Assembly: GCA_963920575.1 (NCBI GenBank)
Contig: OY986967.1
Coordinates: 21,903,648-21,967,647, forward strand
DNA length: 64,000 nucleotides
Direction: 5' to 3'
DNA from: Narthecium ossifragum
Taxonomy: Eukaryota > Streptophyta > Magnoliopsida > Dioscoreales > Nartheciaceae
Position numbers and translations under genes: made by a program. The notes below the pieces were generated by a model, which had not been told where the DNA came from, did no database searches, and worked only from the letters and a program-made list of their open reading frames with translations. The first letter of the stretch is position 1. Every line of letters starts with the position of its first letter. Positions 1 through 64,000 of the stretch are shown here, piece after piece.

Positions 1-336
1 GCAACCAATTGAAGAGGAAATGAAAAAATAACCAACAAGCAATCACACGACACAAAGATATACGAGGTTCCCCCAAGATTGAGGTACATCCACGGGCGAG
101 GGGAGAGAGAGTTCACTAACAATGGTGAAGAAGAGATACAAAGAGCCGGCTATGATCCGTAACTCTAGAGAGACCGAATATCCTTGGGGCTGCACACGCC
201 TCCCTTAACCCTAGAATATCCTTGGGTTTTCTATTTATATTATACTCTATGCAATCCTAAATAGGAATATATTTAGGATAGAGTAAACACATAAGTCCGG
301 CTTTGCCCCTTAGCCAAATTCAAGGCATTCTCAACA
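1..336 (-). repeat. 3' LTR of a Ty1/copia element (start cut by window edge)
   Basis: The sequence matches the LTR at 4432-4657 plus 24325-24411, with the motifs of copia LTRs (a ggttccccc block and a tccacgggcgag block). On the minus strand it begins TGTTGAGAATGCC directly after a purine-rich tract. About 24 bases of its far end lie outside the window. Full LTR length would be near 360 bp. The shared part differs from the other copy at scattered positions, so the element is not recent. Confidence 0.85.
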
Positions 337-352
337 ATTCTCCACCTTGACT
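337..352 (-). other. Polypurine tract of the copia element
   Basis: On the minus strand the bases AAGGTGGAGAAT directly precede the TGTTGAG start of the 3' LTR. This is the usual copia second-strand primer position. The tract is only moderately pure. Confidence 0.6.
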
Positions 353-430
353 TGAATTCACCAGGCTCAAACCACTGATTATAGCAACCCTCTTCTGCCT
401 CTACCTCGCCGAAATGCCCCCGAGGGGCGA

Positions 431-3400
431 TCAACTGCAAATGCTGAGCAAGTCCAAGCAATGCTATAACTTGGCAACCGGAACCGGTTTAGTCATCATG
501 TCCGCCGGGTTATCCGTCGTTCCCACTTTCTTTACCTCAACCTGCTTCTGTGAGACAATATCCCGCATGAAGTGATATCTGACATCAATATGCTTGGTCC
601 GCTCATGATACATCAGATTTTTAGTCAGATGTATAGCACTCTGCGAGTCACAAAAGACTGAAGTAACTCTTTGTGCAATACCAAGTTCACAAAGTATTCC
701 TCTCATCCACAATGCTTCCTTCACAGCTTCGGCAATGGCCATAGACTCAGCTTCTGTTGTAGACAGCGCGACCGTAGCCTGCAAAGTAGCTTTCCAACTA
801 ATGGCACTTCTAGATAGAGTAAACACATAACCTGTCAGAGACCTCCACTTATTGTGGTCACCAACAAAATCCGAATCTAGATATCCAATGGCTTGATTAC
901 CCGGATTAGAAACCCCAAACAAAAGACCCAAATCTGCAGTTCCTCTCAAATACCGAAGTATCCACTTCACAGCCTCCCAATGTGCCTTTCCCGGTCGCCC
1001 CATATAACGACTAACAACACTAACTGCATGTGAAATGTCGGGACGAGTACATACCATAGCATACATAAGGCTTCCAACAACGCTCGAATACAGAACCCGC
1101 GCCATAAGCTTTTCTTCTCCCTTAGATTTTGGTGACTGCTTAGCTGAAAGTCGAAAATGTGTTGCAAAGGGGGTACTGACTGGCTTCGAGTTCAGCATGG
1201 CAAAGCGCTCAAGCACTTTGAGAATATATGACTTCTGATTCAAGAACAGCTTGCCATCTCCTCGATTCCTGCTAATCTCCATACCCAAAATTCGTTTTGC
1301 TGCACCCAAATCATTCATCTCAAATTCACCACCTAACTGTTGCTTTAACCTGCTGATTTCTGATACACTCTTGGCAGCAATTAGCATATCATCAACATAC
1401 AACAGTAAGTGAATAAACGAACCATCTGAGAGTTTCTGAAAATACACACAACTATCATATTCACTCCTGGAATATGATTGGCTTATCATGAATGCATCAA
1501 ACCGCTTATACCACTGCCTAGGAGATTGTTTTAGGCCATATAGCGACTTACGAAGTAAGCACACGTGATCTTCTTTACCAGAGACAACAAATCCCTCAGG
1601 TTGACGCATATAAATCTGTTCCTCAAGCTCCCCATGCAAAAAAGCAGTTTTGACATCAAGTTGCTCCAACTCAAGATCATAACATGCAACAATAGCAAGT
1701 AAAGTGTGAATGGAACTGTGTTTAACAACTGGTGAAAATACCTCATTGTAGTCAACACCTTCCTTTTGACTGAATCCTTTCGCCACGAGCCGAGCTTTGA
1801 ACCGTGCCTCTTCAACCCCTGGAGTACCTGGTTTGCGCTTGAAAACCCACTTGCACCCAACAATTCTCCTGTTCATCAATGGTTCTACCAACTCCAAAGT
1901 CTGGTTTTTCTGAAGAGACTCAATCTCCTCATTCATAGCAACACACCACTGTGCAGTCTCATTGCTCGAAACAGCTTCCGCATAGGTCAAAGGCTCATCA
2001 TACTCTACTGTTTCAGCAACCGATAAAGCATAGGCCACCATCTCAGAATAGGCCGCATATCTATAAGGAGGTCGAATCTCCCTCCTTGGCCTATCTTTAG
2101 CGATAGTGTGTGGTTGCTCTGCTGATACATCATCATCTGTGTCTGAACTCCTGAACTCCTCTTCAATTGGCTGATCACTGTCATTCTTCCCTGAGCCGGA
2201 AGATTCACACAAAAGCTCCACCTGCTTTGGAACCCTCGGGTTCTCAACTGCATTTTCAACCTCCTTAGACCCCTTAATCATAAAGTTTTCATCAAAAGTA
2301 ACATCTCTACTGATCAAAAGCTTTGAGGTTTCCGGATACCATAATTTGTACCCTTTCACACCTGCCTGATAACCCAAGAAAATACACTTCCTGGCCCGTG
2401 GCTCCAATTTTCCCTCATTTACATGAGCATAAGCTGGACACCCAAACACACGCAGTACATAATAATCAGCCTTATGACCCGACCATACCTCAAACGGAGT
2501 CTTACACTCAATAACAGTCGACGGAGACCTGTTCACCAAATAGCATACTGTGGAAACGGCTTCAGCCCAGAAGTCTTTGCCCAACCCAGCATTGGACAAC
2601 ATACAACGTGCCTTCTCCAAGAGAGTCCTGTTCATTCGTTCAGCAACACCGTTCTACTTAGGGGTCTTCCTCACTGTATGATGCCTCACAATGCCCTCAT
2701 TACTGCAAAACTCATCAAATTCTCGAAGACAAAACTCCATACCATTGTCAGTTCTCAAACGTTTTATTTTCTTACCCGTCCGATTCTCTATCAAAATTTT
2801 AAACTGTTTGAATGTACTGAAAGCATCACTTTTATGTTTTAGCATATACACTCAAACCTTACGCGAGAAATCATCGATAATACTCATAAAATATCAAAAA
2901 CCACCTTTAGAGGTTACCTCAGCGGGACCCCAAAGATCCGAGTGAAAGTAATCAACCGTTCCTTTGGTGCGATGAACAGCTGTGCTGAATTTCACCCTGC
3001 ACTGCTTGCCATAGACACAATGCTCGCAAAAATCCAGCTTCTCAGTTTTCTGCCCACAAAGTAGACCCTGATTGCTCAAAACTGTCATCCCTCTCTCGCT
3101 CATATGCCACAACCGAGTCAAATCTGAACCCGAAACCTTAGAAGAAGTGATCGCTGCTGCAGAACCCATACCTATACTGCCCAAGAGAGAATAGAGATTA
3201 TTACGCTTCTGACCCTTCATCAGCACCAAAGCACCCCTAGAGACTTTCAAAACTCCACCTTCACCACTGAAAGCACAACCAATAGAATCTAGAGCACCCA
3301 AAGAGATAAGATTTTTCTTCAATTCCGGAACATGTCAAACATGCGATAAAATCCTCACAATATCGTCGTGTATCTTGAGTTGGATTGTTCCATAACCAAC

Positions 3401-4372
3401 AGTTTTATAGGCCATGTTATTGCCCACTAAAACTGTACCACCATTGACTGCTTCATAAGTAGCGAACCACTCCTTATGCGGACACATGTGATATGAACAC
3501 CCAGAATCCAAAATCCACTCGGTATCACAGTGACAATCTCCCACTGTAACTGATAAAACAGTATCAAACTCATCTGAAATTTCGGCAACCCCAGCAATAT
3601 TATTACCTCTTTTCTAGTCCTCCTTTTCCTTGTTTTTAAGCTTTAAACAGTCTCTTGCCCAGTGCCCCGGTTTCTTGCAGTAATTGCACTTTCCCTTTTT
3701 CTTATTCTTCGTTGCTGATTTGGATCGTTCCCTATTACTCGTACCATCCTTCTCTGTCGTTTTTCCCCTAACAAATAATCCCTCTGCATGATCATTAACC
3801 TCTCCTGACACCTTTTTCCTCAACTCTTTCGAATGAAGATTGGCCTTAACATCTTCCATGGATATAGTGTCCTGCCCATACAGTAAGGTTGTAACAAAAT
3901 GCTCATACGAGGGCGGTAAAGAACATAACAAAATTAGAGCTTGGTCCTCTTCCTCGATTTTACAATCAATATTTTTCAGGTCAATAAAAATATGATTAAA
4001 CTCGTCTAAATGGTCTTTAATAGGCGTACCTTCATGCATATGAAAAGTATACAATCGTTGTTTCAGATATAACCTGTTCGTAAGCTACTTCGTCATATAT
4101 ATGCCTTCCAACTTTAGCCAAATACCTGCGGCTGAATCTTCTTCTTCCACCTTGCGAAGAACATCGTCTGCTAGACTCAACTGAATCGAACTCAGAGCTT
4201 TAGCATCCATGTCTTCCCAATTTTCCGTGTTGATGCCGAATATTTCCTGCCCCTGCAAAGTCTTGTGTAATCCCTGTTGAGTTAGCAAAGCCTTCATCTT
4301 AACCCTCCAAAGACTAAAGCTACTGCTCTGCCCATCAAACTTCGCAATCTCAAACTTAGCCGCCATAGCCAC
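431..4372 (-). pseudogene. Ty1/copia Gag-Pol polyprotein, broken by in-frame stops
   Basis: Reading from 4372 down to 431, every recognisable block lies in the same frame. Gag starts MAMAAKFEIAKFDG, with a zinc knuckle CNYCKKPGHWARDC near 3680. The protease has WILDSGCSYHMC near 3510. Next come the GAG-pre-integrase region and integrase with HSDLWGP and RTDNGMEF. Reverse transcriptase carries LLLYVDDML near 1400, and RNase H ends in STTEAES near 740. Stops interrupt it near 4085, 3614, 3335, 2894, 2852, 2654 and 476; I see no frameshift. By comparison with the family, at least two of the stops replace Arg (CGA to TGA) and one replaces Trp. The final DLLSICS tail precedes a natural stop at 431. 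The element cannot make a full polyprotein. Copia family assignment is firm; lineage is not resolved. Confidence 0.93.
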
Positions 4373-4416
4373 ACCCGGAAAAAAACGAAACCCTAGGTTT
4401 TCAACCTAAACCTAAA

Positions 4417-4429
4417 GCTCTGATACCAG
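4417..4429 (-). other. Primer binding site, initiator-Met tRNA type
   Basis: On the minus strand the bases CTGGTATCAGAGC lie next to the LTR end at 4432. TGGTATCAGAGC is the standard copia site complementary to the 3' end of plant initiator methionine tRNA. Confidence 0.9.
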
Positions 4430-4431
4430 TT

Positions 4432-4657
4432 TGTTGTGTAAACCACGCTATGAACGCAACCAATTGAAGAGTAAACGAAAAAACAACCAACAAGCAATCA
4501 CACGACACAAAGATATACGTGGTTCCCCCAAGATTGAGGTACATCCACGGGCGAGGAGAGGGAGAGTTCACTAACAATGGTGAAGAAGAGATACAAAGAG
4601 CCGGCTATGATCCGTAACTCTAGAGAGACCGAATATCCTTGGGGCTGCACACGCCTC
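4432..4657 (-). repeat. Copia 5' LTR, first segment (split by E2)
   Basis: This is the LTR part adjacent to the PBS, matching 1-196. It stops abruptly at 4657, where E2 begins, and resumes at 24325. The 5 bases GCCTC at 4653-4657 recur at 24325-24329 as the target duplication of E2. Confidence 0.9.
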
Positions 4658-5183
4658 TGATGGAACGTGAAAAGTGTCACGGCTTAACGCGCCCGATCAA
4701 AATTACAAATTTATAATCAAACTCTCAACTATCTACCTTTTGGAGTAGTTAGTGGTGAGTCCGAGTCGATCCGCAGGGAAGAAACTAGGATTGGTGCAGA
4801 GTACTTAGCATGATCATCTACCAAGAAGTTGGAGGAAAAGATTTAGATTTGGATTTTTAACTAGACTAGACCAAAATTAATGCAAAAAGGTACTAAGATA
4901 TAAAGAGAGGCTGAGTGATCCTTAATCAATAACAAGGGTTCCAATAGGTCTTCCTAAGATAAGGGCATGTCTCCTCAAATTGAATGGTTAAATCCAAATT
5001 GTCGATAGGCGAATGGCCAGTTCCACCTATCGCTCGACGAAGATCGGGTTAAGAACCCTCGTCGGCGAGAGCAATCGTCTAAAGATCGGCGATCGAAGGA
5101 TGAGTTGCGATCGCCGCTAACAAATCCTCTAATTAAGACGGATTCGTCGTGAGAGAGCTAATGTGGTATGGATCTAGGTGTGA

Positions 5184-5280
5184 TAGCGATGTGGTTCTAG
5201 CACCTCGCTAGCCAAAAATCACAATGATATGATGGGTGGAGGGTTAGGAATAGATTGGTGGTGGTTCTAGCACCACAATC
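5184..5280 (-). other. Two CTAGAAC-loop hairpins in the E2 3' LTR
   Basis: On the plus strand the first reads TAGCGATGTG, loop GTTCTAG, CACCTCGCTA (5184-5210), a 10-bp stem with one mismatch. The second has arms GATTGGTGGTG and CACCACAATC around the same loop (5253-5280), a 10-bp stem with one bulged G. Read along the transcript (minus strand) the loop is CTAGAAC. Both lie downstream of the LTR TATA box, so they would be in the RNA leader. Confidence 0.75.
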
Positions 5281-5799
5281 AAGTCCAATATTGAATTAGA
5301 ATCCTTCGTCATGAGAGAATCCATGATTTTAGCATGAATCCCTCTCACGAGAGGTTCCATCCAAGCCCTAGCATGCAAGAGACCTAGATCTAGGGCACAA
5401 TAGGGCAATCCAAGCATTCATCAATGAAAATAACACCAAATTCATATAGAAATTAACTCCAATCCATACAACCATTCAATAGAGTAGCAAAAGCCCTAAA
5501 TCCTAATAATCCCTAATAGAAACCCTTATTACATCATAAGAATCCCTAAGCTAAGAGTTAGTGACTCATCTTGGGGGTTTGATCCATAGATGGAGGTTGA
5601 TGAAGCTCTCCTCCCATGGATCTCCTCCATAAAGTCCTCTTCTAAATTGGGTAAGAGGAATCTAAAAGAAGAAAAGCTGGAAAAAAAAAGTCTAAGAGAA
5701 GATCCCCAAAATTCCCCCAAAGGGGTCTATTTATAGTAAACAAGCCTCCCAAACTCGGATTAGATCTGGGCCATTGATTCTGCTCGGCTGGCACATAAA

Positions 5800-6165
5800 G
5801 ATCGATCTTTATAGGGTATAAGATCGATCTTTCTTTTCCGTGTGCTCGCTGCGCCCGTGGAAGATCGATCTTCCTATAAATGAAGATCGATCTTTGTTCT
5901 TGAATTGTGGCTGCGTCTCGATGAAGATCGAAGATCGATCATCTGAATTGTTGCACTCTGTCATCTCTTTTGCACGTGAAAGATCGATCATAACCTAGAT
6001 GAAGATCGATCTTCCAAAACTTGCTCTCTGTCCCTGAAAAATGCACATAAAGGATCGATCTTCTCATGATGAAAAGATCGATCTTTTGTGTTCGGCCTGG
6101 ATTTTGTCTTGATTTCTTTAAAGGATCGATCTTCTTAAGTAGAAGATCGATCTTCTTTATACTGA
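5800..6165 (-). repeat. Palindrome array AAGATCGATCTT in U3 of the E2 3' LTR
   Basis: There are about eleven copies of a 12-base palindrome of the AAGATCGATCTT type. They often sit as pairs 20-30 bases apart, with longer non-palindromic spacers between pairs. The array lies just upstream of the TATA box on the minus strand. Several copies have decayed by one base (GATCGATCAT, GGATCGATCTTC). Confidence 0.85.
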
Positions 6166-6173
6166 ACTTGCCT

Positions 6174-7499
6174 GATGAGCAACTCTTTTCAGTTGCACGG
6201 CTGCCCTGGTATGCGCACATTGTTAATTACTTAGCGATAGGTGAGATCCCTTCCTTTTGGAGTGCGCAGGATAAGCGTAGGTTCTTTGTTGAGGTAAAGA
6301 AATTTTATTGGGATGATCCTTGTCTGTTTAAGTATTGTCCTGACCAGATTATGCGCTGGCGTGTCCCTGATTATGAAATCGAAAGCATCATTACATTCTG
6401 TCACTCTCATGCATGTGGAGGCCATTTTTCGATGAAAAAGACTGCTGCTAAAATTCTTCAATGTGGTTTTTACTGGCCTACTATGTTTCGTGATGTTAAC
6501 ATTTTCTGCAAATATTGTGATAGATGTCTAACGCTAGGAGCTCTATCTAGAAGACATATGATGCCTTTGAACCCCATTCAAGCTGTAGAGATTTTTGATT
6601 GTTGGGGTATAGATTTTATGGGACCCTTTCCTTCTTCTTTTGGCTATTTATATATATTGTTGGCTATGGAATATGTTTCTAAGTGGGTGGAGGCTATTGC
6701 ATGTAGGAATAATGATCATTCCACTGTCATCAAGTTTCTTAAAGAGCATGTTTTGTCTAGATTTGGTACTCCTAGGGTCATTTTTAGTGACCAAGGATCC
6801 CATTTTTGTAACCGCTCTTTTGAGGCTTTGATGCGCACGTATGGAGTTACACATAAGATTTCCACTGCTTATCATTCACAGACGAATGACCAAGCTTTAT
6901 TAGCCAATAGAGAGATAAAGCAAATTCTGGAGAAGACAGTGAGCCCCAACTGAAAGGACTGGTCCTTGAGGCTATCAGACACGTTGTGGGAATATCGCAC
7001 TGCCTACAAGACTACCCTGGGGATGTCGCCGTTTCGCCTTGTCTTTGGGAAACCATGTCATCTTCCAGTAGAATTAGAACATAAGGCATACTGGGCTATT
7101 AAGTCACTAAATTTTACTTTGGATACTGCAGGTCAGGAACGGAAACTCCAGCTGTCTGAGCTGGAGGAACTCAGGAATGATGCTTATGAGAGTTCTCGGA
7201 TCTTCAAGGCAAAAACAAAGGCATATCACGACAAGCGGATCCTGAGGAAAACATTTCAAGAAGGGCAGCAAGTCTACCTGTATGATGCACGACTGCACCT
7301 CCATCCTGGGAAGTTACGATCACGATGGACCGGCCCTTTTATGGTTACTAGAGTATTTGAGAATGGGGCTGTAGAGGTTCAAGACCCGAAGGATGGGAGG
7401 TTATTCAAGGCCAATGGACAGCGGTTGAAGCCTATTCCAGAGAAGGCGACCACTGATGAGCATCACCTTCCTCTCGTAGACCCTGTCTACGAGGGATGA
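6174..7499 (+). pseudogene. E3 gypsy pol: end of RNase H linker plus integrase (truncated)
   Basis: The frame opens inside an element, fused to E2 LTR sequence; recognisable protein starts at LPWYAHIVNYLAIGE. The zinc-binding region HSHACGGHF...CKYCDRC is present. Core motifs WGIDFMGPF and FSDQGSHF give the two catalytic Asp residues. The catalytic Glu position, normally Q-x-E before the NREIK block, reads DQALLANREIK, so the Glu is lost. An in-frame TGA at 6951 interrupts the core. The C-terminal part ([14 protein letters not shown], then the [11 protein letters not shown] chromatin-side domain) runs to a stop at 7497-7499. Gag, PR and RT are absent. Family is Ty3/gypsy, Tat/Athila type, by close likeness to 61400-62748. 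Confidence 0.92.
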
Positions 7500-8777
7500 C
7501 CTTTCTACTATCTATCATTTATCTTTTTGATTAGGTTAGTTTGTTTTAGTTTGTTTGCTTTTGTTTTCATTTGTTTTTGTTTGCTCTCTTATTTCTTAGG
7601 ATGTTGGACCACCGTTTGCCTTGCTTGAGAAATTCGATCACTATTCTGGAGATGAGAAATTCAGCCACCATGAGGAGCCTTGAGGAGATATTCGCTTATT
7701 CAACCAGGTGGCCTCAGTCTTATTTCGACCTCCTATTCTTATTTATGCTATATATGAAAATTCAGCCAACACCCTTATGCTTATTTACATGATTAGCACA
7801 CATTGAGGACAATGTGAATTTCAGGTTGGGGGGTGTAGGCATGTATGACCTTATGCATGCTACCTTATTGAGTTTAATAGTGTTGAATTGATTATGTTAC
7901 TAGAAATTGTACATGAGCTGAAATTTTTATGCTTATTATGCATGTTGCTTTCATATGGATTGACCAATACATTGATTGCATACGTGATAACCTGAAAATA
8001 TAACATCATGTGATCCACACACGAACACTTTATGTGCAGTGGTAATTATACTTACTAGAGGAATGAGCATGCTATTGTCAATCGAGACCATGATTTCAAC
8101 ATTAGCTAGTGTTGAGGATTGCATGCAGAAAAAAAAAAGAGAAAAAGTTCTGGAGCTTGATCAAGCTGTACCTAAACAACTATTAAGTGATCTACTGAGT
8201 AACCGGGTGTTCTTGCCTCAGGAAGCAGGGAGCTCGCGTAAAAAGGTAGAACCACTTATAGTTAAAAAAAAGAAAAAAAAAGAAAAAAAAAGAAAAAAAA
8301 AGAAAACAAAAGAAAAAAAACTATTAAGTGTTTTGCTAAGTAACCGGGTCTCTGCGCCTCAAGAAGCGGAGAGTGCTCGCGTAAAAAGGCAAAGTGTCTG
8401 ATAGTTGAAAAGAAAAAGAGAAAGAAAGAGCATGCTGTACTTAAAGTGCGAGGGTTGGATGATTGGTCATGAAGATAGTAGTGTGTTTGGACTAACGGTG
8501 AGTAGAAGCTGCTTCTGTACGTACCATTTATTTGTCATGTCACATGTGTTCTTCTGGATGGTGATTAGCATGTTTGATGTGTAGAAGTTGATTTCATATG
8601 TTGGTGTATGTGTATGAGTATAAGAAGTTTTCGTGCTCTGTACTGTATAAAACACTATTGACTTGATAAGGCAGAATTTTTCTCATGCATGTCTACATCC
8701 TTGAACCGTTAGTGTGCTTAATTATATTTTATGCGCTTTGAATTGCTAGAGGATAGCAATAAGCTGGTTGGAGGGTG
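7500..8777 (+). other. E3 3' untranslated region and polypurine tract
   Basis: No gene is visible. At about 7801-7842 it has the motif TTGAGGACAATGTG followed by GGTTGGGGGG, common downstream of pol in these elements. From 8160 to 8395 a roughly 145-bp segment (ctattaagtg...taaccgggt...gctcgcgtaaaaagg) occurs twice, separated by an A/G tract (8262-8320, GAAAAAAAAA units). The tract GGTTGGAGGGTG (8766-8777) directly precedes the LTR and is the likely PPT. Confidence 0.7.
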
Positions 8778-9116
8778 TGATGAGTGCATGAAAGTGCACT
8801 CTGAACAACCTTAAAACCATCTCAATCGCTATATCTTCACCCTTAATCAACTTCTTTAGCACTACTTTTATACTTTCATGTGTTTCACATAGTTGTTTGG
8901 AAAATGCAGGAAATTGGAGCTAAAAGAAGCTGATAAGATTACATGGGTCAATTTGAAAGATTTAATTATACCTGCTCATGAAGAACCAAATAATGTGCCA
9001 TATATAGTTGGAAAGCTCTTGAAGTGTAGATTCTGGAGAATTTTACGGTTCATGATTCTGAGTTTTCTAGAGGAAGTTACAACATTTTTCGTACCAGTGC
9101 GCAGTGTTGAGTGAAT

Positions 9117-9413
9117 AGTGACGGTCAACCGTCAAATCCTCACGATCGACCGTCGCGCCCGAAAATCCTCTCGGTCGACCGTCAAATCCTCTCGATCGAC
9201 GGTCAAATCCTCACGGTCGACCGTGGAGCTCAAAAATCCTCACGATCGACCGTAAAATGCCACGGTCGACCGTAGCATCGACCTTGGCATCGACCGTCCG
9301 CCTCTGTCAAGAAAAACGCTTCTGACGGTCGATGTGAAGATCGACGGCAGCTTGTCAAAATAAATTGTGCACCTCACGGTCGACCGTCAAGGTCTCACGG
9401 TCGACCGCCAGAT
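9117..9413 (+). repeat. Palindrome array (ACGGTCGACCGT type) in the E3 LTR
   Basis: Around a dozen copies of CGGTCGACCGT or its one-base variants (CGATCGACCGT, GGTCAACCGTC) are separated by short spacers such as CAAATCCTCA. The array lies upstream of the TATA box near 9470. The core is GTCGAC, so this family uses a different palindrome from E2 and E4. Confidence 0.85.
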
Positions 9414-9829
9414 CAGCCAGGAGCGTATAACGGGTTTAAACTTAACCCGAGTTTGCTAATCTTTGGACCCTATAAATAGGAAAGTTAGGGTAAGCAAAGG
9501 GAGACTTCTTGGACGTTTTTGGAGGCTCTTTCTGGACGTTTTCTAATGGAAGAAGATGAAGATATCTCCAGCGATGGCCGAGTAATCCGCGGGCATGGCG
9601 GACGGATGACCTAGCGAGGATTAGGGTTTCTTCTCCAACAATGGTTCATAGTTTTTAATCTTCATTGTTAAACTCTTTTCTATGTATTGGATCTTCAAAT
9701 ATTATTTTCAGATTATAGATTTCTATGTGGATGATTAATATTATGAATCCAGTCATGCTTCTTTCATGATCTTATAATCCCATAGTCTTCTCTTTTGATT
9801 CTCCTACCGAGTCTTGCGAGACCTTTGCT

Positions 9830-10050
9830 ATGTATTGCCCGTAGTGACAATTGGTATTGTGTATTCTTAGGGATCTGGTAAGACAACGTTGGGGCTCTAT
9901 CCCGAGGAATCTTTGCTATGCATTGCTGATTGTGAGAGTTGGTATTGTGTATTCTTAGAGATCCGGTTAGATAGAGTTAGGGTTTTCTCCCGATGAACTT
10001 TTGCTGCGCGTTACCTGTTGTGAAGGCCGGTATCGTGTATTCTTAGGTTT
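9830..10050 (+). repeat. Three ~88-bp tandem units in the E3 LTR leader
   Basis: Each unit has TTTGCTATGYATTGC-like sequence, then GGTATTGTGTATTCTTAG (9853-9870, 9941-9958, and the variant GGTATCGTG... at 10029-10046). They lie downstream of the TATA box. The other LTR copy keeps only two (about 26400-26540), so the unit number varies. Confidence 0.7.
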
Positions 10051-10445
10051 GGTTGGATGAAGTTAGAAGTATAATAAGGAAGAATCAATCATAGGAAGAG
10101 ACATTTATATTTTATCAGATTCATAATTCTATATCTTCCGGTTAAGGCGATTGGGATGTGAATCCCTTAACTGAGTATTATATGAACCATTGAGAAGAGA
10201 AGAACCTAAATCCGAGTGAAGTGATTCCTAAAGCCTAGCCTCATTCAAATCTTGATTTCTTTCGTTAACTTTATCTTATCATTACATCTTCGATCTATTT
10301 TCTTAACTTTTATCGCTCTTGATTGTTTTCAATTCATTGTTATCTGTATTTCTGGATCTTTCCTGCTTGTCTTTCTGTGGGATTCGACCTCTCTTATGCT
10401 GTACTATACCGCGACCGCTGTGCGTGATACATTTGAGCGACATCA

Positions 10446-10723
10446 CCCCCACAGCGAAAAATCATGTATATATATCCACTATCAAATATGTTAATCATAT
10501 ATAAAAGTGGAGTAATTGAGTACAAAAAATTACCCACCCTCCAAACACAAAAAGAAAACACTCCAACTATCCACAAAATACAGAATCGACCCCTAGATAC
10601 AGTCTATCATGAAGAACAAGCCCCAAGTACTACATGCCTCTAGATGCAAGAAACCTAAAAAGTAAACATGCAACCAAGCAAGCATCTAGACGACATGCAA
10701 ACCGCTAAGCAAGAAGAGATGTT
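10446..10723 (-). other. Non-coding tail after the post-pol ORF
   Basis: This sequence, read on the minus strand, follows the stop region of the post-pol ORF. It is AT-rich, with no open frame of note. It ends in GCTGTGGGGG at the E3 LTR border, which could be the E2 polypurine tract. Confidence 0.4.
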
Positions 10724-11445
10724 TCATCCCTGAGGTCTCGGCTCTGGAAAGGTAAGAGGTCGGTATGGAACGATAGCGGTGACCGGCGGAGGAGGAGGGT
10801 GGAGGTCATCGAGACGCGCGAGGATACGCGAGGCAACCTGGTGAAGTGCGGAGACGTCCTGGCGATGGCCGGATATGTCCTCTCGAAAGGCGGCGTCGCG
10901 CGCGTCTACCGCGTCCAGACGACGGAGCACGGCGTCCTGAAACGCCCGGTGCTCACGATAAATCTCTCCCGGGGTAGGGTGCTCCACAGGTCCGAACTCT
11001 AGTGTGGGACGCACAGGTGACGGTTGTCGGACAAGCGCGCCGGCCTTCCGCATGTGGCAAGGACCTTGCCCTAGGTGGCAACACCGAAGCGGCCAAGCCT
11101 GAGGGCATCGTTCGAGACAGTCTGCTCGCCCTCATGGACTAGGTCCTGGCTAGCGAGAAAAGCCGAAATAAGGCATAGGTGCGGGACGGCTTTGTTGTCA
11201 TAGCTCGGTTTCCGATCCCGGACCGCCCCGCGGTAAAACTGCGCCATGTCCTCCAAAATCTGCTGAGGTATGTTGACTGATAAGTCACAAAATATGCATA
11301 ATTCACCCATTCAACTGGGCTTTGTTAGCTCTCAAGCAATGCATTTTTAATATCTTTTCATATGGTTTCAGGTACAAGAGCTTACAAAGAGAGTTGCATC
11401 GATTTCGAGCTAAAAGACATCAATTATACAGATTCAGGCTTATTT

Positions 11446-11874
11446 GGATCGATCCAGAACATTTGGATCGATCCAGGAATATTTTGGATCGATCCCAAAG
11501 CAGTTTGGATCGATCCAAAACCCTTTTCCAAAGAGCCAAACTCTCTGTCATACATTGGATCGATCCAAACCCTTAATGGATCGATCCAAAATCTCTCTCC
11601 AGAGAGCCATGATTCTCTGTTACATATTGGATAGATCCGGATCTGTAATGGATTGATCCATAATCCTTTTCCAGAGAGTCATGATTCTCTGTTACACATT
11701 GGATCGATCCATATCTTTAATATATCGATCCAGAAGCCCTTTCCAAAGAACCATGATTTTCTTCTACATCTTGGATCGATCCAGACCCATATTGGATCGA
11801 TCCAAGCCGTTAGAAACCCAGATTTTGACATCTTGGATCGATCCAAACATATTTTGGATCGATCCAAGATCGGC
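11446..11874 (+). repeat. Palindrome array TTGGATCGATCCAA in S1
   Basis: About fourteen copies of TTGGATCGATCCAA, mostly as doublets 20-30 bp apart, separated by about 45-bp spacers containing CCAGAGAGCCATGATTCTC. It ends roughly 50 bp upstream of the TATA box. A few copies have decayed (TTGGATAGATCC, ATATCGATCC). Confidence 0.88.
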
Positions 11875-12338
11875 GGACGGGTAAAAACAGACGGCTCTGA
11901 TCTGATCCGCGGGTCCACGACTTGGGGCCTATAAATAGAGGTTTTGGTTCTTATTTTGGGATCTTTTCTCCACTCTTTTTCCCTCCTTTCTCCAGCCTTC
12001 TTCCCCCTTAGAGTGAGAGAGAGATTTAGGGCATCAAGGGTTAGATTTTGATGGTGAAGATGGGTAAAACCTCCTCCTCCATGGATCTCCTACCGAAGAT
12101 GAGTAACTAAATCCCTTCTCCTTGGGAATTTCATGATGTCTTAGGGTTTTCTCTTAGATTTCTCTTTTGATTCTTGATGTAATGACTCTTGTGAGATGGT
12201 TTTTGTATAAATTCTCATGTAATTCTATATTTCTTCAATGAATTCCTTTATTGAATAGTTGAATCCCTCGTTTTACATGGAAGTGCTTGAGAATAAGATG
12301 ATGCTTACTAGATGTTTGATTTAATTCCTCAAAGAAGA

Positions 12339-12588
12339 GGCTATGCTAGAACCATAGCCAACTCTAGGGGATGAATCCTTGATCTAGGGATAGGATCTTG
12401 AGGTGCTAGAACCACCCCAAGCCAAAGCTATCCTACCCACTATTCTTGACTTAGATGAGGGATGGGATTGAGGTATTAAACCCATCTCAATCCAATACCT
12501 TTATCCATACAAAGCCTTAATCCTTTGCCAACGATATGACCTTAGTCCGGCAATCGTTGAGCTATGATCGAATTAGAACCTTGATCAT
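12339..12588 (+). other. Hairpin cluster in S1 leader (CTAGAAC loops)
   Basis: Four hairpins. GGCTATG, loop CTAGAAC, CATAGCC at 12339-12359 (7/7 pairs). CTTGAGGTG, CTAGAAC, CACCCCAAG at 12397-12421 (8/9). GGATTGAG...CTCAATCC around ATTAAACC near 12465-12493. ATGATC...GATCAT around ATTAGAACC at 12564-12588. All lie downstream of the TATA box and in transcript sense. Confidence 0.75.
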
Positions 12589-13929
12589 GGATCTTTACCT
12601 TGTTATGCACACGATGAGATGATCCTAACCCGACATCTTATTAGCGGCGAGCGATGTTAATCCTACGCTCGTCGATATCAAATTTAGACGATCTCTTGAG
12701 TGTCATGCATCTTGATTCATAGAGATAATACTTAGACCCTAATTCGGATTAGAATTCCCCAGGAATTATTCCTTGATAAATTTCCTCTTTAGTTCTTTTA
12801 GAATACTTTCGTTAGAAAACTCAAATCATCAATCTAATTGTTTCCACCTATCGTAGAGATTATATCACGTTTACTAATTCGACCATCCAATTCCTTGCGG
12901 ATTCGACCCATACTCTCATTAACTACGTTGTAGTTAATTAGTAGTCCGGTAATTTGTTTTGTCCGCCTTTGATTTAATTAACGATACATTTCAAGGCGCA
13001 TCAATGACCGCCCACTCCTTGGCCAACAACCACAATGTGCAAAGCCAACAACCAGTCTGATACTGGTCATGGCCATTCTGAAAGACGTTGCGGCGCAAAA
13101 TATCATCGATCAACCAAAGTGAAGGCGGCAGCTCCGCCCACGTAAATTTTCCCTTGCCCGTGCGATCCGGGTGGAGGATGAGATGAGCAACGGAGTCCTG
13201 ACTGTACAACTCCGTGGGCCGGAGCTTGTGAAGACCGGGGCAGCGCGACGGAACTATCAAAACCTCGCAGATAGCCTTGGCCGTCAAGGTAACCTCGACC
13301 CCATCAATTATGAACACGAAGCTATGGGAGAGGTGTGATCCCTCGACAGCGTCGTCCCGATCATCCCCGTAGGCAATGGCTGTCATGTTCTGGTAGAACA
13401 TGCAAACCAGCCTAGGGTAGATCGTGGTCTCATGTGTGTACAAAGGCAGGAGACCACGGTTCTCAAGGATCACCATTGACTCCTGGGCATGCTCGACAGT
13501 CCGAAAATAGGCAACATCAAATGTGTATTCAAGGTTTACGTCCCGCTGCCAATTTGGATGGAGACCTCGGACGACCGTGGGCGCAGTGGAAGGCCGGGCA
13601 CTCTTCTTCAGCTTCTTGGATTTGCAAAGGTTGGATGAAGAAGGTGCAATTGGAGCCTTCCTCTTAGATGTTGCCGGAGCCGTGGAAGATGAAGCCGGAG
13701 CTCGGGTGGATGATGTGGACGGTGCTCTCGTAGTCCTGACTGGTCGGGTCGAAGAAGCTGGAGGGACACAAGCTTGTGGGGGAGGTGGCGTAGACGAGGC
13801 TTGCCTGGTCGGATGTCCTGGAGGCCGTGCGGGAGGATCGGAGGAAGGCACAACCTGTGGCGTGGAAGAGGAAGCGGCCTTGCCCTTCTCGGCGGCCGCT
13901 TTGGTGGTTGCGGTCGGCTTGCGGCCCAT

Positions 13930-14217
13930 CTAGGCGGACTAAATTGGACGAGGTGAAGAGGGAGGAAGAATGTGGCCGGAGGGGATTAGCTCGTTAGAAG
14001 AGAGAGCGCAGCCGGTGGGAGGAGAGGAGGAAATGTGGACGGCTCCGGGGTCGATTGAGGGAAGGGGAGTGATGGGGAGGGGTCGTGGACGAGCTGGGAG
14101 GTGGGAGGCGGCTTGATATGGTCGGAGAAACGGCAGCTCGATGGTCAGAGATGGAGACGAAGAGCGGCGGCGGCGGGGTCGACTGAGGGAAGAAGGGAGG
14201 GGGGGGATCGATCTTAG
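13930..14217 (-). other. Leader upstream of the post-pol ORF
   Basis: On the minus strand it is CT-rich and starts CAAGCCCTAAGATCGATCC at the junction with the RT fragment. The same type of leader precedes the post-pol ORF start in E4 (63636-63939), including the CAAGCCCTAAGATCGATCC start and TCGACCCCG blocks. It shows that the post-pol ORF has its own conserved upstream region. Confidence 0.6.
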
Positions 14218-15046
14218 GGCTTGTGGCACATCCTTAGCAAGTAAGGCACAAAGAGGCTGGGAGATTTTGCTAAAATCCTTTATGAATCGTCTATAGAACC
14301 CAGCATGGCCCAAGAACGATCGGATTTGACGAACCGAAGAGGGAGGAGGAAGTTTGAAAATGAGTTCAAGCTTGGCTCTATCGACTTCCATCCCTCTACT
14401 AGAAATCACATGGCCAAGGACGATCCCCTAGCAAGAATGACTTTTCTCCCAAATCAAAACAATGTTAGTCTCTTCACACCTAGCAAGAACTTTAGTCAAA
14501 TTTGCAATGCATGATTCAAACGTTTGGCCAAACACGGAGAAATCATCCATGAAAATCTCTAGGATTTGCTCAATCATGTCCCCGAAGATAGAAAGCATGC
14601 AACGTTGGAAAGTGGTCGGGGCATTGCAAAGGCCAAAAGGCATGCGTCGATATTTGAAAGTGCCATAGGGACATGTGAAGGTAGTCTTTTCTTGATCATT
14701 GGGATCTATGGCTACTTGATTGTATCCGGAGTAGCCGTCAAGAAAGCAATAATAAGATTTGCCCGCGAGTCTTTCCAAGATTTGATCAATGAATAGCAAG
14801 GGAAAATGGTCCTTCCTAGTCAAGGCGTTCAAATGCCTATAATCAATGCAAACCCTCCACCCCGTGGTTTGGCGAGTTGGGATATTCTCCCCCTTATCAT
14901 TTTTAATCACCGAGATCCCTGATTTCTTAGGGACGACTTGGGTTGGGCTAATCCATTTAGAATCCGAGATGGGATATATGATACCCGCATCCAAAAGTTT
15001 GACCACCTCTTGGGGTTTCATCACACCCCCCAACTTACACTTTGCT
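14218..15046 (-). pseudogene. Gypsy reverse transcriptase fragment
   Basis: Reading right to left: VVKLLDAGIIYPISDSKW, then VCIDYRHLNALTRKDHFPL, YCFLDGYSGYNQVAIDP, MPFGLCNAPTTFQRCM, and the catalytic box FMDDFSVFG near 14550. Next is the connection domain RQIRSFLGHAGFYRRFIKDFS. A small deletion near 14430-14440 shifts the frame after EKSH. The fragment begins just after a PPT-like tract (AGTTGGGGGG at about 15036) and ends at KDV, where the post-pol leader is joined. RNase H and integrase are missing. It is about 25% of a normal pol. Confidence 0.9.
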
Positions 15047-16545
15047 CGTCCTCGAGCAAAGCCAAAAAGAAAGAAACACACAAACAAATAAACAATCAAA
15101 ACCACTAATTTGTCAAAATACAATGCATTGATTCATATGCAAGCAATTCTCAACTCCGATACTCAAAGTAGATTTCCATACACGAATTTTATCTCTCAAG
15201 TCATGGCCAAGTAAAAAGCAAATGAATAAGAATATAAATGATATAGTTCCAAGACTTCAAAGCACTTGACACAATTAAGATCTAATTGAACAATCCCGTG
15301 TCGTGAAAGGAGCAACCAAGTAATCGGGGTCTTGTAATCATCTAAGTAGGGAGCCAATCAAGATCAATCATCCTTAGCAATTCAAATCAATTGAACATGT
15401 GACATGTTTTATTCAACACTAATCATAATTGTTTCTTTTCTTTCTCTCTTTCTCTTTTTTTCCGAGAAATAGAGCATGTGGTTGTGCAATGTCATGATCC
15501 CTTAGGCTTTCTACTAGGTCCATGTAACAGGATTTAGGCCAGTGACTCCCAAACCAACCATATGGTTTGGGGCACTAAGTGTAAAGCCACCCATTAGGCT
15601 TAATCTCCCGAACCTAGAAGGCCACGAATCACAACTAATAACCATTATGCTTTTATTCAACTAATATGACCGTGCAGTGTCTTCATCCATTAAGCTTTCT
15701 ACTAGGTCCATGTAGCGAGTGTTGGGTCAATGACTCCCAAGCCATGTGGCTTTAGGCCATTAGGTGTAAAACACCCCACAGACTTAATTACCCGAACCTA
15801 GAAGGCTACGAATCAAGGCTAGTCAACAAAAATTTTCTAACACAGCTATAAGTCACATCAATCGATCATGAATATGCTTCAGAATCTCAATCTATCAAGG
15901 TCCCTACTCAAAATCACTTAACCCTTCATACAAGTGCGAGTGCGCAGATGATTGGGACCACTCAATTAGCCTTATAATGTGCCAAGCCGAATTGAAGTAA
16001 AAGAAAAATGTCATTTATCCAATGATTCACAACTTTTTATAATACATGAAAATCAAGAAAATCCGTGCAATGGTTCTCTAAGACAAGCATCAAAGACAAA
16101 AATAATTTCACATAGTCATCAATGCAAGTAAATTGACAAATTAAGTGAAGGTACACAGGTTATCGAACATGCAAATGTACTCCCCAACTTAAATGTGGTT
16201 GTCCTCAAGCACATATGAAGGGTAAAAGGGAAGAGATAACCTGATCTGCTTCAAAGCATCCATGTGAAGGTATCCTTGGCCAAATGCAAATAAGATATGA
16301 AATATAACCAAGGGTTAGTCCAATAAAAGCAAGAGTACAAACATCATCGTCTTGGCCTAACATCGTACAAAAATCGAAACATACCAAGGCCAAAACTTGT
16401 GTACCGGATGTATGGAAACACTCATTGGAACCAAGCAAACAAGCCGAAAATAAAAACAAAACAATCAAGCATGCAAGAAAGCAAGTAAACAATCAAAAAA
16501 GCATGGAAGTGTTGGGTTGCCTCCCAACAAGCGCTCATTTTACCG
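15047..16545 (-). other. Gypsy 3' untranslated region with duplicated segment
   Basis: No gene is visible. On the minus strand it begins with GTTGGGAGGCAACCCAAC near 16512-16530, a motif seen directly after pol in E4 (62786-62803). Near 16165-16200 there is a TTGAGGACAACCAC...AAGTTGGGGAG motif. A segment of about 175 bp occurs twice (15496-15640 and 15668-15830), sharing ctttctactaggtccatgta and ccgaacctagaagg. The right-hand end is CGAGGACGAGCAAAG then a G tract (about 15036-15060), probably the polypurine tract. Confidence 0.65.
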
Positions 16546-17044
16546 TCATCCGCCCGACGTTATGCTATGTACAACACAATTGAATTTGGGTGGACGATGG
16601 TTCCACGTAAAGAAATACATGGATTGAAGAATGGAAAAGACATCCACACATGATTTATCAAAGAAGAATGAAGCATCATTGGCAATGAAATCATGCAAAG
16701 CATCAGTCATTGGCCAATTACCACCCTTCAAGCCATGTATTGCAATAAATGGGACCATCTTAAAATCGGCTTTTGGTGGCCGATGATTCAAGGTAAAGAA
16801 ATACATGGTCAGAAGAAAGTTGAACTCATGCAAACAAGTTTCATCAAAGAAGTAGGGATTGTCCTTAGCGAACAAAGTACTTGAAGGGTGAGGAGTCTCA
16901 ATGAGGTCCTTGATGAAATAACGTGGACAATTGGCATGGTCTTCAATTGAAACAAGGTCCGACCCCCTCAAAATGTTCAACTAGTGTGGATGATATGGAA
17001 GGTAGAGGCTCAATTTGAGGCTTCCTATAAAAGCTCTCGTAAAT

Positions 17045-18598
17045 TGATAACGCGTGAAAAGTGCACAAATCACCCTTTTAACTAGGTCCTGTTAGTCTCC
17101 GAGCAATGCTATTTTGATTTTATTTTTCCCATTTCAGGCTTAAGGACCCTCAGCGAAGATTAGATCAAGTTTGGTGCTAAAACGAACAAATAAAGAACCT
17201 GCGAAGTCAAAGGAGCAAAGGTGGGCCATCTTTGAAGATTAAACTGTACCTGTTTAGGAAGAACCAGATGATGTACTATATATGGTTGGAAAGCTCTTGA
17301 AGTCTAAATTTTAGAACTTTTTACGGTTCGTGATTTGGAGTTTCGTAGAGGAAGATATGCTATTTTTAGTACAGAGGTGCAGAAGAAGCAGTTACGAAAA
17401 ATAAAGGGCTGAGATCTAATCCGAGTTAGGGTTTGATTAAGGCCTATAAATAGACCTTGTGAGAGGATTTTTGGCAGCCACCCATAGGCGAATTTTCCTC
17501 TCCTCCTGGGTATTTCCTTGTTCTTCTTCCTCCATAAACATTAGGGTTAGGTCTTGAAGATAGATCCATGGCGGGAGCGCGTCATCAACCTTCCCCGATG
17601 GATCGTTTCTTCAAGATGAGTAGCTAAATCTTTGTTCTAGGAAATTCTATGATGTAATAGGGAGTTTATTTCGGTTTTCCTATGGATCTGAGCATGTAAT
17701 TTATGATGGTTTAATGGATTAAATTCGGATTTTATATATCTATTGGTAATAGTTCTTATGGTGAATGTTTTGTTTGCTCTTTGTGCCCTAATTTCGGTCT
17801 GTCTTATCTCGGTTTTTCCGTAGGTATACAGCTGGATTTTGTGAAAACTCAAAACATAAAAGTTGTAGATCTCTGTCTTAGCTTTCCAACGAATCTTGAA
17901 TCGCCTCGTTTCGAGTTCTAATGTGAAAGTTACGCTGAGATTACGCTCGCTGGTTTTGAGCATTGCATGTTAGAGGCTAGGATTAGGACTTGTTCAAGTT
18001 GCTTTCATGCTAGAACCATGTTAGATCTTTGGATTGGATTCTAAACCCTAGCTTATGATTGTAGGAGTGCTAGAACCACTACCTTAATGCTAGAACCATT
18101 AAGACCTATGATTGTAACCTACAATGCATTCTTTATCTTTGTTGATTAGGCGATCTCAAAGTGCTAGAACCACTTTGATTATTTTCCTACCAATCATCCG
18201 CTGAATTGATCTTCATGCCGACGTAGGCTTCTAATGAATCTATGTTGAGTGATAGTGGACCTAGCCGATCTTCTATCAACCTTAGAAAATCATCTTGAAC
18301 TTATTGAATTGCTCTTGTCCTAGGAATGCCTAGATAGCTCTCGATTACGGATTAGAACTTCCTAGCTTTTTCTCTATTGTTATTCTCCCAATTTAGTTTA
18401 AAAGACCAACTATCATCTATCTTCCTTAACTTTTGATTTAGAACTATGCACGGTAATTAGGCTTAATCCTGTTTTCCCTGTGGACCGACTCGGACTTGCT
18501 ACTATCTACCCATAAAGTAGTTAGTTAATAGTTTGATCATTATAAATTTGTAATTTTGGCGTTCTTGCTAAGGTAACGACACTTTTCAAGGCGTGTCA
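17045..18598 (+). repeat. Solo gypsy LTR with perfect TAAAT target duplication
   Basis: TGATAACGCGTG to AGGCGTGTCA, 1554 bp, flanked by TAAAT at 17040-17044 and 18599-18603. It has the GGAAAGCTCTTGAAG block (17289-17303) and TATA box CCTATAAATAGACC (17449-17462) but no palindrome array. Four CTAGAAC hairpins lie in its leader. The minus-strand frame 17637-17963 is not a gene. Confidence 0.92.
18006..18176 (+). other. Four CTAGAAC hairpins in the solo LTR leader
   Basis: CATG/CATG (18006-18020), AGTG/CACT (18066-18080), CTTAATG/CATTAAG (about 18083-18103) and TCAAAGTG/CACTTTGA (about 18156-18178) each flank exactly CTAGAAC. The stems differ in sequence and every one pairs fully. This is the clearest cluster for covariation. 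Confidence 0.8.
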
Positions 18599-19169
18599 TA
18601 AATATCATTAGAGTCCTCATGATCATTTAAACAAGGCAGAACATCATTCTCATCCGACACGTCAAAAATCGGCAATGTATCATTGCAAACACCATCATCC
18701 CCATAATCATCGAAAATTAGTAAGTTATCATTGTCATCCAATGCATCAAGAATAGGTAAGCCCTCATAAAAAGCTTCGTGAACCGGTACATCAATATCAT
18801 AAGAATCATCATTCTCCAAATCAGATTTATACTCATGAAAACCTTCATAAACCGGCAACACAATATCGCATGAATCATTATTAAAATCAAGCATATCCTC
18901 ATGAAAAGCTTCATAAACCAGCACATTAATATCAAATGATTCATCCTCAATCTTAGGTGTGTCCTTGAGGAAGGCTTCATAAACCGGCATCGTGATATCC
19001 CATGAAACCTCAATATGATTGGAAATCATATCATTAAGAACATTATCATGACACATGGGAGGTACCAAATCATGCATGCATTCATCTATACCATTATCAT
19101 CAAGAAACACCGGAGGGACCGATTCATTCACATCACAAGGCAAAATATTATCCACATCGGAATCTTCAA

Positions 19170-19678
19170 TTTCTGGCTACGCCCGAGTCCGATCGATCCC
19201 ACTATGGGTGTCGGATCGATCGTACTCAGTAGGATGGATAGATGGATCGATCTAACTGTGTATAGCTGAAAAGTATGCCTTCTGTCAGGTTTCTGCATAG
19301 ACGGATCAATCCCACTAGGGAGACGGATCGATCGGACTTTTCAGAGTATTTACTGTTCTGCCATCCAGACTGCGCCATCGGTACTAAAATTGCTGTAACT
19401 TCCTCTAGGAAACTCGGAATCATGAACCGTAAAATTCTCCAGATACTAGACTTCAAGAGATTTCCAACCATATATGACACATCATCTGGTTCTTCATGAG
19501 CAGGTACAGTTTAATCTTTAAAGTTGATCTATATACTCTTTTCAGCTTCTTCTCGAACTTAAGGACTTCAATTGCATCCTAAATCAAAATATAAGAATAA
19601 TGAGTGTATTTAGGTATCAAATAAGCACAGGAGACTAAGTATTAAGGGATAAAAATATAACATTATGCATCATCATCA
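19170..19678 (-). repeat. Truncated gypsy LTR fragment of another family
   Basis: On the minus strand it starts TGATGATGCATAATG exactly at the truncated gag end. It carries GTTGGAAATCTCTTGAAG and TTTACGGTTCATGATTCCGAG, the block shared with 9011 and 25590, then several GATCGATCC-type palindromes (GATCGATCCGTC, GGGATCGATCGGAC), and breaks off near 19170. No TATA or leader part remains. Confidence 0.7.
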
Positions 19679-20662
19679 CATAGTTCCCCGGAAGATGAGG
19701 GCAACGAAGGATTAGAGGAAGCCACTTGATTTATGTTTTGGGTAAGGACTTGGTCAAGCTTCCTACTCAAAGCGTCGACTTGTTGGGCAAGCCGGGTTGA
19801 CTCATTAAGCTCAAGAATTCCCCTAGGAGTAGGTTGACTCAAAGACCCTCGGTTGTTTCTAGAGGAAGAGGAATGGTGTTGGGAGTTCTCGGCAAGTTTC
19901 TCGAAAAGCTTCCAAGAATCATCAAGAGGGTTCGTGATAAAGACTCCCCCACACGCGGCATCAATAGTCAATTGGTACCTCTCCTTAAGACCTTTGTAGA
20001 AATTTTTCACTATAGCCCATTGCGGAAATTGATGATGCGGACACTTCCTAAGAAGTTCTCTATAGCGATCCCAAGCTTCATGGAACGCTTTATCACCATA
20101 TTGTCTAAAAGATGCAATCTCTTGGCGAAGATCACTAGTTTTAGTGATTGGAAAGAATTTAGCAAGAAATTGGGCTTGTAGTTGAGGCCAAGTTGAGATA
20201 GATCGAGGTTCCAAAGAGGTAAGCCAATATTTGGCTTTACCATTGAGAGTGAAGGGAAACAATTTAAGTCTCCACGCCTCTTCGGTGAAATTGTTGACCC
20301 TTACCGTAGAACTTATTAAAATAAATTCTTCGATATGATTGTAAGGGTCCTCGTGGGATAATCCATGAAAGGCCGGCAAGGATTGTAGAAATTGAGGTTT
20401 AATCTCATAATGGGCCGCCTCAATCACTGGGGGGGTAGATGTAAGAATTTGAGGTGAAAGAATTAGGGATATAAAAGTCCTTCATGGCCGTACGACCTTG
20501 GTTTTCGGGTTGGTGAAGATTGGCCCTAGGGTCGGGAAGATCATGAGGATCGGGATTATCCATGGATGAATGAGAATGAGCTAATGGTTTATGCGATGCA
20601 ACACGAGAATCCAAAAATGCTTGCAATGTAATATCCAAATCGGAATCCTCATGCACACTCAT
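19679..20662 (-). pseudogene. E2 gag, frameshifted and truncated
   Basis: Starts MSVHEDSDLDITLQAFLDS, close to the E4 gag start. At a C run near 20428-20434 the frame shifts by one, and the rest reads in the frame of 20427: AAHYEIKPQFLQSLPAFHGL, RLKLFPFTLNGKAKYWLTSL (retrotransposon gag core), KCPHHQFPQWAIVKNFYKGL and ACGGVFITNPLDDSW. It ends at SSSGELC, where E4 gag continues with its zinc knuckle; here an LTR fragment is joined instead. About 330 of 656 residues remain. Confidence 0.88.
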
Positions 20663-20900
20663 TCACACATCACGAAGAGCATACAAGGTTGAGAAATACA
20701 AACAGTGCACTCTCGGTGACGTGTTGTCGACTATCGCTCCTCCACCACTCGGAAGGATGCTCCGTCGTTCCCCTTTTGATCACAAAAAGATATGGCAATA
20801 TTAGCACAATTCTATTTTTGGTCTTTTATATAGTAGGCAAAAGAAAACAACTAGTTGGAAAGAAAACTACACTAAGTAAGCTACTCAAAACTAGTTAGCA
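20663..20900 (-). other. E2 leader between PBS and gag
   Basis: Non-coding spacer of about 240 bp, as in E4 (56631-56866). No separate feature is visible. Confidence 0.5.
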
Positions 20901-20919
20901 CTCCCCGGCAACGGCGCCA
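20901..20919 (-). other. E2 primer binding site
   Basis: On the minus strand TGGCGCCGTTGCCGGGGAG lies six bases inside the 5' LTR end (20926). This is the PBS type usual for Athila/Tat gypsy elements, identical in its core to that of E4 at 56612-56630. Confidence 0.9.
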
Positions 20920-21461
20920 AAATTCTGATGGAACATGAAAAGTGTTGTGGCATAACGCGTCCGATCAAAATTACAAATTTATAATCAAACTCTCAACTAT
21001 CTACCTTTTGGGGTAGTTAGTGGTGAGTCGGAGTCGATCCGCAGGGAAGAAACTAGGATTGATGCAGAGTACTTAGCATGATCATCTACCAAGAAGTTGG
21101 ACGAAAAGATTTAGATTTGAATTTTTAACTAGCCTAGACCAAAATTAATGCAAAAAGGTACTAAGATATAAAGAGAGGCCGAGGAATCCTTAATCAATAA
21201 CAAGGGTTCTAATAGGTCTTCCTAAGACAAGGGCATGTCTCCTCAAATTGAATGGTTAAATCCAAATTGTCGATAGGCGAATGGCGAGTTCCACCTATCG
21301 CTCGACGAAGATCGGGTTAAGAACCCTCATCGGCGAAAGCAATCGTCTAAAGATCGGCGATCGAAGGATGAGTTGCGATCGCCGCTAACAAATCCTCTAA
21401 TTAAGACGGATTCGTCGCGAGAGAGCTAATGTGGTATGGATCTAGGTGTGATAGCGAGGTG

Positions 21462-21488
21462 GTTCTAGCACCTCGCTAGCCAAAAATC
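21462..21488 (-). other. CTAGAAC hairpin in E2 5' LTR
   Basis: TAGCGAGGTG, GTTCTAG, CACCTCGCTA on the plus strand: a perfect 10-bp stem, with the loop reading CTAGAAC in transcript sense. The second hairpin of this LTR was cut by S2 at 21547. Confidence 0.78.
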
Positions 21489-21714
21489 ACAATGATATGA
21501 TCGGTGGAGGGTTAGGAATAGATTGGTGGTGGTTTTAGCACCACAATTGATAAGTCACAAAATATACATAATTCACCCATTCAACTGAGCTTTGTTAGCT
21601 CTCAAGCAATGTATTTTTTAATATCTTTTCATATGGTTTCAGGTACAAGAGCTTTCGAAAAGAGTTGCATGGATTTCGAACCAAAAGACATCAGTAAAAC
21701 AGATACAGACAATT

Positions 21715-22125
21715 TGGATAGATCCAAGGTCATTTTGGATCGATCCAATTCATTTTGGATCGATCCCGATCCTTTTCCAGAAGGCCATAGTTTTTATTCA
21801 AAGTTGGATCGATCCGGATTCTTAATGGATCGATCCAAATATCTCTTCCTAGAGAGATCGGTACAAAATGGATCGATCCAAACCGTCATGGGATCGATCC
21901 ATATTTCCTTTACCAAGAGTACTTATTCTTGGGTACAAAATGGATCGATCCAAAACGTCATGGGATCGATCCATATTTCTTTTTCCAGGAACACTTATTC
22001 TTGGGTACAAAATGGATCGATCCAAATTTGACTGGGATCGATCCATATTTCCTTTCACAGAAAGGTATGATCTTTTGCTCATATTGGATCGATCCAATAT
22101 TACTGTGGATCGATCCAAGATCGCT
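21715..22125 (+). repeat. Palindrome array in S2
   Basis: About fourteen TTGGATCGATCCAA-type palindromes in doublets, upstream of the TATA box. The spacers (CTTATTCTTGGGTACAAAATG) form an approximately 70-bp tandem unit repeated three times between 21855 and 22050. Frames read through it (21609-22270) are artefacts. Confidence 0.87.
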
Positions 22126-22608
22126 GACGGTTATAAATGGACGGCTCAGATCTAATCCGGGGGTCTACGACTTGGGGCCTATAAATAGGGGTTTTGGCTC
22201 TAATTTGGGGATCTTCTTTTCTCTCTGGTTCCCTCTCTTGACAGCCTTCTTCCCTCCTCTATATTCTTGAGTTTTCTCATCCAATTCCCAAGGATTTAGG
22301 GCTCGAAAGGTGGAGATCAATGAAGAAGATGGATGAAACCTCTCTTCCTATGAATCATCCAACCAAGATGAGTAACTAAAATCCTCATCCTTGGAAATTC
22401 TATGATGTCTTAGGTGTTATTTTTAGATTTCTCTTGTAATCTTTGATGTAATAACGTTTGTGAGATGGAATCTTTGTATGAATTCGGATTTAATTCCTTA
22501 TTTCTTCAATAAAGTCTACTCTTGAATGGTTTGAGTATCTATATTTGCATTTAATTGCTCGAGTATTAGATGCATGCTAGGTGTTTGATGGAATCCCTCA
22601 AAGAGTAG

Positions 22609-22842
22609 GTCATGTTAGAACCATGGCTAACTCTTGACCTTAGGATAGGATGTTGAGGTGCTAGAACCACTTCAAGCTAAAGCTATCCTACTTACCATTC
22701 TTGACTTAGATGGAGGATTGGATTGAGGTATTAAATCCACCTCAATCTAAGACCTTAGTCATACAAAGCCTTGATTCCTTGCCAACAATAGGACCTTAAG
22801 ACGGCATTTGTTGAGCTATGATCGGATTAAATCCTCGATCAT
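22609..22842 (+). other. Hairpin cluster in S2 leader
   Basis: CATG around TTAGAAC at about 22611-22625; TTGAGGTG/CACTTCAA around CTAGAAC at 22653-22675; GATTGAGGT/ACCTCAATC around ATTAAATCC at 22721-22747 (9/9 pairs); ATGATCG/CGATCAT at 22818-22842 (7/7). Same order as in S1. Confidence 0.72.
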
Positions 22843-23785
22843 GGATTTTCACCTTATAATTCACACGATGAGATGATTCTAACCCGACGTCTCATTAGCA
22901 ACGAGTGATACTAATCCTACGCTCGTTGATCCCTAATTTCGACTATCTCATTTAAATGTTATTCATCTTGATTCATAGAGAAAATATTTAGACCTAATTC
23001 GGATTAGAATTCCCTAGGACTTCTTCCTTGATAAATCTCTTAGCGTTAAAGTGCTTCTAGAATACTTTAGTTTAAACAACTTTAAATCAATCAAATTGTT
23101 TCCAACTATTGTAGAGATTATATTGAATCCATTAATTTGACCATCTAATTCTCCGAGGACTCGACCCGTACTCCCACTAACTACATTGTAGTTAGCTATT
23201 AGTCCGGTAAATAGTTTTGTCCGTCTTTGATATACTTAACGACATATTTCAAGGCGAGTCAACAATCTAGTCCAATCTTGGATTAGAATCCTTCGTCATG
23301 AGAGAATCCATGATTTTAGCATGAATCCCTCTCACGAGAGGTTCCATCCAAGCCCTAGCATGCAAGAGACCTAGATCTAGGGCACAATAGGGCAATCCAA
23401 GCATTCATCAATGAAAATAACACCAAATTCATATAGAAATTAACTCCAATCCATACAACCATTCAATAGAGTAGCAAAAGCCCTAAATCCTAATAATCCC
23501 TAATAGAAACCCTTATTACATCATAAGAATCCCTAAGCTAAGAGTTAGTGACTCATTTTGGGGGTTTGATCCATAGATGGATGTTGATGAAGCTCTCCTC
23601 CCATGGATCTCCTTCATAAAGTCCTCTTCTAAATTGGGTAAGAGGAATCTAAAAGAAGAAAAGCTGGAAAAAAAAAGTCTAAGAGAAGATCCCCAAAATT
23701 CCCCAAAAAGGGTCTATTTATAGTAAACAAGCCTCCCAAACTCGGATTAGATCTGGGCCATTGATTCTGCTCGGCTGGCACATAA

Positions 23786-24160
23786 AGATCGATCTTTATA
23801 GGGTATAAGATCGATCTTTCTTTTCCGTGTGCTCGTTGCGCCCATGGAAGATCGATCTTCCTATAGATGAAGATTGATCTTTGTTCTTGAATTGTGGATG
23901 CGTCCCGATGAAGATTGATCTTCCAACGGAAGAAGATCGATCATCTGAATTGTTGCGCTCTGTCATCTCTTTTGCATGTGAAAGATCGATCATGACTTAG
24001 ATGAATATCGATCTTCCAAAACTTGCTCTCTGTCCCTGAAAAATGCACATAAAGGATCGATCTTCTCATGACGAAAAGATTGATCTTTTGTGTTCGGCCT
24101 GGATTTTGTCTGGATTTCTTTAAAGGATCAATCTTCTACTTGAGAAGACCGATCTTCTTT
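23786..24160 (-). repeat. Palindrome array AAGATCGATCTT in E2 5' LTR
   Basis: Counterpart of 5800-6165, with about eleven copies. Some have drifted in this copy only (GAAGATTGATCTT, AAGACCGATCTT), so the two LTRs decay independently. Confidence 0.83.
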
Positions 24161-24324
24161 ATATTGAACTTGCCCGAATGAGTTCGTTTTAGCTCCAAAC
24201 TTGATCTAATCCTCGTTGAGGGCTCTTGTACCTGTAATGGGGTAATAGTCGTCAGTAGGGCCTTGCTCGGAGACTAACAAGGCCAAGTTGAAGGGGTGAT
24301 TTGTGCACTTTTCACGTCTTATCA

Positions 24325-24411
24325 GCCTCCCTTAACCCTAGAATATCCTAGGATTTTCTATTTATATTATATTCTATGCAATCCTAAATAGGAATATATT
24401 TAGGATAGAGT
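24325..24411 (-). repeat. Copia 5' LTR, second segment (truncated)
   Basis: Continues the LTR interrupted at 4657, starting with the duplicated GCCTC. It matches 193-284 and then stops at 24411, lacking the last roughly 50 bases (aaacacataagtccgg...caaca). The outer end of the copia element is therefore deleted. Confidence 0.9.
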
Positions 24412-25565
24412 CACAGTCACCATGGTTGCTAGCGGGAACGGAGCTGGAGGTGAAGAGGGGAGTAAAGGAGTAGTTTCCGGGATCAGGCCTCTCTTGGGGC
24501 ATTATGCCGAACACCTGCCGACCCTAGAGGATGGCCTAACCGGAATAAGGGAGGGACAGGCACGATGCTGCACGGCGACAGAAATCCGACAGCAGAGAGA
24601 TAGTTGAGGCCATGGGGAATAGGAGAGAGGGAAAGGATTGCTGGAAACTGGGCCGGGCATGGCTTGGCGTCGCACTAAAGATGGGGCAAGACAACGCCGA
24701 AAAAGCCAAGGAAAACAAAGCACGAACGGATCGCATCGCCGGAAAAACAGAGTAGGAACAAACCGGAAAATAGAGCAAAGCCTGCAGGAAAACAAAACAG
24801 AGCCGGAAACAAAGCACCCTGTGGAAATCCAATCAAACATCGCCAGAAAACCAAGGGGAAAACGGCACATATCTTCACCGGAAAAACAGGGCAAACATAG
24901 CATAGATGCATCAAAGGAATCTAAGTTATCAAACATTCAAATCATCCCTATACTAATCTAGTAGAGTCCTAAACCAGGTTTAGGGGAGTAACCCTACCTT
25001 TGGATCGTCAACGCCGTCGTCTCCTCTGATCGCGGCAAGCTTCTCTCTCCCTTCTGATCGCTAGCACCGTCGCCAAGCTCTCTCCTCTGGTCGCCGTCGT
25101 CGTGGTCATCGAAGGCCTCCACCGTCGAAGAGGGAAACCCACTCGTCGCTGCCGTCCTCTCCTCCGGTCGCGACCGCCGACCTTTCTTCTCTCCTCCGCC
25201 GCTCTCTCCTCTATCGATCAAACTCATGCCCTAACGAGAGATGGTATAAACGGTGGCTTAAGTACTAATGGCTTAAGATTAGATCCTGGCCATCCGATCG
25301 GCCAGATCTGATCCCATAAGCTCAGACCTTGATCTAATCAAGATCCTCTGATCTAGGATTCCCCTAATGATCTAATCAAGCACATACATCACCACATGGC
25401 CGTGTGTGCACAACGCGTGTGTGAAACTAGCTCCGCCAAAGGTAATTTACCAGATTACCCTCAGAGCCGCAACGATCAACGAAGATCGCGAAGAAAGGCC
25501 AACCAAGCCCAAAACCAATAGAACCAGACCCTCGACCCAAGCGGTCAGACCGGGTTGGAGGTATA
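24412..25565. other. Unassigned sequence between two truncated LTRs
   Basis: No convincing gene. It is GC-richer than its surroundings and has CT-rich segments (25000-25230: cgccgtcgtctcctc type) like an element leader or a plant 5' UTR. Open frames on both strands (24422-24961, 24994-25227) are low in conserved motifs, and I do not call them. Both ends are breakpoints, so it may be a displaced element interior. Confidence 0.4.
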
Positions 25566-26926
25566 AGTCCTCACATGATGTTCCATATATCATTGGAAAG
25601 CTCTTGAAGTCTACTTTCTGGTGAATTTTACGGTTCATGATTCCGAGTTACGTAGAGGAAGTTACAATATTTTTAGTACCAGTGCGCAGTGCTAAGTGAA
25701 TAGTGACGGTCGACCGTCGCGCTCAAAAATCCTCACGGTCAACCGTCAAATCCTCACGGTCGACCGTCAAATCCTCACGGTCAACCGTCAAATCCTCACG
25801 GTCGACCGTCGAGCTCAAAAATCCTCACGATCAACCGTAAGATGCTCACGGTCGACCGTGGCATCGACCGTCAGCCTCTGTCAAGGAAAATACTTCGCAG
25901 GGTCGATGCGAAAATCGACCGCAGCTTGTCAAAATAAATTGTGCACCTCACTGTCGACCGTCAGGGTCTCACGGTCGACCAGCAGATCAGCCAGGGGCGT
26001 ATAACGGGTTTAAACTTAACCCGAGTTTGCTAATTTTTGGACCCTATAAATAGGAAAGTTAGGGTAAGTCAAGGGGAACTTCTTCGACGTTTTTGAAGGC
26101 TCTTTCGGGACGTTTCTGAAAGGTAGAAGATGAAGACATCTCCATCCATGGCCGAGTAATCCGCGGGCATGGCGGACGGATGATCTAGCGAGGATTAGGG
26201 TTTCTTCTTCATCATGGTTCATAGTTTTAACCTTTATTGTTAAACTCTTTTCTATGTATTGGATCTTCAAAGATTATTTTAAGATTATAGATTTCTATGT
26301 GAATGATTGATATTATGAATCTAGTCATGCTTCTTTCATGATCTTATAATCCCATAGTTTTATCTATTGTTTACCTACTTTATCTCGTGAAATCTTTCAT
26401 ATGGATTGCCGATTGTGAGAGTTGGTATTGTGTATTCTTAGATATCCGGTTAAATAGAGTTAGGGCTTTGTCCCTATGAACTTTTGTTGCGCGTTGCCTG
26501 TAGTGACAGCCGATATCGTGTATTCTTAGGTTTGGGTTGGATGAAGTTAGAACTATAATAAGGAAGAATCAATTGTAGGGAGAGACATTTATATATTTTG
26601 TTAGGTTTATAGTTCCATTTCTTCCGGTTAAGGTGATTGGGATGTGAATCCCTTAACTGATTATATGAACCATTGAGAAGAGAAGAACCTAAATCCGAGT
26701 GAAGTGATTCCTGAAGCCTAGCCTTATCAAAATCCTGATTTCTTTCGTTAACTTTATCTTATCATTACATCTTTGATCTACTTTCTTAACTTTTACGTTC
26801 TTGATTGTTTTCGATACATTGTTATCTGTGTTTATGAATTTTTCCTGCTTGTTTCTCTGTGGGTTCGACTTCTCTTATGTTGTACTGCACCGCGACCGCT
26901 GTGTATGACACATTTGAGCGACATCA
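25566..26926 (+). repeat. E3-family LTR, truncated at its 5' end
   Basis: Matches 8980-10445: the GGAAAGCTCTTGAAG block (25590-25604), CGGTCGACCGT array (25705-25990), TATA box CCCTATAAATAGG (26043-26055), two ~88-bp leader units, and the same end GAGCGACATCA. The first ~200 bases are missing. Confidence 0.87.
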
Positions 26927-28165
26927 ATTATACCCTATAAACTGCATAAAAATTGACTACAAGGTAAGTAGTATGAGATATTCACTAGATCATGAAATAG
27001 AAACATGGCAAGCATTAATCACTCATGAAACAGATACTTAGGTGTCATGCCTTACATTAATGAAGATTCTCAATGCCTGTATACAACAACATTCATTTGT
27101 TTCATATGCATTTCGGCTTCAGCATCTAGAACTCTAGACAGCTCAAATGATGATGAGATCATGTGCTTGTGAGAAGATACAAAATTAATCGAAATATGGT
27201 ACTTTGATTGTTTCTGTGTAGTAGAATAGCTTAACCACAAAACATCTACTTCCATTCATATTTCAAACCCATCATAAAGTCAGAAGCATTCAAGCTGTGA
27301 ACAGAAAAGAAATCAGTTAATCAGATTAGCACAGTATGGGCCAATTTAACAAATAGCTTAACCACAAAATTGATAAGGTCTAAAACTGCAGTTATACAGC
27401 CGAGATCCAAAACCATGTGGATCTTTACATCATCAATTTGGCCAAAAAAGTAGCTTTAAAGACATAGCTTGCTACATCAGGGTGCAAAATTGCTACATAA
27501 TTCCTGTATTCTAATCTTTCCACTATCTTAATATACACTTTTATCAAAGTTGCCAAAAGCACTATACAATAAGCAAACATCTAAGAATTCACTACAATAA
27601 ACCTCATTATTCATCTGAATCTGCCATTTGTATTGTGTCAACTTATCTCTATATACCAGTGATGTATTGTTTATTCCGATGCATCTTTTGAAAGCAATTC
27701 GCTGTCAAGATTCCAATTAAACAGCAAGTGTACATCCAATTTTGCATGCAACACTTGGAGCAGCACATAAATTGCTTTGCATGCAATCAAGCAGCATTCA
27801 TGAAATTGCAATTAAACATCATTCATTAACAACTGTTGCATGCAATTAAATAGGATTCATTAAATTGTTGCGTGAATGCAAAATTGGAATGCAAGCAAAA
27901 TTGGAATGCATGCAATTAAACAGGATTCATTAAATTACATCCCTTTGAACAAGTGATGGCTTACAACACAGCTAGGAGATGCACATTATATCCGTACCAA
28001 GACAACATACATTCAAAGGGATACAAAATGAAAGAGAGCAAATCCATCACTTGGAGATGCACATCCCTTCGAACATGACCAAAATATCCTACTTAAAAGA
28101 GTAGCAAGACAGCCTAAAGTAAGTTCATACATAGTAGATATTGATAGTTGAATAGCAGGCTTCCA
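26927..28165. other. AT-rich stretch downstream of the Harbinger ORF
   Basis: No gene. Between 27700 and 27960 a motif around GCATGCAATTAAA followed by AGGATTCATTAAATT occurs twice, with other TGCATGCAA words nearby. It probably belongs to the Harbinger element's 3' side. Confidence 0.4.
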
Positions 28166-29007
28166 TCACGTTGAACTTTCATAATGAAAGAAGCGCTTCA
28201 ACCATGCCCTACGCATGTTCATAAAAGCACGACATTCGACTTCCTGATGTGCTAGATACTCCAAAGCACCATCAAGATCTTTAGGTCTCTCACTTCCAGA
28301 CCTTTGAGGCATCCGCATAGAGCTCTCAACACCAACATTAGTGCTCATAGGGGTGGATGGAGGGGCTTGATCAACCAGCTCCTCAGTAGTATTCGGCGGA
28401 TATGAAGCTTCATCATCAAGGTTGACAGTTTCAGTCTCCTCCACATGCTCATCATAGACAGACCTAGAATGTTGGCTAGTGACTCTTTCCTCCCCACAGC
28501 AAGCCGTTAGCAGTTCAAGATTATGGATAGGCTTGTTCAGTAGACACTTAGCCTTTGGATGTGCCTACATACATAAAACACGTCTCTATCATACAATATT
28601 TGTTATAGACATAAAATTAATTGACGGATTGGTCTATGAAAACACACCGCAATATATGCCTCCGCCACAACCGGGGGCAATGTTAACCGCTTCGTTGGCT
28701 CATCCCACCCAGCTCCACTCAAATCAAGCAATTTCTTGATTAGTTCGTACTTGGTTTGCAGCCATCCCATGTGATGACTTACATTGCTGCCACGAAAATC
28801 AGTGCCACACTTCTTATTGACTACATGAGCTGCAGCTGTGAAATGGCTTCCCTTAAACCATTTATCCCCTTTCGGCTTATTTCTCGCCACTTCAACTAGA
28901 TATTCAAGCAGGACAGCCTCGGAATCAACGTTCCATCTTTTATTGGGGGTACCCTTCTTCATGGATGACCCACCCCCACCTCCATCCTCATTATCATTTT
29001 CAACCAT
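28166..29007 (-). pseudogene. PIF/Harbinger ORF1: Myb/SANT-like DNA-binding protein
   Basis: Exon 1 runs from 29007 to 28648. It carries a Gly run, then KRWNVDSEAVLLEYLVEV, KGSHFTAAAHVVNKKCG, VSHHMGWLQTKYELIKKLL, a Myb/SANT-like (Myb_DNA-bind_3) domain. A short intron (28647-28565, GT-AG on the minus strand) leads to exon 2 (28564-28166), which opens AHPKAKCLLNKPIHNLELL and ends RRAWLKRFFHYESST. Joined length is about 250 residues, no internal stop. Such proteins accompany Harbinger transposases and help bind the element ends. It lies directly downstream of a transposase remnant in the same orientation. It may be intact as an ORF, but the element is not, so expression is doubtful. Confidence 0.72.
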
Positions 29008-29136
29008 ATTCTAGAAAAATATTCATAATAAAAGGCATACCAACTTTAAGAAGCAAATACCAACAAAGTGTATTACATAGTAGAGTTGAAAATACAACAA
29101 AGTTTAATATTAAAAGCTAACACAAATTCTTCATGG

Positions 29137-29612
29137 ATTAAAGTCTCTCCACATATGATCAACAATTCTCTCACATAAATCTAGCCAGACATTTTGCTCT
29201 TCTCGCTGCTCTCTCACGGTGCGTGGTTGTGTAATTGCTGGTTCATCATCCGGTGGGACGTCCGGCTAAACCTCAACAGCCATTAATGGATCACTTGGAG
29301 ACTCTTTTAACATAAAGTTGTGTAAAATACAACATGCGAGTGGAATATCAACTTGTGTTTTGAAGGAAAGAAAGGATGAGACGCTAGAATCTTGAAACAA
29401 TTCTTCAGCAGTCCGAAGGCTCGTTCAATCTTCAACCTAAGTGATGAATGCCTTAGGTTGAAGAGCTCGTACTTATCGCAAGGTCTATTGCCACTGTGTT
29501 CTTTCAAATGATACTTTACACCCCTGTAAGGCGCAATGAAGCTGGGCACGGTTGTGTATCCGGCATCAACTAGGTAGTATTTGCCTACAATTAATACCAG
29601 TGGACACATCAC
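29137..29612 (-). pseudogene. PIF/Harbinger transposase, C-terminal remnant
   Basis: After an apparent 3' splice site (AATTGTAG) near 29588 the frame reads GKYYLVDAGYTTVPSFIAPY, ELFNLRHSSLRLKIERAFGL and ILHNFMLKESP: the third catalytic-region block (D...R-IERAFG) of DDE_Tnp_4 transposases. One stop (TAG near 29268) interrupts the tail, which otherwise ends LCERIVDHMWRDFNP. The N-terminal two thirds, including the first catalytic Asp, are not found. An upstream piece (29690-29765) holds a duplicated ccatcgaaggtataaacata motif. Confidence 0.8.
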
Positions 29613-30006
29613 TTTAAGGATTTTAAAGCACTCATGACAAAGACTATAATAAAACTAGTGAGGTCAGATATTATGTTTATACCTTCGATGGTTTTTAAAC
29701 CACCAGGAGGGGGTCTCGATAGTCATATTATGTTTATACCTTCGATGGTCAATTTTTTTGACATCCAGTGTAAAACAAGCCAAAAATGATATCCATGATT
29801 GTTGTATGTCGTGGCTTAAATGTACAGACAGCTATGTTTCTCATCAGAAAGTTCATCTACCTGTGACTGATGATTGAATGTTGTTATGACCAAAACTTTG
29901 TTGCTGGTGTCTGACAAATCAATAATAAAGTGTATCATAATCTATATATGACAAATCAATAATTTTGTTGTTAGCAAAACTCTATTTATTTTTGTGAACT
30001 TTGCAG
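29613..30006. other. No gene recognised
   Basis: Contains the 23-base duplication ccatcgaaggtataaacata (about 29680 and 29735 on the minus strand) and AT-rich sequence. Confidence 0.4.
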
Positions 30007-30157
30007 AGAGCCATGGCCTTATATAAGAAGCAAATTGGAGGAAAGAAAGTCGAGATCCCTGCATCACCTCCCATCTGTGTGGAAGATGTAAAAGATCTTA
30101 GTGAAGCTTCTGATGCTGATGCAGTGAAGGCTGGCAATAACCACATGTCTAAGACGT
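30007..30157 (+). other. Exon-like open segment, unknown gene
   Basis: After a good 3' splice site (TTTGTGAACTTTGCAG) an open frame reads RAMALYKKQIGGKKVEIPAS and runs about 50 residues to the edge of the MULE-like element. I do not recognise the product. It may be a host exon whose gene is now split by the element, with 33591-33703 as a later exon in the same orientation. Confidence 0.3.
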
Positions 30158-30871
30158 AACTCCAATTTACATTTTTATAATGGAGGCGTAACTTGGACTT
30201 ACGCCTTTGACCTTTTGACCATTCCCCCACCGCAGGGAGGCTAAGGGCGGATAGGAGAGTGGTCTTTATAAGACGTAGGTTGGAGTTACGTCTATATTAA
30301 TAAAGACGTAAGTTGCTTACGTCTATAGTCGTCATCTACTCCCAACCACGGGCCCTCCTCCTTCCCCACCCGGGCCCTCCTCCTTCCTCCTTCTCCTCTT
30401 TTCGACGCTCTCCGGTGCATCTCCTCCGACACACGGCCCCGCTGCCCGCGGGTCCCCTCCTCCTTCCCCGTCCATCCACTCCTTCAAGAGTAGTTATATA
30501 TATCTTGAAATTTTTTTAGATATCTTCTGTCCAAATCCTCCAAGATCCTTTGGCCATTCTTCATCTTACCTTCCAGTGAGTTTTTATCTTGAAATTTTAG
30601 TTATATGCTTGTTGTGTGAGATTTAGGGTTTATATAGTCAAATTAGGGTTTTTATAGGAATTGAGATGCCCATTTTTTTATTAGAAAATTCTTTTTTTAA
30701 TCAATCTGATATGGTAATTTGGGTAGTGGCATTGTTGATCAATTTCATAAATTTCTAATATTAATTCAATTAGATTATATGAAACATGTTTTCCATAGGA
30801 ATTCTTACTATTAACTTGTAATTTCTTTCTAATCAACTCATAATTGTCATCATATTTGTGTTATTTATAGT

Positions 30872-31804
30872 GATGGATAGTGGAATTGTTCCACTATTGT
30901 GTTGGATGGACGGAAAGGTGGAATTAAAGGGTACTGCTGGTGATATTAAGTACATAAGTGGCCGAATCAAACCAAGTAGGACACGAAAAAAATACAAGTT
31001 ATGCGGATTTAAAGGCTTTAATGTTTGATTTAACTGGATACAGTCCAAACTATTTCGACATTCGCATAACTTGTAGATATCCAATGGGAGAAAGCATGTA
31101 TTGCGGTGTAGACATAAAGGATGATAGTGATACTGGTGGCATTCTTAGCCTCTATCCAGTCATTTCAAGTATACAATTATTCTTGGTGAAAATTGGTGTC
31201 GAAGTCAACAATAACCCTCCAAATAACACGACATTTAGTGAATTCACACGCCTACTACAACGAGAAGACAATTCAACGGATAACGTCTCTCTTGGGTCTT
31301 ATGGCGCTCCCATCTTCGGATACCAGACATCATAGTAAGTAATTTATTGTCAAACATGTAATGTTACATCTTGGTTTGCCCATTGGTCATGAGTTTGCTT
31401 GTGTATGAACATGCAGGCCTTATCAGCAGGAGGATACATGGTTGACTCGTGAATACACGCAAACTACTCCGGGTAAAAACATGAGACACACACATCATAC
31501 TTTTGATGTTGACCCATCGAGTTTGCGCGAATGCCACCAATATGATGACAATGTCAGTAGTGGTCATGGAGATGCTTTTATGCCTTCAACATCTCGAAAC
31601 CCCTTGCTAGATGTTGAGGATCATCATGACGATCATGATGAAGGTTGGATCGAGAATAATGCATTGAGCAACGAGCCAGCACATCATGATGAAGGTATTG
31701 ATGATCCAATGCCGCTTACTCCAACACAGTACGAAGAGGAGTTACCAGATGAATTCCAAAATGATGAGTGGGTCAACCAGATGACAATGAACAATAGCAT
31801 CTAA
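30872..31804 (+). pseudogene. MuDR-type N-terminal ORF (two exons)
   Basis: ATG at 30872 opens MDSGIVPLLCWMDGKVELKG and shifts frame near 30960-30985 into SYADLKALMFDLTGYSP, FDIRITCRYPMGESM and VDIKDDSDTGGIL, the layout of the N-terminal domain of plant MULE proteins. A GT-AG intron fits 31336-31416 (TAGTAAGT...AACATGCAG). The second exon is acidic and His-rich (HHDDHDEGWIENN) and stops at 31802. No zinc finger or DDE domain follows. It is a remnant. Confidence 0.55.
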
Positions 31805-31954
31805 CAATTTATGTGTAATGTAGGTAGACAGCACCACACAGTGGTAGAGGGAATCCGCATGGTCGTTACTTAGCCTACTACCAAGAGCAGTTGGATAGGC
31901 AGTTGTCATCCCAAGTATTATTGCTCATGATCCAAGATTTTGTTACCTACTTTA

Positions 31955-32600
31955 ATGTTGATGTGATCTAACCGAGTTTGTATTTTAAATTTGTAGATTA
32001 TATGGTATCCATACACACCGCAATGTCTAGCACAATTACCGGTCCTTTGCACCGTGGGGTTTGCTGTCTGGAGGAGTCATTTGCCGCTCATATGCTTTGA
32101 TGTTGTGGAGATGCACCATGCACTACGGGTGATGCGGCAGCTTGGCCTGTGACAAGAGATACCGCCCTCGGTGACAGAGAGACTATCGCGTGCAAGCCGT
32201 CAGGGTAATGTTACTGCGGACTGGAACACTACGCATCACTAGTATATCACCCAATGGGAGGAGCGGCACTAGAGGATCATTGACGTGCAGTGGACGATGG
32301 TGAGGATCCTGCATCATATTTGCAGTGGTACCAGGGGATCACCAGGCGGTATGTCAGTAGGCCTAGATTGGAAGACATGATGGCCTATCAGCCGAACATA
32401 CACCTGCTATGGAAGCTGGTAAATATAATTTTTTCATTAGTAATTAATTCTTATATTGTGTTAATCTAACCAAACTTTCTTAACTCGTCATTAACAGTAT
32501 GACACAGTCGAGGAGAATTACATGATGTGTCGCGACCATTCTGGAGAGGAGCTCGCCGATCATTTGACAACGGTATTCTACTCTATGATGGAGGATTTGC
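31955..32600 (+). pseudogene. Plant mobile domain (PMD) relic
   Basis: Translated with several stops and shifts, the segment gives TPQCLAQLPVLCTVGFAVWR, HLPLICFDVVEMHHALRVMR and ITQWEERH, the pattern of the plant mobile domain (MAIN/MAIL1-type, also carried by transposons). Stops near 32150, 32240 and 32275 show decay. It is followed by EDPEGHVEHDVG-like and Lys-rich tail sequence to 32830. Confidence 0.55.
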
Positions 32601-33590
32601 GGATTTGCGGTGAAGATCCTGTCAGTTCACAATAGTCACAACAGACTATTTTCTATGACATACCGATATCTCAATATATACCATCATCATATCCAGTCAT
32701 GGATACGACAGAGGAGGATCCGGAGGGACATGTTGAGCATGATGTCGGTGTCGGTGCTACGATGGGGGGAGAGGGGGCTGAACCGTCGAGGAAGAAAAAG
32801 ATGGCAGTGAAGAAGAAGCAAAAAACTTGGAGGTTGTGATAATCTTCTATTATAACTTTGGTTTTTTTTATTAATGGTTTGTGACCATTCAGAGATGTTA
32901 ATGATGTTTGCTGTAAACGATTTTGATTTATATAAAGACTGTGTTTAGATGTGAATGAGGTGGGTGGGTGTTTAGATGTGAATGTGATGATTAATTTGTA
33001 AACATTGTGTTTCTGTTTGATTGAATGGTTGTACAGAGTGGGAAAAAAAACTAAGTCTGAGGTTGGTGTTGGTACCAAGTAAGACGTAAAAGTTACATCT
33101 TACCATGAACTCACAGAAAATGTTCCAGTGAAGACGTATTTTCCAGTTACTTCTTCACTGAAGACGTATTTTCCAAACTGAGAACCACGTCTTAATAGGG
33201 TCCCTTTTCTCCGCACACGGTCACGTGGGGTGGGATAGCGATCGAAGACATAACTCCAAGTTACGCCTCCATTATGAAAACGTAACTTTGAGTTACGTCT
33301 TCATTAGCAGTTTTAAAAAAATGAAAGGTCATACCAACGTGACGCTGACGTGGCCAAAACAGGCATATCCCCATCAATATTTTCTCCATAGGTATATTTT
33401 AATAATATTTTTTTAAAATAATATTATTTTAAAAAAATTTCCTTACAATATTTGTGCATGTGGATAATGAAGAGATGTAAAATATCCGTTCTCGATTTTT
33501 GTTTCTTTTCAGGAAGTACAATATTATTAGCTTTCATGTACGTTTGATCATATTGTTGTTGTCTGTTCTTTTGATTTCTCTAATCAGATA

Positions 33591-33703
33591 GAAGATTTGG
33601 TGGTTTGCATGATATGCAAGAAGAAGAAGCTGAAAGAGGTGAAGCACAATGACATGGCTGAGCTAGAGCTCGCTAATCTGCAAATAGGAGAGGAGCTCTC
33701 CTA
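33591..33703 (+). other. Terminal exon-like segment, unknown gene
   Basis: After TTTCTCTAATCAG the frame reads IEDLVVCMICKKKKLKEVKH and ends ANLQIGEELS then TAG. Not recognised. It may pair with 30007-30157 across the MULE-like insertion. Confidence 0.3.
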
Positions 33704-34084
33704 GGGTTAGGTTTTCAAATTTGACATATTTTAGGAAGAAAAGTCCTTATTAGTTAGGAGTACTTTCCTATTTCAGTTTCCTGTAATATTGGTTGTCTTT
33801 GCTGTTATTAGGAAGTAATTAGTTTAGTAAGAGTCCTTGTTTAGCAACAGTCTAGCTTGACCGTCTTAATTAGAGCACAAGTCTTGATTGATGGTAGGAG
33901 TCAATAGCTTGAGTCAGTTATGTGAAGGGGTTGTAATTAATATAGCTGTTACAGAATTATTAACCAAGATTACAACTCAAGTTATATACTCAACCTTCTG
34001 TTAATGTCTTCTTCCTCTAGTAATCAACCTTCTTCCGCTGGCCAACGTGCTCCCCGGCCGGCCACGGTATTCATGAGCAGCTCC
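33704..34084. other. LTR-like or UTR-like sequence, unassigned
   Basis: AT-rich, with a stretch reading like the end of a copia LTR and a Gag start (ATGTCTTCTTCCTCTAG at 34004), but no PBS follows. I see no gene. Confidence 0.3.
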
Positions 34085-34432
34085 TATCACTATGTAATTG
34101 AAATTTCGGTGCTCCAAGCTGAGATTTTCGCAATTCTAGCATCAGTTCAGGAGGCTAGCAGGCGGGGGTTGATAAGCATTTTGGTTGAAAGTGACTCTAG
34201 ATTTGCTGTGGATATGATTAATGGACGAATGCCTATCGATGACGATTGCCAGTGGGTGCTTTTGGACCTTTGGTGGCACTTGGAAAGTTTTGTTAATTTC
34301 TCTTTAGTTTACATACCGAGAGAGTGGAATGTAAGGGCAGACGAGCTTGCTCGAGCTGCCCGAGTGAGGGAGTCAAGTATCCTGTAAGCCTCTAAGGCTA
34401 TAGCTCCGGCTCAATTTCTCAAAAAAAAAAAA
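34085..34432 (+). pseudogene. LINE 3' fragment: RNase H-like domain and poly(A)
   Basis: The frame within 34004-34387 carries LQAEIFAILASVQEASRRGL, VESDSRFAVDMINGR and YIPREWNVRADELARAAR, the RVT_3 RNase H domain of plant LINEs. A stop is followed by gcctctaaggctatagctccggct and a run of 12 A (34421-34432), a LINE 3' end. The upstream RT is missing, typical of 5' truncation. Confidence 0.75.
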
Positions 34433-34879
34433 TTTGAAACTGAACAGCATGCTTGAGAAAAGTATTGACAAATAAAATCTCCCAACTCCAAATTTTCTAT
34501 TTTCTTTCATAATTTAAGCATGTGCATTCTAGGATGTACCAAACTGAACATACATGCATAGGTGCTATATATACATGATCGCCTGCATTTTATTTCTTTG
34601 TCTAATACTAAGTTTGAAGGGAAATTGGCATATGCGAGTACGTATAGAAATTCTCAAAAACAGATAGGAAAACCATGGACATTGATCATAGACTCAATTT
34701 TGATAAAGTAGTGGACAGATGAGAGTCATGTCTACCACCAAAAGCAGTGTGTACATGCATCATGAACATCGACATGTTACGTGCCTTTCTTAGCCAGGGA
34801 GTAATAGTTGTGCAATCATCAAATAGTTCTGATTTGTGGACATGTTAACGTGGCATGCACATTATATATGTCCAAATCA
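34433..34879. other. No feature recognised
   Basis: AT-rich intergenic sequence without open frames or repeats of note. Confidence 0.4.
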
Positions 34880-35245
34880 GTAGTGGACTACCGATTATTT
34901 CATGTAGTTCATCAGTTTCGGTAGTGGACTACCGATTCTTTCATATAGTCCATCGGTTTCGGTAGTGGGCTACCGATTCTTTCATGTGGTCTACCATTAC
35001 CGATAGACTAAATGAAAGAATCGTTAGTCCACTACAGATTGAATTATTTATATAATTCATCGGTAGTGAGATATCGATGGACTTTATCAACCAATCGGTA
35101 CCTTACTACCAGTACAATTCAATCAGTAGTGATCTACCGATTCATTGATGTAGTCTATTGGTAGACCACTATCGATGAACTAGATGGAAGAATCGGTACT
35201 GGACTACCGATTCGGTGGCATGTGCATTACACATGTCATATGTCC
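34850..35245. repeat. Palindromic repeat element (GGTAGTGGACTACC)
   Basis: About ten copies of GGTAGTGGACTACCGATT or the inverted form alternate with TTTCATGTAGTCCATC. The unit itself is a small hairpin (GGTAGT/ACTACC). Inverted outer flanks GTGGCATGCACATTA (34850) and TGTGCATTACACATGTC (35221) suggest a MITE. No coding capacity. Confidence 0.6.
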
Positions 35246-35599
35246 ATATACACAAAACATTATTCATCATCAAATGCAAATTGGGCTTGTGTTTTAAACC
35301 ACATGCAATTCCTGCTGCAAGTTATCAAATGACCTCTAAGGGTTGGCATTAAATCCTCGGATTACCGTACCTTTTCCGGTGTCCATCAATTGCTGCAGGA
35401 GCAGAGATGATGATATGACGAGCACCAGGTTAACAGAAGGAAAGCACCAGGATTGATAAAATGGTTAATTGATAATAAAAAAAACCATATTGGAGAAAGG
35501 TTTTGGTAAAAACCCCATTTTATATTTTTTGAGATTATAACCTCATTTATTAATTCTTTTAGTTAGTTGTTAATATTAGATGACAAAAATACCCCTATG
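35246..35599. other. No gene recognised
   Basis: Spacer; contains ggttttggtaaaaaccccatttt near 35497, which resembles inverted sequence near 42190-42260. Confidence 0.35.
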
Positions 35600-36289
35600 A
35601 ATATATTAAAACACTGATTTGGGATGGAGAGAAGAAATGGTAGATCCGGCGGTTGAGATTTGCCGGAACCTGATTGCGAGGAGGGCTCTTTGGAGCATTG
35701 GACTGGTGCAGGAGAGATGGTGGAGGCCTTAGGAGGCGATTCACCGGGTTTGATTGTGAAATTGAGCACTAAGGTGGCTGGATCTGGATGCGACAGTGCG
35801 GTAGAGATCATCGCCGATGTTCGCCGGTGAAGGAGGCGTCGGCGAGGGCGGTGAAGGTTACTGGAGGGTTGGGGTGATGAGGGGGAGGTGATTGGTGGCC
35901 AGAATGATGAACGACGATTGTGGGAACGATGGACTCGTCGGTATCGATGGAGGTGGTGTGGAGGGTGGTGGATGTTGCAGAAGGGTCGGGGTGATGAGGG
36001 GAGGTGATTGGTGATGGTTTCGAGGTGTATGGTGCCCGGAGTGGCGAACGGTGACTGCGGCTCACGATCGAGCTGATGGCGAGTCGGGACGATAAAGTCT
36101 CGGTTTGCTTTTGGCTTGAGGGCGAGCTGGACCAAACCGGGGGTGGAGAGAGGAAGAGGAGAGAGAAAAGCCGAGAAAATAGGGGAAAATATGGGAAAAG
36201 ATGGGAGAAAATTATAAAAGAAAAGTGGAGGTGATTGAAAAGACCATTGACGGAGAATCTCAGCCAATTGAATATTAAGTTGTGATTTG

Positions 36290-36585
36290 GGGAGTTAAAA
36301 AGATAAAAATGGAGTTAGAAAGATAAACGGAGTTAAAAGGATAAAATGTAGGGAAGATAAAAATAGAGCTAAAAAAAATAAAATTGCAGGAAAGATACAA
36401 TTGCATTTAAAAAGATAAAAACGGAGTTAAAAAAGATAAAAATGGAGATAAAAAGATAAAAGTAGAGTTAAAAAGATGAAAATACTGAAAAGATAAAAAT
36501 GCATTTAAAATGATAAAATAGGGTTTAAAAGATAAAATTGGAGTTAAAAAAGATAAAATAAAGATGAAATTTGAGTTAAAGGTGA
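36290..36585. repeat. AGATAAAAATGGAGTTAAAA minisatellite, block 1
   Basis: Irregular 17-20-base units, strand-biased (A-rich on plus). Confidence 0.8.
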
Positions 36586-36879
36586 ATGGTGGTGGTTTCA
36601 AGGTGTGGGGTACGTGGCTGGAGTGGTGAACGGCGCCGGCGATGGCGGCTCGCGATTGAGCTGATGGCGAGCCGGGACTTGGCTTGCTTTTGGCTTGGGG
36701 CGAGCTGGACCAAACCGAGGGTGGAGAGAGGAAGAGGAGAGCGAAAAGTCAAGAAAAATAGGGAAAATAGGGGGAAATATGGGAAAAGATGGAGAGAATT
36801 ATAGAAGAAAAGTAGAGGTGATTGAAGAGACCATTGACGGAGAATCTCAGCCAATTGAGTATTAAGTTGTGATTTGCGG

Positions 36880-37180
36880 AGTTAAAAAGATAAAAATGGA
36901 GTTAAAATGATAAAATGCAGGAAAGATAAAAATAGAGTTAAAAAAATAAAAATGCAGGAAAGATAAAGATGTATTTAAAAAGATAAAAACAGAGCTAAAA
37001 AGATAAAAAATATATGAAAGATAAAAATGGAGTTAAAAAGAAAAAAGTGGAGTTAAAAAAAATGAAAATACGAAAAAGATAAAAATGCTTTTAAAACGAT
37101 AAAAATGGGGTTTAAAAGATAAAATTAGAGTTAAAAAAGATAAAATTAGAGTTAAAAAAAGATAAAATTGGAGTTAAAGG
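36880..37180. repeat. Same minisatellite, block 2
   Basis: Same unit family, inside the next ~590-bp tandem unit. Confidence 0.8.
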
Positions 37181-37510
37181 TGATTGGTGGTGGTTTCGAG
37201 GTGTGGGGTGGCCGGAGTGGCGAACAGTGACGGAGGCTCGCGATTGAGCCGATGGCGAGCCAGGATGATGAAGTCCCGGCTGGCTTTCGGCTTGGGGGCG
37301 AGCTGGACTAAACCAGGGGTGGAGAGAGGAAGATGAGAGAGAAAAGCTGAGAAAAATAGGAAAACACGGGAAAATATGGAAAAAGATGGAAAATTTTATA
37401 GAAAAAAAGTGGAGGTGATTGAAGAGACTATTGACCGAGAATCTCAACCAATTGAGTATTAAGTTGGCATCGCCGTTGGCTTGTTTAGGTAAGACCGACG
37501 ACACCTTCAA

Positions 37511-37895
37511 AACCAGCCATTGCTGACTGTTGGTATGACGGAGGTTATATGATGTGCTTATGTAGAAATTTGCCCCAAAGAAAATGACATTAGGTCTACT
37601 TCTTAATGTGTAATTCTATAATAACGTCGACCTCAGGGATGGAAATGTTATTATAGATTATTACAGTTTACACCAAATCTAGTAAACTTTTTTACTGATA
37701 CACCACCATAGAGTGTTTTAATGTATAAACACCATTTTAAAGCAGTTATGGACAGTAATAATTAATTATACATTTTTTATGACTTTTTTGACCTTATGAT
37801 GAATCAAACCCCAATCTCTTCTCTTATTTCCGTCCTTATACCCTCGAGTTTTCTCCCCCTCATTCTCACTCTCATATCATCTCCCTCCCTCTCAT
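37511..37895. other. No gene recognised
   Basis: AT-rich spacer ahead of the CT-rich repeat. Confidence 0.35.
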
Positions 37896-38120
37896 ATCAC
37901 TCCCTCTCCCCAAGGCTCTCTCCCCTTCACCCTCCCTCTCATTTCCATCACTCTCCCCGAGGGTCTCTCCCCCTCCCCATCCCTCTCCCCGAGGTCCCTC
38001 TCCCCTAGGTTCTCTCCCCCTCCCCATCCCTCCCCCTCCCCATCCCTCTCCCCCAGGTCCCTCTCCCCCAGGTTCTCTCCCCTCTCCATCCCTCTCCCCG
38101 AGGTTCTCTCCCCTCATTCC
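37896..38120. repeat. CT-rich tandem repeat
   Basis: Units of CCCTCTCCCC(C/G)AGGT and TCTCTCCCCCTCCCCAT alternate about eight times. It lies just upstream of the exon at 38224. Gly-rich minus-strand frames across it are artefacts. Confidence 0.8.
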
Positions 38121-38223
38121 CATCCTTGAAGAACTTGAGCGATTTGACCCTCCCAACCCGTCCAATCGCCCTTGGTCCAGCTCAGTGTTGGGTGGGAATC
38201 ACGATCGATTAAGAGAGAGATCT

Positions 38224-38633
38224 ATGGAGGGCCGAAAAATGGAGGAGAGCATCGAGGTTAGGGTGAAGCGGCTATTCGGATCGCGCCTCTTCGAGACGGT
38301 CCCTAACAACAGCTTCTCGACGACGTCTTGGTCGGTGGCCCCCGGTGAGGTCGAGCGCCACCAATGGAGCCGCGAGAGGGGCGGGGAGGATGGTGATGCC
38401 GACCGGGAGGAGTTGCCGACCTCCGACGCCTTCGCCGAAGGGGGTTGCTTTGCGAAGAGGATGCGAAAGAATAGGTTTGGAGATCGCCGAGAGGATGATT
38501 TTGAGGCGGATCTTGATGACCTTGACGAGGAGGAGGAGGAGGAGGAGGAGAGAGGCGAAGGCGGAGTTGATGGAGAGGGGGAGGAGAGGGAGATACGGTC
38601 CGGTGTTGGGCTCGATCCCACCCACGATAAAGA
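38224..38633 (+). CDS. First exon of a conserved plant protein of unknown function
   Basis: The ATG at 38224 (or 38239) opens MEGRKMEESIEVRVKRLFGS, then SRLFETVPNNSFSTTSWSVA, an acidic Asp/Glu run (DDLDEEEEEEEE) and EIRSGVGLDPT, ending at a likely donor AAAGAG-GTTTGC at 38633. The combination of an RLFGSxLF start, a TSSW-like block, an acidic centre and an IRSG-GLDPT end is familiar from an uncharacterised plant-specific family. No following exon with the expected continuation is found downstream, so this is either a captured fragment or a gene broken after exon 1. It sits in a repeat-rich setting between two copies of the same minisatellite, which favours capture. Confidence 0.5.
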
Positions 38634-38696
38634 GGTTTGCTTTCTTTTGGTTGTTCATTCCCTTCAAATTTGATTATTTGTTGGTATTTTTCATTC

Positions 38697-38790
38697 GAAT
38701 TCTCTTTTCACAAAGAGAATACCGTCGAATTCTCTTTTCACAAAGAGAATACCACAGAATTCTCTTTTCTAATAGAGAATACTGAAATCT
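38697..38790 (+). repeat. Three 31-bp hairpin units
   Basis: GAATTCTCTTTTCACAAAG AGAATACC repeated three times with small changes. Each unit can fold (ATTCTCTTT with AAAGAGAAT). It lies in the presumed intron after the exon at 38224. Confidence 0.75.
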
Positions 38791-38813
38791 ATTTGTCGTT
38801 TCTGACAACTATG

Positions 38814-39310
38814 CAGCTGCATCACGGGGGGGTCGTGCGTCCAGTCCGCCATGCTCCGTGATGGGTTCTCCAACGCCGGCAGTGCTAATAGCTCCATCGC
38901 CGACAAGCATGTCTTCATCGACATTGGCGGCAGATCCATGGATGACGACGAGCTCGTCTTGATCGGAATCGCCGACAGATCTATGGATGGCAGACCCATC
39001 TTGACAGGAATCATTGGCATCAGCAGCGTCGTCGTCGTCTCGTCCGCGTCCTTCCACACCACCTCCTCCTCATCGCCTCATCGACGTCGGCGACAGATCC
39101 ATGTATGACGACGAGCTCGTCTTGTTCGGAATCGTCGGCATCAGCAGCGTCGTCATCGCAGTCGACGCCTCCGCGTCCTTCGACACCACCTCCTCCAACC
39201 TCAACACCTCCTCTCGATACCCAGGGGTGGATTCGCCACCGACATATTCCCGGCTCGACGGCGACGTCTCCGCCGCCGACCTTGACGGTGGTCTCCGATG
39301 AGCAGTTGTA
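38814..39310. repeat. GC-rich partly duplicated block
   Basis: The segment cagatccatg-atgacgacgagctcgtctt recurs at about 38932 and 39086, about 154 bp apart, with GGCATCAGCAGCGTCGTC following in both. Frames are open on both strands because of composition. No domain is seen. Confidence 0.55.
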
Positions 39311-40334
39311 GAATGGAGATTGCGGCGACAGTTGGTGACGGTGAGGAGGCGAGGAGAGTGGGGGGGCGAGAGCGGAGCTGCCGCCGGGTGACGGTAAGGA
39401 GGCGAGGAGAGAGGAGGAGCGTAGGTTCTTTGAGGTTTGTATAAGGGGTATAAGTGTATTTTGAGGTGTGAAATGGTGCTGCCTCCAAAATTCCCCATGT
39501 TATTATCTACCGTTGCTGTGATTAGTTTTTATTGGATTAGGTACACTTGGCCACAAAAAATCCAACGACTCTTACCGGCCCATGAAAAGCACCTAATTAA
39601 TCTCGTGACGAATCATTGACGGGGAAATGCCCATATCTTATGGTAGTGTGTGAAGCAAAACATTATTCATAATTTATTCGATCATTGACTCTTGACTCTT
39701 GACTCTGAGACCCGTGTGATCCGGGGGTTAGACGGGGATACCTTTATCATTTATTTTATACACAAAAATCAAAATCTCTATTCCTCGCTTATTCGCAAGC
39801 AAACATTACTGATTTATCTCTACTTTTATATCATTACTCATTATCCTCACTTTTTATAACCCAAAATCCATTATTTCCACATATCCCCGTTATTTCTATT
39901 TATCCACAAAATCCCTTATTCTCACTTATCCTCACACTTTTTATCCCCAAATCAAACGAACCATAAAGAGGTGTGAGAAACAGAGCATGCACTTTTGAAT
40001 TTTCTATGACATATATTGGTAGTTTAATTAATTTCATTTTTGAATTTTTTACGAAACATATTGGTAATTTAATTAATAATATGATAATGCATATAATATT
40101 CACCTTGGTTTTAATAAATTACTTAATAATATAATATATATATATATAATATGATAATGCATATGATATTATTACTAATATTTTCTCGTTTTATTAATAT
40201 TATGATGCATATATTCACCTTAACTTTTGAATAACATATTCAACATGAATATATTCTAATAAAGTATAATATTACCACTCCACCCTTCCTATTTGACATC
40301 TCCACCGGCGAATTCCTCTCATATCAACACCTGC
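39311..40334. other. AT-rich stretch, no gene recognised
   Basis: Includes a block of repeated ttattcgc/tatcccc words (39760-39960) and (TA)n around 40130-40150. Confidence 0.4.
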
Positions 40335-40574
40335 TTATTTGCCATTTCCGGCGGATGCCCGCTCCTTTGGCATTATCGGCATCGATGTCCGTCCGTGCTC
40401 CACCGGGTCGTATGGCTCGGCGGTGTTGAGGGCGTTCTTACCGGCGCCGTGGCCGCCGGCGACGTATACGTGGCCTCCAAGTGCGGCGACGCAAAAAAGG
40501 ATCACATCACCCCATGGCATAGCATGGTGACGTAGCATGGTCATACACATCAATGCATTCTCATGCGGACCCAT
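40335..40574 (-). pseudogene. F-box/kelch gene fragment (single kelch repeat)
   Basis: On the minus strand: VAALGGHVYVAGGHGAGKNA followed by LNTAEPYDPVEHGRTSMPIM, one kelch repeat (GG...Y-AEPYDP...W-position degenerate). It is most like the KFB type of F-box/kelch proteins (VYVAGGHDEEKNAL form). No F-box and no further kelch repeats are present, so it is a fragment of about 80 residues. It is flanked by AT-rich sequence and the minisatellite at 40640, consistent with capture by a transposon. Confidence 0.65.
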
Positions 40575-40635
40575 TATATGAATAAAATAATATTTTATTT
40601 TAATATATATTATTAAAATAATAAAAAAATAAAAA

Positions 40636-41098
40636 ATTCCACTTTGAAAAGGATAAAAATGGAGTTAAAAAGATAAATGGAGTTAAAAGGATAAAATGTA
40701 GGAAAGATAAAAATAGAGTTAAAAAAATAAAAATGCAGGAAAGATAAAAATGCATTTAAAAAGATAAAAATATAGGAAAGATAAAAATGGGGTTAGAAAG
40801 ATAAAAGTGGAGTTAAAAAAATGAAAATACTGAAAAGATAAAAATGCATTTAAAACGCTAAAAATGGGGTTAAAAAGATAAAATTGGAGTTAAAAATATA
40901 AAAGTGGAGTTAAAAAGATGAAAATGCCGGAAATATAAAAATACATTTAAAAAGATAAAAGTAGAGTTAAAAATATAAAAGTGTAGTTAAAAAGATAAAC
41001 ATGGAGTCAAAAAGAAGGAAAGGTAAAAATGGAGTTAAAAAGATAAAATGGAGGAAAGATGAAAATGCATGAAAGATAAAAATGGAATAACGGTAAAA
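40636..41098. repeat. AGATAAAAATGGAGTTAAAA minisatellite, block 3
   Basis: Same unit family as 36290-36585 and 36880-37180, 4 kb away, with at least 20 units. Confidence 0.8.
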
Positions 41099-42270
41099 TG
41101 GGCTCAATTTTAGGTCATCAAAATTTCAAATTTTATGTATAATTTTTTAATTTTGGAAAGTCAAAATTTCAAATTTTATGTTTAATTTTGGATCATCAAT
41201 TTTTTCAAATTTGATGTACAGTTTTCATGCGTAAATTGTATTTTGATCAAAAAATTTCGCGGCTCTAGGTCTCGGCTCAGATCTGGGTTCATCAGCTTAA
41301 TCAGATCTGATTTGGATTCATGCTGGATGAAGGTGTCTGGATCAGATTCGATTTGATCGGACCAGACTGCTTGGCCTAGTGGAACCAATTCAAACCCAAT
41401 CTAGTCAGACCCAACCAGCTCAAGGAGAGCCGCTCGCGGGGGACAATGACCGCAAGCAAGGGCGGATGGCGTAACAACGGATCACGCGTGGGAATGGTGC
41501 ACAATGGACCGTGAGGTGACAAGACCACCGGATATGGGGTTGGACGGCTATGGAAGGGCGTTGGGTGGTAGGTTTAGGTGGAGGCGTTGCCGGATCAGAG
41601 AGAGAGGAGAAACTCGGGTGAGGCTTCCGGCGAGGAGGCGATCAGACGACGTCGGGCGTCATCGGGGAAGGCAGAGACGATGAAAGGTTGCTGGTTCTGG
41701 AGGAGATGGAGGGACGAGTGACGGCGGCTGAGCTCGGGGTTGATGCCGCAGGGAACTGGGAGGTCGTCGCTAGTGTAGAGGACCTCGGGGAGGTTTAGAC
41801 GGTGGCGTTGGAAGGTGGCGGTCCCAACGAGATCGTCGGAGTTAATGGATGGGACGGGGTTGCTGGTCGTGGTGGAATAAAGGTGGTGGTGGGAAGAGGC
41901 GGAGCTCGGATTGGGTTTGGATGGAGGAGTTGGTCGGAGGTGGGAAAGGGGAAGGAGGTGGAGGGGTTCGCGGGGATTCTGAGGGGTGGTGGCAGCGATT
42001 GTAGGTGGAGCAATGGCGGAGACAAGGTGTGCCGGGGAAGATAAGTCGTGAGCCAACTGGCTGGAGGAGAGAGGTGAGTGAAAAGGGTGAGGAAAAGAAA
42101 GAAAAAAAAATAGAAAGGGTATTTTGGTCTATTTTGATCTAATTTGGGCTTATTAATCTAAAAAAATTGAGTATGGGATTTTTGACCAAGAGCATGGGGT
42201 TTTGGACAAAAATGAGGGCAAGATTTGGGGTTTTGGATCATGGCCATTGATAAAAAGCCTTTCTATACCT
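41099..42270. other. GC-rich block, no gene called
   Basis: A minus-strand frame (41595-42056) reads Pro/Ser-rich sequence without a recognisable domain. It follows the minisatellite as the GC-rich blocks do at 35600-37500. Near 42190-42250, aaaaccccaaatc-like sequence (minus) resembles 35495-35530 and may be a degenerate terminal repeat. Confidence 0.35.
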
Positions 42271-42691
42271 ACACTCATCAATGGTAAACTTCAACAAAAT
42301 TGTAGTATGCCTCAACATTCATCAAATCCATCAACAAGATCATATTGAATGATAAATTTCAGTCCAAAACCACAAAAAGTAGTTAGACTGCATCTCAAAC
42401 TTAGGTTTAATAAACTTGAGCATTTGAAAGATTTTATTAACCCGGTTATGTCCTTAACCTTGGTCAAGTTAGGTTAGCTGACGGAAATAGACGGAATGCA
42501 TTTGTTGATGGATTTGAGAGAATGTGCTTATGTTTCAAGTGATCGAGAGAGATCATGGTCGACTTTTCAATGTCCAAAAGATTAAACAAAGATCGGTAAT
42601 TGCTGGAAATTTCCGGGCCTCTTCTCAAGGATAACCTCCACTCCCAAATGGAAATGGGGTGCTTATGTTTCAAAGTGATGATCATTCTCTC

Positions 42692-42699
42692 TATTTAAA
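42692..42699 (+). promoter_or_regulatory. TATA-like box of the ACD6-like gene
   Basis: TATTTAAA lies 38-45 bases upstream of the ATG at 42737, so the leader would be very short. A GGTCAA (reverse TTGACC, W-box core) is at 42462-42467, and a gtgcttatgtttcaa word occurs at about 42526 and 42660. Both are suggestive only. Confidence 0.45.
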
Positions 42700-42736
42700 G
42701 GAGAGGGGAAGCACGCAGATCCAGTCGACACAATTA

Positions 42737-42850
42737 ATGGAGCGAGAGCAAGAGCAGAGTCTTATCCTGGTCCAAACACCACCCCAAGCCCCCCCACCCT
42801 CCGCTCATCCATCCGCCACCCTGACCTCTCTTACCAACTCTGGTGGTTGC
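42737..42850 (+). pseudogene. Predicted exon 1 of the ACD6-like gene, interrupted by CACTA
   Basis: ATG at 42737 opens MEREQEQSLILVQTPPQAPP and runs 38 codons to GGT TGC at 42850. One extra C and the CACTA element follow. On the far side TTGCAAG then GTATGT (47970-47982) supplies the end of the exon and a splice donor, giving TGC AAG as the last codons. Phase 0 matches the exon at 48873. The exon is Pro-rich and has no ankyrin repeat. The link to the downstream exons is inferred from phase and position. Confidence 0.5.
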
Positions 42851-42869
42851 CCACTACAACAAAAGTGAT

Positions 42870-43290
42870 CTATGGCAACAGTCACTAGGCAACAAGGTTA
42901 AAACTGTTGCAAATAATAGTCATATGCAACGGTTAATAGCAGTTGCTTATAGGGTTAGTGCAACAATATGACAACCGTTGTCTTTTATTATATTAGACAA
43001 CGGTTAACGAAACCGTTGTCTAATACTTTCAGCTTTAGCAACAATTTTTTTCTTGTGTCGCCTAAACTCACATTTTTAGTCAACGGTTAATATAGCCGTT
43101 GCCTAATAGTGTCCACTTAGGCAACAGTTTTTATTCTGTCGCCTTAACCCACACTTTTAGACGACGTTTCTTGGAGTTGTTGCCTAATACTGTCATCTTA
43201 GACAACAGTGTTTTCATCTGTCACATAAAATCACAGTTTTAGACAACAGTTTTTTCTTTTGTTGCCTACATTCATATTATATGCAATGGT
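42870..43290. repeat. Left sub-terminal repeats of CACTA
   Basis: About a dozen GCAACGGTT or AACCGTTG words in both orientations, some drifted (GACAACAGTTTT). Confidence 0.75.
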
Positions 43291-44946
43291 TTTCCTGGTG
43301 TTACATTCTCTATCTTTGTAGGTAGCAGTTTTTTTTTATAATTTTCAAGCTCATCTTTTCTAGCAATAGTTTTAAATTTTATTTCCAAAAATTATTTTCA
43401 ATTATTTGAAGTTTCATTTCCTGATCTTTTTCATAGGAATTGTTATTAATTAATTGGTAGTCTTTGTTTGAGAAAATCATGAAGTTGTTTTCTTTGTGAA
43501 TTCTAGCGGTTGGATGTAAATACTCATGATGATAGTTGACATTGTGCATAAGGTGCCCCAGATTTTGTATATCAGAGGCGGGATCATATTGCACTAGCAT
43601 TTTAGCTAGCCAGGGAAAGGGGTTAGGGGGTTGAGTTGATTTGATCCATTTTGTCTATGTATTTGCCATGGTTATTTACATGTCCTTGTGATGGGTTTAA
43701 ATAGGATTTCATTCGAGTGGATTGAGCTAAGTGGAACTCTAGGTTGTTCGAACTGATCAGCTCCGATTATATATGTATTAGGTCGAGTTCGAGCTTCATT
43801 ACTCATCTTGGAACTCTAGGTTTCTTTTTCTATGTACTGCTTTCTTAGCCTCTGGCTTAATTTATAAAATAAAAAAAAAACTTGAGTAAGGTTCATGAAG
43901 TTCGAGTTCCAGTATAGGTTCGTGAAGCTTGAGCTTGACTTGTATTATTAAAGACTGTCTGGCCGAACTGTCATCGAGCTATATATATATTAGAATTAAA
44001 TATACCTGTTATACATATACAAAAAAATTAGTATATATAATTGAGCCAGCTCATGAGCTCAGAAACCAAATAATTAAAGTCCACCTTTGCCAGAATACTC
44101 GAATAATAGACACAGAGTATTCGTCTCATCAAGAACCAGCCACTTGAGATAGCTAGATTCAAGAACCAAAAATTTCATGCATAATTGAAAAGTGTCAATC
44201 ATTATTTTAAAAAAGTGTCAATCAAAGGGAAATATAAAAAAAATAATGGCACCTCTATTTATCACCCCTCTTTATCAAGCTCCACCTCTTTATGGAAACT
44301 CTAATAACAAATCTCAATCACTGGATCTTGAATCAACAGCTGAGATCAAGAGAAATTAAAATTTTAATTAGAAAAGCTGGGAAGCCAAAATCTTCAATCA
44401 ACAGCAAAGATCAACAGACATGGCCAAAACTTCGATCAGAAAAGCCGGGAAGCCAAAATTTATGCCCGCGGGGAACTGAGAAGCCCAGCTCATACGCCAT
44501 AACATATGCATCCTAAATCCCTGTTCCTCTTTCTTCTCTTCGATCCCTAACCCCCTTCTCTCCCAGCTGGCATCTCTCTAGCTGTGGTGAGATCGCGATC
44601 AGCGGATTCCGGCGACGAGACCGACATCGCTGGGTAAGACTCTCCCCCCACTGTTTGTTAATTTACTGTTGGAAATTTTTATCCATTGAAGAATACTATT
44701 TACCTATGTTTAACACAGCTTGTTACTGTAGCTGTTTATTGCTTTCAATCAGTGAATGCTGCTTTAGATTATCAACTAGATTAGTGAATGTTGGATTGAA
44801 ATAGCTGTACACTGTTAGATCTAGAGATCAGTTTGATTGGCCACGGAATAAGTATTGCATTTGTGTTTAGGCACTATTCCAGTTTTCTTTTATTGTTGTA
44901 AGCTTATGCTAATTCTGTCAGCTTTGGTTGCTACCTATTAACGCAG

Positions 44947-46989
44947 AAAATCAGTGAAAAAAATATAGAAAATAGGTCTAAGGCAGAGTGCATGCACCGA
45001 GCAGGTCCTCGAAGCTTTGCAAGGATACGTGAAGGACTAGTAAGCGATTTCTTTTGCATTGCCTTTCTTTTGCTTTATTTAGTATTCTTTTATTGACTTT
45101 TGGCTATTAAAATATGATGAATTTAACAACAGCGGTCAAAAAAAGAAAATGGTGCTGAGCCAACACAAGCTGAAATCTTCATAGAAACCCATAAGAGTAG
45201 AAAAAGAAAGCAGCTAGATTCAGAAACTCTAAGAAAAATTGTAAGTTTTATTATGTGATAAGTCTACTTTCAAAAACAGAGAAGTTTTAAGTTTTTATGG
45301 TAATTTTAGTTCAGTGATTGTAGTTTTTTTTTTCCTTAGACTCAACTAGAGGAGTCAATTCATAATTCTGAAGATGGTGGCATTGATGTATTCAACAAGT
45401 TTTTTGGAAAAGAAAAGGCTGGACGTGTCCGTTGTTATGGGAGGAATGTAACGCCAACATCTTTGAAAAGAAAAGTGGATTTTGAGGCCATGAAGAAGGC
45501 ACATGAAGAAGAGATAAGTTCTCTCAAAACTAATTTGGAAAATGATGTGCAAAAAAAGATGGATGCTTATAAGATGGATGTAGCAAATGGAATGCATGTC
45601 GTTCTCCTTGCTCTACAACAAAGCAATCCTAGTTTAGTCATTCCAACCAATCTCTTTGCTCCATTATTGGGCTCAAATCATGGTACTGAACCTTGTGGAC
45701 GAGATGAGACACCACAAACACTTGTAGGGTCATCCGCATCAACACATAATCTACCATTGCAGCAGGTACTCTTTCATTCATAATTCTCTTGTTTCGTTCA
45801 TCTTAGACTACTTTTATATCTGTTGGTTTTGAGTTTTTAAGACCAAGCTATGTTTGTGGGGCTTTTTATGCTTATAAGTTTTGCCTATGAAATGCAAGGC
45901 CCCTTAGAAGATGGCATAAGATTCCATTTGAAATCTTGCCAGAAGTTGGGAAATTAGTGCTATTTATCATTTTGCATAATGAAATTGTATAGCTGCTTCT
46001 CAAAGACAAAGATGACATGGTTATGTAGCTAATACTTTGTCTTTCCCTTGCGTTGAAACCCAGGGACATGGATTTGATCCACCCCCTATCGATCAGAGAA
46101 CTTAATATACATGCATGTATATATAACAATTAATGTGTCCCACATGATGCTAATTAAATATATTCTTTGAACCTCTAGAGACGCATTTATGATGTTGATC
46201 TACAAAGAATAGTGCTGAGAGATAGACAAGCTATAATGGACGGAAACAGTGCACAGAGAAGGGTTCCCACAGCATGCAGGACTGTTCACATACACGATGT
46301 AACATTAAGCATCTACTGTTCATGATTTTGAGATAGTTCCACATATATAGCTACATACGTAAATCATATCTCTTTCTTTGTTTGTTATTCTGCTTGTAAT
46401 ACACTCTTACTCTTATAGATACAGACGTTTTAGAGCTTAATCAAAGTTTCCATCTCTAATTTAAGTTTGCTTTGATCCATGTAGCTGGGTCCATGAATAC
46501 AAGTATTAGTATTTGCACTAGCAGTGATAAGTGATATATAGCTACATTCCCAACTTCCAATTGCAGCATCTTGTTAGTATTTGTAATACACTTTATGAGT
46601 AAGTGCTTAAGCTTAGTGTGCTACTGCTACTTAGAGGGACATCTTGTTAGTATTCCAAACTATGTTTGTGGGGCTTTCAAGAATACTATTCCGCAAACAG
46701 CTCCATGACCTTCGAGGAGGACTGAAAACAATAGTCTCAATTAGATCCGTGGATACCATGTTCTTGTGAAGAAGTATTAATATATATATGCTTTTTAATT
46801 TGATGATTTTTCTATGTAAGAATTGCATGCTAAAGTGGCGTGCACTTAATTTTCTTTTTCTTGTCACAGATTGTCAGGAATCAGCTTCAGCAAGGGGAAG
46901 AAAGTTTATCAGCTACTAATGAAGAACATATTGATGTTGGTAATATGGGAGATGAAGATCTTGATGATGTGCTTGGAGATGATGTTTAG
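44947..46989 (+). CDS. CACTA-encoded plant transposase-family (Ptta/En/Spm) protein, 5 exons
   Basis: Five exons in phase 0 can be read: 44947-45039 (KISEKNIENRSKAECMHRAG, SFARIREGL), 45133-45240 (AEIFIETHKSRKRKQLDSET), 45340-45765 (QLEESIHNSEDGG, AGRVRCYGRNVTPTSLKRK, then a coiled coil EAMKKAHEEEISSLKTNLEN), 46179-46298 (RRIYDVDLQRIVLRDRQ) and 46870-46989 (acidic tail DEDLDDVLGDDV). All junctions fit GT-AG. FIETHKSRK and RCYGR mark the Transposase_24 (Ptta/En/Spm) family. The joined part is about 288 residues; the 5' start is uncertain, with a UTR-like exon near 44520-44635. It probably binds the sub-terminal repeats. No stop is seen in these exons. Confidence 0.75.
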
Positions 46990-47299
46990 TGCCTTGTGGT
47001 TTTAGTGCCAGTCAAAGAAGATGAAGAATTTTTGTGTTAATTAATGTAGTCAAATACTTATTTTTGACTTAAACTAGAATGGTCATGAGAGTGATTGATA
47101 TATTAGTCTTTTTCTATCACAGTTTATTATCTAAACATTGGTATGTTTTAAGATTTTCCATATTGTACCTTGACCATCAGTTTAATGGATTTATTTGTTT
47201 AAATTATTTCACATGAGTTTCTTTTACTTCTTTAGTACAAGTAATAAGAGCAGAATTACTGCTTATGAAAAAAACTATTTTGTTATATAAAATTTATAA

Positions 47300-47965
47300 A
47301 CTTGTTGCTTATATAATTAGAAACCATTGTACAAAACTTATAAATTCGTTGCCTATAAGAATTACAATCTATTGCGTAAACATTGGAAACCTGTTGTATA
47401 TGAACAATCAGGAACCGCTGCATAAAAAATAGAAATCCGTTGCATATAAAAAATTAAAAAACGTTGTCTAAATTTACAAAACCGTTGCATATAAAAACTA
47501 GAAACTGTTGTTTAAAATCTGCAAACCCGTTGTTTATAAAAACTATAACCGTTGCATAAAAAATAGGAACCCGTTGCTTATAAAAATTAAAAACCGTTGT
47601 GCAAACCTTATGAACGCGTTGCCTATAAAAACTATAAACCGTTACATAAAATTGCAACTCCGCTGCCTATAAAACTAATAACCGTTGCGTATAAAAATCG
47701 AAAAATGTTGCGTAAAATTGTTATAAACCGTTGCCAAAGTCATATGCAAACTGTTATGTTAGGATTGGTAATAACCGTTGCATATTGTGAATATCCTGCA
47801 ACGCTTCATTTGTTGTTGCCTATTATTTATGAAAATCTGTTGCCTATCTGAATAGGCAACAAAGGAGAATGCAACGGGTCAAATAACCGTTGCCGTGCAT
47901 TTTAGCAACGGTTTTATCTACTGTAGCAACGGTTTTTGACGGTTGTTGCATACGCAAAATGTTGT
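47300..47965. repeat. Right sub-terminal repeats of CACTA
   Basis: About twenty copies of AACCGTTGC / AAACCCGTTGCCTATAAAAA-type units, 35-45 bp apart, denser than on the left. Confidence 0.8.
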
Positions 47966-48275
47966 AGTGTTGCAAGGTATGTCTTGTTTTTGTTTTTTTT
48001 TCCCTTTTCAAAAATGGATTAGTGGACTATAAATGCTAATCCTATTGTTTTAGTTTTTCTGCTAAAAAGGTTTGGAAGGAAGACTTTTCTTGCACTTTGA
48101 ATTTCTATAACCTCCAGATCTTGAATGTTTTGCATGCACTTTTCTTCTCCGAACCGTGCTTACCGACGGTTCACACAACCGAAGCCCATGGCGATCGACC
48201 TTGCATATATGTTTTATTGTACAGTAGTTCTTATGCACACCTCCAAAGATTGAAGGGCTTTGATTGGGGTACATG

Positions 48276-48632
48276 CAAGAGCGGAGCCAGAAAATTTTTC
48301 TGCCCTGGGCTTACTAAAGCTAAAGGGAAAAAAAATCACCAATTTATCTATTTAATTTGGTAACTGTGATTACACAAATGCATGTAGAAGGTTTAGAAAA
48401 TATATCAAAAAAAAATGAATACTATTTCTTTTTAGAATATATGATACTCAAGACATTTAATTGAATATAATAGGGCTCTTATGGGTTAAGCTTGAACTTA
48501 ACCTGGGCTGGGGTTCAATTCAAGCTGGACTGGGCCTAAATATTACTTAATATATACCTAATAATTGCTAAATTTTTAATTATGCTACCTGGGCTGGAGC
48601 CCACCTTAGTCTTTAAGGTGGCTCCGCCCTTG
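48276..48632. mobile_element. MITE with CAAGRGCGGAGCCA inverted ends (hAT-like)
   Basis: Left CAAGAGCGGAGCCAG, right inverse GGCTCCGCCCTTG; 357 bp; flanks ggtacatg and gtttatac are only partly alike. No coding capacity. It lies in intron 1 of the ACD6-like gene. Confidence 0.65.
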
Positions 48633-48872
48633 GTTTATACCCCAGTAGGTGGCATTCAGGGGGGCTATGCCACCTTTGCCATCTCCCTCTCATTCTCTCT
48701 CACTCTTCTCCACTCTCTCTTTTTCATTCTCTCTATCTCTCTCCTCTCATGTGTGTGTACATGACCCCACAGCCATGTACACAAGACATTTCTCAAGATT
48801 GAAAGACTCTGAATTAGCTTGTCTTATTATGCAAGTATATATCATCTATGGTCGTTATTTGTTGATTAACAG

Positions 48873-51425
48873 ATTACTCCAACATCGAGTACGGTATGCA
48901 TAAATGTGGAAAATGACTTGCATGAGGCTGCACGATGCAATGATGCAAATATGGCGAGAGACGCATTGCTACTGGGAGATCGCCTATTGATCTGTGCACC
49001 AAGCAAAGCTGGTGAATCTCCACTCTACTTGGCTATTGTTGCAGGGTCCTATCGTGTGGTGGACGTGCTGCTGAACTATTTGGTTGAACAACAAATGCAT
49101 TCCAATACTTTTGGAGCAGCCTATGCAGGTCCTGGAGGGAAGACAGCCTTGCATGCCGCCGTCCTCGATAAAAAAAGTATATGTCATGCACTTTGGTATT
49201 GTTTTTGTCTTTATGATATGCTTTTCAAAGACTTACTCGATGGTGTGAATCTTGTCTTTAGTTTTTAGTTTTTCTTCATGTCTTAGGCTCTTAGCCTTTG
49301 CTTGCTTAACTCATCGGAAAGAGAAAAGAAAAGACAATGAATGATATGCCAATTTATAATCATGATTCTACTATTTACAAATCTCATTTTTCAAGGAGTA
49401 CGTGTATAAACTATATTTTACTAGTGATTTAGTATGGTATCCGGGTGTTGAGTTTTCCAAGGAGTGTATAAAAACAATTCCTATTACTTTTCTGTTTCTA
49501 TAGTTAATTAGTTCAGCCTTTTTATTTTGGCTTAAGGGGCAACTGTCCTACATTTCCAATAAAAACCTATTCTTGAAAGAGAAAGGTTTTGCTTGACATG
49601 TTCCTCCTCTGGATAAGGATAATGTGGTCAAACGCTGCAAAATCTAAAATACAACACAAACCATATATAAAAGGGGAAACAAATGATAATCATGGATATA
49701 GGTGGTTCGGTTTATATTGCTATTTTTAGAAGCAAGCATAAATCTCTATGACAACGTACGTAGTATCGTGCTGTCAGATATCACCCAACGGTTATTGCAG
49801 TCAGAGAAAAGTCTCGCAAGAAGGGCAGATGACTCCGGAGACCTTCCCATCCATTATGCAGCATCTTACGGTGATTTAGATATGGTGAAGCTGCTCCTGA
49901 ATCATGACCAAGATACAGCGTCTATAAGAGATGGAAAGGGCTCTACGATATTACATATTGCAGCCGGCATGGGCTTTCCTAAAGTCATTAAGGAGGTCAT
50001 ACGAACTCGTCCTGAAATTACCGAAGATGTTGACTACCATGGGAAGAATTTTCTTCATGTTGCAGCCGAGAGTGGCAAGAATAATGTTCTCCAACTTGCC
50101 TGGGGAGTTCGGGTTTTCCATCTTCACTTCAAAGTTCCGAGGCTCAAAACACTTGTAAATAGGCAGGATTACGATGGGAATACACCATTGCATCTCGCCA
50201 TTAAAGAAGGATACTATAGTTGTATTATGTATCTCGTGCACAGGAAAGGAATACAGCTCAACATCACCAACAATGCTGGTCTTAAACCTCTTGATCTTTT
50301 ACGGAAGAGCATGAGATCCGATCCAATGTGGTGGGTATGTAACACAACTTTACTCTCTCTTTCTTTGAAACAGAGCATGCGACATGAGGGGAGTTTTCTT
50401 TCCCTCGTACCATTACTTCACTCATATTATCATACCAACGATTCATATTCGTTTGAATCTCATCCAACAGTTCAGTCCATCAACAAAATGCTGACTTGAA
50501 TTCAGATGTTAAAGATCCGAGTCATTGGATGAGATTTAGACATGTCTGAGCCGTTGCATGAAGTGCATTTAGCGGTTGTACTTAACACTTCACTCATGCT
50601 AACTGAAATTACTGATCAGTTACTCTAATGTCTAATCAATTTCGCGTGGACAATTAATTAATACAGGTAGTTGCCGCGGAATCCATGGCTTCTGCTGGAG
50701 CAATGTTCAGTCCCCAGAGGGGAGATCTTCCAGGAATGATGGAGGATGTAGATCCTGCCATTGCGGAGAACAGCAAGAAAATGTCGGATAATCTTCTACT
50801 GGTCTCAATGCTAATAGCCACCATCACCTTCGCCGCCGGTTTCAGAGTACCGGGAGGGTTCGGTTCCGATACTAGCAAGAGTCCAGGCGTGGCTGTTCTA
50901 GCGGATTCCCCTTATTTCTTTTTATTCCTAGTCACTGACACCTTCGCCGTGGTAGTCTCTATCTATGCATCCTTTCTGTTCATTATGGGCCAGCGAAATG
51001 AACGGATTAGGAGAGGCATCAACCTTTTGGTGACGTATCTCGTCCAGGTCACTATGCTTGCATGCATGTTTGCTTTCATTCTGGGAGTTACTGCATTCCT
51101 ACCAGCAGATAGTTTCGCTATTCGGCACACCCCACTGATCTCAACGGTCGCAGCCCTACTCTTCCTGCATTCATACGGGATGAATCGTGCCGTTAACGTA
51201 GTGGATGAGTTGAAAGCAACAAAAGTATTGATCGTAGCAGGATGTAAACGTTTGTTGAAGGCAGAGAGAGCACAAACGACGCAAGGCCTCAATCAGGCGT
51301 ACCTTTATCACACTGGCTTGAGACGGGATGTCCTTGTCTATGCTCAAGCATTTAGTTCTGTTGTGATTTTATTTATATGCATCGTACTTTATTACGCAGC
51401 TGGCGCGCATCTAATTTTCTTTTAG
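48873..51425 (+). CDS. Ankyrin-repeat protein with PGG membrane domain (ACD6-like), exons 2-4
   Basis: Exons 48873-49176, 49730-50334 and 50667-51425 join in frame (GT-AG, phases 0, 1, 0). With predicted exon 1 the product is about 594 residues, a little short of Arabidopsis ACD6. Ankyrin repeats: ENDLHEAARCND, AGESPLYLAIVAGSYRVV, GKTALHAAVLD (exon 2), then SGDLPIHYAASYGDL, GSTILHIAAGMG, GKNFLHVAAESG, GNTPLHLAIKEG (exon 3). Exon 4 carries the PGG domain (LIATITFAAGFRVPGGF) and four hydrophobic helices (LLLVSMLIATITFAAGF; FFLFLVTDTFAVVVSIY; VTMLACMFAFILGVTAF; SSVVILFICIVLYYAAG). Family members are membrane proteins in salicylic-acid defence and cell death. The downstream exons have no stop. 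Disrupted exon 1 and the lack of an N-terminal ankyrin block leave it doubtful whether a full protein is made. Confidence 0.85.
49177..49729 (+). other. Intron 2 of the ACD6-like gene
   Basis: Starts GTATATG and ends TATTTTTAG; AT-rich. No nested element is recognised. Confidence 0.7.
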
Positions 51426-52587
51426 AAGAAACACAATAGGATTCAAAGGAGATCCCTCTTCCTCTTGGCCTTCTCCTTCTCCTTCTCCTACACCGTGGTG
51501 ATGGAGCCAAGAAGACAACTACCTGGTACATGGTGTCGCCTGTAGCTTGGACATCACAAGTCGCAGCCTAGTTGCAACAAGTTATGCAGGGGAATTATAT
51601 ATATTGTGTCATATAATTTATGATGTTGAAAAGTAAGACCAGTCATGAGTACATCTATTGTCACATTCTCTACATTCCTCTTTGCATAACTTTTTTTTTT
51701 TTTTTAAATTGAATTTTTAATCCTGGTTTATTTTAACCCTGGTTTATTGCGGGCGATGATACCCTTACAAACTTCCAACCCCATCAGAAAGCCCAGCAAA
51801 AGGATTTGAACCCAAGACCACCTTACAAATATAGGTATGTTCTTAGCTGAAGATGTGCAAAGCATCCAGAAAACAGAACCAGGGAAACACTCTGCAGAGT
51901 TTGAAAGATTATGTCTATGAATCGAAGATGGATTAACAGTCATTACTGCGCTGATCGATAGGGTCCATACCAATTTCTTGCCAGTAATTTACGGACAAGA
52001 TTCAAACACTCTTAACAAATGATACATATTACATGCCGAGTATGTTCATCTTAATCTACATATTCTGCAGCTAAAAGGAAGAAACAAATACAATAAAGCG
52101 CAAATATGTACTAATAAATATGCCAGACGATTCTGCTGAATGCAGACAGATCCAATATGCATCTACTCTTAGCTGGGTATGTAATTAACCAACATGAAAG
52201 TTGGACACATCAGCTTAGTTGAATCCAAAACGACCATTTGGACCTGAATTAGCTAGGTTGCTATGGACCATCTTCAATTAATAGGCTGGGTGATCCAAGT
52301 CCAAGGCACATAACAATTGATCAGTAATTGGATGCGAACCCAGTAAGTCCTGATCAGAAGTTTGAATCCTTTTATTAGATATGATTCCATACAGGGTTAA
52401 TTCAGCCATATATGACTGTTATGCTACTCTCCCTCGGCGAGATTACTATTTTCCCAATCTAATATTCCTCATGCATATAATGAAGGTTTGATTCTTTCAT
52501 GCATGAGTCCTCCCTGTTTCCTATTTCTACTCCCATCTATACAAAACAAACCATCCCTACGTACTTCAAATGGAGAGATGAGAGAAT
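51426..52587. other. Downstream of the ACD6-like gene; possible SINE
   Basis: A CT-rich 3' UTR-like part is followed by AT-rich sequence. At 51690-51900 the minus strand has a GGTTCAAATCC word (51802-51812, a Pol III B-box) and ends in a run of 15 A (51691-51705), as a tRNA-derived SINE would. An A-box is not clear. No gene is called. Confidence 0.35.
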
Positions 52588-52654
52588 TTGGACGATAATT
52601 TTCCACCCTTAGTTTTCCACCTAACGATAGGGAGCTGTGTGACGACTTTCTCTT

Positions 52655-52800
52655 CCTCCACCACCAACACCACCACCTCCTCCTCTTCTTCCTCTTCTTG
52701 TTCTTCTTTTTCTATCACGTCTCCCTCTTCTTCCTTTTCGTCTTCTTCCTCTTCCTCTTCTTGTTCGTTTCTTATTCCTCCTCTTGTTCTTCTTAAGAAA
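52655..52800. repeat. TCT/TCC simple repeat
   Basis: Imperfect (TCTTCC)n and (CACCAC)n run. The Ser-rich frame across it is an artefact. Confidence 0.8.
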
Positions 52801-52953
52801 GAAAAGAGAACAAGAGGAAGAGCAATAAGTAATCTAAAATTATGTTTTGATTGTTGGTATCTTTATTTCGAGTTGGAGGTATATTTATACTATTCATGCT
52901 TTAATTTGAAACTTTTTTTATTAAAAAAAATGAGCCCGAAGGTTGGGTACATC

Positions 52954-53512
52954 TAGGGATGGCAACGGGGCGGGATGGGGCGGGGTCCCCCTTCCCCCGA
53001 CCCCGACCCCGCAACCCAACCCCAAACCCCATCCCGCCCCGCCCCGATAGTGACTACACCCCGACCCCGACCCCGCCCCGCACAACCCCGCCCCGCCCCG
53101 TCCCGTTCAAATTTTTTTTGACACATTGAATATATTATATTTAATAATACATTAAAGATTTATCATTTTAAAAAACAATCCAAACAAAACTTTTCTCTAT
53201 AAAATGATACGAACGTAAATTGTATCAATAATAACTCAAAAATATTATCCATACATGATTAAGTTAATACTTTTTAGGAAAATGAATTATTGTGAGGTAA
53301 TATATCACTATATTAATTATTATAAATATCTAATCGGGGCGGGGCGGGACGGGGGTGTCCTACCCCGACCCCGCCCCGACCCCGACCCCGATCGGGGTTT
53401 TACAAATTTCCCCCAACCCCGATTCCGACCCCGTTTAGGGCCCCCCGACCCCGCCCCATTAGGGACGGGGCGGGGCGGGACCCCGTCGGGGCGGGGCAAA
53501 TTGCCATCCCTA
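52954..53512. mobile_element. hAT-type MITE rich in CCCCG
   Basis: Ends TAGGGATGGCAA and TTGCCATCCCTA (12-bp perfect inverted repeat), flanked by GGTACATC on both sides (52946-52953 and 53513-53520), a perfect 8-bp duplication as hAT elements make. Each end is followed by GGGGCGGGG / CCCGACCCCG runs; the middle is AT-rich. 559 bp, no coding capacity. Confidence 0.92.
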
Positions 53513-53614
53513 GGTACATCAACTAGCTGGCAGGCTCCCCCTAATCAGGGTCACCAATCCTAGGAACTAAATCCCTGGTTTGAACACTCTCAGCCAATAA
53601 TACAATTATTTCCC

Positions 53615-54790
53615 TTACTTGGCGAGCCACCTAGTCCGCACGTGCATTGTCCTCCCGTGGGATATGAAGCATCCAGAAGCCACGTAGAGCACCGATGCTC
53701 CACCATATCTCCTGCAACAACTGAATAAGGTGATACGACGCAACATACGACCCTCCACCAGGGCCACAACTACCAATGAGTCCGACTGGACCACCATATC
53801 CGCAATACCTCGTCATCTTCCTTCCAAGAGAGCCAACTGTATGGCCGCCAACACACCAATATGAACACCATCCGGGGACGCCAGTAGGACTTTTGATGTC
53901 GTCCAAGCCACCGTATTTGCATCCTCAAGACAGACCATGCCAAGAGCAATGTTAGCGCAGAAGCAACGGATCTCGATCACAAATTGATGTTTGCAAACCT
54001 TTTAATGATGCACAAAACTACGGAGAAAGAAAAAACACAAGACAAACAAATCACAAGAAAACATGGGACATCGGGATTTACGTGGTTCGGAGACAAACCT
54101 CCTACATCCACGAGAAGAGCATGCCAAAGAGATCCACTATGATGTGAAAGATTACGAACTAGCTAGCTTGGAGGAACACCAAGCTTAATCTCCCACACCC
54201 TTCTCTCTATCTCTCAGTTCTCTCTTTTTTCTTCTCTGCCGCAGCAGCCCACACAAGGACGCCTCAATGTTTAACCCCCGTACCTACCCTCTTTTGATGT
54301 TAGGCCAAAAATACCTAAACCCAATGGATCCCACCTAACCTATTTAAGATAGGCATCAATAGTATAAGAGAGAGTAATGAGTCCATATGTGACTCATACT
54401 CTATACAAAAATAATAGCTAGAGACTTAATAAGAGAATTGGGTTGCACCGAATTTTCAGTCAACATCAACAGAGCAATGCCGAAATTATCCGTCCACTGA
54501 AGCGTCGACTTCAATAGTGACTCCACCCCATTGAGGGCGCCTTCCTTGCTACTGCTTCTTTTGATAAGGAAGCATAGGGTACTCTCTTGCTAGCCATTTA
54601 AATCTCCTTGCAATGAGACGGTGGTCAAAAGCCAACTCTTGATACACAACATCACACTGGCCTTTCCAAATCACCCACAAGCTATATGCCACCGCCGTGC
54701 GCAAGAGGACACGCCGCTCTTCCTTAGAGGCTTTTGATAAGATCAAGGCCGCAGCAGACGTCTGCAGCACAAGATCGTTCCTCTATTAAT
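53615..54790 (-). pseudogene. LINE 3' remnant (zf-RVT side and RNase H), split by a solo LTR
   Basis: From 54770 the minus frame reads LLRTAVAYSLWVIWKGQCDV and RRFKWLAREYP, a LINE region after RT. After removal of the LTR at 53950-54472 the RNase H part continues: VLLASPDGVHIGVLAAIQLA, VVQSDSLVVVALVEGR, then in a shifted frame LLQEIWWSIGALRGFWMLHI and PREDNARAD. RT itself is absent. The two frames (53615-53797 and 53631-53906) are parts of one domain with a frameshift. Confidence 0.72.
53950..54472 (-). repeat. Solo copia-type LTR
   Basis: TGTTAGCGCAG to ACATCAACA, 523 bp, flanked by GAGCAA at 53944-53949 and 54473-54478. It has the tacgtggttcgg and catccacgagaagagc blocks typical of copia/TRIM LTRs. 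No internal region. TATA-like and poly(A)-side orientation suggest the minus strand. Confidence 0.82.
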
Positions 54791-55146
54791 GGTGGAGGCA
54801 CACCCTTGATCCAATTAATGGCTGGAAACCCCTGTCTTTTCTATTATGAAGAAGATGATGAATTACATGACTTCAACTTTTAAATACCCAAACCCTAATG
54901 ACTCAATGAACTAGACATCCTCCTAAATCACAGCCGTCCAATAGTCCGGCTGATCACTCCTAAGCCGTACGCCACAAGCAGCTGATAAGAAGTGAAAAGT
55001 GCATAAATCACCCTTTCAACTTAGCCTTGTTAGTCTCCGAGCAAGGCCTTACTGACGATTACTACCCTATGACAGGTACAAGAGCCCTCAATGAGGATTG
55101 GATCAAGTTCCGAGCTTAAACGAAGTCATTCGGGCCAGTTTTTATG

Positions 55147-55505
55147 AAGAAGATCGATCCTTTATTGAAGAAGGATCGATCCTTTGAAGTACATTAAGAA
55201 GAATCCAATCGGGACAACAAGGATCGATTCTCCATAAAGAGAAGATCGATCCCTTATGCGCATTTTTCAGCGACAGAGCGCAAGTTCTGAAGGATCGATC
55301 TCTTATGTGCATTTTCCAGTGACAGAGCGCAACATTCTCTAGGATCGATCTCCATCCACTATAGGATAGATCTTCATCGGGGCGCAGCCAGAACTCAAGA
55401 GCAAAGATCGATCCTTTCCTATAGGAGGATCGATCCTCCACGGGACCAGCGATCACACGGAAGAGGAAGATCGATCCTCTCCCTTACGAGGATCGATCCT
55501 TTTGT
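55147..55505 (+). repeat. Palindrome array GATCGATC in E4 U3
   Basis: About twelve copies of AAGATCGATC/GGATCGATCCTT, in doublets as in E2, ending about 55 bp upstream of the TATA box. Confidence 0.85.
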
Positions 55506-55933
55506 GCCAGCCGAGCAAAATCAATGGTCCAGATCTAATCCGAGGGGGGAGGCTTGTTTACTATAAATAGACCCCTTATGGGGGATTTTAGGGATCTTCT
55601 CTTAGTCCTTTCTCCAGCCTTTCTAGTTTCCTTACCCAATTGAGAGGAGGACTTCTTGGAGGAAATCCATGGGAGGAGAGCTTCATCAACCTCCATCCAT
55701 GGATCGATCCAAGATGAGTAGCTAACTTTCTTTCTCTTGGGATTTCCATGTAGTTGTAGGATTCTTTTGTAGTTTTCTTAGGGTTTTTGAGGTGTAATCT
55801 TTAGGGATGATCTATTGTATGGATTTGAGCATGATTTCTTTATCTTTGTACATGGATCTTTTATGTTGAATGGATGAATGCCCTTCTTTGGTATGAGCTA
55901 GAACTTGTGCATGATGGGTGTTTGTTGTTATGC

Positions 55934-56100
55934 CCCAATGAGTTGGATGTACTAGAAACACATCCAATTCCATTGGGAGGATAAATCGCCCTAGATTAGA
56001 GATTAGGGATGCTAGAACCATCCCTATCTCTAAATTAGAGGATCCATTCTATCTTTATCTTGCATTGGATTCGAGGTGCTAGAACCATCTCGATCCAATG
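55934..56100 (+). other. Three long CTAGAAC-type hairpins in E4 leader
   Basis: CCCAATG-AG-TTGGATGT, loop ACTAGAAAC, ACATCCAA-TTC-CATTGGG (about 55934-55978). TTAGAGATTAGGGATG, CTAGAAC, CATCCCTATCTCTAA (about 55996-56033; 15 pairs, one bulge). CATTGGATTCGAGGTG, CTAGAAC, CATCTCGATCCAATG (56063-56100; 15 pairs, one bulge, one wobble). These are the longest stems in the window. Confidence 0.82.
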
Positions 56101-56611
56101 CCCGACCCCATACAATACCTTTTCCTTGCGACGAATCGATCTTAATCGAAGGTTCGTCAGCGACGATAGAAGCTAATCACTCATTCGTCGACTTTGTGAA
56201 TGTGATTCTGTCCAATGGATGATTCTAACCCGACTTCCGTTGAGCGATAAGTGAGACTAACCACCCGCTTGTCGACTTCTTAATTTCGATCGTCCCAATT
56301 AGATTACACACATCAATTCCTTAGGATGCTACACTAGAACCTACAATGAAATGGAAGTCCCAAGGCCTCTCTATATTAGTTTTATTTCTCTATACTTAGT
56401 TAATTACTTCAATCATCATTAATCCAAAACCCAAATTATTTTAGCTAATTGTTTGGAGTTATCTATCGAGTACGGTAGTCAATTCTCATTTCCCTGTGGA
56501 TCGACCCGGACTCCCGCTAACTACGTAGTAGTTAGTTAGGATTCGGTATAAATTGTAATCTCGACGCCCTAGTCACTTTTAACGACGAGTGGTTTCGGCG
56601 CGTCAAGATTT

Positions 56612-56630
56612 TGGCGCCGTTGCCGGGGAC
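56612..56630 (+). other. E4 primer binding site
   Basis: TGGCGCCGTTGCCGGGGAC six bases after the LTR end; the Athila/Tat type, as in E2. Confidence 0.9.
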
Positions 56631-56866
56631 TTGTTGATTTGAATTTCTTACTTGATAAATTCCTTCTTTCAATTAGGTTGATTTACTTCCTTTTATTACA
56701 AAATACCAAAAATAGAACGTTGCTTATATTGTATATCTTTTTGTGTTTGTAGGTGAAGCTTCCGAGCGGCGAAGCGACTCATCTACGGGCGAAGATACAA
56801 AGTTCTTGGACCAGCCCACTGTAATGTATCTTTTACCTTGTATGGTCCAAGTTCTCATATGTGTGA

Positions 56867-58837
56867 ATGAGTATGCATGAGGATTCAGATCTAGATATCA
56901 CATTGCAAGAATTCTTAGATTCTAGGACATCTTCAAGCATACCCTTGCATAAGGACCTCCCGCTTCCTCAAGTCATGGATGAGCCCAACCCGGACCCCAA
57001 TCCTAATGTCAATCCTATCCCGGACCGTAGGAGTATGAAGGATTACTATGTCCCTTCTACATTTGCACCCACTTCGGGTATACAACAACCCATTGTTCAA
57101 GCCGCACACTACGAGTTTAAGCCTCAATTCCTTCAATTCCTTCCAAACTTTCACGGCTTGAGTAATGAGGACCCTTACTACCATCTAGAAGATTTTCTTG
57201 AAAAGAGTTCCACGGTCAAAATTCCAAATTTTAGTGAGGATGCAATGAGATTGAAATTGTTTCCATTCACCTTGAAGGGCAAAGCCAAGCATTGGTTAGG
57301 TTCCCTTGAGCCCCAAACGATCACCACATGGGACCAATTACAAAGTGCTTTTCTTGAAAAGTTCTACCCTATAGCAAAGACTCATGAAATGAGGACCCAA
57401 ATAGCAACCTTTCGTCAAGAAGATGACGAACCTTTTCATGATGTTTGGGATAGGTTTAAGGAACTTATTAGGAAATGCCCACACCATAAATTTCCTAAGT
57501 GGTCCCTCGTTGATTATTTCTACAATGGTCTTAGAATACGTCATCAACAAGACGTAGACACCGCTTGTGGTGGGGTGTTCATGACCAATCCATACGATGA
57601 CTCATGGGTTTTATTTGGAAAGCTTGCCATTAATTCCCAAAACCATGCCTTCACTTCAAGAAATGTTAGGGATACTTCAAGCCCTAAGGGACAATCCAAC
57701 TCTAGAGGAGTGTTAGAGTTATCCGAAGCCACCCGTGTTGCACAACAAATTGATACTCTAAGTAGAAAATTTGATCAAGTGCTTGCTCATTCTTTGAATC
57801 AAATTCCTACTCCTTCTTCATCGAGTTACCCACCTAATTCTCCATCATTGGGAGAACTTTGCTTCTTATGTTCGACTCCCGGTCACCTAGTTACCGAATG
57901 CCATTTGGCATGTGATTATCCGGAGCTCGTGCAAGAGCACATTAATGCGGTCTTTAATCAATCAAAGCCTACCTATGACCCTTACTCGAATACATACAAT
58001 CCCGGTCTTAGAGATCATCCAAATTTCTCATGGAAAAATCCCGGCCAACAACCTCCAAATTCATACAATTCTAGGCCTCCGATTGCGGGCAATCAAGCCC
58101 CAAGCTACCCTCCTAAGTACCAAGCGCCATATCATTCTAACCAACCTCCACAAAATCAAACCACCTACCGGCCACCTCAAGCCCCTCATGCATATCCATC
58201 TCAAGTGCCAAGTTATCCTCAATCATCTCATCTTCCAAATTGGAATCAAAGGCCACCTGGGCCTTCCTCATACCAAGCTCCCTATCAAGCCCATCAAGCC
58301 CCTCAAGCTCCGAAACGTGATCCTTGTATTGAGGAAAGGCTTCTCAAGGCTTTGGATTCTTTTGAGTCAAGTACCCAACTTTTGCATTCTCATTCCCAAT
58401 CCATTGCAAAGTTGGAAGTGCAAATAGGCCAATTGGCCAATACTATGGCAAGAAGGGAGGAGGGTAGACTTCCTAGTCAACCCATAGCAAACCCTAAAGG
58501 CCAACATTTTGTCGATTCCACTCACGAGGAAGTGCAAGCGGTCACTACCCTCCGAAGTAGAAAGATTTTTCCTAATGTTGAGATGGCCAAAGACACCACA
58601 TTAGGGCAAGGGCATGACCATCATTTGTCTACTTCAATGAATGACTCTCAAGCATCACCTCATCATGCCCCTCATGATTCTTCGAATCCATTACCACCTC
58701 TCAATGAAACTGAACCTATCTCACTCGATCCATTACCAACCAAAGCATACATTCCTAAGGCTCCATACCCTCAAGCACTAGTTGATCCTCAAGTCACATC
58801 CAACCTTGGAAGAGTGGCAAGTATGAGGAGATGCTAG
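56867..58837 (+). CDS. E4 Gag
   Basis: 656 residues from MSMHEDSDLDITLQEFLDS. The gag core runs about residues 85-240: AAHYEFKPQFLQFLPNFHGL, MRLKLFPFTLKGKAKHWLGS, FLEKFYPIAKTHEMRTQIAT and KCPHHKFPKW. A CCHC knuckle, CFLCSTPGHLVTEC, lies near residue 332. A long Pro/Gln/Tyr-rich region (370-480) and a basic tail follow. It forms the virus-like particle that packs element RNA in the cytoplasm. The frame ends at TAG 58835-58837, overlapping the pol frame by 7 bases (ATGCTAG); the family norm is one gag-pol frame, so a 1-base indel shortly upstream is likely. Confidence 0.93.
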   Translation: MSMHEDSDLDITLQEFLDSRTSSSIPLHKDLPLPQVMDEPNPDPNPNVNPIPDRRSMKDYYVPSTFAPTSGIQQPIVQAAHYEFKPQFLQFLPNFHGLSNEDPYYHLEDFLEKSSTVKIPNFSEDAMRLKLFPFTLKGKAKHWLGSLEPQTITTWDQLQSAFLEKFYPIAKTHEMRTQIATFRQEDDEPFHDVWDRFKELIRKCPHHKFPKWSLVDYFYNGLRIRHQQDVDTACGGVFMTNPYDDSWVLFGKLAINSQNHAFTSRNVRDTSSPKGQSNSRGVLELSEATRVAQQIDTLSRKFDQVLAHSLNQIPTPSSSSYPPNSPSLGELCFLCSTPGHLVTECHLACDYPELVQEHINAVFNQSKPTYDPYSNTYNPGLRDHPNFSWKNPGQQPPNSYNSRPPIAGNQAPSYPPKYQAPYHSNQPPQNQTTYRPPQAPHAYPSQVPSYPQSSHLPNWNQRPPGPSSYQAPYQAHQAPQAPKRDPCIEERLLKALDSFESSTQLLHSHSQSIAKLEVQIGQLANTMARREEGRLPSQPIANPKGQHFVDSTHEEVQAVTTLRSRKIFPNVEMAKDTTLGQGHDHHLSTSMNDSQASPHHAPHDSSNPLPPLNETEPISLDPLPTKAYIPKAPYPQALVDPQVTSNLGRVASMRRC

Positions 58838-61800
58838 AACTATTCAAGAAGGTCCACATCAACCTTCCCTTGTTGGACGCGATTAAGCAAGTGCCTTCTT
58901 ACGCCAAATTTTTGAAGGACTTGTGTACTCATAAGAGGCAATCCAAATCTCATGTCTCTAAAAAGCTCTTCCTAACTGAACAAGTTAGCTCTATTCTTCA
59001 ACTCGATCTACCTCCAAAATTAAGAGACCCCGGCACTCCTACTATTTCTTGCATCATAGGAGATCAATTGATTGAGGGGGCTCTTCTTGATTTAGGAGCT
59101 AGTGTGAATCTTATGCCATACTCCTTATTTTGTAAGTTTGGCTTAGGAGAGCTCAAGCCGACCTCGATGACGTTGCAATTGGCCGATAGATCTATCAAGA
59201 CACCACGGGGTGTTCTTGAAGATATATTAGTCAATGTCGATAGATGTGTTTTCCCGGTCGATTTCGTTGTACTTGACATGGAACCGGGTGTTAGACATAA
59301 GAAATCCATTCCCATCATACTTGGCCGACCTTTCTTGGCTACGGCCAATGCATGCATCAATTGTAGAAGTGGCATCATGACCGTTACCTTCGGGAATATG
59401 GAGTTGAAATTAAATATTTTTGATGCTACTAAACAATCTATGCATGGGAGTGAATGTTTTATGATCGATTCTTTGGTGGATGATGATATTGTTGATGAAT
59501 GTGCAAATGATGTGATGGTTGTGAATTTTGATATGGATGATGCTTGTGAATCATTTGTTGATGCTTGTGATGACTCTTTATCGAGTAGGGATGAGGTTTT
59601 GAATTTTGATGAGTTGCCGATTTGTGAAGAGGATTTTCCGGGTTTACGTGATGAAGTGTTGACTTTCAATGATTTTTCGATGGTTTTTAATGCGTTGCAA
59701 GATGCGGACTTACCCACTTCGGATTTACTCGATGAATTTGAACATGCTTGTGCCATGGCCTTTCGAAAAACTTCTTTTGAGCCATTGCCACCTATATCCT
59801 CCACACCGGCACCCCCATCTTTGATTAAGCCTCCAACCTTAGAGTTGAAACCCTTGCCATCCAATTTGAAATATGAATATCTTGGGCCAAATTGCTCCCT
59901 CCCGGTAATTATCTCTTCATCCTTGACTCTTGCACAAGAGGGAAAACTCATTAAGGTGCTCACCAAGCACAAGAGGGTCATTGGGTGGTCCATTGCCGAC
60001 CTCAAGAGAATAGACCCATCTATATGCATGCATCGCATACATTTAGAAGATGAGTCTAAGAGTGTCATAGAGTTTCAACGTCGATTGAACCCAAACATGA
60101 GGGAAGTTGTGTTGAAGGAGGTTTTTAAACTCCTTGAGGCGGGCGTCATTTTCCCTATCTCGGACTCCAAATGGGTGAGTCCAACCCAAGTAGTGCCCAA
60201 GAAATCGGGCATTACCGTGATTAAGAATGAGAGGAGAGAAAGCATTGCTACTCGCCAAACTACGGGATTGCGAGTATGTATTGATTACCGGAAGTTGAAT
60301 TCATTCACTAGAAAAGACCATTTTCCACTTCCTTTCATCGACCAAATTTTGGAGAGACTTGTCGGGCAAAGTTTCTATTGTTTCCTTGATGGCTACTCCG
60401 GATATAACCAAGTGGCAATTGATCCTAAGGACCAAGAGAAAACGACATTTACTTGTCCTTTTGGTACTTTCGCCTACCGTCGTATGCCCTTTGGTCTTTG
60501 TAATGCACCGGCAACGTTTCAACGTTGCATGTTAGCCATCTTTGGAGACATGATCGAACACTTTCTAGAGATCTTCGTGGATGATTTTTCAGTCTTTGGC
60601 CAATCTTTTGACTCTTGCCTTGAGAATCTTACTAAAGTCTTAGCTAGGTGTGAGGAAACAAACCTAGTCTTGAGTTGGGAGAAGAGTCATTTTATGGTAA
60701 ATGAGGGGATTGTATTGGGCCATGTTGTTTCAAGTAGGGGGATCGAAGTTGATAAGGCCAAACTTGAGCTCATCTCTAAACTTCCTCCTCCATCATCGGT
60801 TCGACAAATCCGATCTTTTCTTGGGCATGCGGGTTTCTATCGTCGCTTCATCAAGGATTTTAGCAAAATTTCTCGTCCCCTTTGTGCCTTACTTGCTAAA
60901 GATGTTTCTTTCAACTTTGATGACCTTACATGCATGCCTATACTACTCTTCGCGAGGCCTTGTCTTCCGCACCCATTGTGCACGCACCCGACTATTCACT
61001 TCCGTTTGAAATCATGTGTGACGCCTCGGATTATGCCGTGGGCGCCGTTTTCGGTCAACGGATGGACAAACTCCCTCACGTCATATGCTACGCTAGCAAA
61101 ACCTTAAATGATGCTCAAGTCAACTACACGACTACTGAGAAAGAGTTGCTAGCGGTAGTCTTTTCCTTGGAGAAATTTCGATCCTACCTCCTTGGTTCCA
61201 AAATCATTATCTTTACCGATCATGCCACTTTGCGGTATTTGTTTTCCAAGAAGGATGCCAAGCCACGCTTACTCCGATGGATCTTGCTTCTCCAAGAGTT
61301 CAATCTTGAATTTAAGGATAAAAAGGGCTCCTCTAATGTTGTAGCAGATCATCTCTCTAGGCTATCGTCCGAGCACATCTTAGACTCTATTCCAATCAAT
61401 GAGTTGTTCCCAGATGAGCATCTTTTGGCCATCGATCAATTTCCCAAGCCGTGGTTTGCTCATATTGTCAATTATCTCACCACCGGGCAAATTCCACTCT
61501 TTTGGTCCAAAAATGATCAAAACAAATTCTTCTCACATATCAAGAACTATTTTTGGCATGATCCATACTTGCTCAAACGATGCCCGGACCAATTGTTGAG
61601 AAGATGTGTTCCCGAATCGGAAGTTACGTCCATCATCACTCATTGTGATTCTCATCCTTGTGGTGGACATTTCTCCGGTAGGAAGACCACCGCAAAGATC
61701 TTTGAATGCGGCTTCTATTGGCCCACCATATTCTGTGATTCGCATAATTTTGTCAAAGCTTGCCTCCGGTGTCAACAAGTTGGCACAATTTCTAGACGAA

Positions 61801-62748
61801 ATGAAATGCCCCAAACTCCCATTCTTGTTTGTGAAGTTTTCGATGTGTGGGGTATTGATTTTATGGGGCCATTCTCTCAATCAAATGGCTACTTATACAT
61901 TTTGGTAGGGGTGGATTATGTTTCCAAATGGGTGAAGGCAATTTCCACAAAAACAAATGATCATAAAGCCGTGTTGAAATTCTTGCATGCTAATATTTTC
62001 ACTCGTTTCGGTTTCCCGAGGACCATCATAAGCGATGGTGGCCCTCACTTCACCAACCGGCATTTTAAATCTATGTGAAAAATATGAAATTACCCATAAG
62101 GTAGCCACGCCTTACCACCCTCAAACTAGTGACCAAGTTGAGGTGTCCAATCGTGAGATCAAGCGGATCTTAGAAAAAGTTGTGAGAATTGACCGGAGGG
62201 ATTGGGCATTTAAGCTCAATGATGCCTTGTGGGCCTATCGAACGGCCTACAAGACACCAATCGGGATGTCGCCATTTCGATTGGTCTTCGGAAAACCTTG
62301 CCATCTTCCTGTAGAGATTCAACATAGAGCGTTTTGGGCAATTCAAGCTCTCAATTGGGACGCTAATGATATTTCAAGCAATATGAAACTCCAACTTCAT
62401 GAGCTTGAAGAAATTCGAAATGAGGCTTACGAGAATACCAAAATCTACAAGGCCCGGACTAAAGTTTTTCATGATAAACTCATAGTTCGGAAAACCTTTG
62501 ATGTTGGGGATAAGGTTTGGCTCTACAATTCACGTCTTCGGCTTTTCTCGGGAAAACTTAAGACTAAGTGGGATGGTCCATTTGATGTCACTAAGGTTTT
62601 CACCCATGGAGTTGTTGAGGTGCAAAATCCTTTCTCAGGTGCTACATTCACTGTCAATGGCCAACGTTTGAAACCTTATATTCATAGTTTCCCTCTTGAC
62701 ATCACTCTTGAGCCAACTGTTATGTTGGCGGAACCATACGATACTTGA
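58831..62748 (+). pseudogene. E4 Pol: PR-RT-RNaseH-IN with two internal frameshifts
   Basis: Part 1 (58831 to about 60925): protease motif LLDLGASVNLMP (residue ~85), an acidic linker (59450-59760), RT with VCIDYRKLNSFTRKDHFPLP, YCFLDGYSGYNQVAIDP and active site FVDDFSVFG (residue ~581). Near 60920-60929 the frame shifts. Part 2 (60930-62078): RNase [16 protein letters not shown] and integrase zinc ligands ([11 protein letters not shown]...CLRCQQ), then WGIDFMGPF and IISDGGPHF. At about 62072 one extra base shifts again. Part 3 (to 62748): [12 protein letters not shown] keeps the catalytic Glu, then [14 protein letters not shown] and the C-terminal domain. All catalytic residues are present, so the element is young, but as read it cannot make one Pol. 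Confidence 0.93.
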
Positions 62749-63075
62749 GCTTTATTGCGTCTAGCTATAGACGGTAAATTTACAGCTTGATGGGAGGCAA
62801 CCCATCCTTTCTTCGTATTTTTCTGAATTTGTTTGTTATTTCTTCTTTGCATGATTGATTGTTTTTCCCATTATTTGCATGTTTGATTTTGGTGTGTTTT
62901 TGAGTTGATCTTTGTTTGAATAAGTGTGATGTCGAGATGGTATGTTGAATTCGTGGGATGATTGATGAGTTGTCTGAGTTGAAGGGTTTGTATTGTGGTA
63001 TTTTAATGCCTAAGGAGCCTAGTATTCATGCTTGAGGTGTGTGGGGCGAATTCTCAAGTTTTCAGCCCAGTTTTG
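62749..63075 (+). other. E4 post-pol spacer
   Basis: TTGATGGGAGGCAACCCATCC (62788-62808) follows pol directly; the same motif follows the coding region at 16512. The rest is T-rich without a frame. Confidence 0.6.
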
Positions 63076-63660
63076 CAGTTTGGTATATAAAAGATCGATC
63101 TTCCAAGCGGAGAGGATCGATCCTTTATGTCCGATTGAATATAAGCTGGAACCTGGGGACGAAGGATCGATCCTTATCTACCTCAAGATCGATCTCTTTT
63201 GCGAATTTATTCGTGACAGGAGGATGGTTTTGAGGTGATCGATCCTTCTCTACCTCAAGATCGATCTCTTTTGCGAATTTATTCGTGACAGGGGGATGGT
63301 TTTGAGGTGATCGATCCTTCCCTACCTAAAGATCGATCTCTTTTGCGAATTTATTCGTGACAGGGGGATGGTTTTGAGGTAATCGATCCTTCTCTACCTC
63401 AAGATCGATCTCTTTTGCGAATTTATTCGTGACAGGGGGATGGTTTTGAGGTGATCGATCCTTCACTACCTAAAGATCGATCTTACTCACTTGGACACGT
63501 TGGCACGACTTAAGTTTGAACCGTTATGATGCCGCCACGTGGCCAAAGATCGATCTTCCTCTTGAGGAAGATCGATCCTTGGCTGGGTTTTGAAAAAAAA
63601 ATATAACCCTAGCTGGATCGACTTAGGGCTCTCAAGCCCTAAGATCGATCCCCCTTTCCC
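63076..63660 (+). repeat. E4 internal palindrome block with four 72-bp tandem units
   Basis: Units from CTCAAGATCGATCTC to GATCGATCCTTCTCTAC, 72 bp each, starting at about 63181, 63253, 63325 and 63397, almost identical. Each has two GATCGATC sites. Further sites lie at 63090-63180 and 63545-63655. The same palindrome fills the U3 array of this element. Confidence 0.85.
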
Positions 63661-63939
63661 CCTTTCTTCCCTCACGCAAGCCACCTCGCCGTTCTTCGTC
63701 TCCGCCTCCGATGCAAATCGCCGCCGCCGACCATCGAGCTGCCACCCTTCATCTCCCAGTGCCTCCCCGACCCCTCCCCTTCACTCCTCTTCCCTCAATC
63801 GACCCCGCCGCCGTCTACATTTCTTGCTCACCTCCGCTCGAGCCACCGGTGTCGCCGCATCCTCCAAGCTCCTCGTCGCCGGCCACCTTCGTTGTTCCAC
63901 TTCACCCCAAGGCGACTTCATCCTCTCCACTCACCTCCG
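63661..63939 (+). other. Leader of the E4 post-pol ORF
   Basis: CT-rich sequence alike to 13930-14217 (minus), with TCGACCCCGCCGCCGT-type blocks. No gene. Confidence 0.6.
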
Positions 63940-64000
63940 ATGGTTCTCAAGCACAACGCCGCCACCAAGAAGGCCGCCGCTTCATCTTCCACACCACCGG
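63940..64000 (+). CDS. Start of the E4 post-pol ORF (cut by window end)
   Basis: ATG at 63940 opens MVLKHNAATKKAAASSSTPP, alike to the start MGRKPTATTKAAA...ASSSTP of the ORF at 13929. Only 20 residues are visible. The shared leader and position after pol support a third ORF of the Athila/Tat type. Confidence 0.55.
   Translation, partial: MVLKHNAATKKAAASSSTPP

Follow-up and report, generated by a model that had tools for sequence, protein, structure and literature searches.

In retroviruses, the psi and DIS elements of the RNA leader direct genome packaging and dimerization, and in plant pararetroviruses the leader is laid out as one large hairpin close to a short upstream ORF (uORF). The genomic RNAs of retroviruses, Ty1 and Ty3 are structured near the 5′ end, where they provide contact sites for Gag or for other RNA (PMC4974528, in part). 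The AxxA packaging signals of STNV-1 consist of several short stem-loops with a common loop motif in a variable structural context, and data in the same paper argue against a role for AxxA in vivo (PMC6475782, in part). Among plant LTR retrotransposons, Sireviruses carry conserved palindromic repeats (PMC2829016, in part), and conserved dimerization and packaging signals are mentioned for the barley copia element BARE (PMC3735527, in part). A recent review of the life cycle of these elements, in its passages on packaging and RNA structure, does not name a defined packaging structure in the RNA of plant gypsy elements (PMC12786077).

The LTR leaders described here, from Narthecium ossifragum, share something with each of these systems. 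Like psi/DIS and the PAL structures of Ty1 and Ty3, they are structured leaders of reverse-transcribing elements (PMC4974528, in part); unlike them, they display an array of hairpins in which a single near-invariant seven-base loop is carried on freely varying stems, and they are known from sequence alone. AxxA is short and degenerate, whereas here the loop is 7 nt long and the hairpins are supported by covariation (PMC6475782, in part). The palindromes of Sireviruses, which are Ty1/copia elements, lie upstream of the TATA box and mostly have a CGG-CCG core; our arrays have neither property: they follow the TATA box and combine a fixed loop with stems that change (PMC2829016, in part). BARE belongs to another superfamily, and the accessible text describes no common-loop hairpin array for it (PMC3735527). 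Plant pararetroviruses offer a long, structured shunt leader with a short uORF (PMC5902531, in part); here, in contrast, several small hairpins share a loop and stand some 180 nt away from the uORF. The sequence-only reading that drew attention to these hairpins knew of no description of the motif, and we have found none. Scans against Rfam of the whole window at the gathering cut-off and of E4 positions 55560–56660 at E values up to 5 gave no match at the hairpins, so a known Rfam family is rejected. PMC open-access text yielded no account of the motif; CTAGAACCA and 'retrotransposon' occur together in three papers there, none of which, judging by its title, concerns it. Subscription papers fall mostly outside that scope, and novelty is provisional. 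With its covariation and its near-invariant loop, this array, present in thousands of copies, is a concrete RNA target with which to ask what protein or RNA reads it; it also raises the questions of how related elements distinguish their genomes, and whether such elements in other plants use the same signal.

The window—the whole 64,000-nucleotide stretch of DNA analyzed—contains several LTRs with these arrays. The element we call E4 has a 5′ LTR (TG…CA) at 54983–56605 on the plus strand, followed at 56612 by a primer-binding site, TGGCGCCGTTGCCGGGG, which we take to be of the tRNA-Asp type. Its gene order by Pfam is gag–protease–RT–RNaseH–integrase, that of gypsy elements, with a protease match that barely exceeds the cut-off. 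The named relatives of its gag are mostly plant proteins, and a search of IMG/VR found no relative of the pol ORF; an exact search with a 15-base core gave 34 matches, all single, and none with a second core. E4 is probably an Athila-like gypsy element, and E2 (minus strand), S1 (plus), S2 and the solo LTR at 17045 are related gypsy LTRs, probably Athila-like too, the lineage name being presumed from the primer-binding site. S2 is a solo LTR (21548–23261, plus) nested in an E2 LTR in the opposite orientation and flanked by the 5-bp target duplication ACAAT; the 17045 solo LTR (17045–18598, plus) has the duplication TAAAT. These had been described as four gypsy LTR families, but their leaders are homologous: 31 leaders of this kind (L047 was left out) align with pairwise identities of at least 40% and a mean of 56%. 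An Rfam snoR71 match lies antisense inside the E4 gag ORF (57386–57492, minus; 42.9 bits, E 2.4e-05).

All the hairpins that the sequence-only reading had placed in E4, E2, S1/S2 and the 17045 LTR were found where it put them, and the sequences that it quoted are present; two of its loop assignments need correction, and it missed one homologous hairpin in E2. E4, on the plus strand, has a weak hairpin, HP1 (55891–55910, CTAGAAC at 55898), followed by HP2 (55934–55977), HP3 (55989–56036, CTAGAAC at 56012–56018) and HP4 (56063–56101, CTAGAAC at 56079–56085). The loop of HP2 had been given as CTAGAAC and is in fact ACTAGAAAC. Folding of 55925–56110 yields three long hairpins at −73.6 kcal/mol; shuffled sequences average −41.8 (z = −7.3). 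A covariance model built from HP2 finds E4 HP2 (55938–55973, E = 1.9e-08) and, in the sense orientation, E4 HP3 (55998–56032, E = 4.9e-06) and HP4 (56065–56100, E = 5.3e-04). On the minus strand, E2 has HP2 at 5311–5346 (loop CTAAAAT, E = 2.3e-10), HP3 at 5249–5284 (CTAGAAC, E = 0.05) and HP4 at 5184–5210 (TAGCGAGGTG-CTAGAAC-CACATCGCTA, with one mismatch). The second E2 LTR copy, also minus, has HP4 at 21452–21478 with its 10-bp stem intact, HP3 at 21518–21551 (CTAAAAC, E = 0.039) and HP2 at 23298–23333, the first and last of these also matching the model; HP2 is the one overlooked, in both copies.

S1 and S2, both plus and both in the training set of the model, match it at HP2: GGCTATG-CTAGAAC-CATAGCC at 12332–12367 in S1 (E = 3.3e-12), and a TTAGAAC loop at 22601–22636 in S2 (E = 9.1e-10). 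HP3 follows at 12397–12421 in S1 (CTTGAGGTG-CTAGAAC-CACCCCAAG, one mismatch) and at 22647–22682 in S2 (CTAGAAC, E = 0.0054). S1 continues with HP4 (12465–12493) and an additional hairpin with loop ATTAGAACC (12562–12590). At HP4, where E4 and E2 carry CTAGAAC, the loop reads ATTAAACCC in S1 and ATTAAATCC in S2, not CTAGAAC as had been thought. The 17045 array (18006–18185, plus) has CTAGAAC at 18010, 18070, 18090 and 18164, with model matches in sense at E values of 0.0018 to 0.15. The claim that each stem still pairs has exceptions: at 5194 in E2, TAGCGAGGTG and CACATCGCTA mismatch, and in the 17045 LTR perfect pairing extends over no more than 4 bp at two CTAGAAC sites out of four. In antisense the model gives two matches, which mirror strong hairpins, and outside these leaders two weak ones, at 26315–26350 (minus, E 0.71) and 58823–58853 (plus, E 1.2).

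Upstream of the arrays lies a conserved uORF of 18–19 codons that ends AAG ATG AGT NNC TAA. It occupies 55669–55725 in E4 (plus; 18 codons, NN = AG), 5558–5617 in E2 (minus), 12051–12110 in S1, 22320–22379 in S2 and 17568–17627 in the 17045 LTR (all plus), and an in-frame ATG 45–48 nt upstream is kept in 32 of 35 LTR pieces. If its penultimate codon is AGC or AAC, all three frames meet a stop within the final twelve bases. Further upstream again is a TATA box, TATAAATA, read from the sequence at 55562–55569 (plus) in E4. The claim that all copies of the hairpin lie downstream of TATA agrees with what we see, in that the exact TATAAATA occurs upstream of the hairpins in 31 of 38 LTR pieces and is absent from seven. 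The distance from TATAAATA to ATGAGT is 152–188 nt in 29 of 35 pieces and 886 nt in one; five have no exact TATAAATA. Repeats that contain the palindrome GATCGATC, with 72-bp and other periods, fill 11443–11805, 21702–22117 and 55141–55510, upstream of TATA boxes, and 63165–63566 too.

Exact patterns were counted over one genome of 379 Mb. The hairpin core RTGCTAGAACCAY has 8,195 copies (4,197 + 3,998 on the two strands) versus 23 (10 + 13) for the reversed pattern, and the uORF-end motif AAGATGAGTNNCTAA has 6,488 (3,219 + 3,269) versus 13 (4 + 9) for its control. The first 100 core matches listed, all on one contig (C1), fall into 42 clusters, each holding one to four motifs on a single strand, and 81 of the 100 motifs lie 234–550 nt downstream of a same-strand uORF end. 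Viewed from the uORF, this part of C1 has 45 ends, 31 of them with a same-strand motif downstream at 234–550 nt, and within 700 nt of these ends there is one motif on the opposite strand. The loop does therefore read in transcript sense, as had been proposed. The hairpins are ordered, and lie about 180–550 nt downstream of the uORF. In the 32 of 37 leaders with an exact uORF end, loop distances from it are nearly constant, at about 182, 237, 298 and 366 nt (E4, E2, L005, L025 and L031 types).

CTAGAAC occurs 18 times in the window versus 6.3 expected. Eight of the 18 lie in a stem of at least 6 bp, compared with 0.38% for all heptamers, and when arms are swapped among the 18 sites, at most six stems form in 10,000 trials. 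Among the 490 heptaloop hairpins with stems of at least 6 bp in the window, both strands taken together, CTAGAAC ranks first among the loops with 8, and GTTCTAG, its mirror image, has 7. The same is seen in leaders chosen without regard to the loop, at 20 consecutive uORF places (L085–L104). CTAGAAC is present in 17 of the 20, and has a stem of at least 6 bp at 17 of 31 distinct places; CTAGTCC does so at 4 of 5, CTAGGAC at 4 of 5 and TTAGAAC at 4 of 8, and words other than these four main forms at 34 of 8,447. One of the leaders, L086, has the word and no 6-bp stem. In line with the strand bias, none of the 20 has GTTCTAG between +150 and +620, though it occurs at about +678 in three. Word count, arm swapping and the scan of these leaders together reject chance as the origin of the CTAGAAC hairpins.

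Fixing the stem and leaving the loop free avoids selection by loop. GAGGTG-N7-CACCTC has 243 sites in the genome versus 55 for its control, and among the matches listed the loop is CTAGAAC in 28 of 50, with 13 of the other 22 no more than two letters away; GGGATG-N7-CATCCC has 508 sites versus 4, and the loop is CTAGAAC in 43 of 50 of the matches listed (hand tallies, both). The 32 leaders with an exact uORF end, mostly motif-selected, furnished 19 distinct hairpins of at least 8 bp, loop unspecified. Each loop position is identical in 17–19 of the 19, positions 5–7 being as conserved as 1–4. Neighboring regions gave 34 hairpins, with no loop occurring more than twice.

In a second set of 20 uORF-selected leaders, L105–L124, the first 12 were chosen as lacking the exact motif (they are 12 of the 14 motif-lacking uORF places in that stretch of C1), and the last eight mainly for variety. 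Of the 40 leaders in the two sets, 12 of them pre-chosen in this way, 13 lack both the word CTAGAAC and any heptaloop hairpin of the form CTAGNNC (L099, L106–L109, L111, L112, L117–L121 and L123). All of these but L099 were seen to have the same uORF end (NN = GG, TG, GA or AA), and L117, L118 and L121 have in common another hairpin, of 9 bp, at +140 (GTTGAGGGA/TTCCTCGAC).

The sequence-only reading took variable stems around a fixed loop as a mark of selection on RNA structure, and within this one genome we agree: homologous HP2 and HP4 hairpins covary, on the sense strand and downstream of TATA. When 114 CTAGAAC sites from the window and from 32 loci on C1, which the motif had picked out of the 42 listed clusters, are collapsed into 35 clusters, stem positions 3–9 form 150 pairs, versus 103 with swapped arms (maximum 125 in 2,000), and position 4 shows all four Watson–Crick pairs. 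Arm swapping is blind to class-specific relics, and homologous hairpins were therefore compared. The alignments were hand-chosen and trimmed, with 14 rows for HP2 (E4 is absent from it) and 13 for HP4. In HP2, 90.2% of cells are paired, with 22 two-sided changes, and the covariation score is 0.587, against 0.276 shuffled and at most 0.199 when partners are slid; in HP4, 89.4% are paired, with 10 two-sided changes and a score of 0.345, against 0.194 shuffled and at most 0.179 slid. In neither case did any of 500 shuffles match the paired cells, the changed cells or the covariation score, and slid partners pair in 20–46% (HP2) and 26–44% (HP4) of cells. Two of the five measures stay within the shuffles: the number of pairs with a two-sided change is as high in 128 of the 500 shuffles of HP2 and in 17 of those of HP4, and that of further pair types in 36 and 127, respectively. 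With 15, 13 and 14 representatives of HP2, HP3 and HP4, chosen and trimmed by hand, in-register pairing is 77/90, 64/78 and 77/84, and slid pairing peaks at 41%, 51% and 43%. HP3 has family-specific outer arms, GGTTAG/CTAACC, GGCTAG/CTAGCC and GGATAG/CTATCC; RNAalifold misaligned this outer helix in three E4-type rows.

Counted over homologous pairs in 10 leaders, there are 553 two-sided changes versus 338 expected by a test of independence, although the cells are not themselves independent. A blind test of all pairs in 18 leaders, with a tree-based null for the placement of substitutions, found no pair with E < 0.05 (lowest 0.9), so that the proposed check for covariation succeeds at homologous HP2 and HP4 and gives nothing significant in this form. 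G–U versus A–C mismatches, an indicator of which strand folds, number 15 versus 2 in HP2, favoring the sense strand, 5 versus 7 in HP4 and 29 versus 23 over all sites. That the leader hairpins are RNA structures under selection is well supported. A conserved structure thus sits in what would be the leader of the genomic RNA, if transcription starts at the TATA box.

The loop consensus is CUAGAAC, relaxed to YUARAHC, and the stem is usually closed by UG/CA; these closing pairs are invariant in HP2, and in HP4 the innermost G–C is missing in 4 of 13. Base 2 of the loop is U and base 4 a purine, and by likeness to tRNA loops a U-turn or tRNA-like loop is a candidate form. Nine leaders of one subfamily (L100, L103, L105, L110, L113–L116 and L124) have CTAGTCC in HP2 and also in HP3a or HP3b or both—CTAG is retained as AA is swapped for TC—with CTAGCCC at HP3a in L115 and L116 and CTAGTCA in L113. 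Their HP4, where intact, keeps CTAAACC. A related leader, L048, has CTAGTCC at HP2 and CTAGAAC at HP3a and HP3b, where the stem differs too, by a matched A–T/G–C change, and L088–L090 mix CTAGGAC with CTAGAAC. That loops inside one element tend to match while their arms differ suggests one shared partner, though the joint change may have been a single event in one lineage.

How might such an array work? RNA transcribed from the TATA box would carry some two to five hairpins in its leader, each displaying nearly the same seven bases on a stem whose outer pairs may vary provided that pairing holds. The loops could then jointly offer a single partner several places to bind. If the partner is the element's own Gag, it would select the full-length RNA for packaging, perhaps as a pair, before reverse transcription, and the shared shift of loops within one subfamily would fit a partner that changes along with its element. 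This multivalent recognition by Gag, proposed by analogy, is the reading that we tentatively favor, with a confidence that stops just short of halfway. A bolder version, which we consider unlikely, makes the loop a family-specific address code: each Gag would read its own, the loops switching together from CTAGAAC to CTAGTCC with the preference of Gag, and related families in one genome would thereby keep their RNAs apart during packaging. The main rival to recognition by Gag borrows from the retroviral dimer initiation site. Self-complementary CUAG would pair two genomic RNAs in kissing loops, through several weak sites per leader, and it is true that CTAG is constant in CTAGAAC, CTAGTCC, CTAGGAC and CTAGCCC, and that the HP4 loops of S1, S2 and L037 hold TTAA, whose RNA form UUAA is self-complementary also. 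We consider this unlikely, however. Loop positions 5–7 are no less conserved than 1–4, homologous sites carry CTAAAAT, CTAAACC and CTATAAC, whose CTAA and CTAT are not self-complementary, and four pairs would make a short contact. Since the closing pairs are conserved and so is every one of the seven loop bases, recognition of the whole loop is favored over a four-base CUAG contact alone.

Other roles would leave Gag out. Translation control is still a candidate because the leader has a uORF and, in E4, 29 AUGs lie between the estimated start and the ATG that comes first in the gag ORF; the uORF might stop ribosomes and the array steer shunting or re-initiation past the many AUGs to gag, in the manner of plant pararetroviruses, or binding of a partner might silence the RNA. 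The abundance of AAGATGAGTNNCTAA, 6,488 copies against 13, and its near-fixed spacing to the array fit such a scheme, which we nevertheless rate as decidedly unlikely: the hairpins begin about 180 nt past the uORF end, a shunt would have no need of an invariant loop, and the three codon positions of the uORF, at 415/428/433, show no third-base excess (in a hand alignment that is doubtful for several rows). A host RNA-binding protein might instead read the array as a nuclear export or stability element, by analogy with the RTE and MTE of mouse elements (described in PMC12786077, in part). A near-identical loop in leaders whose identity falls to 40% would suit an unchanging partner of this kind, but a subfamily in which two to three loops have turned to CTAGTCC would be unexpected, and we think the idea improbable. 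Finally, the hairpins might have no function as RNA at all; they might be palindromes at the DNA level, whether regulatory sites or cruciforms, or else old inverted-repeat relics in neutral decay. Stem scores of 4 or less at 32 of 86 motif sites, the overall 29 to 23 of G–U to A–C, and the blind test's lowest E of 0.9 lean that way; the changes that match on both sides of homologous stems, expected neither of a DNA site that stays fixed nor of a relic decaying neutrally, and the single orientation and single place in the LTR, lean so far the other way that we give it hardly any credence. A neutral palindrome relic is rejected as the full account, since homologous stems pair in register with two-sided changes.

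Elsewhere in the window, ORFs with ankyrin repeats and a PGG domain at 49702–51425 probably represent a host gene. Purine-rich tandem arrays of AAAAAGATAAAAATGGAGTT units, at 36291–37178 and 40645–41101, flank a C-rich repeat block at 37853–38115.
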